From contig OX485808.1 in the NCBI GenBank assembly GCA_950295325.1, forward strand, positions 26,060,527 through 26,124,526: DNA of 64,000 nt, given 5' to 3'. Of this stretch, positions 1 through 64,000 are shown one piece after another. How positions within the stretch are numbered: position 1 is the stretch's first letter; every line of letters begins with the position of its first letter. The notes beneath the pieces were generated by a model. That model saw only the letters and a list, made by a program, of their open reading frames with translations, was not told the DNA's origin and did not search any database. A program made the translations under genes and the position numbers. Source of the stretch: Polytrichum commune. Lineage: Eukaryota > Streptophyta > Polytrichopsida > Polytrichales > Polytrichaceae.

Positions 1-1132
1 AGAGGTTTTTGTATCCTTGTTTGTGAGTCCGGAGGATTTGGTGCAGCATTGTGCGGTGTTGGGTTGGGTTAAGTTGTGGAGTTCGCAATTTCAACGGTCG
101 AGTGATGTAGCGGCGGGTTGGAGAAGTGTGTGGGTTGTTGGTGAGTTTGACAGTGAACTTTCATTGGGTTGGGTTTGGTTGTAGGTGTTGGTATTTCCCA
201 TTTCTTTAAGAAGAAAAAAAAAAGTTAAGTGTAGTTCTTGGTAATGTTTGGTCTTTTGCTATTGATGATGTGTGACAAGGGCAAGGATATATAGGGATGA
301 TGGTTTTCAAAGGTTCTAAGATTCTTTCTGGTAAGATCTGCATGAGCTAACTGATTGATCATGTATGTTATATTCGGTGTTGTGTTGTTTTGTCAAAATT
401 CTCTGACCTAATTTGTACATGGCTTGATGATCGACTTGGTTAATTATCTATTGCCGCTAAGAAGATTGATTTTACATTCAAAAGGTAGAGTTCGGGTTAA
501 GGATACCACTAGGATGACTGATGTCCTTTCTAGTCTTCCTAACGGTTACCTTGACCTAATCTTCATCATGTGTAATACGCTTTAGTTTTGTCGTCGGGGA
601 AATATTTCAAGGGATTCCTCACATTTTTGAGCTTTTTGAAGAATTATTGACATAGTGAAGAATGTGCTTCCTTCACTGTCACGAAGTTTCAAACTGTGAG
701 ATTGAAGCTAGAGATAGATGAGCAGTAATTTCAGTGCTTCTGGAAAATGAGAACAATAGAAAACAATGAAATCTTCAACTCTGCCCCCCCCCCCCCTCCC
801 TTCCCTTAACACTAGAGAGGTTGAGAGGTTGAAGGAAGGAGCTTCAATCCCCCCTTGATATCTCACTTTGAGCATGGCCACTTTACGGTTGCTCAAACCC
901 ATTGAGAGTTTGAATATTTGTCAAGCTCTCAATAGTCTGAGATTTGGATAAAAGCTTGCCAACTACAATTATCAAACCCCTACAAAACGCAAGTTCGAGC
1001 TCTCAACTTAAGCTAGTGTAAAGGGGACCTAATGGTCTTTCTACAGTTTCCAAACGCCACAGAGAGAACAGGACTTCATGTGCTTCATAGGTCTAATAAC
1101 TGCTTTCTTGTTTTTTTAAAATTTTTTTGCAG
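1..1132. other. No gene resolved; probably intron of the gene at 1133-3178
   Basis: No coding frame here resembles a protein. The segment ends in a T-rich tract and TTTTTTGCAG directly before the exon at 1133, so at least its last part is probably an intron of that plus-strand gene. A run of 13 C at 784-796 is the only simple repeat noted. Upstream exons must lie outside the window or are not recognisable. Confidence 0.4.
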
Positions 1133-3178
1133 TTAGCTCGAGACATGGGAACAAAGTGGTGCTGCAGCCGGTTCCGGGAACCTGAAAATAGAGTGCATGC
1201 TTGGGACTACGATGAAAACACCATGTCTGATGTCCGCGAGTTTGTTCAGGAGCTTCGGCTGTCAGAAGGAGAAGAAGAAATGGGGCCTGTGGCAGACACA
1301 TTCCGTGGGGTCGAAAATCTGAATGGAGTATTCAACTGGGAAGGCTCAGATTGCCCATTGGCAAAGAAGAAGCAGCAGCAGAATGAGCAAAGGCAAATCA
1401 AGCCTGCTGTTCAGGTATGTGTTCAGTTTGTGACTAATTTTCACATCTTTGTTCTTCAGAGACTCCTGCCTTTAGTTTCTGATGCAACAAACAGCCTGTT
1501 ATGCTTCTATTGACCTGACCCATTTGTATCCGGATCACTCAATCTGGTAACGTCATTAGGGTATTGTCTTTGACAGAGCGAGATTGATATACGATTCTTG
1601 TCGAAGCAATCACATAGATTTGTAGCATATGGTAGTAGAAAAGAACCTTCCTTATTCCTACCTTGATGAGGAGCTGACAACCTATTGGTCAAACAGTTTC
1701 TGGAAAAGCAAGATCTGGATCATTGGTTTGCCAAATCCTCACTAACGACTTGTTATATGATGACCCTGCACGCTCCTAGCGCCTTATCAAGTAGTCAGTT
1801 GTTTATTATTTCCTTTCTATATGGGAAAAAATCTGGTTTGCAAGGCGGACAACAGTGCCATCTCCACTGGTTCTGGAGATATATACTCACAATATGGTGC
1901 TCAAGTAAGGATCCAGTGTTCTGGAGCCTTTTCATCTATAATTGTATCTAATAAAAAGGAGTCACTAGGGAAAGAAGAGATGACTCCGTTGTTGCCACCG
2001 GTGTGAATTGTGGTGTTGTGTCATCTTCGAGTTGGTCTAAGTCTATATGTAATCCCAAAATGCGCATCACAAGCATTAGAAGGCTCTCGAAGACAACTGC
2101 CTCCTATCAAGGTGAAGTCCTTGAACGGGTGTGGACAACCTGGCTTGCACCTAATCTCCCCCGAGGGCAAGCCCCTACGTTCCCACATGGTTGGTTGAAA
2201 ATATCTGGTTTACTTGGATACCCCCTCTGTGATTGGGTGGACCATAGGTGGAAGGGTGCACCAGAAAGGTCACCTATCCAAGCACTATTGTAGCCTTAGG
2301 CGGCTTAACCTCAGAGATTATTGTGGATGATGGTGTTTCTTCATCTTCGAGTTGGTCTAAGTCTATTTGTTATCTTGAGACATGCATCACGAGAAGTAGA
2401 GGGCTCATGAAGACTACTACTACCGTTCAAAGGTGAACACCCCTTGAATGGTTGGATGACCCAACCCCCACCTAATCCTTCCAATGGGCAAGCCCCAAAT
2501 GGTTGGTTGAAAATACCTAATTCATGTGGTTACCCCCTCTATGATTGGGTGTGCATTGGAAATCAAGTGCTAGGAAGGTCATCCATCCAAGCACTATTTT
2601 GCCCTTAGGTGGCTCAATCTCAGGGTTCTTGAGGGATCTGGATCAAGGCCTTGGGTTTAAACCACCCACTAGGATAATATATTACTCATCCACAGCTTAT
2701 GGATAGTGTCTCTAACTGGCCCCAAACAGAGTTATTTTAAACCCGTGATGGAGTTGGGAGCATCAGGATGTATACCTCACGTTAGGATGTTTCTCTTGGG
2801 AGGCTAAAGAGAAGCTTAGAAAGCTCAATATCTCTTATCTTGCCAAGATGTTCTCCATAGGCAACATATATGTATATATGTTGTGTGGGTTGGGTTGTCT
2901 GACTTTTGTATCATTACTTTGGGCAGACCTATGCAGACCTATGCAGTAATCAAGCAAAAGCTGGCAATAAAGACAGTGACTCAAATTGGGACAAGCACAC
3001 GGACCTTACTAATGGTGATGTTGAGGTGAAGCGAATTGAACTGCCGCGTAAACCATTTCTAAGCTTTTTCTGGAAAAGATGGCCTCAGAAGACCTCCAAG
3101 AAGAATGCGTTTGAGCTCATTGAGTTTGCAGGGGATTTAGGCAGTGAAGACAATAATGCCCAGTCTTCTTCACATTAG
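1133..3178 (+). CDS. C-terminal two exons of an unrecognised plant gene
   Basis: Two exons join in one frame. Exon 1133-1414 (94 codons) is preceded by a polypyrimidine tract with CAG and followed by GTATGT. Exon 2927-3178 (83 codons plus TAG) follows TTTGGGCAG. Both are phase 0. The product is hydrophilic. It opens with a Cys pair in GTKWCCSRF and has an acidic middle (LSEGEEEMG), a Lys/Gln patch (KKKQQQNEQR) and a basic aromatic patch near the end (FLSFFWKRWPQK). No transmembrane segment or catalytic motif is visible in this part. The 5' portion is off the window. I do not recognise the family. The tandem 10-mer ACCTATGCAG at the second acceptor (2927-2946) offers an alternative site that would shift the frame. 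The intron holds a local duplication (2005-2625). Confidence 0.55.
2005..2625. repeat. Two-copy degenerate tandem duplication in an intron
   Basis: About 300 bp is repeated head to tail (roughly 2005-2315 and 2330-2625). Shared landmarks are TCATCTTCGAGTTGGTCTA, ATGGTTGGTTGAAAATA, TACCCCCTCT and ATCCAAGCACTATT. The copies have diverged by substitutions and small gaps, so the duplication is old. No coding function is seen. Confidence 0.75.
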
Positions 3179-4360
3179 TTTTGTGTACATCTAATGTTAC
3201 GCTGATTTAGTTTTATTTGATAACAAGCAAGTGGGTTTAGTAATCCGAGCTTGCAATTGCATCTTATACCTTGATGATCTTGGGATGCATGATTTATATA
3301 CCAGCTTCTTTGAAGGACTGTAGGGTAATTGGGTGATGTATCAGGTTAGACCCACATTATTTGATGGAGAGCTCAGATGCTTCCAAATGGCCTTCAGATA
3401 GGTGCTCATCTTCGCCATCCTCTACAAACAGGTAATTTTTGCCTGTGGCAGATTTTGCTGTAAAATGTGAAAGAGGTTTGTATGAATCAGGTAGCTTGTC
3501 AACGACACTGAAGCAGGAATAGGTATCATCTAGACTTCTGCAGATTTATGTACTAGTGTGCCAATAAGTGCATTCCGTCTTTGGCACCAGTGAACACAAA
3601 ACTCTGCATATATTCTTTTCCTTAAATTTGATCTCTTATTCACTTTCTTTGGCACGATGTTGTGCAAAAGTATTCTTTTTGGACTTGTGCTTGATGAATT
3701 CGGTTGCACCTGATTGATTCTTTACTGTGGTGATTCCATGAGGATATGGGAAGTTTCTGTACAACTCCTGGTGATCTTTTCACACATTGTTGTTGGTCTC
3801 TCATCTTTGTAGGACTTTGTAGAGGCTTGAGGAACACATAGGGAAAATGGGTTCCACCAGTTGTTGCAGTTGGTTTCTTGCCCAGCATCGCATGCTTTGA
3901 GAGGAAGATGCTTTGCATACATTAACAGGCAGGACATTTCACTGCAGCAGTGAAAGGTGAGTTTTTAATGTTTGTGTTCACAATGTATTTCTTCTGCAGA
4001 ACATAAGGTCTGGAAGCAATTATTGACACATAATCAGAATCCAGACCAATCTGTCAGGTGTATCATGTACCCTTACAAAGTTTTCCATACTAGTCTTACA
4101 TGTGCCAGCTATTTCTAGCCATGTCAGCTCATGGCCATACATGCCACCTCAGGGACTATGCATGGTTTTTACTCTAGGTACTGAAGCAAAAGTTGCCTAC
4201 CCTGTGTGGGCTTATCAGTTTTGTACATAATTAATTCTAACTATAAATTCTTAAGTGCCACGTGCCATGTTGTCATTGGTGAAGAGTGTTTCTTAACCAA
4301 TGATGCACCCTGAAATCCAATAATTTCTTCACATGGTTGTCTGAAACTGATTGTAATGTA
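3179..4360. other. 3' flank, no gene seen
   Basis: The stretch follows the stop codon at 3178, and its first few hundred bases probably include the 3' UTR. Short open frames exist on both strands but show no composition or motif suggesting protein. No repeat or RNA gene was recognised. Confidence 0.4.
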
Positions 4361-4496
4361 CAGCCCCATCAACGGTGTAGCAGAGGGTTGATCTTTTCAC
4401 ACACCGTTGATGGGGCTGGGGCGAACCAACCCGTACACTGGTTCCTTGGAGGCAAGGGTTGAGGCATCCAACAAGGAACGAGTGTATGGGTTGGTT
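4361..4496. repeat. Double hairpin, MITE-like
   Basis: There are two adjacent inverted repeats. CAGCCCCATCAACGGTGT (4361-4378) is a perfect 18-bp match to the reverse complement at 4401-4418. A 25-bp arm at 4424-4448 pairs with 4472-4496 with two mismatches. Two consecutive stem-loops of this size are typical of a foldback element or a transposon end. No target duplication was identified. Confidence 0.6.
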
Positions 4497-4499
4497 TGC

Positions 4500-5270
4500 C
4501 AAAATCCCGTTTATGGTAGTTAGTCTTTATGGTACTTAGTGTCACTTACCCTATTATGAGGTGTTTGTTAGGTTATACGGATGATTAACAACTTCATCAT
4601 AAGTGTCATCTCATGAAACTTGGCATTCAAGCGTGCCTACTAATATCTTGGCACGAGCATGTCCAAAAGTGTTATGAAGTGCATGCCTATGCTACATAAT
4701 GGTCTACAAGTTGATAAAGTGTACACAAATGACACTTGTCATTAGTAGGCTCAAGAATATCTTTCTCTAGCATATTAAAATGTAAACACATGACACTTGC
4801 CATTAGTTTGATAAAAAATGTCTTCCCCTTGCATCTAAAACGCAAGACTATCATCTAAAGTATCCCAATGTGCTACTCTATAAGTCATAATATAGATATT
4901 TCTTCACTCAAAAGAAGTTACTTATGTTGACAAATGGAATCATACTGGGAATTAGCGGGCATGACACTTTGAGACCTCTAGGCATCTAGTCTAGGCAAAT
5001 AGTGTACGTGACACTAAATACCATAAATGGTGTAATGCTTTAGTGTTTTGTTGTTTCATTGTAGTGTTTTAGTGTTATGTTGCAACAATGTTTCATAATC
5101 AGGGTAGGTGTGCATGGTGAATTGATGATCACATATTATTCCATAGTGGTTCTCAATATAAAAGAATAAGGTTGGAGCGAGTTTTCATGTTTCCCATGAT
5201 GTTTTAGGTCGATATGGTTTACCTGAGATGACTGTTGGACTCCTTTCATGAGGGCATCAAAGGCATGTGT
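4500..5270. other. AT-rich flank with CACTAA/TTAGTG motifs, no gene
   Basis: No gene is visible. Scattered TTAGTG and CACTAAAT motifs resemble those in the subterminal parts of the pogo-like element that starts near 5271, so this may be an older related insertion. Confidence 0.35.
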
Positions 5271-6026
5271 TGTCATGGCTAACTATACTAAATATGATAT
5301 TTAGTGTTGATACACTAAATATGAACGCATACACCAAATATCACTAACCCTATGAAAGTAAGTAACATTAACCGTGAATTCAAATACTAAATTTCAACTG
5401 TAGTAATATGTGGAAGTTACATGCACAAATTTAGTGTTAGATATGAGAAAAAATTAACAATGATAAAAGAAGAATTCCAACATATCTTCTAGCATTCCAA
5501 CCTTCTTATATTTGAGCATTCCAACATGAAAACAAATACAATTCGGAGGGAAAATATAATTCAATAATAACATTAGATGAATTCAACATTATATTTAAGC
5601 AAGTATATTTTTAGCATTCATATGAAACCAATAATATCAAAATGGGATCCATTTAGTATGTGGGAGCCATCCAACATTCCAAACACTTAACATGTAAAAT
5701 CAAGCATTTTCACATTTGAGCTTGAAAATAAAACACAACCATTTTGAAAACAATTCATAGCATGTGAGAGTCACATATAATAAAAAAAAAGTTTGAACAT
5801 TAAAAGTATTGCATTTACATCAATAAAATAAAAACATAGTTTTCAAATTGAAGATGGCATAGATTGCCCTTAAAAAAATTGCAGATATTTTCTTATGAAG
5901 ACTTGAAGATGTGGAAAATTTTGATGTACACTCTAAGTTCCATCAATAATCAAAGACATGCTTGATTTAATCATAGTTTTTTTGGCATATGATAAATTGT
6001 TACAATTTACCTCCTGGTTGAAATTT

Positions 6027-6690
6027 TCAACCGAATTTGCAGTCAATTGCAAAAAAAAATCTCTTTCTCAAGTTAATGAATTTTCCGGACCAGTGATCGT
6101 CCGTTCGTGGTATGTTTTGCCAAGTGTTTGCTTCAATGAGGTCAATTTTCTTGGCCTCCCATCTTCTAGTCCATGTATCATTCACTTTAGAAATAATAAA
6201 AGTATCGGCCGGTTGACACAAATGTGTAGAATATGGTGGCAAATACTTTAAGATAACTTATTTTGCTTCCAAGACAACGCTAACTTGCGGAGTTATATTA
6301 TGGCCTGTACAATTATCTACCCAAATCACCTTCGAACGACCATGAACATCATATTGGAACGCCCTAGATTCAAAAAAATATTTTGTAAAGAAAGTTTGGT
6401 CTATTCAGTCTTTGGACCCGGTCTTATAGCATACCTCTGGAATATTATCATCTAAACCACGAATATGATAGTTGCCGTTTAAATTTGTAAAAATCAACAT
6501 TGAAACTTTGATCATTGATTGTCGCCCTCCAGAGATTCTAATGACCATTGTCATGGAGTCTCCATCCGACACCACTTCAGCCTAGGACACTGTGATATCA
6601 CCTCTAAATCCTAAAGTTCTCTTATTATTCATATTCACAATAAAATGAGTTTCATCGATATTTTCCATTAGATTTTCATCGCATGTACCA
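6027..6690 (-). pseudogene. Pogo/Tigger-type DDE_1 transposase relic
   Basis: The minus strand reads through the DDE_1 catalytic core: NIDETHFIVN (first Asp), then VIWVDNCTGHN (second Asp), then LPPYSTHLCQPADTF (third acidic region) and a Trp/Arg-rich tail. At least three in-frame stops (after DITVS, SKD and LEAK) make it non-functional. The N-terminal part continues upstream on the minus strand through 7255. It resumes beyond the CACTA-like insertion at about 11546-11660, where TRKLIITWMVQDES is readable. The family cuts and pastes DNA at TA targets. Confidence 0.85.
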
Positions 6691-8280
6691 TTTCAAAAAT
6701 TTCTATGTAACACACCTAAATGAAATGCGGTGTGCATTTCAATGTCACATTTTTTCTGGACTGCAAGTTTAACGCCTTGATTGTAATAAAAGAACAATGT
6801 TATGCACAAACATGAATTGTTGAAGCCAACTGTTGGTCAGCTTTTCAATGAATAAAATATTATCTTTTTTATCGCGAGAAAATGATGTATAAGGTGAGGT
6901 GGAATCCAATAAAGATGTCATAGCTATCTTGATGAGAAGGCGTGCTAAAAACTTAACTCCAAATTTCTTAAAATGCTCAAATACATAAAATAATATAGGG
7001 TATAACCACTGAATCTATTCTGAGCGTTTATATTCACGACCTGAGGTTGCCTTTGTGCGGAGTTGTTTTAGTCCTCATAATCGGTCTTTGCTGCAAGAAA
7101 TTGGTGAAAATTCGATTTTTTGTTCACCTTCGTTGCAGTATTGGTTTCGCTATACCCACCAATGAGAAGCACCACGAGATTTGTACTTCTTTATTTTCAA
7201 AAATACATTGGAAATACGATAATCGTACGCATGTAGAGACCACGTTGACAATGTACCACTACAAGGAAAACACGAAAAAATGACTGGGGTTTCTGACTAA
7301 AATCGGTAGTTTAGTGCACTGATGACTAGCACTATTTTTAGTCCTCAACCTGGTCATGTCGGTCCAGTCGCTCCAGACAAAATGACTACGGTCATATCGG
7401 ATAGTTTTGGTTTCCTATGGCGCGTTCCCAATGGGGTTTGGGGACCTCGTTTTGGGACGTCCTTCAACCCTTCGTTGTTATCACTATATTTAGTCATATG
7501 TATATAAATAAATATCGCAATGTTTAGTCATGTCCTCTGATTTGAAATAGTCATCTCTACTTCACTGGAATTAGTCATGATATGTATTTCTATTACTACA
7601 TGGTTTTCCCTGTTAAAGTCCATTTGTCCAGTGTATTCGTTCAACAACTGTTTTTAGTCATATTTGTGACTAATAATTGTCATCAGATACATGATCTCTT
7701 ACCAAACGGAGTCACATTTGGCGGAATTCATTCTGAAGGGCTGGTCAATATTCTCGGTGTATAGTAGTCAGCGTTTTGGTTTTAGTGACCAAATGTAGTC
7801 ATTCTATTTGACTGTAACTAGTATCATATTTAAAACTGATGACTTTTACATTCATGACGATTGCATTTATACAACAAACAAGATGACTAGGCTTTGTCAT
7901 CATTATTAAACATTCAACGCCATCATATTGGCACACATAGTCATTTTATCAATACGACTAGGACCTACATATGACTAAGCATAGTCAAGATATTCAAATA
8001 ATGCACTGCAAGAGAGGAATACGTATGATCAATCTTCAACCACTACAGGTAGTCACACATGACTATGAATAGAATCATTTCCAAGTGTCATCGCACATTC
8101 CATTCATAGAAGTTGCATTGTTCTTCTTCACAAATGTACTAGGTATAGTCATCAATCTCGGATATTTTATTACGAATTGTCAGTAAACAATGAGCTACAT
8201 GATATGGTCTCATGTGACTATTTTATTTGAACTACTTGCATCAAAACACGTATGTATATATATGTATTTCTTGCACTCAG

Positions 8281-8466
8281 CTACGCCTGTATAGTTAAAT
8301 GGCGTAGAAACTCGGTGGGCCACATTATGAAACTTCCCACAGCTCCTCCGATCTTCCGCAATGGTGGATTATCTATTTCCATACTTTTGAAGAGGACATA
8401 TTCATCATCCTCGCTCTTCTGCACTTCTAAAGACACACAACCTTCGTATATTATGGCACCGTGCAA
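8281..8466 (-). pseudogene. DUF8039-like fragment from a CACTA transposon
   Basis: The minus-strand frame reads MHGAIIYEGCVSLEVQKSED and then IGGAVGSFIMWPTEFLRHL. That pattern, a short beta-rich segment then a Gly-x-Ala-x-Gly stretch and a WP motif, recalls the domain found downstream of transposase and Ulp1 regions in plant CACTA elements. It is too short for certainty. It supports the CACTA assignment of the surrounding element. Confidence 0.4.
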
Positions 8467-10314
8467 TGCCCCCCCATCACATTCTTCACCTTCTCATGTA
8501 CAACTAGTGGTCCCTCCTCTCCTACCCCATAACCCATCAGTTCTACAAGATCATCTGCCGAGAAAGTGAGAGGTTTTGATTGTTCTTCGGCTGTTGCAAT
8601 CACCTGCACTTGCAAAAATGCCATATATCATAAATTCTAGGATGCACCACGTAAGCAAACATTTAAATTTCAAATAGCATTGCAATGTATCACTTTGAGG
8701 TTAAGAGGTCTACTGCCTTCGTGTCGCCGCTTTCTTGTCTCCGACGCCCGCCACTTGCCTCGGTTTCTTTCCCCCTTGCAGCATTCCCCTCCAGCACTTT
8801 GTGTAATGCAGCCTTCGTCCTCGGCCTCCTCTGCTCCATTACGGCTGCCTTGCCTCTTGGTGACTTCCTCTACTCCATTTTTTTTGGCCCCACGTTCATG
8901 ACTTTTTGTATCTATCTACGTGTGTGTCCTAATTGCTGTGCACATTCCAACACTCGAATCTAAAAGGCCAACCCTCCGAGTTCAGTTATGATCCCATCTC
9001 GACCATTATCCACTGCTAACCATGGACTCATACGGTTGGTGAGCATCCTTCACAAATCCTACCGACAGCTCTGAAGGAATTGAGGGCTCCTTAATGCTAT
9101 GTATATCATCATTTTAATTCTAAATCTAGAAGAATTTGAAACCCTCAACCATGTCTGTTGAAATCTAAGTGTTCAAATCTTCACTTCAAATCAAACCCTG
9201 GTGTTGGGGGAGCAGGGTTGGCATCAAAACTGTCCAACTTCTCACTCCTGATTGGCTCAGGTTCCTCTTTCTTGCCTCCAAACCAACCACCGATCTCTGT
9301 AGATACATGAGCACTGCATTAAGAGGTGAAGAAAAACCGACTCACCTAAGCTTGAACTGCCACGCAATTGTGACGAGGCACTGAGACCAGCGATGTGTAG
9401 TGCAAACTGAAGGAACCGGCTGCCTTGCAAACATCCAACATCGCCGCGGCAGAGCTTCCGCCTATGCTCCTAGTGCTTCCACGCTAGACCTCACAAATGG
9501 GCATCTGAGGTGCACACGGGCCGAAATCCCTCCAACCTAAACCCTATTTTTCCGGGTTGCCCGGCGACCAACGGACCCAAGGGGCAGCCCGAGGATAAAA
9601 AAAAACTCCTCCTTCTTCCATCTTCTTTCCTTTCTGCGGCAATTTTTTGTCCAGGCTGCCCGAAGACCATCGGACCGGTAGGGGCAGCCCGTGAAATAAA
9701 TGCAATTTGAACCTTTCCCCCCTTTTTGATTTTTTACCTTCTTCTTTGTTCGTCATTGTGAACTTTACCTTCACAACTCTTGAATGGTTTAACCTCGTTT
9801 GGAAGTGCATTCTTACTTAAGTTATCTTCCAATCAAAGTTACCTTACAAGGGTTAATCAGGTTTGTAAGTGCATTCTTACCCCCTCCATTGCTAGTGATT
9901 TTTTTGATGCATGCATGTCTACATGAAGTATTGGGCTCACACCCTGGCGACCGCCGCTTGAAGCTGCTCCTGGCACGCCACTGCACGCATGCACGATCCA
10001 AGGTTTCTCTTGAATGCTCGAATCTAGGGTTTTGGGTTTTTATGACTACATGTAGTCATCCTTGCACAATGATGGTGACTGCTTGTAGTCATACTTCTTG
10101 CACACTGCGAATGACTAATATTAGTCAGAGATCAACGGTGTCGTGTGGACACATTTTTTTGTCTCCACGTTCATGACTTTTTTTGTAGTGACATATGCTT
10201 CGTTGAGCACCAACACTTCTCACAAATGCCCTTGACAATTTCACAGAAGGCTAGAAATGGATCCGGAATCACAACAGGCTTTGTTGCAGTTGCAACTGTG
10301 GGACATGGAGGAAA

Positions 10315-11154
10315 ATGAGGCAGATAGGTGACATCTCACAAGTTATGCATGCCCATGCAAGAAATGCATGGGAGCAAAAGTGTTGTCACGGAAAACCATC
10401 CGTAAACATCTTCGACAATACCAACGGGACCTGGAATTCAAGAAATCAATCTTGGTATGTCGGGTGGACATCAATTATTGTATTTTTCCCTTTTGATGAA
10501 GTCATGTGTTCGCGGAATGGTACTGAATAGCTTACGATGTTGCCTCCAAACATGTAAGAAATGAGGAGACCCTATGTGCAGGCCGCAGCAACTGCTGCCA
10601 TGCACTCTCTAATGTTTAGTAATCTACCATTCCCCCCAAAAAACAAATTTGGTTCACATGGGGACCAACAAATGCTGATGCAAACTTTTGGCCCAGATAG
10701 ATTCCATGGACAATGGGGCCCAGGACCAGTTCCGAAGCTCACTCCTTTTATATATTGGAATAGGAAGTGGGAGGTCAAAGTATCAACGCATGCATTCATG
10801 GGATGGGGTCTATTTGCATTGGAAGTGGCAAAGGTTGGGGATGAATTATTGCCATTTGTGGGGCAATGGTTTTCTAAAACGGAGTTCAAAAGCATGTGTA
10901 ATGCAAACCCACAATTCATAAAATATGCACTACGGCTGAAGAAAAATGTTTATCACGATGGGAATGTCTTGAATGGAAACATTGCTGGATACATTAATAG
11001 CTCTATTGGGAGGAAGGAGGAGGCCAATGTGCAGTGGGACTATGTGTCATTGCCGGCACCGTGGAACCCCAAAGTTTAGGGATATGCCATGACCGTGGCA
11101 ACAAGCGACATCGCGGAAGGAGACGAGTTATTCACGTATTACCCATTGAATTGA
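10315..11154 (+). pseudogene. SET-domain protein gene, disrupted
   Basis: The plus strand encodes recognisable SET-domain elements: VSTHAFMGWGLFALEVAKVG (the N-terminal G-x-G strand), then GNIAGYINSS (the central N/H region) and IAEGDELFTYYPLN (the C-terminal E-L-x-x-x-Y motif). Stops at 10528 and 10555, and an in-frame TAG at 11077-11079, break the frame. The motif after the last stop continues in the same frame to a TGA at 11154. A short upstream ATG frame at 10257-10331 is in another phase. SET proteins methylate lysines using S-adenosylmethionine. It lies inside the CACTA-like element, so it is probably a captured host fragment or a transposon-borne gene. Confidence 0.75.
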
Positions 11155-11542
11155 ATGCCAATGGTGCTCAACATTGCGGCACAGAGGCATTGCTTCATCT
11201 CATATAGTTTAGTGAGAGGGTAGCACATACAAACTGTTCGTGTGGGAAACCCAGATGAAAACCACGTTTGTAGTCATTGTTTTGGACCATAGTTATATGG
11301 GTATCAATATTAGTCATATGGACCGTTATGACTACAATGAAAATGTAAAATATGAGGACAAAATGTTCCCAACACGTTCTCTGTAGAGTTCCCGGCAAAA
11401 CTTGTCCAATCTTAATAAAACCTTAGTCATATGATGACTAACGTGTGTTCTAGTCATCACTTTGGTTCAATATAACTTCCCTGCAACCAGTAGTCATATC
11501 CGGTCATATGGCCCTAGTCATTTTTTCGTGCTCTCCTTGTAG

Positions 11543-13030
11543 TACACTGATTCGTCTTGTACCATCCATGTGATTATAAGTTTCCTTGTGGTAATAGTGG
11601 AAACTTGTTGGAGACGGCGGGGAGGATTAGTGACAACATTGATGGTTATCATGGCTGCAAAATGATAAGAATAATATACCGATTAGACATGCGAAGAAAT
11701 GGAGTTCAACAATGAAAAACGAAATTAATTCTCAAAGACCCAAAACACACGCAAGATAAGCAATAATTCATGTTGACAGTGAAAGACAATTCAATCATAT
11801 GTTTCATCCCATTGACAAGGATGAAAAAAAATTGAGCATTGCAATTGGTATTGAAGTTTTGAAAGCCCAACTTATGAGAGATTGCAATCTTGAAACTGTG
11901 ACGATGAAATTCTAAAATATCAAGCCTCAGACCAAGGAGCAACAAACTAAGTGCAATATAGACGAGGAAACAAATTTCATCCAAATCAACAACACTTAAT
12001 CACGTTAGTGACGAATGAGTTTCACTTCTCTAGTTCCAATGTCCGAGGAGGTATTTGGACATAATTGGTCGAGTTCTTAGTGTTTGCGAGTCCAACCGGC
12101 TACATGTTGACATCTTTTTGGTTTTTCTATATTAGGTTGAGTTTATTATCTTATTTCCTCTAGAAAGATTGGTCATTTTCCTGAAGGCTTTAACTTAAAC
12201 CAGTTATTTCTCAAATTCAACTGGTTCATCTATAGCTAGCAGTTGGTTCTTCCCTGTTCCATCGGTTTGGAAAGGACACACACTAAATCAATGATCGGGG
12301 AGGAACCGGCAGTTAGTTACAGATAAACCAATTGAGTTTGAGAAATAACCGATTGAAGTTCAAGACTGCATGAAAATTACCCATCATTTTAGAGGAATTC
12401 GTAGAATATACCCCAATTCATTAAAGAAAAACCGGAGGATGTTAACATGCAACTGGTTGGACTTGCAAACACTAGGATCTCAACCGATTATGCCCAAAAA
12501 TCTCCCCGATCACTGCACTAAACATCCCGTGAGAACAATACCATGTACTAAGTTTAGAAGCAATATAGTGTGGTATTATAATACACTAGATGCAAATCTC
12601 CAAGCTCATATGAACTAAAAATCCTTTATTCCCGCAACTTAAAACATGACTTTCTGGACGCCGCACCTGCTAACTGAAAAAAAAATGGAGCTGGAAGGAC
12701 GGAATACGACCCATATACTGATTAGTTACATTGAAATTGTAGCCATTTGAGGCAACATAATGTGGCAAAACACATTTTCCAGTATGAAACAATGTTCTCT
12801 GTACAATGCACCAAGTTCTATCCCACTAAACAAAGTCAGATACCTCCGAGCATCATAGCCATAGCTTGGGGTGCGACAACAACATGGCTGGCAGAATAAG
12901 GTGCAACCAGATACCTTTTGTTTGTTGAGATCCACACTGGTAGAAACAGAAGGCACCATTTTCTGATATGATCAAAATCATCTGTGATTTGTGTCAAGAC
13001 CTATCCCACTCTATATGTAACATAGAGACA
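11543..13030. other. Pogo-like element interior, no intact gene
   Basis: The first 120 bases carry the N-terminal end of the split pogo-like transposase (minus strand). The rest is AT-rich with no recognised gene. About 12840-12900 shares a motif with 13010-13060 (AGCTAYGG, GCTCGNAGGTAT and GTGGGATAG on the minus strand), a small local duplication spanning a possible splice donor. Confidence 0.4.
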
Positions 13031-13330
13031 TACCTGCGAGCACCGTAGCTTAATCTGCTGCGATAATGAAGGCTTCAATGAGGGCTCCTACCACGGCCGC
13101 CCATTCCCAAGCTTGGGGGATGTCCTGTCCGCGCCACCCATACACTGCACATTCATAAATAGTAGCGGCTGACCATTAGTATCTTTGTTTTCAAGGCAAC
13201 CTCCTCAAGGCTCAAGCTGCCTGCACCAAGGAGTTGATCTGCAGTGTCGAGTGATAGCTTCGGAATATTGCGGGTGATGACCCGGAATCCAAAGGTAGGT
13301 GGAGGCTGCGCTGCTCACTGGTCCATAATG
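13030..13330 (-). other. Possible exons 3' of the SOD-like exon, unrecognised
   Basis: Two minus-strand open stretches with acceptor-like CAG boundaries follow the superoxide dismutase exon. One reads QPPPTFGFRVITRNIPKLSL then SLSLEEVALKTK (about 13190-13315). The other reads YGWRGQDIPQAWEWAAVV then GALIEAFIIAAD before a TAA (about 13050-13145). Neither matches the C-terminal half of Fe-SOD, so they may be exons of a chimeric gene assembled in the transposon. Function unknown. Confidence 0.25.
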
Positions 13331-13450
13331 GTAAGATAAAAGTTAATATGAAATTTTTGTGTGTATACATTGAAACATTGAAACATTGATTTGGCATTAC
13401 AAGTGCAGTTAGCGATCGAATGAGATGAGAGTAATTCATGCATGACTCAC

Positions 13451-13610
13451 AGTGGTCCGAACTGAGTGGCACCTGCTTGCTTGAACTGCATTACAAACTG
13501 GTCATAAGAGCCGAAATCACGTTTGAGAAGCCCCAACAGCTCTCCCTCGGGGGCCTTTCCACCATCACTCCGTTTCAATTGCCACTCAAAATTGTTGTTG
13601 TAAGCTTCGC
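13451..13610 (-). pseudogene. Iron superoxide dismutase-like exon (captured fragment)
   Basis: One 160-bp exon is bounded by CACAG and GTGAGT and encodes EAYNNNFEWQL, then GGKAPEGELLGLLKRDFGS and FKQAGATQFGP. This aligns with the middle of plant Fe-SOD (typical N-H-x-F-x-W, GGGGKPSGELLxLIxRDFGS and AAATQFGSGW). Fe-SOD converts superoxide to peroxide and oxygen, usually in plastids. The usual metal-ligand His of the NHxFFW segment is replaced (YNNNFEW). The N-terminal HWGKHH and C-terminal DVWEHAYYLD exons were not found nearby. Lying between the TIRs of a pogo-like element, it is probably a captured and dead fragment. Confidence 0.7.
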
Positions 13611-13812
13611 CTGTGTGTATGTATGCCAGTGTGTGCCCCGATGATACCTCCCAATCTGCAAATGCACTGTAACTTTTGGTGTAATGACACACAGCGAGAG
13701 AAAAGAAGAGAAGAGAAGAAAAAGAACCAGAAGCTCAAGCTAGGAGCGAAGTTGTGTACCACAGGAGGTTTGGAGGTGAGGACAGCTTCCACTTTTCTCA
13801 CAGAAATCATAC

Positions 13813-13953
13813 CTCCTTGATCTCACAGCTGCGGAGCTTCATCTTGATATTTTCTGATGACTCCCCGTGGAGTAGGTAGAAACCTAGAAGCGATTGAAGA
13901 GGACTATTTCGTAGGAGAGGAGGTGGCAGTAGGGAAGGTGGCGGCGCATTCAT
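13813..13953 (-). other. Possible first exon next to the SOD-like exon
   Basis: An ATG-started frame of 47 codons on the minus strand (proline/leucine-rich start MNAPPPSLLPPPLLRNSP, ending RSCEIKE) stops at a good donor, GTATGA. It lies just inside the right TIR of the pogo-like element and upstream of the SOD-like exon, so it could be the first exon of the transposon gene or of a chimeric transcript. No family is recognised. Confidence 0.3.
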
Positions 13954-14064
13954 GTCTAACACTAAATATCAAAAAATTGAAATTTAGTGTTGAACATGAT
14001 AGGGTGGTAACAACACTAAATACAATCAAACACTAAATATCATATTTAGTGTAGCTATGGCAGA

Positions 14065-14934
14065 GCATTAAAGACAACTAAGGGAAACTATAGTTGGGTT
14101 CGTTTACGAGTACTTGGGTTGCATTGTGGGTGCATTGTGGATTGTCATAGTGTTTTCAATTCTCTAAAGTATTACTTGAAAGAAAGGTCAGGTTTTTGTA
14201 CTACAATCTGCTGGGCAGATGAGCTCTAAATTGGAGTTATAAGGTTTGATAGGTAGAAATGCTGGTTTAGCAGCTGTATAGGGCTCCTCGCCTTCATTGC
14301 TCTTGGAAGGTGGGCTTTCTGGGCTTCTGGGCTTTCTGAAGCTCTTTCGAGCTTTTCATCTTCATTGTAGGTTTTAGCGAAGTGCCTTCCTGTTTAATAA
14401 AAATCATTGGATATAGGCCCACTAAAGCATGAATATATTGACGCAATTTTGATTTCAGCTGAAGACTGGATGGGCTGTACAACTGCTTTGGTGGTTGGTA
14501 GGTAAGGCGGTTGCAACCATGTCATCAGCTTCCCAGTTCCCAAATGATGATGAACTAGGATGAGTGTTTTACATGAAGGAGTAGTTCTGCAATGTCACAT
14601 TACATTGCTGATATCCTGAAGGCTTTGCCTACTCTGTTTTGCACCCCGTACCTTCCCCGTTCTTGCTATTTTTTGTACAGATAGACGATAGAATCCCCCA
14701 GCTCTTCAACCTATAGTTACGCATCAATTCTATAGCAGTGGAGTGCCCAAACATAATACATCAGTATGATAGCGCTTTGTTTGAATGCTGTGATGGTAGT
14801 TCCACCTCTGCAGTCTATATTACTAGATCAGTTCTCCGCCCTGTACCTCAAATGTTCTCAGAAATCTCAAAAGCTCTAGGAAGCACGACGTTGTAAGTAC
14901 AAAAGCACGCGTTGTGCAAGAAGTTTTGTAAGAA
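14065..14934. other. Intergenic, upstream of the metalloproteinase gene
   Basis: No gene is seen. The segment presumably contains the promoter and 5' UTR of the metalloproteinase, but no TATA box could be fixed with confidence. Confidence 0.35.
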
Positions 14935-15123
14935 ATGGCGATCCGCTTGCGGTTCATGGGCCTTGTCACGACTCTTGTGGTGGGCATCCTGGTGACGAAC
15001 CTTGTGAACGCTCTTGACCAAAACTTGTTGTACACATCTCTGCAATCTCCACCGTGCAGAACAACAGTGTGCAGTCAGAACCTGCAAGTCTCCCCAACCT
15101 CAACACCTTCACACCAAAAATAG
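14935..15123 (+). CDS. Short ORF with signal-peptide-like start, upstream of the metalloproteinase
   Basis: A 62-codon ATG frame starts with a basic-hydrophobic run (MAIRLRFMGLVTTLVVGILV) and an Ala-type cleavage region, then has two Cys. It ends 49 bases before the metalloproteinase ATG, in another phase. It could be an upstream ORF in the metalloproteinase leader, a small secreted peptide, or chance. No homologue is recognised. Confidence 0.25.
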   Translation: MAIRLRFMGLVTTLVVGILVTNLVNALDQNLLYTSLQSPPCRTTVCSQNLQVSPTSTPSHQK

Positions 15124-15172
15124 CTTCAAATTCAAGGACCGTCTGCACACCGTCGTCAAGAGGTCTGCCTCA

Positions 15173-16969
15173 ATGGGAAGACTAGGATCATTTCGTCCCA
15201 TGCCATTTTTCGGGGCCGCAATTTTGTGGACAACATTGTTGTTGTTGTTAGTGACAGAGGTGGAGGTGGTCTGTGGACAACAAGAGGGGCTGCCTCCTCC
15301 ATGCCCACTCTGCCTGCAGAAACCACCGAGAATTCCCGGGATCCCGCGCGAAAAACAACACAAGCACGAGAAGAAGAAGCCTCGCGAAGCACACGAAACG
15401 CCCAAGGCATTGACGGATTTGAGTCAGTATTTGCAGCAGTATGGGTACTTGGAGACACCACCATGGGGGAAAACCCCGGTCCTCAAGGAGATGGGCGAGG
15501 CGATCGGGCTCTTCCAACGGTGTTTCGGGCTTCCTGAGACAAAAAGCTTGGATGCCGTCACATACGAAAAGATTTCTCAACCTCGGTGCGGGCAGCCAGA
15601 TTATGTCGGCGCGCAACCAGATCGCTCCGTTGCGCGAAAATTCGCACCGTTTCTTCGTGCCAATATTGTTGGTCGTCCGGAGGAATTGTCCAGATCGACT
15701 GATAACTCAGGTTTTATGATACGTGTATTTATTCTCTTGTATCGTTATGGTTGTTTTTGTCTAATAAACCATTGTATTCTCTCAATGGGTCTGGTCTCGT
15801 TGCAAACAGCCCAAACAGATGAACTCAACAACATCTTATTTGACATGGTTGGCCTCCATGTCCACCAGGGCAGAGGATTCCAATAGAGGAATCATAATAA
15901 GGAAAGTCATTATGCGTGGTTTGTAGGAGGAGATAATTAGGGGTTCTATGAATCTTATCAAATACGAATAAGCCTTATCATACCTTATGAAGCCTTATTC
16001 TTTCTTTTGATATCCTTTGTATAACAACCTCATACAATTTTGTTTTGAGCTTATACCTAGTAAGTCGCCATGGCCTTATTTTGCCAGCGCCCACCTGCAT
16101 ATTGTACAGGAGTTGGCCCCCCAGGTGATGATGAAGATGATTCTGAGTGTTTGATTGACTCGAGTGCCGTCGTGGCGTCATTCAATGATCGGGATGGTCG
16201 AGATGCCACACCCGTGGCCGCGACACGGAAAAGGTGCGTCACTTCCCGAACCTCGGCGAGAAGAGATACGCCGGGGCGGTTGGCAATGATGAAGAAGGCG
16301 AAAGACTTTGCGTATTTCTTCGGGAAACCGCGGTGGCCAACGACTCGCTACAAGCTCACGTGGTCTCTCTCCCCGACAAACATCACCCGGAGGTTGTCGA
16401 GAGACAAGGTGCGCACGGCGTTCATTCAGGCGTTCGATGTGTGGGAGGAGATGGTGCCCGCGTTCGCGTTCGAGGAGACCGAGGACTATGAATCTGCGGA
16501 CGTGAAGATAAGTTTCTTGAGCGGCGACCATGGCGACTCGCAAAAATTCGACGGGGTGTTGGGCATCATCGCGCATGCGTTCTCACCCGAGGACGGGAGG
16601 GTCCACTTTGACGACGCCGAGTTTTGGTCTGTCGACGTCACCAAGGAGCGTCACGTGCCCCACGCATTGGACCTCGTCTCAGTCGCGATCCATGAGGTCG
16701 GCCACGTGATCGGGCTCGCCCACTCCCCGGTCAAGAAATCCGTGATGTTCCCGAGCCTCCCACCGCACCGCGAGAAGCGGAAGCTCTCGGCCGACGATGT
16801 GCAGGGCGCACGAGAGCTCTACGGGCTGCTACAAGAGCAAGGGCCGCTTGCTCCGGGCCCTCGAGCGGTCCTTACGCCGAGACCCGCAATTGGCCTTGGT
16901 AGCGTGAACGCCGCCAATGCCCACTTGAGCTATCTCGTGCTAACATTTATTATGGTCTTCATAGTCTGA
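15173..16969 (+). CDS. Plant matrix metalloproteinase (matrixin, M10A), two exons
   Basis: The gene encodes a zinc endopeptidase of the apoplast or outer plasma membrane. Exons 15173-15710 and 16110-16969 join in phase (TCA-G/GA; intron GTTTTA...TACAG) to give 465 residues. The N terminus has a signal peptide (hydrophobic core about 12-34). The pro-domain ends in the cysteine switch PRCGQPD (137-143), whose Cys normally caps the catalytic zinc. The catalytic domain starts near residue 250 (FFGKPRWPTTRYKLTWSL) and has a calcium/structural-zinc region (FSPEDGRVHFDDAEFW), the zinc site HEVGHVIGLAH (374-384) and a Met-turn SVMFP. The C-terminal hydrophobic tail (LSYLVLTFIMVFIV) after small residues suggests a GPI anchor. 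About 105 residues separate the cysteine switch from the catalytic core, more than usual for plant MMPs. The start chosen is the first ATG in frame, and all catalytic residues are present. Confidence 0.92.
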
Positions 16970-17029
16970 AATGGCACTTGAATCTACTCCCACCCAAGCA
17001 TCATCATCATCGCATTGAATTTCACGACA

Positions 17030-17195
17030 TCGATTTGGCCTTCTCCGGTCAAGAGATGTGTAAAGTTCCCAAGCCTCGTCGCAAGAAGCGGAAACTCTCA
17101 TGCTGAAAACGTGTGAGGTGTCTGAGAGTTGTATGGCAAGAGATCCTCTGCGTGCTGCCTTTGCACCAAGAACTACAATTGGCCTAGGTAACAAA
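17030..17195 (+). pseudogene. Decayed duplicate of the metalloproteinase 3' end
   Basis: Sequence just after the metalloproteinase stop repeats its 3' coding part: CCGGTCAAGA, then GTTCCCAAGCCTC, GAAGCGGAAACTCTC and AGAACTACAATTGGCC. These match 16725-16905, with gaps and in-frame stops. It covers the region from the zinc motif to the pre-tail segment. This is a relic of a partial tandem duplication and is not translatable. Confidence 0.8.
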
Positions 17196-17356
17196 GTTTC
17201 TCATATTCTTCACAAGACCCATTTACGACATGCAATAAAACGGTATTTGATAAAAAAAAAAGGTATCCCACCGCTTTCACCTAAATTCCAGTTGTCTCAT
17301 TCTAGTGTCGCAAGCTTGAGTCAGGTTATAGATCTAGTATGAAAAATATGATAAAC

Positions 17357-17358
<2 letters not shown>

Positions 17359-17396
<38 letters not shown>
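17359..17396. repeat. (GA)19 microsatellite
   Basis: An uninterrupted GA dinucleotide run of 38 bp. It lies between the metalloproteinase relic and the RING gene. Confidence 0.98.
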
Positions 17397-17400
<4 letters not shown>

Positions 17401-18510
17401 TCCATGGACTGAAAGATCAAATGCATACTGTAAATTGAAAACCAATAAAGACTATGATTAAGAGTGTCAATTCTTTTGACTCACGATTACATGGATTATT
17501 TATATGAATAATACTTGACATTCTTGCGAGCCTTGTGAGGATGGCTCATTGTCCATTTCCAGTCAAGGAACCGATCTCCAAGAATCAAGGCCGAGCAAAG
17601 ACTAGTGGCAAGCTCCTCTACGGCCCTCACCTTGTTGCTACACATGTTAGGGCGTGAGAATCAATACGTAAATGATTATGACCTGAACTTAAGGAAAAGT
17701 GTATCAGAGATCCCACACAGGATATCTAAGAACTAGATCTTGGGGCTCCACCCAAACACTTGCTCAAGAATGTTATGTATTGTTGAATGTCATCTGCACT
17801 CCCCGGTTTATCCATCTGAGGCCATGCGTGGTGCTTGGGTTTGACCTCCCCCTGAACTTGAGTTCTGGGACACTCCTGCAGCACCTGGAGTGACAAGTCG
17901 CAGGATTTAAGCAAATATATGGACAAATGGTTTGTCCAAAAAAATGATGCATTGAGAATATCTTCTGCATTTTTGACACATGCACATTGCAAAACAAAGT
18001 AAATGTGAGCAACAGACTAGAAGCATATCATGGAAATCCTATTTAAGGTAGCAACACCTAGAATTGACAAAATAGTCTCTATACTTAGAAGGGTCAAATT
18101 TGCAAGATCAAGAGGATTTCAACACACCAAAGAATGGATGGTTTGGATACTGTATGCAAAGGTTACCATGGGTTTGAAGTTTCATTTGTAGGTGACCAAA
18201 ACCAATACCTATATCCTATGTTCATGTCGTGTACGTCTTCACAGTCAATATGTACCAATTTGTATAAGATTCTCAAGTGTTGGTTTTGGGTAGAGACCTT
18301 ATATGTCATACTTCAAAACACCACTCTAAATGTGTATATTTAGTAAATAACATGATGTACATACAACAAAAACATGTTTTTAATAAGAAATATAGTTCAT
18401 ATCTATGGTTAATAGTTTCTGTCATTTCTACCGTAGGGTTATGTCGATAGAACTACATGTATGCAATTTCGTTGTGTCCAAAATTCATGCAAGTTGGGTT
18501 TCCTTAAAAC
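17397..18510. other. Intergenic between two genes, nothing recognised
   Basis: AT-rich with no coding-like frame. It should contain the 3' UTR and terminator region of the minus-strand RING gene that ends at 18511, but no clear poly(A) signal was chosen. Confidence 0.35.
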
Positions 18511-21500
18511 CTAGTGAAGAGTCACACCTTGGGGTATTTGTGACTCCCTCGTGCTTTCGGTGCCTTCCGACATGCGCATGTTGTTGGAGTTGATTGGTGG
18601 CACTGACACCACCACAACCCTCTCACTGGTCCTTTCTCCACCTCCTCCACCGCTCACAAAGTTATTTGGGAAATGACGAGAGCGAGAGGCAACAAGGCGG
18701 GGCAATGCAGGGAGGTTTGTGCGGTCCGTGTCAAGGTCTGGAAACACGGACGCTCGGCAATGCGGGCACTTAATGTTAAGCCGGAGCCACGCATCGATGC
18801 ATGGGACATGGAACATGTGGTTGCAAGGAAGGCCGCGAACCTCGGTGCCGATCTCAAAGTCTTCAAGGCAAATGGGGCATTGTGAGGCGTACTCGGACAC
18901 TCTTGTGAGACACATCTTTGGTAGTCGTTGAATCGCTCTTTCAATCCATTCCCTCTGTGAAAACAAATGGGATTCGCACCGATGACGCACACTTGGGGTT
19001 TCATTGAGGTGTCTTAATGTATCACATAACACATAATGAACAACTACTAATGCATTATATAGTGTATTGCACCAATTCTAAAGTGATCCACTTTGAAGAA
19101 CCCCTCGAATAATCATATGGGATATAACTGGTGTATTGATGGACAAAATCCGGAAGATTTTCAATGCTCTTCAAGTGGATAGAAATGCACATGGGAGTTG
19201 TTGGAAGGGATATCCACTTGGATGAGCCATTGGTGATGGACTAGATAACCGGTGAGTGGATGACAAGTGGTTACTATAAATAATTGTTAAATGAATAGAT
19301 AATACAATTTTTAAGATGACACCTTGCCTAAGACATAGATGAAAAAAATGATATGAGTTCTTATAATTCTTCTGCTCTTGAATGAGCTATCAATTGTGAC
19401 ACATGGTGGTGTCTATAAAAACTAGGCAAATGAGAAGGTGGTTACTTGTTGAGCTTGAAGCGCATGAAGGTTGTGACCATGACGACCGGCGAAAAGCCCC
19501 GGCGGGTAGCTTGCCAACTCGTTAGGTTGCAACATTCCTATGGGGTTGACTCTTGTCCTCCCACCCCAATCAGGGGCACGTATCAAGTCCAAGAACACCT
19601 AAACCCAAGAGAGACATATTACTTCCAAAATTTCTAAATGAAGCTTTGTTGCCAATAAGGACAACATATGTTGTGAACCATAAAAGTTTGGAACATGATG
19701 AGACCACTTGGTGAAGGTAACAAGTGCCCTATGCCCATGTTTATTCACCTCTACAAATCAATTCATAATATTCACATCTATTCATAAAGATGAAATCTAC
19801 ACGTGACCTAATAGGCCCTACATCAAATTTTCTAGCCTTGTCCCTAGTTTTGTAACCCCTTGCTTTGTTTGATTACTACTATTTAATATTTATGGGTTCC
19901 CCAAACTAATGAATCATACATTTGATCCAGAAGGTAATGAAACTACAACCAAGTTTTATTCAAGAACAAAAGCAACTTCCAATTCCAGTGAGACATGAAC
20001 AAATAAGTGGATCATTGATTTGTGTCTTTGTTCTAGTGCGATGGCACTCTTAATGTAAGGACTTGTTTAATAATAGGATTGAAATAGAATAGAATGAACC
20101 TGGATTTCGGACATTACACCATGTGCATTTGGCACTAGGGCAAAATGTGATTGTCGTCGTAAAAGCCACTACAAAACACTAACCATTGTCTTGTTGATCA
20201 ACTATGATAAGCACATGTACCATCATATCATGTACCAACTTGTTGCCATAATAAACAAACACAAAATTGTACTATCTAGCCTTTTATTCCTATAATGTTT
20301 TTTCCCCCTGGAAAAATAACATACCCAACATAACACCATACAATAGGATGGATCTTTTTTTAAAATGGAAGTCAAATTAGATTTGACGATATTAGAAAAT
20401 ATATGTTTGGGGGATTTTGTTGTTTGAAGAAAGTCATAATCAACATTGAATCTAAGCTATCATAGGATATACTTTGTTTATTGTCATGATCCTTGGACAA
20501 TTCTACATATATAAATGGGTCCATGAAGTTGTAATTCACTTACTTTTCCAGCTGAGATACATGCAATGCAAACGAGTCCACAATAGCTAAAGACCAACCA
20601 GATGAGAAATCCCCACTTTTGTCCTTCTTCAGGCAACTGCGAAGCAAATGGTCACACAACATCATATACTTTCAAATTAATTTTTTCTACATAGTGAATT
20701 CCATTTTCTGTAAGTCCTTGAACGAACTAAACTACAAATTTTAATTTTTAAAATCACAAAACTTTATTGTTGTACCATGATAGGTTCAACACTCTAACAA
20801 AGTCAAATTGTTATTAAGTCTTGTGCTACATCCACTTTACTACAGGGGTTATGCTCTATAATCATGTGACATTTTTGCTTAAAACCCAATTAGTGCCAAA
20901 GATACCAAGGTATTTCAATATGATATTATGAGAGGAAAAGTGTAATGTATATTTTGGTTAATCCTTACACAGCCTTGGGTGTCTGAGAACCACATGCTAC
21001 CAATTATTGTCCATGCCCAAAGAAAGGGATAGAGAAGAAATGTCAATAATGAGAGCACAAACACGCGTCCTTTGAATCGCAACCTCCTCTCCAAATGTGA
21101 AGACTCCCTAAAGCATGTTAATGTAACATGAACCCAAATTTGTCATTCAACGCCTCCACAAAAACATTGTTCGTTGAAGCAAGACAAACGGTTAACATCA
21201 TTCAATCTATGAGGCTTGTTTTCTTTCTATATCTATTGAAGCAAGATTCTTCTCTTCCATCCATTTGAGATTCAAGCTAGAATCGAATCAAGATTTTTCA
21301 CCAACATTTTTATTCTAAAATTTGAATGCAACACGGTGCAAGCACGGTAAAGTGAACGACTCTTGATCCATGCATAGGTTCATGTGAAAGTGATTCAAAC
21401 TATACACTAACTTTGAATTTCATGGAGGAAAAACTCATAGACATTTAGAAATATATATTGATCTACAAAGCCAAGCAATTTATGATGACAAAAACAATTC

Positions 21501-23362
21501 CAAGAAAAGTCTACATATTTTAGAAGATGATACAAATGGTGTGCAAGTAGGTGATATTGAAAAAGTAATTGTCTAATTTTTTTGAAGTACAATAAAAGTA
21601 CAATAAAATTACATTAGATGGATATTTTTCTACAAGTTTTTGTGATGATGACCTCAAGTATACAATGAATTCAAGGAATATGCAAAAAAATCCAACTTCA
21701 AAATATTTAAGGTCATGAAATTAACGTTCAAAACCATATTCAATTATGTGCTTTTGAGCACCAATTTTAATGATAAGTTTTGAAGATTTCAACTTGATAT
21801 TCTCCGTTTGAGTATTTAATACAACAGTAGATGGTCATCTTGAAAAAAAAACCAATTTAAACAACACTTTGCTTCTACTTTTAGGCCTTTGACCAAAAAG
21901 ACATGGTTCCAATGTACTAAAGCATTGTTTAGGTCCACTTTACCATGCTTGCATCCAATGACTTCAGTTCATTCTCTAAGATTGAAGAGAACATGTAAAT
22001 TTCACTTAATAATATTATGAATGGAACTTGTCTTTTCAAACATAGTCTTGTTTGTACCATTTTAATTAACTTGAATTACAGATGTAGAGTGACTCACACT
22101 TGAATGTTTTAGAGTATTTAGATAAGTTAAGGAATAGCTTACAGTCCCATTCCGGCTTGTAAACCGTTGTCCACAAACATGAGTATGCGAAACAAAAACA
22201 CGGTTGCATAGTCAACCTACATTCAATACAAACCCCTTGGTTGACTTAATCATTTTGAAAATACCCATTTTAGAGAATCATTAGAAAATGGTTCAAGTAG
22301 AACAAGCCTAGAATACTTGCACTTTTTATGAAAGATAGAGACGAAATCCATAAACTCAAAGTCTCCATAGAATGTTACTTCGTGACCATATTTATAGGTA
22401 TGTCAAGGGAGAATTCGATGGTCTTGCAAAAGCTTCCAAACATTGTTTATTGGTTGAGGTAAGATGCTTTTGAGTGTTGGTCCTAAACCCTCAAAAGCTT
22501 ACAAAAACTTGTTGGTCCAAATAATTTCTTTTGGATGGGTGGACAGGGATAACAATGAAGTCATTGGGTTCATGTGACAATAGATGGCATCTATAATCAA
22601 GTTTTAGTACAATTTGGATCACATGAGGTTATATATATATATATATATGGGTGTGTGTGTGTCACAAATGGGTTGACAATCTATAAGCAATCATTAGTCT
22701 CTTTTCTAGATGAAGAAGTTGCACTTTGACACTCTGGGCTAGATCACATCTTCATTCAGTTGGGCCCCACCCCTCCTACGCCTCCTTCACTGCACGGTCT
22801 TCATGTCCGCACCTGCGTGGGAACTCTTCTCCGTTGGGAACCAATGTGGCAAAACCCGATCACTTAAGCAATTAAGCTTCTTTGACATGCGAAGGAACTC
22901 CATCAATTAACTTGGGAATAATGAAAGTGATGTCAACTTTATTATTTGTAATTTTGACCGGGCAAGAAGACCGGACAATGAAGGAGGCGTGAGAGGGTCA
23001 GGCCCAGCCGAATGAAGATGTGATCTAGCCCAAGGCCACTTTAGCTTGGGCCTTGGATCTAGGTTGAGGACTTGGGTTTAAGCCAACCCCACAACAAGGC
23101 TACTATATAAGGCATATAAAAGCCCCTCTCTCCCCATCCTCCTCATGTGAGGGCGCAAATTGCTTCATCCAAAGCCTCATTGTATTTTGTAACTATTTGG
23201 AAAATATACCTTTAGTATAATTTTGGAGAATAAGAAAAGTATATGGATAGAGGAGAAGAGAGTTTGAGCAATTGGGAGTAATGTACCACTATCCATATGT
23301 GTAGTGGATGGGCACATAGGAGATATCTTTGCCAATTGATGAGCACGACGATGCTAATCCAA
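18511..23362 (-). CDS. SIS3-like membrane RING-H2 E3 ubiquitin ligase
   Basis: Six minus-strand exons were joined by frame and GT/AG: 23287-23362, 22143-22216, 20969-21107, 20544-20636, 19446-19598 and 18511-18954. They collinearly match Arabidopsis SIS3 (SUGAR INSENSITIVE 3). INWQRYLLCAHPLHIWIV, VDYATVFLFRILMFVDNGL, FVLSLLTFLLYPFLWAWTII and LPEEGQKWGFLIWLVFSYCG give membrane segments. LDLIRAPDW...ASYPPGLF is the linker. The RING-H2 is CPICLEDF...CNHMFHVPCIDAWL...CPHC, followed by ASVFPDLD. The protein passes ubiquitin from an E2 to targets at a membrane; SIS3 acts in sugar response. The first exon (start codon) and a roughly 20-residue exon between 20544 and 19598 were not found. They may be divergent, or the gene may be damaged. 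The C-terminal tail is shorter and less conserved than in SIS3. Confidence 0.88.
22735..23032. mobile_element. Foldback MITE inside a SIS3-like intron
   Basis: The arms, about 75 bp each (22735-22808 and about 22958-23032), are inverted copies. Both start TGGGCTAGATCACATCTTC and contain GCCTCCTTCA and CGGTCTTC. Total length is about 300 bp with a non-coding loop. The target duplication is not clear. It lies in the intron between the exons at 22143 and 23287. Confidence 0.75.
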
Positions 23363-25140
23363 CTAGATTAAGGGATAGCTTCTTTCAAAGAGGTAGTCAA
23401 GAACGATGGTATGTTATCACCATCCCAATTTAATGAAGCTAAAATGCAAGGTCTTCTAAACTATAGATGATTTTAAGTGAATTAATAAAATAAGAACTTA
23501 GAATATTTTCAAGTACCTTTGCATTCAAGAACATTTATAGGAAATCTGTACAAAATGTCAAGGAAATCTAGCAAAGAACTAGGGTGGGATACACACTTGT
23601 TGCCAACATGGAGAGGAAGAAGCCATCAAACCTGTACATAGTTCCAAGCCACCACGTGCAATGCTTAGGCAAAGGTTTTCGTTTTTTATAAGAAAATTCT
23701 CAATTGTTGTCTATTACTTTTACATCGTTTTAATCAACATCAAGTTTTATCATGGTGTGTGAATATTTTATTATTAGTATTTTAAAAATAAAATCCTAGT
23801 TGAGTTTCTAGCACATTGTTTTACCACCCACATTGTAACTTTCTACTATTTAAAGATCTATCTTTATGGTCATCAATGTCAAAAAAATAATTGAAGAAAT
23901 TGTGAGATGCCACCAAAGCAATTCACACAGTTAATGCAAATTCTTGAGAATGGAAGCTGGAAACGTTGACAAATGAATCAAGGAAAGGTTTTTTGGTTTT
24001 AAGTAGCCCACCATGGAGGGAGCCACATATTCGCCATTGCTAGGAATATTATGATGGCTACTTGTGGAAGTTATTTGTAGCAGATCATCACAGTCAATCT
24101 CCAGCTTCCTAGAAGAAAATCGTTTGATTCCAAAATGTAGGGTTGCAGGCAAAGGCATTTTGAGCAAACCAATTAGATGTTAATTGCACTATACTATCCA
24201 TGCTTTCTTTGCATCATGAAATGTTTCTCAATTTGGACCTGTCATCACCACTCTCAATCATTAGTGCGACCCAAAGTGACCACAAATTTCTACGTGACAT
24301 TCATATATGTATGGATATGGGAACCAAATGTTGTAAAACACAATTGCCACAAAATCATCACAACTAGAAATTTTTGCCATATTGATTACTACATATTTAT
24401 CCAAAAAAACATTGATAATCAACTTGCTCCAGCCCTTGTGCAGTGATTGAGCATGCAGTTGGAAATCACTCAAAATTCACAAGTTTACTCAAGTTGATGA
24501 CGGTTGTTTGTTTTGCTTCAAAGATAACTTACCTGTGGGTGATGTTGTAGATTTCTTTCATACATCAAACATTCAATTCTTGCAAAGGATCCAAAGGAAA
24601 CAGTTAAAAGGGTTAGTATCTCATGCTAGATTGATATGGGTGGAAAAGAATAATTTCGAGTAAGAGCTACCTCACAACATGATTGCATTGAAATTCAACA
24701 TCTCAAGGTTCAAAGTTCAAATTCCACATTTTGGATACCACATAACTTTGATCTTGTTGCACAAACTCCAATTTGTTGGGGACTCCTGGAGTATCTTGGA
24801 ACTCAATTTATTCTTCAAGATGATCCTATCTTCCAACACATTCAAAGCAACACTAACACAAGTTTTTGATGAGCTCATAAGTATTGTGTGGTCAAGGAAG
24901 CATAAAAGGGAGTCTGGATTGAATGTGAGGATCTTACCATAATTTACACATCAGAAACTGCACCTGAATCAGTCATGTCGTTGCACTAGATTGGAGTCAC
25001 AAGAGTTTTCCATCTGCACTCTTAAATCCTAATTGATTTCGAGATGATTGTCCACATCTGCCACACATGGAGGTGGTCATATCGCCCTGATTTGGAGTTA
25101 CAAGGTTTGATTGACTATGATCTTCCTTGTGAAGAATCTC
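23363..25140. other. AT-rich, no firm gene; should contain the SIS3-like first exon
   Basis: The missing N-terminal exon of the SIS3-like gene should lie here or further right. I searched for an FKWYDGFF-type segment on the minus strand and did not find it. A strong donor-like CAG/GTAAGT on the minus strand near 24530 has no convincing coding sequence upstream. Confidence 0.3.
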
Positions 25141-25145
25141 CACAA

Positions 25146-25740
25146 TGATTGTTGTTGAAGCATTGAATTTCATCTTGTTCATTTCACATCTTCAACTTAA
25201 TCAATGAGAACTTGTTGCAATAGATTTACAAAAAACTTCTTTCCTTCCAACCACTTGCCAAGAAAATGCTACTCAAGAATGCCATCACCTACAAAGAAAG
25301 AGTTGATTAGAAGATGCTAAACTCAACTCTTGGATGTGCAACAAACCTACAAACTGCAATGGCATCAATGATGCAATCGTTCAAATGTTGTAGGTGTTGC
25401 AGATCATGGTATCGATCGCTATTGAAGCACTGAATTTATGTGGTTCAATTCACATCTTCCACTAAATTAAATGAGAACTTGCTACAATGGACTAACATGA
25501 AACCTCTTTCCTTCAAACTAATTGCCAAAAAATGTAACTCAAGAATGTCATCTATTACAAAGAGTGAGTCAATCAAAAGATGATATGCACAAACTACAAA
25601 CTACAATGACATTAATGACAACCATCTTTTGTTCGTACCATCAATCCATCAAACATCGATCAACATGTGATACATGTGCTACAGATCACATCTTTGATCA
25701 TTGTTGAAGCATTGGATTCATGTTGTTCATTTAACATCTT
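25146..25740. repeat. Tandem repeat, unit about 275 bp, just over two copies
   Basis: Units begin near 25146, 25420 and 25700 (the last partial), with shared landmarks TTGAAGCA, TGAGAACTTG, CTTTCCTTC, ACTCAAGAATG and CATCA. The copies have diverged. No coding content is seen. Confidence 0.65.
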
Positions 25741-28158
25741 CATTTAGATCTTTTATTGAAACCACATAGCCAAGGTTATGGAACCAAACCAGAAGTTGAG
25801 AAACTTTACCTCTAAGAATTCTCCCACAACTCACATCGACCGATCGACCGATCTCAAAACACCAGGGAGAATCCTTGAAATGCTAGAGCGCACCAACACT
25901 CCATGGCTGCCAAGCATTTGGCGAGTAAATTGGCATATCTCATCTTCTTGGACTTCACGTTTCCCTTAGCCATTGCTGCAAAAAAACAAGATCCTAGTAA
26001 AATTGAAGGGATGATTCCCTAGAAATAAGAACAATTAAAGATGTTCGATCATCTAATGTTAGTGCATGATGATGATGAGCATGTTGTCCAATCTACCAAG
26101 GCAGAGAGTGGAGCTGATCTTGTGGACATGGTTGCATTTCTTAGGCTACTGATTGATAAGTCCAACCAACGCGTCCTTTGAGCATTCCAACAGACATCAT
26201 CCTCCCATGTTTGTATCCCAACGCCAATGTGACACATCCTATTTCATGCCGGTATCTTCGGTGTAACTCTTGTATCTTTCAATGTTGGGCCAGTTTGTTT
26301 AGCGGTTTAAAATTCAATAGAAAACATCCCCCACTGTTGTCTCGCCTGCTTCAAATTATGCCGCTCTGGCAGGGCTCGTTACAAGACATTTTGAGATGCA
26401 CTTAGTGTAGGACATCATTGGTAACAATCTCGATCCAACCCTCTCAAGAAAAATGTTGAGAGGAAAAAAATACTTAACAATGAATTAAGGTGAAATTGTA
26501 GAGAGAGCATTTGGAAATGATGCTACAAAAGCAAGTATATGCCTCCACGTTCTTCTCTAACACGACTTCAATGGTTATAGTCTCCATCAGAGTTCGGGAA
26601 GTTTTTGAAGCCTTAGTGGCTAATTGCCGGTAGTTGCTACGAAGGGTCGGATTTTTTCCAATTTACCTCGGCAACAGCCGGTCTTTTGTAAAATCAATTG
26701 GCCAATTGCCTATATTTTCATATTTTCATTGGCCAATATCCGATTAAATGGAATTCATATCGGCACTAATTGTTTAGAAAATGTATGAAAAGTTATTAGA
26801 AATCATTTCTTAGTACAAAATCTTGAATAAGTGAAAAGAAAGGCATGTTCAAAACTTTAAATTTGAAGAGTTGATATCCTTAGCAGGAATTGAACCTAGC
26901 AATGCCTTCACCGCTTGAAGGCCAAGGGTCCCCCAATTCTTCATAAAAGCAATTGGATTTGGTCATGGAAAGGTTGCATAATTCAAAAAGTTTAAGGTTT
27001 AGGGTACTTCCTCAAGTGCATCATCAGATGCCCCAGACAAATAGCGCTCTGGATGCTTCCGGCTGAAATCCAGTAACTCACAAGAAGAGTCAGCTACATT
27101 TCCGGGACATTTTCTGGTCCATCGGCTAATTGCCGGAGGATTGAAATTACAGTCGGATTGCCATCTGATGGTTGGAAATTTGGACCAGCCACGAGGGGAA
27201 ATCCATCGGCTAATAATGAACTAGCCGTCGGTTTTCCCCAAACTTAGGTCTCCATTCCATGCTCATTCAACCATGGTCGTTTTGAAAGCTCAAAATTGAG
27301 GAACTTCGACCTCATCGACTGTCTCCAGCTCTGACATCTTCTTCACTCAGCCACGAGCGTGAGGCATCGTAACGTACTTGGACCTTAATAGACCTAAAAC
27401 CATCATTCAAATTGAGCTTAGATGACAGTTTCTTTGTCGATAGCAAGTGTAGTTTTCTCGATCGTCATTACTAAACTTTACTTGAGGCAAGTTCGGGAGC
27501 GATACCAATTCGAAAGCACAAGAGTATTGTTGACTATGCCCTAAGGTGTTCAGATAGTATTGATAATTGTATCAATTTAAGCATTTTAGACCCTTTCGAG
27601 AGGTTGGTTTTTCCCCATTGTCCTATAGCTCACTCCCAAGCACACACATGTTTATAAGTGAGCAATGGCAATCATCTTGGAGGACATTGCAAACGAACCT
27701 CTAGAGCCGGCGACTCGCAATACTTATCTATAGATTTCCATTAATATCTAGAGAAATGCCTTTTGGTTATTTGAGGCACATAGTGGGGATTTCTAAGATT
27801 TGATGGGATATTAAGGTTTTTGTGGTTGTTTGAAGCTCTCTTGTATCCTTCCTTTGCACCATGGCCACCACTCGTAAGGAGAAGGTTGTCTTCTCATTAG
27901 TGTTTTTCATTGTTCTCAAGTTTGTCTTTAATTCCATATTGACCCTCATGCAGTCATTCATGCTCTCAAATGGTTTTTTGTTTTTTATTATTATTATTAT
28001 TGTTCGAAGATGATTCAAGGCCGCGAACACAGTCTATTTGGAGGTTCGAAAGACGATGAGGATTTTTGCACGATCAATTATTGGGGAGCTACACAAATAA
28101 AATGTTTCGAGATCAAATGAGAGTAAATAAATAAGCATTTTTCTTCTTATGTGAGACT
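25741..28158. other. Intergenic repeat-like DNA, no gene
   Basis: No frame shows protein character. TTTTGGTTTCCATTT-type AT-rich DNA alternates with GC-poorer pieces. A short tRNA-like relic is possible at 26880-26935. The left end of the Harbinger element of 28.2 kb probably lies in this stretch but its TIR was not recognised. Confidence 0.3.
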
Positions 28159-28960
28159 TTGGGGCCATGTGTCAAGAAGTTTGATACTCTAATGACTGCA
28201 AGCGTTGACGTTGAGATTGGAGTTGTCGTTACCCTTGCTAGGCTTGCTATTGATAATACACTATACATGGTTGGAGATTTATATGGTATAGCAAAGAACA
28301 TTACATATGTTATTGTTCGAGAGTATTGCAAGGTCATCAACGATCATTTATTGCCTATAGTGATTGAAAAAATGACTCTTGAAAAGATGAAGACAATATT
28401 TGTCATGTTTTAATCAATAAAAGGCATAACTTATGTCATAGAATTGATAGACAACTCTCACATACCCATCGTGGCCCCAGGCAAGGATGCTCTAAAATAT
28501 TATTATCGCAAGGAGTGGTAGATACACAATGCAAGTTTTAGAATATTTACTTTGAATAGCAAGGAAGTTGTCATGATTGGTCAATCTTCCAAAAAAATAA
28601 TTTAGATATAGATGTTATGCAAAATAAATACTTACTGTACAAATAGATAGGAGATGTCGCGTATCCAATGAGGCCATAGTTTTGGGTCTGTTCAAAGGAG
28701 TAAAAGATGGTCTATCACATTAAAAAAATCACTAGATCTACATCCAATCTAGTACTAGGATAGGCCTCGGAAGAGCTTTTGGTTGTTTGAAATGAAGATG
28801 GAGGGTTCTACTAAAACGAATAGGTGTGTTACTACAAAATCTTCTGGATCTAGTCACAACATGCATTTGTCTACATAACTTCTACATAATTCATATTAAT
28901 GAGTTCAACATGCGTTCGAGAATAGAAGCCAAGAATGATCTCAGAACCTCAACAAATTGA
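28159..28960 (+). pseudogene. PIF/Harbinger transposase relic
   Basis: The plus strand reads ARLAIDNTLYMVGDLYGIAK, then VIVREYCKVINDHL, then after a stop GITYVIELIDNSHIPIVAPG (matching the G-A-I-D-G-T/S-H-I catalytic motif of Harbinger) and YYYRKEW. Further on, RIGLGRAFGCLK and RWRVLLKRIG, then TTCICLHNF match the R-I-x-x-E-x-x-F-G-x-L-K-x-R-W and VLHN motifs. Several stops and the lost middle catalytic Asp region make it dead. The family inserts into 3-bp TWA targets. Confidence 0.8.
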
Positions 28961-29789
28961 AATTTTGACAACTTGCTACATGTAGAATATGATGCTACAT
29001 TTTAGATTGCAAAAGAATCAATGAAGCAAATGAAAATAATATTATTGCCTTCTTATGTCAAAACTTTTGCATTATGATGGAGACGATCCAGAGACTTTCA
29101 CTACTATTGAAGAAAGAAAGTCATCAGAGTCCACGAAGAACAAAGATTACCAAATAAAGATAATGTTGAAATAAGCTATCATTCAACATGAAATGATCGC
29201 ACAAAATAGTAGGAGGCTACATTTGGCTACAAAAAGCATTATCACTTTTGATGAGGCTCTTGACTTGGAAGACATTGAATCTTAATATATAGTTGTTTGT
29301 AGTATAAAATAGGTTTTAAACTTCATATGTGTATTGTTTAATTTCAATATGTTACATTGATTTGTGATGTTCATTACAACTATGAATTCTTTTTGTGTTG
29401 TTCCACTATTTACTCAATTTGATTAAACATGAATTCAATTTTTTACACATTGCACATCACAAATGTGCTTGAATAATCATTTTGTTCTTTAAAAGTGAAG
29501 ATTGAAAGTGCAATTTCAACATTCAATATCATATTAGATATGAACACAGTCAAAACTAATTATCCAAATTATTGGTGGAATTTCATGAATAAAATAAAAA
29601 ATCTAGCCACTAAAGATACAATCAAATATTTTCCTTCTATATTACAATAGATGCTCACATCAATCAATAAATCGTTTAAAGAACCAATTAATTCATTAAC
29701 TATAGTAAAAATATTCAATCCTTAACATATAATGTAATTGGCAAACAAGTTAAAGAAAATCAAAAATAAATTTGTAAGATAATCTACAA

Positions 29790-30240
29790 CTAATTTATGA
29801 GCCTTTCTATGTGCTTGTTAAGATTACTCATGAATCCATTAGCCACTTGCAAACTCTTGGCCATGTTGTTGTTGTTGTTGACCACAAGCTGAGAAATAAG
29901 CTCAAGAGTTATCTCTTGATACTTTATTTTTCCTAGCACCTTTCTAGAACTTGAAGCAGGCATAGTCACTTGCTCCAATTCTTCCGTCTTTACCTCTAAC
30001 AAATCACATTCTATGTTGACATTGTCACTTGGAGACAGAGAAATATGTTTCAATACAACTCCGATCTAGTGATACCATGTATCCATAGAGTCATAAAACT
30101 TGTAGGTGTAATGTGCCTCTCTAAATAGAGTTCGCCTCTTTGTTTTCCTTGCAATACTTGAATATCTTAGTGAACTTGCTTTTACGTATCTTTGGTTTTT
30201 TTCTTCTAAAATTAGGGCACAAATATAAGAGCCTTGCGTT
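29790..30240 (-). pseudogene. Harbinger-associated Myb/trihelix-like accessory ORF relic
   Basis: The minus strand upstream of 30053 reads pieces such as KFTKIFKYCKENKEANSI, and in another phase YKFYDSMDTWYH, before a coding frame of 87 codons (start MKHISLSPSDNV, including VKTEELEQV and ending NKHIERLIN). This recalls the DNA-binding ORF1 protein of PIF/Harbinger elements, where a K-x-x-K-x-NSISGND...FY-x-x-x-D-x-WWH segment is followed by an acidic linker. Frame breaks at the junction show decay. It lies tail to tail with the transposase relic at 28159. Confidence 0.5.
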
Positions 30241-30249
30241 TAGCTTCGG

Positions 30250-32640
30250 CCACATGTCCACACATGAACCCATGAAAAATTATGGATATTAAATTGTTCC
30301 TCATGATAATAGAATTGAGTTACAAACACATAAATAACTATAAATTCAAACTTTTTTTCTTGGCGTTTTTTGTGAACTATGGATGCATCTCACATTTCAA
30401 TGCGATCAAGGTCTCCACCTCGGAGTCCAGCCAATTGCATTTTGTGACATCAACCTCATCTTTTGATTTTCTCAATTTTGGATTTTAATGTATTTTTTTT
30501 GTGAGGGAGGAAAAACTATATGCACATTTATCATAAACCCTTATTATTTCTACCACCAGCTTCTCTCTTGTGGCGGTTTATGTTTAAATTAGGGTTTTCA
30601 AATGGTGACAAATTCTCCATTGTGTCCAATCGACTACACACAATTATTTTCAAGAGATGATTCTTGATGATCTAGAAGACATAAGGTGAGTAGAGACCAT
30701 ATTGAAATGTGTTCATAGTAATTACTCAAGATGTGCAGGATGAGAACTTAACCCACTTCGAAATCCCAATTGTTCACAGTTTCACTAAAGATTTCAATCA
30801 ATCAAGTGGTGATCTAATTTTAGTTAGGAAGGCTATATAGATTTATTTATTTATCTTTCCAAAATCTATTCAACTACCACACATGTACAAATTCAAAATA
30901 TACCATAGCATATACTTTGAAGCTTCAGATTTGTAGAGAGTGAAATCACTACAACACTCAAAGTTATGCCAATATGATCTAGTGTAAGTTGAAAATTACT
31001 TGAGTTGTGAAGAATGAGAGGGTAAGCCAACTTTCAAATTATGATCGCTCATGCAATTTAGGTGAATTGGCCCAAATTCGTCGCAATCATCAATCACTCC
31101 ACACAAATCACAATGCCCAAAAAAATTGTCAATATCATCCAAAAATTGGTATTGGAATTAGATCTAAGTTTTGAAGATGTATTCCTCAGCTCGAGTTGTG
31201 CAGAATGAAAAAAAAATAGACAACATTGCATAAAATGACTTCACATATACCAAGCAACTGTAGCGAACTAAAAAAACTCGGTGAGTTGCTTTTGCAAAAT
31301 GTTGAGGAGAAAAAAACATTGTTGGTATAAACCTAAACTCACAAGAATTCAAAGTACAAGAGATATACATAAGTTAGTTAATTTTCTCTCAATTTTCAGA
31401 GCTCGCGTGAATATCTTGTTCATATGCAAAACGAGGAAACTTGTGCTCACATAATGGTCATTGATAGTCAAAACATGAAAAATCCTATACCTATTTTTCT
31501 TTTGCTTCAAGGTTCATTACAATTGTGTTGGACTCCCACACAAAGATGTACATTTCACATGCAATTCTTGAGCACAAAGTTAGCAAACCCTACTTCTAAT
31601 GAAAACATCTAAAGCTCTCATACAATATAAAAACATTGTTGAAATTAAGATCATCAACTCATGCGACTCACCTCAAATGTACAATGTTGGAATAATTTCA
31701 CTCATGCACTATCACCTATTTGCCAAAACATGAGATTTCACAAGGAGAGAGGTGAGGAGAGGAAGCTAGAGGGGAGAGGAGTGGAAAGGAGAGGAGAAGA
31801 GAGAAATTCACCTTCTAAAGATTGACGGTAGAGATGAGCCCAATCCAATGGATGAGCCCAGTCCGGCCCATGTTGAGAGTTCGGGCTGAGGAAAAGCTCA
31901 TCCCAATTTTTTAAAGCCGGCTCGATGGTTTGGCGCCAAAATTGTGCCACCTGGAGCACCACATGGAACGAATGAGTGTTCAGACCATACCCTAATATAA
32001 AGCCCTTGGGATGGATTTGATGAAACCAAGTGATCCTATTGGCCCAAATTATGAGAGTTCAGGCTGGCCCTCAATCCGGCCCCAAGTATAAAGTGGCCCT
32101 TATTAATATGTGATAGCAACACATAGACCCTCAATCTACACCTTCTAATACAAAAACAAGCACACTTGGTCGCTAACCAACTTGGTTGCATCCAACGTCA
32201 CTTAGCGACCACTTGGTTGCATCCAATGCCCACTTTTCATTGAACACTATATTCGGTATTTGGAGACTTTTTGTTGATTATGAGACTATATAAGGATGCA
32301 CATTTCAAAATTGGACCGGTAATGACGACTAAAAATCCCATATGTATAATGGTATGCTACTATTATTATACATAAAGGCATGGAAGTGAACAAAAATGTG
32401 AGGCATACATGAAAATAGTTGCGTATGAAAGACAACTCGTTATGAATGGAAGGGAAGATGCGAAGAATGAATGGAAGTTGAATGAATTAATTGGGATTGA
32501 AATACAATTATAATGGAAATACTATCAATGTCTTGAGTAACTTGCAATAGCATAGAAAGTAAGCACTTAAATATGTTCTACACCTAAGCCCATTTAGGGA
32601 GTCCGTCCCACTAGTACGCTTCTAGTCACACTAGTCCGAC
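30250..32640. other. AT-rich intergenic, nothing firm
   Basis: No gene is supported. A purine-rich GAGAGGAG tract lies at 31741-31800. Near 31830-32090 there are repeated GGGCTG/TGAGCCCA-like words that could be MITE remains. Confidence 0.35.
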
Positions 32641-32643
32641 CCA

Positions 32644-35600
32644 CTATTTTTTTTTTGCGGCTAAGTCCTTTTTTTTGGCGGCCTCCATGGCTCTAAAAAT
32701 CTCAGGCCCACGACTGTATCCTTGTGTGTTGCCTGGACATGAATATGTGTCGTTCTTGCATGTTTCAGGACGCGCTCCCGAATTGTAAGAGGTGGTATTA
32801 TAAGTAGAATGCGAGGGTGTTTGCGAAAGGGAACGTCTTGCGCTTCTCCGGAGGGCCAGACAACGATCGGACTCGGAAGATGCGGCCCTGAGGGCGTGCC
32901 CATCCAAGGAGGACGTGGAGGAGGGCCGGGCACCAAGCGAGCGGGTAGCCACCTGCGAAACAACGTCATAGGAAGATAAGAATAGGAATGGAGTGGGGAA
33001 AATAATGAGGGCGGTTTGGGATGGGCGCTCGTAAAGAGAACGGCACGCAAACGGAAGACAAGGGAAGCAAAAGCGGGAAAGGGGTTTAGGGTTGAGGAGG
33101 GCACCTTGGCTTTGGGGACGTCCATGCGGGGAACGGTGGGAACGAGGGGGGCGTTGACGGGAGCATCCGGAGCCAATGGAACTATTGCACTGTTGGATGG
33201 CGGGGGGGAGTCGAGGCGTGGAGGGCCCACGATGGCGGAGGACGTTGCGGGGGGAGGAACGGAGTCGGCGGGGGAGGTGTGGCAACGGGGGCCTTCCATG
33301 CGGAGACGCCGGCTCGGCCCGCGACGAGCGACGCCGTCGTCCTTAGAGGGCGAGAGGTGCCCCAAACGAACGAGGGTCCGTTTCTCCTTGGAGAGGGGGG
33401 AGGGCGACGGGGCGTAGGCGCGGGCGACAAGTGCGGGGGGCGGGCTGTTGACGACGCCGTTGTCGTGATGTGGGCGGTCTATTAATTAGAATTTAGATAT
33501 TTTATTTGTTTTCGTTATTTTTAAGTTGATCTTAGTTAGGTAAAAACCGGTCTTAAGTTGAAGACCGGATGAATTGGTAGATGGATGTGGTAAGTAGGAT
33601 TGGATTTACCGGCGGGCCAATAGCTAACCACCTAGGAGTTCTAGAAGGTTTTTACTTTAAATTCCTATTGGCTTGCCGGATTAGCCTTTAGCCCCAAACG
33701 CCCTATTTCTAGCGGGATTAAGGTTCTAGAAACCTTTAACCCCATATCTTTCCTATTTCTAGTAGGATAAGGATTCTAGAAACCTTTAACCCCTAAGGTC
33801 ATCCATTAGCAAGCCACTTGGAGGGGTTCTAGAGGACCTTACCTCGATGGTTTCCTATTGGCCGAAGGGGGGCAAGGTGGAAGACTATTTAAGGGGTGTT
33901 AGAAGAGTGTTTAGCGGGACCATTAGTATTTTGGAGTTGTTACTTGTGTTGGATTGAGGGAGCTTAGAGCATCTTGAGAGGGATAAGTGCTTAGGAGACT
34001 CATCTACACAAGAGGGTGTGGAGGTGTGGCATTTAGAGTGACTAGATTGTACTAGGTGCACTACTTGTAGTGTTTTATTGGTTATGAACTTGAGCAGAAC
34101 TTTATAGTGAGAGATTTGTCAATTATGGATGATCAGAGTGTTTAATGGATATGAAAATTTGAGGGATTGTTTATTATGAGTTATGGAAGTTGTGGTAAAA
34201 ATTTGAGAGCTTCAGTCATTGGCATGAAAAAGTTATTAAGAGTTGAAGGGAAGGGTGTCTAGGAACAAAGCCAACTAAACTAGCAAGGTTTGAAAATATG
34301 TATCTTTTAGAGGGTTATAGATATGGATACCAAAATTTGACACCACCTTTTGAACTTACACATCTATCTTGTGTTAAAATCTGAGATTTTTTGGACATAA
34401 GAGTAGGAAGTTATTAAGGTTTTAGAGACCGGGTGTTTTATCACAGCATTCATGCTAGGTAGTTAGAGTTAGAATATAATGCATAACTTTTGCATATGAG
34501 CTCTGATTGTGCTCAAATTTGGTGGGAATGTTTTTGATAAGATACTTAATAAGTGTACCAAATTTCACTTGAAGAAGATGATTTGGTTTTGAGTTATACT
34601 ATTCTGAAGTTTAGAGGGACCACATTGAGAGAGATTTACATCAAGAGTATAGGAGAAGGAAAACTACTATATTTTTTTCTAAACACTACCATAAAATAGA
34701 AGCCCGGCGCTTACCGGATAGTGCACATTTTCCTTGACACCGTCGTCGATGCCGACGTCGCGGGAGTAATCCACGGCCGAGGCCACGCCGACCGCCGAGA
34801 ACTGGTAGAGGGATGGCATTTGGAAGTCCGTGACGTTGCGGGAAGGGGAGGCAGGTGGCGAGAGGGGACGGGAAGGGCCGTCGACCACAGGGGCGTCGCA
34901 TATGGGGGCAGACTATGGTCAACAACAATCACAACAACAAAAGACATCCAAAAACGAAGCAAACATTAGTAAATGTGAACCACTTGATACAAAGCAAAGA
35001 CATGGAGGCATTTCAAATCAATTTATTGAGTTTGGCGAGCCTCATGATGCTCTTGAATACATTATCACGGGGGCTTAAACCCACATTGCCTATGGGGTTG
35101 GACCTAACAAAAAATGGTATGCTACCGGCGTGGACAACAAGCCTTCTAAGGTAAGGCGCTAGCGTATCGACCAAAAACGTGTCGTTCCTATCGCCGGTCC
35201 AAGTGGCGGGGAAGATGACGTTCCCCGGGGGGTTCAAGACGCTTTTGGTGGGGCTGTCATCAACGAGGACGGTGTTCTCGGGGGTCGGCCACCACCCGTG
35301 GGGTACCCCCTGCAACCGGGGGATGCCCCGCCACAGTCTTGACCTCAGGACCTTGAGGAATTGTTGTCCTCCGCCACGACCGCCGAACTTTGGAACCGGC
35401 AGACCCTTTTCGTCGAGCAATTCATCGCAATCCTCTTGGCCGAGGATGAGGCAAGGGCTCGGAAGATCGCGGAAGAGGAAGTCGACGATTGGCTCGGTGT
35501 TCTCCATGACCATGGAGCTCCACACAATGACGTGAGCTACATCGAGCACCTCTCGAAGGAAGTCACGCAGGCCGGGACGGGCGCGGACAGCCTTGCGGTT

Positions 35601-35780
35601 AATGAGAGTGTCGAGCTCTCCGTCGTAGTCCCTTTCGTCGGGGTGACGGAAGGGACGCGTGGGGACCCGGGGGATGTGTTCGGTGTGACACAACACCCCG
35701 TTCAGGTCGAACACGACGAACGGTTTGTTTCGGGTAAGACGTCCACTGGTCGAGGGTTTCCGACCTATCTCCGGGGGATC
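32644..35780 (-). CDS. FCP1/NIF-family (HAD) phosphatase-like protein
   Basis: Exons seen: core up to 35780 (after TAATCACAG, starting DPPEIGRKPSTSG), 34715-34912, 33105-33478 and 32644-32952. The FCP1-homology core has motif I PFVVFDLNGVLCHT, then ARPGLRDFLREV, VIVWSSMVMENTEPIVDFLF, and the D-D motif NTVLVDDSPTKSVLNPPGN. HAD phosphatases of this family dephosphorylate Ser/Thr, classically of the RNA polymerase II tail. Here the second Asp of motif I is Asn, as in many plant relatives, so activity is uncertain. Exon 34715-34912 (VTDFQMPSLYQFSAVG) has a perfect GTAAGC donor. The 33105 and 32644 exons encode a Pro/Ser/Arg-rich tail ending AAKKK. The splice from the core to 34912, the link 34715 to 33478 (phase mismatch, perhaps a missed exon) and the first exon are unresolved. 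Confidence 0.75.
33540..33870. repeat. Short tandem repeats in an FCP1-like gene intron
   Basis: A unit of about 60 bp, CCTATTTCTAGYRGGATWAGG followed by TTCTAGAAACCTTTAACCCC, occurs twice at about 33700-33800, with weaker copies on each side. AAACCGGTCTTAAGTTGAAGACCGG just before contains an imperfect inverted repeat. Non-coding. Confidence 0.55.
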
Positions 35781-36195
35781 CTGTGATTAACAACTCGACT
35801 AGTTTAATTCTATGATCCAATAAACAACATTGCATTGAGGAAAAGACGATTATGCGAGGAAAATAGTGCAAGGAGAATGTGGTCAAGTGCAGACTTGCGA
35901 ACGAGCGTTCGTGAATGAAGGCTGGGGTGGCGCATCATTTACGAACGCTCGTTCGTGAGCGCGGATAGAAGCACATGTACGAACGCTCGTTCATGAAGGA
36001 GGGTGAAAGTGGGCGTGAAAGTGTAATGATGCGCATGAACATACATAATACAAGATGCGATACGATACAATAAGTTTGGGAGATGCGACGCAGAGATCAT
36101 CTGCTCATATATTAATTCGATGAATATTTACAATTGTCTCACGTGATAATTTTTCACAGTTTCCTATGGCAAATACATGCCGTGTTCTACAAAAT
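35781..36195. other. Spacer with three palindromes between two minus-strand genes
   Basis: Three copies of the ACGAACG-NN-CGTTCGT palindrome start at 35897, 35941 and 35979, just 3' of the ParB-like gene. This is the left limit of the palindrome cluster. The first exon of the FCP1-like gene may lie here but was not recognised. Confidence 0.5.
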
Positions 36196-39100
36196 TTATC
36201 GGGCTAAGGGTCCACGTAGAGAAGGGTCCTCGCACGCCTCGTGATGCTGATGGACAGGAACCGCCAAGAACACAACGCGCATGGGTTAGTGGTTACGAAC
36301 GCGCGTTCGTTAAATGAGTGGTATTCTCAGAGGAGAGTTACCTCGTCATCGGGGGGAGGGGCAGCGGCGCTGGACCGAGCAGTTCCCTCCTCTTCGATTA
36401 ACGAACGCGCGTTCGTAATCCCCATTGGGCCAGCCGCCTCTGTCTCCATGGCGTCTGTGGCACGCTCCGACTGTGACGCCTGGGTCTGCACAATGTGATC
36501 CGCGTCGTCGTCGTCGTCGTTGTCATCTCCGCCCAGGTCGAGAGTGTCCATGCAGACATCCTCCATCTCCGCGGATGGATGTCGTTCCAGGTCAGGGCTC
36601 TCAACGTCCATTCCTTGGACAGCTGCCGCGTCATTGGGGCTCCCCTGCGTTTCCTCCACAATGACCATGTCAGTGTGTTGCGCAGATTCATCGCCCTGCC
36701 TATGCACTACCCTCGGGACGACTGTCAAAGAGGCGGTGGCAGTGACTGAGGCCAGTCCTACCCTTGGAGGGGGAGGGGTTAGGACTGCCGGACCTGAAGA
36801 TTCACGAACGCGCGTTCGTAAATCTTCGTCCTCGCGTATGGCAGCCCTTATCGCATCGTCCGAGTTGAAGGGGGTGGCAGTCAATTGAAGGGGCGGAGGA
36901 CTCCCAGCTGGCGTTGGGTGTGGTGCTGGTGGGTGCGAAGGTCCTCCGGGGAACAGGCCTGGAGGGGGGGTATGGGAGGGGTATCCTCCGGGGAAGGGGT
37001 AAGGCTGTTGTGCTGGCGCCGAGAAGCTCTGCATATTTCTGAGCATCTCAAATATGGCGTCCGTCTTTGCTGCGGACTCCCGCAGCGCCTCCTGCATGCG
37101 GGCCATATTTCTTGCACTCTCCTCTGCCGCAGCCGCCATTTCCTCCATTTTTTGCTCTAGCTTGGCATTCAGCTCGGCAACCGTCAACGCCTCCTCCTTC
37201 ACACGCTTGTTCTTGTCGTAATCCACCCCCAGCTCCGCCATGATGTCCATGTCCCCTTCGTCCTCGTCGGACACCTCGATGATTGCTCCCTCCGGCAACT
37301 CCACGTATGGCGTCTTCTTCATCCTCCTCCTCGTGTTCCGGAAGTGGTCCAAGGATGGACGCGAGCGTTGGTTGAGGGTCTCCATCCTCGGAACCACGAC
37401 GGGCCTGGGAGACACTGATGTCGAACAACCGCCAGGTGTGCCGAAGGGTTCCGCACCCGACACTATAGCGGGGAGGACATCCTGGGTTGTCCCAGCCGAG
37501 GATCCTGTATAGCCCCCCGGTGTCCCTTGGGGGTCAGACGGGTGACCCGCTGGCGCCAACATCCGTAAAGGAGTGATGTTGAACGACTGCAAGATGGCGT
37601 CCACGTCCACGGAGGGGGCGGGCTCGTCCTCGTCTGTCTCCAAGCCCGGCATGCCTTCGTCAACGGGCATGCTGAAGTCCTCCCTGGGGACACACATGTC
37701 ATCGAGGTCCATTGTGGACGCTTTCACCCTGTGGACTTGGTATTCATCCTCGTCTTGGGCGTCAACGTAGTTATTGACGACCAACCCCAGCATCTGTACC
37801 AACGTTCCAAACATGTCAGCATATACGAACGTGCGTTCGTAAACATCAACATTGAGACAAGGCCAGATCAACGCAAAGGGAAAAAATGCCACAACTATTA
37901 TAACATTTGAATCAATGACAATTACGAACGAGCGTTCGTAAATCTAAGAATGACAGCTTACCATGGCCGCGTACATGAACTTGCTGCCTCCAAAGATGTT
38001 GTAGACAGACTCTCCACTGATTGCCAAACTCTGCAACACTGACACGTAGAACTCCAACCTGAGTTCCAACGCGGGGAAAACCGTGTACAGTGTCTCCTGC
38101 AACAGTTCCTTGGGAGGGGGTGAGGGATGCTATATATCTTCTTGAAAGTATTGTTTGCCTTCACAGGCGCTCTCCCATTTCTGAGAGCATTGTACGTTAA
38201 GAAGATCAACCTGACAGCTCCCACCTGCTTGTTGCCCCTGGCCTCGTTGATGGCCACGATCCCTTCCGTTTTTGCGGGCACGTAGGTGCTGTGGTAGATG
38301 TTGTATTCAAATTTGATGGTATTTTCGTACAGCTCAGTGACAATGGATAGCTTCTCCTGTTCCACTATCCAAAGCCATATGTGAGGCTCCCTCATTTCAG
38401 GCGATCTGTAGTCTTGAAACTTTGCCATGAAAGGGTTGTAGAAGGGAAAATCCTTTGCCCCTTGCCTCGCACCTCCTGGGATCCCCCTGAAATCAATCAG
38501 GGCAAATGGGCAACCCATGCGGTCCTCCCTCACCTCGGCCCTGCTGATGGTGCCGTCCCACTTAGAAAAAGTGGTCCTCTCCAGCCCGGTGGTTACCAAA
38601 CAAAACCTGGCCACTCCCTCGAATGTGGCCCTCCGCTTCCTCTCCAAAAACTTTATATACAACTCCACCTCCTGGGGATTTGTCTCTACTTTCTTGGTCC
38701 GCTTGTTCCCCTTCAGCTTCAAGACGGAGGCGTGTTCCTTAACTAGCTTACGCATGGAAGAGCCGTTGATGTTATACCCGACCTTGAACTCCTTCCATCC
38801 AGCCCAGTTGATGTCCCCGTCGGCCTGGAAGAGTTTGTACTCCGGGACTAGTGCGCCCAACTCCCTCATTGCGTTGGTCTTCAACTTGCGATGTTCGCAC
38901 CACTCCTTGATGGAGTACGTTCCGGGCCTGTGCTTTGGCCTCTTCAAAAAAATCTTCGGGTAGGGGATTGTTCTCCCGACGGTGTTCCCAAGAGCATGAA
39001 CTGCACATCTCTGCAATTCCGACTCCGTCAACCCCTGAAGCGGCCTAAAAAATTCCCTCAGCAGCGGAGGCGCTTCCCCAGTCTTCTCCTGATTATATTT

Positions 39101-40698
39101 TTCTTCAGTGTCGGGGTTGACGAGATCCCCCGCACTGTGAGCATCAAAAAATTGGGTCCACAAATCCCAGGTGTCTCTGTTGCAACAAATAAGCCGGAGC
39201 TCACCCTTCAGCTCGAGCACTGACTTCGTTGAAGTGGACTTCATGTCGATGGAAGAGAATTTGTCCACCATCGCATCGCAAAACGCCTGCATTAGAAAGG
39301 AATGTCATCGGTCAATCAAATACGAACGCACGTTCGTAAATAAAATGATCAGGAATGTTCTAAAGGAACCTGAGAATTACGAACGCTCGTTCGTAAACTT
39401 ACCTTCCATTGTGGAGACTGGTTTTTCGCATTCTCCCTCTTCTTTGGTGGGCACCCGTGTGCCACCCACACTTCTCTCGCAGCCACTATGTTTGCTGCCC
39501 ATGATGCCTTAAACGCTTTGATCTTATTCCCAGAATTTAAAAATGTCAAAATTTTCCGGAGTTTGTCCCAGTCGTCTGACCACACCATGAACGCCTTCCA
39601 GTAGCGCAGGTCCCCCTTCAGCTCATGCTGGAAGTTATCATCCTTGAGGATGATCTGCGATGCCTCCAGGCTGTGCTGTCCATCAATAATCCAGAACTCC
39701 CCATTCTGGATTCTTGCCCAATCTTTCTCCGTGGGACGGGAAGTGAAACCCTTTGGCATAACGCACACAGTTTGCCTATCCCACTTCACGTTATTCATCA
39801 AGTTGTTGATTTGCCACTTCACACCTCCGCTTTCACGTGACCTCACCACCCACTTGTTGGGGGATTTCTCGCATTTGAAGCAGTCCACGTTGAAGGTGAA
39901 GTGCCGTCCCATGGGCCAACAATCCTTCGAGTAATTGTTGAAGTCGCGAAGGATACGAGTCGCCTTTGCCGCATCAGGGTTTTCCCCCTTCTTCAAAGGG
40001 GTCGGCATGACAGGCGGCGAGTTGACCTCAGCTGTCTCCGTGACACCAGACTTCTCCATATCGTCCCGAGTTCTTTTAGATGGCGTGGAGTGTCTGCTTG
40101 GCCCCTCTGACAATCTGCTAGCTGAAGGCACTGGCCGCGGCGCACTTCTAGAACCTCCTGCTCCGGATGCAGTAGGTTTTTTGGGACTCTTCTTCTTCTT
40201 CTTGGCCTCCACGACGGCACTGTTATACTTGGACATATTTAGGGCCAGTGCAGTCAACTTCCTGGCTGTCCAATGCTGGCTGAGGCTGTACTTCGTGAAA
40301 AGGTTCACGAGGTCGAAATGCTTGGCATCCTCTACAACATTATTCTGTGCGTATGTATGGGAGAAAGGGTGCCTCCTGAAGTCCAGCAGGAGGTTGATGT
40401 GGTCTTTTTTGTTTTTCAAATCCAAGATAACAAAATCACCCTGTGCCTCTATGGATTCTATCTCCCATGTCTTCATCTGCACCCACTGCTCCGGCTGGTC
40501 TGGCCTTGTCTCCAACTCGTATGTGAATCTCAGGGCGAACAATCCACCCTCGATTTTCTCCGGGAGCGCCGTCCACTCCCCCATGAAGTCATCTTTGGGG
40601 ACGTAATTATCGTTCCCATTGTCATCTGTCACTGACTCCGGAAGCCGATCCAACTGAACCGCGAACATTTCGATTGCGCTCCTGACTGGTCTAGCCAT
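36196..40698 (-). CDS. Large protein with a ParB/sulfiredoxin-like DGQHS motif, four exons, one frameshift
   Basis: Exons 40698-39403 (432 codons), 39286-37962, 37793-36342 (484 codons) and 36246-36196 (16 codons plus TAA) join at phase-0 GT/AG sites (AAG/GTAAGT, ATG/GTAAGC, GAG/GTAACT). The product is about 1,370 residues. Exon 1: basic linker (VVEAKKKKKSPKKPT), then ARIQNGEFWIIDGQHSLEA, resembling the G-x-x-x-x-I-D-G-x-H-R core of ParB/Srx and DGQHR folds, then WAANIVAAREVWVAHG. Exon 2: unknown fold. Exon 3: coiled coil (AKLEQKMEEMAAAAEESARN), Pro-rich stretch and an acidic tail (GGDDNDDDDDADH). Exon 2 has 1325 bases, one short of a codon multiple. The frame breaks near 38125 in a C-rich run, and the right frame resumes as PPPKELLQETLYTVFPALEL. 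It may be recently dead or have a sequencing error. All three introns hold palindromes. Homologue unknown; a mobile-element protein is suspected. Confidence 0.7.
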
Positions 40699-41158
40699 CT
40701 GCAATGTAACAGACACATTCAGAATTGCATTTACGAACGCGCGTTCGTTACTGGCATTTGCAGGTCGTCAATAAATTATTTATTATTGGCAAGACATCTG
40801 TTGGTTCTTGTTTACGAACGTTCGTTCGCAAATTTGGTTTGATTTCCAAGGTGTTATTCATTTTCAATAAATACGAACGCGCGGTCGTATTTGAGTGCTG
40901 TGATGTTCATATGGCGTAATAAAAAGGTGTAGGGTTCGTTTTTATTTTCATTTTTTGGGCTCATTTTTATTAGTTTTTGGGTACACATATTTGTGTCCAT
41001 GCCTTTGTGTAGATTTACGAACGCGCGTTCGCAAATCTTGGGTGTGTTTGGATCCCTGGTTACGAACGATCGTTCGTAAATCTAGGATATTGATGTGATT
41101 CAGTGTTTGTTCACGAACGGACGTTCGCAAATACAAGATGTTCCTTATTTAATCAATT

Positions 41159-41384
41159 ACGAACGCACGTTCGTAAAAGTAGAAGGTGAGCGCGTATTTT
41201 ACGAACGCACGTTCGGAAAATTAGAAGGTGAGTGGGTATTTTACGAACGCACGTTCGTAAAGGTGGAAAGTGAGTGGGTATTTTACGAACGCACGTTCGT
41301 AAAGGTAGAAGATGAGTGGGTATTTTACGAACGCACGTTCGTAAAAGTAGAAGGTGAGTGCGTATTTTACGAACGTGCGTTCGT
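41159..41384. repeat. 42-bp tandem array, six units, one palindrome each
   Basis: Palindromes start at 41159, 41201, 41243, 41285, 41327 and 41369, exactly 42 bp apart. They are separated by a near-constant spacer (AAAGTAGAAGGTGAGTGGG then TATTTT). That equals four helical turns of 10.5 bp, placing every site on the same face of the DNA. It lies upstream of the ParB-like gene. Confidence 0.95.
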
Positions 41385-41449
41385 AAAAGTAAAGGGCTTG
41401 GTGTATTAGATGTATAAACGCCACATTTACGAACGATCGTTCGTAAATG

Positions 41450-41935
41450 TGGTCGTCTGTGTATGATAATAAATGCTTTCCGTACATATACGTATACGTA
41501 TGTATGGGTTTATGAATGTTGCTATCGACATTGCTTGGATTTCTGCCTACAACTCTTGATCAGAATGATGAAACACAAAGTGAAATATGTAATGACAACA
41601 ACATTGAGATTCAGTGATTAAGAATTCATAATGAAGGGGAAAGTCCTAATTCATACAAAACATGACAAAGCTCATAATGCATAAAACATGACACATGGAA
41701 TTCAACAAAAAACAATTTCAGATTGCAAAGAAGTGTTTTGAAAAGGAAACCTGTACTCACATTGAATTGTTGCAAACCCAAAACCTGCTGCCTGCTACTC
41801 AAAAATCCAGAAACCTCACAAATGCACTGATTTCGTTTTCAAATGCAATTTCTACCCTCGCTCCTTTCTCACACTCTCAAGCCTTCAGAATTTATTTACA
41901 AATCCTACAAATATTCTGATGTAAACACAACTCAC
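41450..41935. other. No gene; edge of the palindrome-free gap
   Basis: From here to 44.8 kb no palindrome occurs. A self-complementary ATATACGTATACGTAT stretch lies at 41485-41501. No coding frame is convincing. Confidence 0.4.
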
Positions 41936-42125
41936 AAGCTTTCTGAAACTCTCAAGCTCTCAAGCTTTTTGCAACACTCAACCTCTCAAGCTTTCTAAAA
42001 CACTCAACCTCTCAAGCTTTCTAAAACTCTAAACCTCTCAAGCTTTCCAAAACTCTAAACCTCTCAAGCTTTCCAAAACTCTCAACCTTCTCAAGATTTC
42101 TACAAATATCAACCTCTCAAGCGAT
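41936..42125. repeat. CT-rich minisatellite, unit about 26 bp
   Basis: ACTCTAAACCTCTCAAGCTT with TTCYAAA recurs about seven times, with variants at the edges (CAACCTCTCAAGC). A pyrimidine-rich strand bias is evident. Non-coding. Confidence 0.8.
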
Positions 42126-42324
42126 CCTACTCTCAAGCTTCTGACAATGCGCGCCAAGAATAAACATAAAATGCGGCTATACAAATGGCCAGGGCTTCGC
42201 CGCACCTAAGCTCTCCCCTCCTCCTCTGCTCCAAATGACAAATGAGGAGGAGAGGAAGAGGCGCGGGGAGGTAGCCGGCACCGCTAGGTTTCCTGGCGGC
42301 TGCCACGTGGCTGACAGCCACTGG

Positions 42325-42395
42325 CCAGGGCTGGGATGGGGGAGGGGATGGGGATGCGGATGGGGATGGGGATAGGGAGGGATGAGGGTTTACGA
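42325..42395 (+). repeat. G-rich GGGGATG repeat, G-quadruplex candidate
   Basis: A run of GGGGATG/GGGGAGG hexa-heptamers gives more than four closely spaced G3-G4 tracts on the plus strand, enough for an intramolecular quadruplex. It is followed by GAGGGTTTACG. Confidence 0.6.
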
Positions 42396-42832
42396 ATTAA
42401 GAAATACGAAATGGTGGGAGCTTAGTTCGGGGACATGAATTTTACATTCCGTATCCCCTGAATACCTCTACAGTTGGATTCCTTGTAAACATATTTTAGA
42501 AAAGTATGTTCAGTTAATTTGTACAACACAATGCATGTCATTTAGTAGGTTTTCGATGAAGAATCCACCCCAATGTGTGTTTGGTGTTTTGCAAAATAGA
42601 GTTTTCATGAACCACACATCCTTAAAGTTGTTCAATGGTTCCTCAAACAAATTTTACATACATAAAGGACGCATTTTGAATTGTGGAGAGGGGCTATCAG
42701 ATTCTCCTCAAGAGGTGGGGGAAAATTCATTTTTCAATACGATGTCATTAATTTCATGAGGTGTTAGCTTGACCCACCCTTAATATGATATTTAGTATTA
42801 GATACTCTAAATACGAATGCATAGTACACTAA

Positions 42833-43359
42833 GGGCCTGTTTAGACTTGGGGCCAAGGCCATTGTGAACGAAGGCCAATATGTCCCATGTGGCATGCAAA
42901 TGGGCCCCAAAGGCCATTAATAAGAAAGTAACCTAACTCCATTCATTGCTTTCATGTGTAAACCTATTTAGGTGGGGTTGGGGCCATTTGGAGGTTGCAA
43001 TTATGAGAGGGTTATGAGAGGTTCCAACGTACTCATGAACTATTCTATGGATAATAATTAAAGTATAATAAATTTAGAATTTCTCCCCTCCTACTCAATG
43101 CTCAAAGAATAAACTACTATAAGCGAATAAAAGCTCTAACAATGGCCTCAACAAGAGGGAAAGAGTCCACAATGTTGGGAGCTCTCTTTTCCAAGGCTTG
43201 AGGCCATTGTCATGATGAATAAAATAATTTATTTGTGATTGGCCCCAACTCATGGTGTAAACTTGAAGAGGAAAATCCTAGCCTTTCTACCAATGAGAGG
43301 CGTGGATTTCTTTCACCCCAACCCATTTTTGAGCCTTGACTCCAAGTCTAAACCCGTCC
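42833..43359. mobile_element. PIF/Harbinger-type MITE with TAA duplication
   Basis: TIRs begin GGGCCTGTTTAGACTTGG on the left. The right end, reverse complemented, reads GGACGGGTTTAGACTTGG. A TAA duplication flanks it (42830-42832 and 43360-43362). Length is 527 bp with no coding. The flanks match a repeat at 5.29-5.35 kb that lacks the insertion and so serves as an empty site. Confidence 0.8.
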
Positions 43360-43429
43360 TAAGTATCACTAACGATCTAAACCCTAAGCCCGCAAACCAC
43401 ATATTAGACAACTTTCACAAACCATATAC

Positions 43430-43476
43430 ACTAACCCCAAACCCCAAACCCCAAACCCTAAACCCTAACCCTACAT
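43430..43476. repeat. Short interstitial telomere-like repeat
   Basis: CCCCAAA units grade into CCCTAAACCCTAACCCTA, the plant-type telomere heptamer, over about 45 bp. Three CCCCAAA variants come before two CCCTAAA units. Likely a relic or a chance AT-rich microsatellite. Confidence 0.7.
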
Positions 43477-43864
43477 CATTTTATCTTACCAACCCTTCTT
43501 AGGAGGTCAAGTCATTTAATTAGTTGTCGACTTGAACTAACAAACGAATACTAGTGCCATCAACTTTAAATTTCACCAATGATCAATTGCATTTAAACTT
43601 GTAGTTCATAATATGGTCCGATGTTTGGCGAGCCTCAAGTGTAGGGGGTGGATTCAAATGAAAAATCCACCCGCAAGCATGTGTATATGGTGTTTTAAAA
43701 TATAAATTTTTCATGGACAATATGTCTTTCAAGGTGTTCAATGGTTCCTTAAAAAAAAATTATTGGATAAAGGACTCAATTTCATATTGTGGCGAGCCTG
43801 CGCTATCCTAAACCTTTACAAAAGGTGGAGGAAATTCTATTTCTCATAGGACGTCAAACACATG

Positions 43865-44800
43865 ATATTAATAATTGTAAGTGTGACTTCACGTAGGCAT
43901 GGTTTCAATTCTTATCATTATCGTATGCACCGTTCCAAAGTGATTGATCATTTCCAATCATGCCATTTTAATTCATTATTTTCAAACCTAGTGTTACATT
44001 TGAATGAAGACCTTACCTACATATATTGGGTATGATTACTTCAAAATGTCCTCAATTTACCTAGTACAAACCATTATGGATTAAGCGACTTTTTATTGGT
44101 ATTCATGCAGTTGGTGACCATATTACGGGCATTTTTTTTATGTGAATCATATGATACCTACAATTTTAGGGGCTTCCACAACATGTTTTTAGCTACTCTT
44201 ACCTCATTGTGTGTGTGAATATGTATTACCCTAAACCCTTCATCACTTTATTAGGTATAATCAATCGTCAATTAACTTAGACTTCACACATTAGTTGCAA
44301 ATCATTTAAATTCAATGTTAACCATAAACCTATATAGACATTATAAATCTAATATTATATATATGTGTATATATAATATAATATATACATATGAAATTCA
44401 TATATACATATAAATATAGACATATATTCACATGAGACCTTGGTGACAACTAAGGTGTGCGACCGATTGACATATTTACAATATGTTGCGTGCATGCAAG
44501 ACATGTTCCATACATAATGCTATTTATTTATTCCACATGGATGGAATGGCATATTGTTAGGTCAAAGTAGGCGGCGGGAATCCGCTTTTTAAATAGCATC
44601 CAAGGGATTTTGAACCATCAGGGGGGAGGTACTTAAAGCTCTTCCCCCCACATCAGAGCTCTTTTCTGCGGCACAACCAAGTGTGCGCTCCACAGACCTG
44701 ACTGGAATGAGCACAAACCATTTTCTTGTGCGCCCACCCTATACCTCCCAGGTACACAATAGGTTGCACATACCCGCATATACCGCCGCAAATACCGGAA
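43865..44800. other. AT-rich DNA without a gene
   Basis: Includes an (AT)-rich stretch at 44345-44425. No coding frame is supported. A GGGGGGAGG/CTTCCCCCC inverted pair at about 44620-44650 is a small hairpin. Confidence 0.35.
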
Positions 44801-44904
44801 GTTTACAAACGCACGTTCGTAAAGATGACTTGGTAGCGACATGTGATGCGAGTGGTTTAGACATGTAGTTTAGACGAGTGGTATAGACGAGTGGTTCAGA
44901 CATG

Positions 44905-45835
44905 TGATGCGAGTGGTTTACGAACGTGCGTTCGTAAGTAGAGCATTAGACATACTCAGCGTAGATTTACTTACAGCTAGTCATAGGCACAAAATGTTCA
45001 ATTATATACGAACGTGCGTTCGTATATATTTCCTTCCAGATACAGGCGCACGTAAGTTGTTGTGATGCGAGTGGTTTACGAACGTGCGTTCGTAAGTAGA
45101 GCATTAGACATACTCAGCGTAGATTTACTTACAGGTAGTCACAGGCACAAAATGTTCAATTATATACGAACGTGCGTTCGTATATATTTCCTTCCAGATA
45201 CAGGCGCACGTAAGTTGTTGTGATGCGAGTGGTTTACGAACGTGCATTCGTAAGTAGAGCATTAGACATACTCAGCGTAGATTTACTTACAGGTAGTCAC
45301 AGGCACAAAATGTTCAATTATATACGAACGTGCGTTCGTATATATTTCCTTCCAGATACAGGCGCACGTAAGTTGTTATGATGCGAGTGGTTTACGAACG
45401 TGCGTTCGTAAGTAGAGCATTGGACATACTCAGCGTAGATTTACTTACAGGTAGTCATAGGCATGAAAATGTTCAATTATATACGAACGTGCGTTCGTAT
45501 ATATTTCCTTCCAGATACAGGCGCACGTAAGTTGTTGTGATGCGAGTGGTTTACGAACGTGCGTTCGTAAGTAGAGCATTGGACATACTCAGCGTAGATT
45601 TACTTACAGGTAGTCATAGGCATGAAAATGTTCAATTATATACGAACGTGCGTTCGTATATATTTCCTTCCAGATACAGGCGCACGTAAGTTGTTGTGAT
45701 GCGAGTGGTTTACGAACGTGCGTTCGTAAGTAGAGCATTCGATAATACTCCACGTTGACCTACTTATAGGTAGTCGTGGGCGCTAAAATGTTCAATGATA
45801 TACGAACGTGCGTTCGTTTATTTTCCTCCTAACCC
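44905..45835. repeat. 158-bp satellite array, about 5.6 units, two palindromes per unit
   Basis: The unit runs GATGCGAGTGGTTT, palindrome, AAGTAGAGCATTAGACATAC, GATTTACTTACAGGTAGTC, AAAATGTTCAATTATAT, palindrome, ATATTTCCTTCCAGATACAG and GCGCACGTAAGTTGTTG. Equivalent palindromes start at 44920, 45078, 45236, 45394, 45553 and 45712 (158-159 bp apart), with second ones at 45008, 45166, 45324, 45483, 45642 and 45802. Units are nearly identical, so the expansion is recent. It lies about 0.8 kb upstream of the DUF7869 gene. Confidence 0.95.
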
Positions 45836-46638
45836 TCAAAGACACCTACGCTCCCGTGACTCTGTTATGTCCAACTGAACATATGATGGTCTGGTATTCA
45901 CGAACGTGCGTTCATATATATCAATTGATATTATTTTGCAATTATACAGAAACATCCGTTCATTTATGCACATGCCTCCTACTACTACGCTATAGATGTT
46001 TCTTCTGATGGGTCAACATTTTTACAAACACGGTTAGGGCTAGAACACATGATTGATCGTTCGTATGCATACGCCCATATGTTTCGGCCAGGACTTACGA
46101 ACGATCGTTCGTATACATACACCCTTGAGTTTAGGCTCTACCTTGGGTTCGGTCGTTCCTAGATACACACCCGTCAAAGACATGCCCTTCAATTACGATG
46201 CTTGTTGCATGTGGATAATGATGCAGGTGCATTTTAGGTGCTCCTGAGCAATGCACGTTGCTTATCCCTTTTACAATTCATTGTTTGTTGGGTTGATGTT
46301 CTCGTCCGCGCGTTCGTGAATATATGTGCTTATGCTCTCCTTTGTTGGTTGGCAACACTTCCCATGTTTTATTAGCAAATCGACCCAAAACCCTTCACGG
46401 TTAATATGTACCACAATTGCATGCCGTTGTCCATTGGTGTGTGACTCCCACGTAGTATTTGCTTGTCATGGCGTTGTTTTCGAACGCACGTTCGTCTTCA
46501 TATGTGAGGTCCCCCAACGGTGCCGCGAGAGTTGTTTGTGTTTTTTTAGCCATATATCTACACAGCTCTCGTTTTCGCTTTTGTGTGCATTGCGGTGCTT
46601 CTTGTTTTGGTCATTGATTAGTGGTTTGCTTAGGTTGG

Positions 46639-49600
46639 ATGGCGCTGCCCGTGGCATATAGTTCATTGGAGTTGTCCATAATTTCTTCCTCCTTCGATGG
46701 TGAGTGTGAACTTTCTTCCCCTTCGGCGGGTTGTAATGGTCTGCCAAACATGATGGGGGAGTTTGTGGATACATCCTCCCATGAATCTTTAGAAGTGCAC
46801 GAACAATCTCTACATTCCAGGGATGACCACGATGACATTCCGTTATGTGCCGGTTTCGGGAGGGAGCAATGGGTTGGCCTTGATGTCGTCTTACTCAACG
46901 ACATTGGTGTCCCTGTGGCAGATGGCATATGTAGAAACTCTGATCCCCGTGATTGTGTGGATGCCAACCCCCTTGGTCCGAACGATGTTGGTGTGTGCAT
47001 CTTGAATTCATTGCTTCCGCTTGAGGTCCCGGTGACATGGAGATTTTCCTTGCGTCGATGGCCTTTTTGTCGGGTTCTCCATGACGGAGTGAGCTTGTTG
47101 GACCATGAGCGGCGCCATAAGCAAACACAATTAGCTTTGTTGGCCAAAATACGTCCTCGCAAAGGCCTACGCAAATATGATTCGAACCGTGTGCCTCGAG
47201 GAGATAAGGAGCGTCGACGGGATCGCATATTGGGAGACGAATCTATCCGTCTTGTGTCCGCCAAACACTGTTGCTATCGGAAATGTTGCCAGTTTTTCCC
47301 ACGGGAGAAAATTAAGTCCCTACGTCAAGAGATGTGGCTGGCCGATTTCCGTATGAGATCGGCAAAGAAACTCGAGGTCCATAGAAATGTGCACATTGAC
47401 ACCCATGGGCATAAGGTGGTCACACTTAAGAATGTGGATGTGTGTTGTACCGCGTGGTATACCATCCATGCCGTGTCAAAGGCTGACTTTTATAGGTTTC
47501 AAAAGTATTCATCTTTGGGTCGCCGCTCACGATTTCATGGAAATTCGGGCACAAAGAAACCTCGGGAGGCTACACTCCAAGCCTCCGCAACACTCTCCAC
47601 CATCATAGTCCCATTGGCCGATGCAATGCCCCACAAGACGAGGACATTGTCGTTAGGGGAGAAAGTTGTACAAATGGTGTTGCCCACAGGTACAAAATGG
47701 AAGAACATATTAACGGACATTAACGAAGTGGGTCGCATAGCGGGATGTGGTCCCATTTCTTTGTCCAAGTTGAGTGTAATTAAAAACCAACAGTTTGCTG
47801 AATACATTTTGAAGAGACCTGGGGACAAGTTCGCTAGGTGTACGACGTGTGAAAAATACAAAGGTCTTCGAGACGCCCACCCCATAGGCACTGAATCCCA
47901 CTCCAGACACCAAGCAAAATATATTGAACATGTCAACAACCAAGAGGCTCACCGTCAAGATTACTACAAGAACCGTGCTCTATCCATAATGAGGCCTACA
48001 GAGGTTCTAACAATCATCCATGACAAAATGGACCACGCCAAGACCGCATGCCCTTGTTATGCACGGAAAATAAAGGCCACGGATGGACTCTTCAAGTTGC
48101 CCGTAGCTGTCACAGGTTTGTAGGAAATCACAAATATGTGTTCAAATTCTATCCAATTTTACTAGATGTGTTTGCGTTAGGTTTCAACTTCACACATCCG
48201 TTTAGGGTTGTTGTTGTTATTGTTGTCATTCATGGATCGTTTGTTTTTTCCCAGGGATGATTGCCCACGGACATGGAGACGTTAAGTATGCCCATTATGG
48301 TCTGGATTTTTACCCTGGCGATGCTAACCACACGGTGGGATCATTTGCAAAACTCTTGCGCGATCTTGAGAAGCCACCGGTACATTCATCACGTGCATTG
48401 TTTGATGGTTGTGGAACGACACCCCTTTACGAAGCACTGCTTGCGGGGAAGGAGGTTTGTATGTCGTCATTGCCGGAGCCACCTGGAGAACCTCTTTGTG
48501 CGAAACCTTTGCCTCCAACTCTCCACGTTCAACTTGATAATTGTGCGAAGGACAACAAATGTCGATATGTATTTTGTTTTTGGTCCTTGCTTGTGGCGAA
48601 AGGAATCTTCAAAGAGGTGTTTGTGTCTTTCTTGATGGTGGGACACACACACGATGACATTGATGCGTCTTTCGGACGGTGGAGCATGAAGTTGCATGAA
48701 GAAGATTTTCCAACCATACCACTTCTTATGAAATCGTATATGGATTTGGACCATATGCCGGTAATTCCGCACATGATTGAGGAAGTACCAGATTTCAAGG
48801 CCTTCATCAAGCCATACATGTTGAAGGGAGGGGACCGTTTGGTGGGACATACCAAAGCACAACAATTCCGATTCTTTATAAGGGATGATGGTCTCCCGGC
48901 CATGCAATTTAAGCTTTTGTGCACATCTCCTAATTGGGGCCCGGATGATGGTATACTCGTATGGCGTCAAGACAATGATGGGAAATGTTTGCTCCCGGAT
49001 GGGGATCCAAAGCCTTGCAAACCCGACCCCATGAGGAATGGGCCGGAAATCATCAAAGGCATATCCGGATTCATTGAATATTGGAAAGAGTTGTGTGAGG
49101 AGGACATCACTAGACGTGTTAGAGATACTCATGAACCTTTGATTGCGTATTGGGATCGCATTCGCTCGGCCCTAATGACACTTGGTGGCGACACCCGTAC
49201 AACTTTAACACAAGGATTTTGGCCACAAAGCCGTTTAACGGTTGTCGAGTCCGACACCATGTTTTTTAGCAATGGAGACGTTCGTGAAGAGTTCGCAATG
49301 GACGAGCATTACGTTGGCCCTGCCCGAGATCGACCGGCACCGTCGTTTCGTGTAGGTGTTGATTGCCATGAAGGTTATTTGGTCCTCGTACGAGCAGGGG
49401 ATGAGGAGCATCCCAAGCCAATTTGGTTGGTGAAAGCATTGTCTTCATCCAATTTTGTTCGAACTAGCCCCAACTTTCGTCAAATTGAGGTGGAATATTG
49501 TCGTCCAAGCACTAAAGACCAAAACATGCTACGCACTTATTTAGGTTGGGACACCAAAAAGAATTTTAAGTGGACAGTGGACTCAGCGTACACACCGGTT

Positions 49601-49774
49601 TGGATAAATACGGATACTATACTTTGTGCTTGGAAGCCGCGCAAAGGTTCCAAAACAGAAACAATGACCATCCCCCAAAAACATATAGATTTTGCCAAAG
49701 ACAACTTGGCACGTATTGCAGCTGCGGTGAATGACGCCGAGAATGGATATGAAGCGGAAGATGGAGATGTGTAA
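46639..49774 (+). CDS. DUF7869-type, DDE-like transposase, two exons, intact
   Basis: Exon 46639-48115 and exon 48255-49774 join in phase (ACA-G/GG ATG; intron GTTTGT...TTTTTTCCCAG, 139 bp), giving just under 1,000 residues. The N-terminal part has Cys clusters (KHCCYRKCCQFFP, CTTCEKYK, TACPCYARK), probably zinc-binding. The core has IIHDKMDHAKT (first acidic site), HYGLDFYPGDANHTVG, VQLDNCAKDNK (second) and FLMVGHTHDDIDASFGRWSM (third), the pattern of the plant and animal DUF7869 family, which I read as an RNase H-like DDE/D transposase. No stop or frameshift is present. The start is the first ATG (46639); the frame is open slightly further upstream. The palindrome arrays end 150 bp upstream, so the protein, or the divergent ParB-like one, may bind them. 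The DUF label is from memory; motif agreement is strong. Confidence 0.8.
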
Positions 49775-50928
49775 ACATAACATATTAGGTGGGAGTTAAT
49801 GGCGAAAAACATGGGCGCTTAGTAGACTTGGTTTTTATTAGACTTAGTGGACTTGTCACACTCCATTGTTGTATACGTTTGGGATGTGCCATCCAAATTC
49901 ATAAGAGCCTTACTTATGGGATGCGCACCCCAAATTCTATAATGACATAAACCAATTGTTTTTTCAGAGTTGATTGTTATTTTCCACAAAGAGCTCACGT
50001 TTTCATTTTAATTGAAATTATCTATTTTTAGTAATAAGAATATGCTTTACGTGCGAAATTTCAAATCGCCATGTTCTTGATGTTCCCAATATTCCGTATG
50101 CCCACAATATTGGCATCCCAAACCATGGGCATATTTTATTTTGAGACTTTCAAAAGTCTCCGATTAACGAATATAGTGTTATTGGATTTGGACTAAACTT
50201 GAGCCTTGTGGAATTTGTCAAAGTCATATTGTGTCCCAAAATTCTATTGGATTTGGACTAAACCTCATGATACACTCGGAAATGTGTCAGGTTGGAAAGC
50301 TACACTCATATGTACTTGGAAAACTATGAAAATTTGCAAGCATTTAGTTTGTTTTATGTTTCAGATACCCATTATATTATTGGGATTGGTAATTATATTT
50401 TTTGAAGTTACTTAAAACAAGTTATGTAAGATTGGATGTGCACTCCGCGTTTGGTGCAAACATAAAATAAACAAATAAAAATAAAAATTCAAGCCTCAAA
50501 GATTCTCATTTTAGTTGGAAATCTTATGCAAAAAGTTTCATCCCAATTGGGTCTCTACCCATCATTCATTTGATGATGTCAGTAGGGTTAAAGTTTGTTT
50601 TCAATCATCTGCGCCACCCATTATACCTTCACATATGTACTCCTTTCTTATTCACATTGCCACATGGACGATTGATAATGTTTTTGATAGCTCGTATAAA
50701 GTCCGATATCATATTCGTACGGTTGGATGCTCAAAAACAACTACAAATTCAATCCTAAATTATCAGTCTTAGAAACAATGATTTTTTGACCAATTTTGAG
50801 GAGAATGGTGCTTAGGTATTTAGGAGTTAAGGCCCTACTTATGAGATGTTTTGCATGCAAGGGTAAGTAGTTACCGACCCTAGTTAAAAGCCTATATGGC
50901 ATGAGTTGAGTATGGCGACATTATCTAA
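49775..50928. other. 3' flank, no gene
   Basis: No gene. Small hairpins occur, such as TATGCCCA...TGGGCATA (about 50097-50135) and GAGACTTTCAAAAGTCTC (about 50143-50162). These could be transposon ends, but no inverted partner was found near 32.6 or 35.9 kb. Confidence 0.35.
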
Positions 50929-51425
50929 GGGCCACTTCACACACAAGACTGAGAGCCCATGATCATTACACTTCAAGCGCTCTCATTGGTGGAAAAGGCA
51001 GAGCCGGTCCAAGTTGGCTTTACACTATGTTTGAGGGACCATCGGAGTATGTGAATGCAAGATGGATGTAAAGTCTACATGGATTCCTACATGGTATCGA
51101 ATGGATCATGTTTCGTGGTTACTTGGATTATTTTCAAAAACCACCTCTTAGAGGTAGGTCTAACACAAAAGCAAGAGACCATGGCACTCTGAATGCTCAC
51201 AACCGTTGATTTATTGTATTTTATCATGCGTGAGGACCCGCGTGAATAGAAATTGCTTGACATAACATTTGGTTGACGGCCCAGTCACATATGACTTCAC
51301 ACCACACTTGAAGATCCATGACCACACTACGTGATTTTGAAGGTGGCTTGGGACGGCCTTTGGACACTTTCTTGGGCTCTCACAATTTCATGGTCACGGC
51401 TCTTGGCTCATGTGTGAAGTGGCCC
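50929..51425. mobile_element. GGGCCACTTCACAC-ended MITE, copy 1
   Basis: TIRs GGGCCACTTCACAC and GTGTGAAGTGGCCC enclose about 497 bp. It is about 85 percent similar by eye to the copy at 58898-59397, in the same orientation. It has no coding capacity. Flanks TAA and TAC are not a convincing duplication. Confidence 0.8.
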
Positions 51426-51481
51426 TACGTTTGCTAATCCAATAGGTGCCTATAATGAAGCCTATAATATTTTTTTGTATA

Positions 51482-51985
51482 CAGTCCACCCTCTATAAAT
51501 GTTAGGCTCTGGAGTAAAATTTTCCTAACATTTATAGTGAGTTAACAATGTAACAGTTATAAAGGGAGCTTTTTGAATGCTTAACAAATATAAATTCATT
51601 ACAATTATGGAGGGAGAGTTTTGCAAAATTATCATATATAAAATATGAGTATCAAATCAATCTTTTATTTTTATGAAACAAAATAAGAATCAATATAGTC
51701 CAAATGAATAATTCGATCACAAAAGTCAAATTTGATGGCTTTTGCCACTTTGAAAGGTTGTGAGTCAATGTAATGGATGTCATCACACAATATTGGATGT
51801 ATTTCGTAGGTTAACATTTATAAGTGGCAAATTAAATAAGTGGCAAATTAAAAAAGAGGGGAGTAAATTATTGTTAACATTTAACATAGTTAACATTCTA
51901 GTTAGCAATATGAGGAGAGTATGATTTTGTTAACAAATATAATGAGTTAACGTTTATAAGTGTAACATTTATCGAGGGTGGACTG
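51482..51985. mobile_element. Pogo/Tc1-type MITE with TA duplication
   Basis: Ends are CAGTCCACCCTCTATAAATG and, inverted, CAGTCCACCCTCGATAAATG, flanked by TA on both sides (51480-51481 and 51986-51987). TTAACATTTATAA-like words repeat near both ends. 504 bp with no transposase, a deletion derivative of a pogo-like element. Confidence 0.85.
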
Positions 51986-51989
51986 TATA

Positions 51990-53937
51990 AGAATTTCCTG
52001 GAGGGAATGTTGCTCATTGACTTGGATCTGGCAAACTCCAGTTCTACACAATGCCCATTGCCCTCCATCACATAAGAATAAAGGGTAATTTCTTTATTAA
52101 ATTTCAAAAAGCATTAAAATCTCACATGCGTCATGGGGTAAGTAACTGTTGTTGTGATGGTACAAATTTCAACACTTTGTGAAACTTTAGCTGTTCCCAT
52201 ATATATATATATATGCATGGGTAAGGTTTCTATGGCTGTGATAATAACCTTGTAAGGGCTAGAGAAATTTGAGAATTATATATTCTTGTCTTGGTATTTT
52301 GAGACTTTGTGGGCAATGGTTTTCTACCACAATTCTCAAATTGTGCCGCTATGCAGTGCTCCCTCCCGAGATTACAAGCGTGAAGGACTAATGTGGGTAG
52401 GTCTTAAATGGACACTTCTCTTTCTTTTTGCATCCAATTCTCGTAGGATGTAAAATAGGAGATTAGTGTGAGATGATTAGCAAATCCTAATCATGCCCGT
52501 AGCCGCTTTCCCCATAATTTTCAAACCTCGTATGAATATCCTAGTCATTATCAAAGTGAAGATCTTCTAAGTTATAAAGTGATCATATACGTCCACCCCC
52601 TCCCCCCTCAACTGTGTTATGTATTGCGCCTATAATGGTTACCATGATTTTGAAGACCCAGTCCAATATTTTTTCGCAACACATGTCTTTTTGGTGTCCG
52701 TTCTTAGATTCACACTTAATTATACACCACTCAAAGAAAAATGTCTATTTAAGATCCAAACAACACCCACATACCTTAGATTTGTTGTTTTTGTTTTTAT
52801 TTTTTAATGAAGCCCATGCTTTCTTCATGGGTTATCATCAAGTGCAAGACGTATGTAGCGCCTACATGTCGCCACCTATGAACCCTACGACTAGGGGACT
52901 TGCCTATGTGGACTTGTACTCCCCATCCCGGCAACCCTACAACTCCACATTACTTATAAGTTTGCAAATAAAGTAGAGTGTTAGGTTGGCTACCTTATAA
53001 GGTCCCCACTCACATCACTCTATAGGAATGCTCATCTATCACTCAACATCATCAAGTTTTACAATCATTTCACAAATCTTGTGAAAGACACAAGGGCCCT
53101 ACAAATTAAAGCTTGAAGGGGGGGGGGCACACAACATTAAGTCAAACATTTAGGTTACATGAAATGTTGTTTTGGACGCAATATGCAAGAGAAACCTATA
53201 AAAGGTGAAGGCATTATATATATCATATGATTAGTGAGGCCCACTTTCCGAGAGGAAGGCATTAAACCAATATTGCATCTTGGTTAGTCGTAATCAATAT
53301 AGGGTGTGCACGTTCATATTCACGCTCGTGACATAAACACCAACAATTATTTATTTTATGTTTATCATGTGAATTAGTATGTCCATAATGAGAATCTTCT
53401 TCGAATGAGATCTTATTGACAAAAAATACACCCTTGTGTCGGTCAAGAATTTGGGATAGTCTAATATAAGGTATCATGGTTCACATATGTGTATGGTTGG
53501 TGACCTCATGAGTATACGATTTTAGGATCACTATGTTACATAACAATAATTTAGTCAAAATGAACTTTTCAACCAAGAAAAATGATGAAGCACGTTTATC
53601 TCATCAAGCGGATCGATGTCTTCATTTAACGGCCAAGGCTAGATGTCTTGCTCTATGAGTTGGGCCCATACCAACTGTAGTACTTAGTTAAAGGACTCTA
53701 GCAAAAACATGTCCCCTACATATTTGTGATTACATTTGTTCCAACTGAGGTTCTTGATACTATCTCGGGGTTTCCGAGAAATGAAAATTTTGAAGCCAAA
53801 CAAACTAAAATAATCTATGTGTTATACTATAGTTCAACGCATTTTCACCTTCGGTTAAAACGTGGGGGTCAACTTTGAGAACAACACATTTAGGGAGGAC
53901 ATTTAGAGTTTGCATTAGGATGAGGACTTGGGACTTA
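51990..53937. other. Intergenic, no gene
   Basis: No supported gene. Contains an (AT)n run near 52200 and an 8-10 base G run near 53120. Short frames show no protein character. Confidence 0.35.
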
Positions 53938-54496
53938 GGGCCACTTCACACTATGGACGATTAAGTCAAGAGGCCGTGGGATTGAATGGCCAAACTTTGT
54001 TGAGAGTCCAAAGAAATGGGCTGAAAATAGCCAATAAAATATAGGAATTGGAGCCTTTGGCTGGGCATAGTGTGAGGCCTCCAAAGTCCAAACCCTTGGC
54101 CATGAACTCCCACGACCTCTCGACTTGATGGCCATAGTGTGAAGCCTCCAAAGGCCAAGTCCAAAGTCCAGAGGAAGAAGGAGCATCCCACTTTATTCCC
54201 TGCCCAAAACAACCATTCCAATCTAACAACCAAGATCTTGTCAGCTTTATATATATATATATAATTGACAGCCTCCTGACCATAGTTTGGGTTTCCATTC
54301 CTGTCTGACCCAAACTTCCTTCGAGAGTTTGTCACCTTGGTCAAAAAACATTGCCATATAGACATTTTGGAGAGCGACGGCCTTTGGACTTTGGCCTCAA
54401 GTGTGAAGGGTCCAGAGGCCGAATTCTTGGTTTCTTACAATCCGATTGGTGAAAATCGACAGCCTCTCGACCTTCGGCTGTAGTGTGAAGCGGCCC
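53938..54496. mobile_element. GGGCCACTTCACAC-family MITE, second subtype
   Basis: Ends GGGCCACTTCACACTA and TAGTGTGAAGCGGCCC enclose about 559 bp. The interior has direct repeats of CATAGTGTGAGGCCTCCAAA-like words and an (AT)n tract near 54250. The interior is unrelated to the copies at 50929 and 58898, so only the ends are shared. Confidence 0.75.
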
Positions 54497-55632
54497 TTCT
54501 ATACTAAAGGGCTATTGCTACCGCATGTGACAACCCAAGAAATGGATAAGTCTTAAGAGCATATCCTTAGATTCATTTGGCAAGAAAAAATCTCGGATTG
54601 CATTGAAATTGTCTATTAATAGATCCGGGACTTAATCTCGTTGCCTTGGAACTCCAACCCAATGTCGAGAAGGAACCTTTGCTGCAGTCCCGAGCTCTTG
54701 GAAGTGTGAGTCACGGGATTGGGACAACAAGTGCAAGGGCCCCCACTATGTTAGGGTATGTGGCCCTCCCTATTGTGGTTGTTGGAGTGGGTGGGAAATT
54801 GGCTCACCCAATTAGCAATTGTGATTCACAAAGATTGTTCTTTCATCTTCAAAAAATGCACCAGAGGTCTGTGAATTTTAAGGATCCAGAGTTAAAAAAG
54901 TCTCATGCTATATGAACGATCACATAGATGTTCCCAACTACGTTGACTACTAAACTCGTAATGTTGTCTGTATTTCGAGTCGCAAGGTCCTCTCATAACA
55001 CATGACTTTCTAGTGTTTGATCTTTACCACCGTAGCTCTCTAGTAGCTTGGCTGGAAAATAATTAATTTTGAAGGTGCCTAAATTTTTGGGAAAGTAATT
55101 TCGTTGAGTGTCCGAAAACTAATATGAAATAAATAAATAAATAAACCAAAGAGTGTCTAGAATCATAACAATGCAAGTGACATTCATTGGAATCCAACAA
55201 AGTAAGATCAAATCAAAGCAAAATTTGTTGCCAAACAAAACCTTGACATACAAGTAAAAGACAAACTTTAGGATAAGGAATGTTGGTTAAGGGAAGTGTT
55301 TAGGTTAATCATAGCCATCATAGATGAAATTAGGAAAATTATTCATGAATCATAGAAATGACTCGGATAAATGTCCAACTTATTTTAAATTCATTTATGA
55401 AAATGCCCAATTTTAGAATAATATTTTATAGGTTGCCTAACTTACTTTTGTACTTTAATTAATCATTAGGCAAAAGGGTGCCCAAGCTACTAGAGAGCTT
55501 ACGGAACCTGCCTCATTATATACCACTCCTTATATATTTTCAATTGAGAATTTGAGTAGCCACATAAGACATGTGTACCATGATTTGAGTGCATTTCCAT
55601 TGAGATTCAAGCAGAAATGAACCATTGATGTA
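54497..55632. other. Intergenic, no gene
   Basis: One open frame at 54646-54915 has no recognised motif or codon signature. Otherwise AT-rich DNA. Confidence 0.35.
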
Positions 55633-56114
55633 TAGTAGCCTCCTGCCTAAGTATGCACCCGTTTAAGTATGCATCCCGGTAAAGTACGCATTATTTTCCC
55701 GGAAAAATAGGGTTCATGTTTATTTAGTTCAACATGTCATGGATTGTCATTTGGCGCAAGTTTTGAAGATTCTTGCATTTGGCTTTTAAGGTGACAGCCC
55801 GGACCTTACTTTGAAACGATTCAAACAACTTTCTAAGATCATCGAATGTTTCCTCGGCCTCTTCTCGAACTTCGGAGCAGAGCAACTGATCCTCTATATC
55901 AACCACTTGCTTATAAAGTGACTCGAATCCATCTTGCTCAACTTTGCTATGATCTCACATCGTTGGGACTCATTGAGGTGTTTCCCGTTCGGTTTCTTTG
56001 ACATTGCAGCCGAATCAAGCGATTAGGAACCCTAAACCCTAAAGTGCGCACCTACCAGCTAAGTACGCACAATCCTCCCATGTTCAAGTTGCGTACTTAG
56101 GCGGGAGGCTACTG
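55633..56114. mobile_element. Internally deleted pogo-like transposon with TA duplication
   Basis: Ends TAGTAGCCTCCTGCCTAAGT and, inverted, CAGTAGCCTCCCGCCTAAGT are flanked by TA (55631-55632 and 56115-56116). AAGTAYGCA is repeated near both ends (three on the left, at least three on the right), like transposase-binding repeats. Total 482 bp. Confidence 0.9.
55724..56004 (-). pseudogene. Pogo-type transposase reduced to its two ends
   Basis: From an ATG at 56004 the minus strand reads MSKKPNGKHLNESQRCEIIA then KLS, the start of a CENP-B-like helix-turn-helix of pogo transposases. A deletion then joins it out of frame to the protein's C-terminal tail (KQVVDIEDQLLCSEVREEAE, TFDDLRKLFESFQ, ending MTIHDMLN at 55724). 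The whole catalytic core is missing. It could still make a short HTH peptide of about 35 residues. Confidence 0.8.
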
Positions 56115-56116
56115 TA

Positions 56117-58334
56117 ATCAAGAATACAACATTTTGTCCATGAGTTGTGATAAAACTTTCCACCCCTCTGTTCATATAATACGAGCTTCATAAAGCCGAA
56201 AGCTTAAGGCTAGATTAGTTGTGAACTTAAAATATACTATCTATTGAGAGGAGGCGGTAACAAGGTGACATTAACATTCCACGAGTCCAATTCTTAATGA
56301 AGCATATTGTGTGCCACTTTCCACTAGAGTGTGAGAGTCTTTGAGGTGTTGATCACACTAGTCAATTATGGCATCATTTGTCAGCATCTCCGGTTGTAAT
56401 AATGTGAAAAGTGGTGGGCCAACATTTATTTCTCAACATAAATCCCCAACAATTACACAGCTGAAATCGGATGGAAACTTTGGTGTGATCAGGGCATGAC
56501 CTACAATTACCAACTTATGTGATTGGTCAAGAAGTTGGAGATGGTCCAAGTTCAACTATACACTAGATCATGAAGGCCCGAGGGACCAAAGAAATTCAAA
56601 TGCATGAAAAACTTCATGGCGTCTTACATGAAAACAAAGTGGATAATGTTAATGGTCTATTGGATATTGCATTAGGTCCATAAAAAGAGGTAGGTCTAAC
56701 ACAAAATTAGGGATTGTGGTAATCAATTAATATTGCCATGGTAGGGACCTAACCCGAGCACATGTTGTGGTTCTTCAACAAGGTCTACTTTCATTTTACA
56801 CTAAGCTTGAGGGCCCATCAATGGCAAATTAAATTTCTATTTCGCACGGTACGGACCTTGGAAGATTTTAAAGGGCCTTAGATTTTCATGGTCACAACTC
56901 TTGGTATGTGTGTAAAGTGGATCTCTTATATGTGTCATTTAAGAAGACTAGATTCATATCCACTTGGCTTTAGATGTATTGCCTAGGACAACTCATTCTT
57001 GGAGTTGGAAATCCCAAACACTTTATCATTCTAGGAGGTCAAATGGCCACTTATTGGTAAAAAGTCGTGCAAGCTATACTAATAGTCCTACTAGTGTGGA
57101 TGGAAAATTAGCGTGGGTCACACTAATTTTCTAGTCAAAGTGAAATTTATGTGGGTCCAAGACCCTAGGTCTTCCCCTAGGTCTTCCCCTAAGTCTTCAT
57201 GAAGACTTCCAACCAACAAATTGGATTATTAGTTATAGGACAAAAGTTGCACAAAATGAAATAATCACCCACATTAATTTCCAAAAAATAATTATTGTGG
57301 CCCATGCTAGTTTTGTACTAGAAATCTAGTGTGGGTTGGAAATGAATGTGGGTTTGTAACATGTGTACTCTCATGTTACAAAGGGAACATTGTTGAATGA
57401 CTACGTAGTGTTACGAATCAAGATTGGAATAAGTTAATGTTAGTTGTCAATGAGTATTACTACCACTTAAATGATGACACACGACCCTCCCCATTCCAGA
57501 TACTACAGCACCTTATTAGGTTAGGCACTTCTCTTGCCCAAAATAGAAACTAATTTCGTGCCACATCAACATTCACAAATGTTCCAATCAAACATGGCAT
57601 GGCATGTGGAATCTTTAGTCAAGAAAAATAATTATATTAATGCCAAAGATGATAGGTAAAACATTCAACCACAATAGAGTTACCTACAAAGTCAAGCAGA
57701 TGAAACCATGGGTTTAGTCCCAAACCCTAAGTTTACAAGAATCAACACAAAGTCACCCAAATTTTCTCAGTGCTTAAATTATCATACACAAAGAGTGATG
57801 CGGGGTTGTTAAAACCCAACTTTCTAGCTTGTCCTACTAGGATGATGAGCCAAGCTAGCTTTGCACACGCCACTCCAGGGTATAAGACAACGAATCTCAT
57901 GTGCATACCCTATTTCAGATCTTAAAATTCTTTCAAAGTTCGAGAGATGAAAAAAAAAGATTGCAAAAATTTCACCCAACTTTCAAAATAGTATCCGATA
58001 CACGACGAGCTAATGAGCTTTCAATTAAAAAAATCTCAAAGAAGGATCCAAACCCATGGTTCCGTCCCTCTTTGAGAGACTTTAAGGATTACTCTAATGT
58101 GCTGCATTTTCCCACCGCTCCTTTCGTAAATAAGTTCCCCATGCATAGACAATTCCATGTCGTCATGTCATTTGTGTATTGAAGCATGCATAACTACATA
58201 GAGTTGTTGATTGGAGGCAATAGCCATCATGGAATAATGCCAAGTCTATGCCCTTTCCAATGAAGGTGTGGAAGTTATTGCTATTCAAATAGAGAACGGT
58301 AACTTGACCCCTTATTAATAAGGCTTTTATGCTT
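56117..58334. other. Intergenic with MITE-like fragments
   Basis: No gene. Partial words of the GGGCCACTTCACAC family occur at 56780-56935 (TTGAGGGCCCATCAATGG, TGTGTAAAGTGGATC). A three-copy CCCTAGGTCTTCC repeat lies at 57165-57200. Confidence 0.35.
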
Positions 58335-58470
58335 AGGGCCACACATGAGTCAAGAGCCATGACCTTGTAATGGTGAGGACCCTTGACTCTCATCCAAAGG
58401 CCGTACCACGGGTGTTGGGAAAGTTGTTTTATGTAGTCACGGGCCCTCAAGCATAGTGTGAAGTGGGAAT
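58335..58470. mobile_element. Short GGGCCAC-family MITE derivative
   Basis: AGGGCCACACATGAGTCAAG on the left and CATAGTGTGAAGTGGGA on the right bracket about 130 bp. The interior shares GAGTCAAGAGCCATGACC-like words with the longer copies. Probably a deletion derivative. Confidence 0.5.
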
Positions 58471-58897
58471 GGACCATGTTGCGGGACCATTGCATATTTT
58501 GTTGGTGGAAAAAGAGGGGAGGTTTTGGTTAAATATAATATGTCATAAACTCTGTCAATTTAAGAGAATTACTTGGCGGTATTTGTCTGTCTTGGAATAT
58601 GCACTGCAATGTGTCTTGAAATCTGTCTTGCTAGAAATAAGATTACAAAAAGTCATGGTCTCTTGGAATTTGTGTCAAGGTGGGATTGACAAAAATTCCG
58701 AGAGACCATGAAACCTCATCCATAGTCTGCCATGTAGGACTTCATGTAGACTTTTCATACATGAAGTCTTCTTTGGGCCTTTAGGCCTTCACCTTCGTGT
58801 GTAAAGTGAACTTGGACGGTCTCCGCCATTTCGACCAATGAGAGCTCTTAGATTGCAATGGTAACGGGCCTTCAATCTTGTGTGTGAAGTATGCTTA

Positions 58898-59397
58898 GGG
58901 CCACTTCACAACACGAGACTGAAAACCCATGACCATTCCACTTCAAGCACTCTCATTGGTGGAAAAGGAGGAGCCGGTCCAAGTTCGCTTCACACGACGC
59001 TTGAGGGACCAACGGAGTATGTGAATGCAAGATGGATGTAAAGTCTACATAGATTCCTACATGGCATCAAATGGGATCATGTTTCATGGTCACTTGGATT
59101 ATTTTCAAGAACCGTCTCTTGGAGGTAGGCCTAACACAAAATCGGGAGACCATGGCACTCCAAATGCTCACAATTGTTGATTTTTTCTATTCAATCATGT
59201 GTGAGGATCCACATGAATAAAAATTCTTTGAAATAGAATTTGGTTGAGGACCCGGTACATACGGCTTCACACTACACTTGAGGATCCGTGACCACACTAC
59301 ATGATTTTGAAGGTGCCTTGGGACAACCTTTGGATACTTTCTTTGGGGCTCTCGCAATTTCATGGTCACGGCTCTTGGCTCATGTGTGAAGTGGCCC
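58898..59397. mobile_element. GGGCCACTTCACAC-ended MITE, copy 2
   Basis: Same element as 50929-51425, same orientation, about 500 bp, with ends GGGCCACTTCACA and TGTGAAGTGGCCC. Shared internal landmarks include CTCTCATTGGTGGAAAAGG, TATGTGAATGCAAGATGGAT and ATGGTCACGGCTCTTGGCTC. Flanks TTA and CTC give no clean duplication. Confidence 0.8.
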
Positions 59398-62009
59398 CTC
59401 GTAACGTGTTGTGTGTGAAGTGTTCCTTTTGTATTAAATAAAAGCTTGTAAGTCTACAAAGTAAACAACACCATTAAGCCGGTTAAAGACATAATAGCAA
59501 CTTGGATAAATGTACTTGGAAAATGATTCCATGAAATGAAGTAACCTCAAGAACAAGAATCTAGAGACAACAACATGTCATTGCATCAAAGTTGTCATTG
59601 CATCGACTAACGTTCTATGCAATTTCGTTATGCTTGATCCCTCATCAAGTACCAACATTTCATATAATCAACATCAAACACATTAGATCAAAGCATGATA
59701 ATGTTTAGTATTTTAATTTAACATTCAAATCATTACTAAAGATTCACACATCTCCTTTGAGAATAGACACATCAAAAGTCTATTGATGGAGCCACCCGTA
59801 TAGATAAGTGAGTGAATCAAAAGTTCACATTTTGAAAACACGTCCATTGTTTTTCTTGAGATGTAGAACCTTCCATGAGATCAACAAAATGTGTGAAAGC
59901 CATTACCATGGCACTTTGCTTGTTGAAATTGCACACATTTTCAACTCACATCAACTTTTTACCACAGGTTCCAACCAACGAGTGCATGACACGTGGCACC
60001 CTTACTCAAGAATGTAATTTATTTTTCATTGAAACTGGTGAGGTACTACAGTGAAGGCTGGGGCCAAACACTCGTTTTGCATGTGAGAAAAACCCCGTAC
60101 ATAGCACCTTTCGGCCATGCACTTGAGGTGCCAAGGCAGAAAAGGGACGTGGGGTTTCTGAGACTCGGTGGTTGGGACCTCGGCGAGGGGCCAAGTGAAG
60201 AAAGGGACGTGGTGGGGTTTCTTGGGACTCGGTTGTTGGAACTTGGGACCTAAGGTAGACCGGTATTAATCCAACACCCTTGTAATAATGTTGACATACA
60301 AACCCAAAAGAAAACTACATCGATATGTGCGATTAGGTTACCTTTGCAAATACATAGGTTGTTTCTTACCCGTGCAAATGATTTTAGGTCAAATTTAGAA
60401 CACAAAAACGTATAGCTTTGTTGTTTAATCCATGTGGCCACCATAATAAAACAAAACATTTATCATTTATTTATTTATTTATCATGGTAAAGCATATTTA
60501 ATATAGTGTGGAATGTCCAAAAAAATAGCATGGGACAATCTAATTGTAGTATTAATATGCTTACATGAGTGGTTTGTGGTTTGCTGTGGATCTAAAAATG
60601 GGCAACAACATACATGAGTTTTAAAAAAATTGCATTACGTGTTCAAAATATATCAAACTCCATGTTGAATATAGTCAACCATGAAGTCGTTAAAAGTGGG
60701 GACCAACTCCAATTTTTGGAATAATCTCCCATATTTGCCACTTCCAACACTTGCGTCAGGTGACCTTAAAAGAGGGGGAGGGGGGGGGGGGGTAGCGGTT
60801 TAGTTCTATCACATGGCAACAAGGCTTTGAGAAAGTTTTGGGTCTTTTTTATTGCGTTTAGTACTATTTGGGAAATACACAGATGGTGAGAGGGGCAAAG
60901 AGATACATGTGCACATAGGTGGCAAAGAAATTGAGAAGATTCTTAGTTATATAAAGAATAATTCAACATGTCAGTGCCTGGACTCAAAGAAGCCCTCCAA
61001 GCTACTAGGCTTCCCAGTTGCACTCAAACTAGGGACCATTAGGGGATTACGACCCTCGTCCATCCCTGATTTTTATGGTTAACTCAAATAGTCAATATAG
61101 TTGGGAAGACTTATATGATTAATTAATAGGATCGAGATTCATTGTGATGATGATATAACATTCATATCAACTCTGTAAATTATGAAGAAACGGCTATGGA
61201 CACAATTTAGATGTGCTAATCATCTCGCACCAATTTCATGACACATATCATATTTGAAGTGTGTGTAGATCTAAGGGCGGTTCTACATTCAAGTCAATGT
61301 CCATAACACCCCTTAGATAGATCTTACTTTTGGACTCAAGATTTGACCTAAGCTTGAAGATATGGTTCATAAAATTGACTAAATTTGCTGAGGGAGGACT
61401 GCCAATGATTTGACATGATAATGATGCCACATTAGCATCACTTCATCACTTTATATGTTGGACATGGACCCAGTCGCTACACTCACTATCCTAATCAATG
61501 AGGTTGGGCTAATAGTGAGCGTGGAAAATTAGTGAAGGTGATACAAAATTTCTTTACACTATGAATTTAGTGTCACCAAAAGATATAGGAAGCATTGTTA
61601 ATCCTGACACTATTCATTGAAAGTACCAGTACTTGGCACAAAAGTACCGGCACTTGGCACTATTCACTGAAAGTATCGACACTTGACATTATTCACTGAC
61701 AATCATGTGTTTACATTATTTTTTTTATCACTCTACAAACACATTAGAGCACGTATTGATTTTCTTGAAATCTATGGTAAATGAGTATGTATTCATGAAT
61801 TTTGTGTCACTTAGTAAGAAATCTAGCCCTCAATAACTCTGAGATTTGGCTAAATAGTGCGTGTGCTTCGGGAATTAGTACCACCCTCACTAATTGGGAT
61901 AATCAGTGTTGTGTAAACTACTTGGGTCCAAAATTTTGCTCTCAACCAATAGGATCCCACAATTTCGGAGCTTCTTTGGTCTTGGACCCGAGTGTGAACC
62001 CACCCTTAA
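59398..62009. other. Intergenic, no gene; GC-rich repeat and G run
   Basis: A GC-rich word set (AAGGGACGTGGGGTTTC, GAGACTCGGT, GAGGGGCCAAG) at 60118-60250 recurs in diverged form at 62280-62400. A G run of about 15 lies at 60778-60792. A 42-bp-like repeat (AAAGTACCRGYACTTGGCAC) lies at 61620-61705. No coding gene is supported. Confidence 0.4.
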
Positions 62010-62271
62010 AGTAGGAGCACCTTAAACCAAGACAACACCCAAAACCAACGCCCTCAAATCTTGCATAATAAGTACATGTTGATTTGAGAATGTTCATCAT
62101 GTGAACATAAAGGCCCCTAATGGTCGTGGGTGCCAACACAATATTCAATTTCAATCGCAATACACTTGATCATTTTTCCTTTCTACCAGGGGATTTTTTT
62201 TTTTTTTGGGTTCATATGGCTAGCACATGTATGCTAAATACCTTAACTTCTCGGTTTAAGGTGCTCCTACT
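62010..62271. mobile_element. Small TIR element (MITE)
   Basis: AGTAGGAGCACCTTAAACC at the left is matched perfectly, inverted, at the right end (62253-62271), and the next bases (AAGA and GAGA) are also similar. 262 bp with a poly(T) run inside. Target duplication uncertain. Confidence 0.7.
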
Positions 62272-64000
62272 CTAATTGAGGGGTCAAGCGAGAAAGGGGA
62301 CGCGGGGTGGCTGAGAGACTCGGTTGGTGGGACGTGGGTGAGGGCCAAAGCGAGGGGCCAAGGCAAGAAGGGACGTGGGGTGCATGCGAAGGCAGGGTTG
62401 CCAAATGCAAGCTTCCCGAAGCTCCAGCGTCATCGCCATCGCCACTTTTTCTTCGCAATCCCTCCTTTCACTCTTCCTTGCTTGCGCGGCAACTGCACGG
62501 GATCATCCCTGCCACAAGGTCCGTCACTCCATCACCGATTATACCCACCTTTTCCCGTGTCCGATTTGGTCATCTGTAGCGGTTTGTCGAACCCTACGCG
62601 ACCGCCATGTGCCTGCTAAACATCACCAAAATCGTGGATCTGAATGTTGCCATGGATGCGTTCGATGAATTCGAGATTTCTGCTGGTGTGGCTTCTTCAA
62701 TTCCTTTCTATCGATGTGCTTTTGTATGTGTCCGGGGTTTGTTGATCGGGGAATTTGCGATTCGAGTGTATGTGTGGAGATTTGAGGATTACTTAGTGTC
62801 TCTCTGAGCTCGCTATAGACAAGAAATATATCTGGACGAGAAAACTCTTGCTACTACATAAAGGAGCTAAATTACCAGCCGACCTTGGCATTCGCAAGTT
62901 CTAAGAAGACGAAGGTGGTTCGGAGGACAATTAAGATGATGGCCGGTTTTTATTCCTCAGGCATTTTGATTGCTGGCCTCCCTCCCTGCTTTTTCCTGTA
63001 TTTGTAATTTTCAGAATTGAACGAGACTTTTGGCGTTGCGCTCAATGTACTTTTGATTCTTGCGATTTTTTTCTTTTCTTTTCGGCCGTTCTCGTTCTTG
63101 TCTCTTCAACTCCCTTATTGAACAAGCCCCCCATTTTAAAGCAATTAAATCACTGGACTGGTTTGGAGGGTTTTTGATTGCAAGGTTACGCAGATAGGAT
63201 TTCGACTCTGTTGTAGATTGAAAGCCTGGAATCGCTTCCGGGACTCGTTATGCGATTCTCGTTGTTCTGAATTTCTACTAGCAGCAAGTTCTGGTTCTCC
63301 CATTTTTTATTAGCCTTTTTTGACACCCCAACGACATAGTAGGTGACTCTTTCTTTCTTCCTTCCTTCTTTTTGTACTAATTAAAGTGATGTTGGGTATT
63401 TTGAAGGCTACGTGCTTGAACTTCTTTTTACATACTTGAGCCTTGTCTTGAAACCTTACATCATCGACATGTAACATTCACTGTACATATATTATTGATG
63501 ACTGAAACATTCCTTACCTTAATTGAAGTGCATTTAAACTGTATCACAAAATCTTTCACACAAATGATCTACATAAGGGTTGCTTGATATGCTTATTATT
63601 TTAACAAGCTGCATTTTCTGCAATTTAAATATGCAGCAGTAGGCTTGCTTTGCTACATCAAGAGTGTGCATCAGAATGATGCACTCCGCTGGGTTCTGGG
63701 TCATGGTGGGACTTTGCTATCTTGGGGATTATTTTGCAGGTTTTGTGGGTGTTTTATTTAAAAAAGTATTCTCTCTGGTGCAGAAATTAGAGAGGGATAA
63801 TCAAATGCAATGCATCTCCTTTAATCGAAAGATGTGACAACAAAGCGTAGATGGTTATGGGTGAAAAGTGTGACATTCTTCTAGGGCATTTTCCATTAAA
63901 TAAGGGTTTGAATTCTCACACCCGTATTGATTTGGAACAGCAGGAGCTTGTATTAATATGGGTCAACCCGTGAATGTCCAGCATGGTTTATGTATTTACG
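62272..64000. other. No confirmed gene; possible leader or exon of a gene beyond the window
   Basis: Overlapping plus-strand frames at 62307-62807 have higher GC and several ATG starts, but none shows a recognisable motif and they conflict in phase. From 62.8 kb the sequence is T-rich and intron- or UTR-like. A promoter and first exon of a gene to the right is possible but unsupported. Confidence 0.25.

Follow-up and report, generated by a model that had tools for sequence, protein, structure and literature searches.

The 64,000-nt stretch of Polytrichum commune DNA analysed here (the window) contains a complete DNA transposon copy with two divergent genes, below called gene A and gene B, and a cluster of palindromes in and between them, see Table 1. 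The right end of the element lies where the similarity of about 30 other copies breaks off, while the left end was set by the matching inverted repeat and has 358 + 374 genome-wide matches. Among the 11 copies for which both flanks were read, six have 4-bp target duplications. Inverted ends and a target duplication of fixed length are thus both present, as in a DDE-type DNA transposon, and there are at least about 100 copies in the genome. The main open frames match only DUF7869 and NIF above the Pfam thresholds. The original prediction was limited to the palindrome cluster, which is real but forms only the middle of the element.

Table 1. Features of the transposon copy, in window positions (strand as + or -; a dot where none applies)
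Feature	Position	Strand	Remarks
Whole transposon copy, 17,938 bp	32243..50180	.	flanked by 4-bp duplication ATTG
Left terminal inverted repeat, 29 bp	32243..32271	+	AACACTATATTCG...; matched to right repeat
Gene A exon 4 (inferred)	35013..35780	-	FCP1/NIF-like domain, PF03031 E 2.6e-16
Four palindromes, gene A intron 3	35896..36311	.	site scan and gene model
Gene A exon 3	36342..37793	-	acidic and proline-rich, phase 0
Two palindromes in coding sequence, gene A exon 3	at 36400 and 36803		
Two palindromes, gene A intron 2	37824..37940	.	site scan and gene model
Gene A exon 2	37962..39286	-	1,325 nt; 1,326 nt in most copies
Two palindromes, gene A intron 1	39321..39395	.	first directly after splice donor
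Gene A exon 1	39403..40698	-	432 aa, FWIIDGQHS, phase 0
Thirteen palindromes upstream of gene A	40732..41445	.	include 42-bp-unit array 41157-41395
Sixteen palindromes upstream of gene B	44804..46496	.	include 158-bp-unit array 44903-45827, two sites per unit
Gene B exon 1, N-terminal part of probable transposase	46651..48110	+	open frame; start codon and exon ends approximate
Gene B exon 2, probable transposase	48251..49774	+	DUF7869 domain, PF25273 E 7.6e-40
Right terminal inverted repeat, 29 bp	50152..50180	-	90% complementary to left repeat

Exon 1 of gene A, which carries the DGQHS motif, is found in at least 97 genome copies, most of them free of stops, and its dN/dS is far below 1. Exon 2 is one nucleotide shorter here than in most copies, so the window copy is frameshifted. 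The end of this exon, ...FGGSKFMYAAM followed by GTAAGC, is conserved in a related family (family 2, described below) and recognisable in another (family 3). Searches of Pfam found no credible family in 12 versions of exon 1 (E up to 10), no family in exon 2 of the window copy (E up to 1), and for its exon 3 only a sub-threshold match to Creb_binding.

The last exon of the DGQHS gene is apparently an FCP1/NIF-like domain. This exon has at least 148 copies in the genome, and family 3 has the same PF03031 match (E 1.6e-8). The alternative of a separate captured gene was rejected, as there is no ATG before the domain, the phase-0 acceptor fits exon 3, and the exon is found in this high copy number and in the same order in family 3. 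The catalytic motif of the NIF domain, DxDx(T/V), is absent: the window copy has DLNGVL and family 3 has DVNGIL, while the aligned CTD small phosphatase has DLDETL. With its second catalytic Asp replaced by Asn, the domain may bind without full catalysis.

Gene B is a probable transposase. Above the Pfam threshold it matches DUF7869 only, and no MULE-type transposase. Exon 2 is present in at least 85 copies in the genome, and exon 1 aligns with family 3 as one continuous frame. The motifs IHDKMD, QxDNCAKDNK and GHTHxDxD are conserved in the gene B alignment. The AlphaFold model of the family-3 transposase has a mean pLDDT of 38.0, no gene B relatives were found in viral contigs, and a literature search returned no paper mentioning DUF7869.

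A scan of the window for the palindrome TACGAACG-NN-CGTTCGTA, with up to 3 mismatches tolerated among its 16 fixed bases, finds 39 sites between 35896 and 46496 and none outside this region. Shuffled sequences contain on average 0.07 and at most 1 such site, and the 14-base core occurs in 28 exact copies against 0 in the shuffles. These counts bear out the original prediction of about 39 copies within 10.6 kb and none elsewhere, and its coordinates were correct within a base. Eight sites lie in introns 1-3 of gene A, two in its exon 3, and 29 between the divergent genes. The prediction had rightly placed copies in introns, in two coding places and in two arrays; the sites at 35896-36294 are, however, not plainly intergenic but belong to the intron before the FCP1/NIF-like exon. 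One site upstream of gene A, at about -51, is retained in all subfamilies.

Genome-wide (408 Mb), there are 4,680 exact sites with the 2-bp spacer, but a spacer of 1 bp occurs just once and one of 3 bp never, and the reversed-motif control gives 0 sites. This rigid spacing is as expected for dimer binding. Among the first 100 exact sites in the genome-wide list, 96 fall in copies of this element. In this sample the palindromes are thus not spread independently of the genes, and the earlier view of a mobile element that has a multi-site DNA-binding system of its own is supported. In a comparison of intron 1 between four copies from diverged subfamilies, all 32 arm positions are invariant against 14 of the 78 other intron positions (p 4.5e-17). 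The four-fold sites in exon 1 of gene A differ by up to 0.64 between the same four copies, i.e., the subfamilies are saturated at synonymous sites. Changes at CpG positions of the arms are almost always C-to-T or G-to-A (52 of 53, counted in related copies, so that the events are not independent), the pattern that methylation of dead copies would be expected to leave.

This genome also contains two related families that have palindromes of their own, TTTGGGTCG-NN-CGACCCAAA (9,731 sites) and CCACGGGTG-NN-CACCCGTGG (819 sites), and these different palindromes occupy the same introns of the same gene. Family 2 (loci L074 and L076) contains 34 sites of its own type and family 3 (loci L075 and L077) contains 10, both with 0 of the window type; these two families are known from short stretches at one or two loci each, which do not include exon 1 of gene A from family 3. 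The window copy has neither of their palindromes and, with the exception of one stray site, no motif is shared among the families. Between the window family (family 1) and family 2, three places match: position -51/-48 relative to the ATG, the stretch right behind the splice donor of intron 1, and intron 2, which holds three own palindromes in family 2 and one in family 3. In family 3, intron 2 and the intron that precedes the NIF exon are the matching places. Families 1 and 2 differ most in gene A, where exon 1 and the family-2 protein are 36% identical across 432 aligned positions (E 6e-69), compared with 63% and 79% for exons 1 and 2 of gene B. The faster divergence of gene A could reflect weaker constraint instead of co-evolution with the site.

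We suggest that the palindromes are predicted dimer sites of the element's own gene A protein, which co-evolve with it family by family and serve a VANC-like anti-silencing function. This reading rests on sequence comparison and we put its probability only slightly above one half (about 0.55). The DGQHS protein, and not the transposase, would most likely bind the palindromes, presumably as a dimer, and each family would have a site and a protein version of its own, both changing together. By occupying many promoter and intron sites, the protein most likely protects its own copies from silencing by DNA methylation and closed chromatin and keeps them switched on. The FCP1/NIF-like exon may in addition connect these copies, once bound, with the RNA polymerase II machinery. 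We infer the anti-silencing outcome from this arrangement, and the sequence would look no different if gene A encoded a plain transcriptional regulator.

Ordinary operators are accordingly a possible but doubtful alternative, in which gene A would be a transcription factor of the element that activates or represses genes A and B and has no role in chromatin silencing. Such a regulator would fit the clusters of sites ahead of the two divergent genes and in the introns of gene A, as well as the conserved site near the gene A start. However, an operator would not need 39 sites across 10 kb, their amplification as tandem arrays or a wholesale switch of site from one family to another, and sites in introns well downstream of the start are also kept. 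The palindromes could also be bound by the transposase, or by gene A as its partner, for joining the ends as with the subterminal repeats of CACTA elements. Gene B differs between the families too (exon 2 identity 79% and 54%), so it could be the binder, and there are sites upstream of it. Still, this is unlikely because the nearest sites lie about 3.7 kb inside each end (35896 against 32243 and 46496 against 50180), and the sites follow the introns of gene A rather than the ends of the element.

The geometry of an 18-20-bp palindrome with a 2-bp centre is parS-like, and the DGQHS motif is taken by us to resemble the DGQHR-type motif of the ParB/Srx superfamily. Gene A would then encode a clamp of the ParB/Srx fold, loaded onto DNA at the palindrome and spreading, which clusters or segregates the copies. 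The original prediction had drawn this link from the motif, but we find no support for it. NCBIfam, including its DGQHR-type family, gave no family for exon 1 of the window copy (E up to 10), Pfam gave no credible ParB, DndB or related match, PHROGs had nothing credible for ParB/DndB membership, and no PDB chain is credibly similar to the DGQHS exon by sequence. The AlphaFold model of this exon is too poor to use (mean pLDDT 34.6). In contrast to the ParB-parS and DndB systems, the motif here has Ser for Arg, there is no ParA-like ATPase partner among the main open frames of the element (Pfam), and a segregation system would be needless for a chromosomal transposon of a eukaryote. We therefore regard a parS-like system as very improbable. 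There is hardly any chance that the palindromes act as RNA, forming intron hairpins that steer splicing. They do adjoin splice donors in introns 1 and 2, but most lie in arrays between the genes, the 2-bp spacer is too short to loop the full palindrome, and spacing and arms are fixed inside and outside introns alike.

Of the three roles proposed earlier for such a system, silencing control fits best. That a transposon protein can counteract silencing in a sequence-specific manner has been shown with the VANC proteins of VANDAL elements in Arabidopsis (Hosaka 2017, PMC5735166; Sasaki 2023, PMC10398659). VANC motifs occupy introns of both VANC and VANB as well as DNA upstream of the transposase gene, and they form tandem repeats; related families have different motifs but a better conserved transposase (PMC5735166). 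The element described here likewise combines a better conserved transposase with a faster-changing second protein, and its short motifs, which lie in introns, in upstream regions and in tandem repeats, are specific to the family and differ from those of related families. However, VANDAL motifs are 8-9 bp long and have one orientation, while these are 18-20-bp palindromes with a free 2-bp centre. VANC contains DUF1985/DUF287, of which gene A has no Pfam match, and the VANDAL transposase is a MULE, while here we find DUF7869, 29-bp inverted ends and a 4-bp duplication. The FCP1/NIF-like exon is a further difference. PF03031, found in the last exon in families 1 and 3, is shared with the FCP1/SCP (NIF) RNA polymerase II tail phosphatases, but here the domain is transposon-encoded and has Asn as second catalytic residue. 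Another DNA transposon with an extra gene is known from fungi, where TET/JBP genes are thought to aid escape from methylation-based silencing (Kojima 2025, PMC12730594). That extra protein is a dioxygenase; none was found in this element, and specificity appears to come from the DNA sites.

A bolder version can be speculated, although we consider it quite unlikely. In a superfamily of eukaryotic transposons, one protein would join a ParB/Srx-like, palindrome-loaded, spreading clamp to an FCP1-like domain that binds the RNA polymerase II tail. It would coat and activate its own family only, and with the rise of a new family its 18-20-bp address would shift jointly at dozens of sites.

The sequence picture points to a separate DNA-binding protein encoded by each family, which would mark, and probably un-silence, its own copies only. 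What sets the system apart is the long rigid palindromes, present in thousands per genome, with three addresses at matching introns in one genome. It addresses the long-standing question of how dozens of DNA sites can change along with the protein that binds them, and since the three families have different addresses at matching introns, this question is directly testable by swapping proteins and sites. The palindromes could also yield long and specific DNA addresses for epigenome tools. If the same design is used here, in an unrelated transposon and with an unrelated protein, this escape from host silencing would appear to have evolved more than once.

All 39 copies of the palindrome TACGAACG-NN-CGTTCGTA (≤3 mismatches) in the 64-kb window lie at 35896-46496, compared with a mean of 0.07 copies in shuffled sequence. 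Its 14-base core has 28 exact copies in the window versus none in the shuffles. The original prediction of about 39 copies in one cluster is thus borne out. Many of the copies are supplied by two tandem arrays, see the table. With gene A, the DGQHS-motif gene, modelled in four exons, eight sites are located in its introns 1-3, two in exon 3 and 29 between it and gene B, the divergently oriented gene for DUF7869, a domain of unknown function. The genome assembly (64 contigs totalling 408 Mb, of which seven measure 42-78 Mb) contains 4,680 exact sites and none for the control, the pattern read backwards. The spacer is rigid, as a 1-bp spacer gives one site genome-wide and a 3-bp spacer none, while the central two bases are variable (TG, CT, AT, CG, CA, AA and others). 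A DNA-binding dimer would be expected to impose such a pattern, in which arms and spacer are fixed and the centre is free.

Features of the palindrome-bearing transposon and of related loci (window coordinates unless a contig is named)
Feature	Position	Strand	Remarks
Transposon holding the palindromes	32243-50180		family 1
Gene A exon 1	40698-39403	-	
Gene A exon 2	39286-37962	-	
Gene A exon 3	37793-36342	-	
Gene A exon 4	35780-35013	-	FCP1/NIF-like domain, E 2.6e-16; very probably gene A
Tandem array	41157-41395		42-bp unit
Tandem array	44903-45827		158-bp unit, two sites per unit
Gene B	46651-49774	+	DUF7869, E 7.6e-40
Family 2	C5:938200-949900		loci L074 and L076
Family 3			loci L075 and L077, two different copies

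The palindromes are carried by a transposon. Its right limit (50180) is where the likeness to about 30 other copies ends and the flanks begin to differ, and it is bounded by 29-bp inverted repeats. Both flanks were read for 11 copies, and six of these have a 4-bp duplication: ATTG for the window copy, and AGGT, CAAC, ATAG, TCTA and TTAT for the others. Copy counts across the genome are lower bounds: gene A exon 1 has at least 97 matching places and the DUF7869 exon of gene B at least 85, most of them without stops. Copies of this family, family 1, are numerous and many of them young. The left end has 358 + 374 matches at ≤2 mismatches, far more than the scored copies of gene A, so internally deleted or MITE-like derivatives are probably numerous. 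Locus L044, where the left part (window 32243-33165) is joined to gene B at window position 47680, is apparently an internally deleted derivative. The stretch from the left end to the NIF exon (32243-35013) is about 1.3 kb longer in the window than in other copies, which suggests a nested insertion. In the neighbouring DNA, open frames at 15008-16969 resemble a plant matrix metalloproteinase (HEVGHVIGLAHS) and look like an ordinary host gene. The host genome has a plant-type telomere-like repeat, which together with its seven large chromosomes would fit a plant, perhaps a moss.

Whether the sites accompany the gene pair or are scattered was raised in the original prediction. Among the 100 first-listed exact palindromes, a sample drawn from the initial 2.5 Mb of a single chromosome, 96 fall in copies of the transposon when compared with gene, end and flank matches. 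The other four, at C1:2286452-2289051 and C1:2485597, lie away from any scored element gene and may be fragments.

The NIF exon is very probably part of gene A, as all exons are phase 0, no start codon precedes the domain and the splice signals fit. Its frame is retained in at least 148 copies, and the exon order including it is the same in family 3. The active site reads DLNG where a DLDE-type sequence is expected, so catalysis is doubtful. Exon 2 in the window (37962-39286) is one base short of most copies, which shifts the reading frame of this gene A; many other copies are intact.

Between family-1 subfamilies, four-fold sites of gene A exon 1 differ by up to 0.64 with 86-88% of the amino acids kept, which points to neutral sequence near saturation and a strongly constrained protein. 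Subfamilies nevertheless retain palindromes ahead of gene A (about -51 to -48 relative to the ATG), at the very start of intron 1 behind its donor, further along this intron and in intron 2. When four copies taken from diverged subfamilies are compared, all 32 arm positions in intron 1 are the same, whereas of the other 78 intron positions 14 are invariant (p 4.5e-17). In contrast, the length of the array upstream of gene A differs among copies. At arm CpG positions, 52 of 53 changes are C-to-T or G-to-A (the copies are related, so events are not independent), the pattern that decay of methylated CpG would leave.

Two related DUF7869 families, sampled at one or two loci each in the same genome, carry palindromes of their own. 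Between families 1 and 2, gene B identity is 79% for exon 2 and 63% for exon 1. That of gene A is 36% (432 aligned positions, E 6e-69), with DGQHS retained. The window's palindrome is absent from the two family 2 loci, which contain TTTGGGTCG-NN-CGACCCAAA in 34 exact copies; this motif has 9,731 sites genome-wide (reversed control 0). The family 2 sites are placed as in family 1, with one at position -48 relative to the ATG (a single mismatch) and others behind the donor of intron 1 and within intron 2. There are at least 150 family-2-related copies of gene A, many identical; in the copy read, this gene is interrupted by one internal stop. In family 3, gene B is 54% identical to family 1 in exon 2. 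The parts of gene A seen there are the final part of exon 2, an exon 3 that is acidic, and the NIF exon; a third palindrome, CCACGGGTG-NN-CACCCGTGG, with 819 sites genome-wide, is found in matching introns. Neither the family 2 nor the family 3 palindrome occurs in the window. In family-1 loci, 277 exact sites are of the family's own motif and one is of family 2; apart from this one, the motifs are unmixed. The strongest evidence for a reader is that a change of family replaces the class of site at every matching place, from which we infer that a family-encoded protein reads the palindrome.

Gene A is the better candidate for the binding protein, as it is the most diverged between families and its introns hold sites; binding by the gene B protein would be less probable. 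The ParB link of the original prediction is limited to a five-residue motif; gene A gave no ParB-type match by sequence, and its AlphaFold model could not be used. The palindromes nearest to the transposon ends lie about 3.7 kb inside them, which makes a role there unlikely.

Gene B, from its conserved motifs (IHDKMD, QxDNCAKDNK and GHTHxDxD) and the nature of the element, is a probable transposase. Subfamilies within family 1 differ at four-fold sites by about 0.15 in gene B (46651-49774) versus about 0.64 in gene A exon 1 (39403-40698; compared with loci L001, L028 and L051), so that the element's two halves differ in their history, perhaps through recombination or gene conversion. More distant DUF7869 copies at C2:52992202, C6:41940433, C7:2075344, C3:1632694 and C6:11663904 of this genome (G000), which have the highest scores on the Pfam model, may represent additional families with other palindromes.

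The Arabidopsis VANDAL elements share several of these features. VANC motifs occur within introns (those of VANC and VANB) and 5' of the gene for the transposase; they are arranged in tandem repeats, related families have different motifs, and the transposase is far more conserved than VANC (PMC5735166). The moss transposon likewise has family-specific intron and upstream motifs and tandem arrays. However, it lacks VANC domains and a MULE transposase and has inverted ends with a 4-bp duplication, which places it outside the VANDAL family. The closest working parallel to its palindrome system is VANC, whose binding strips DNA methylation from its own family only (PMC5735166; PMC10398659).
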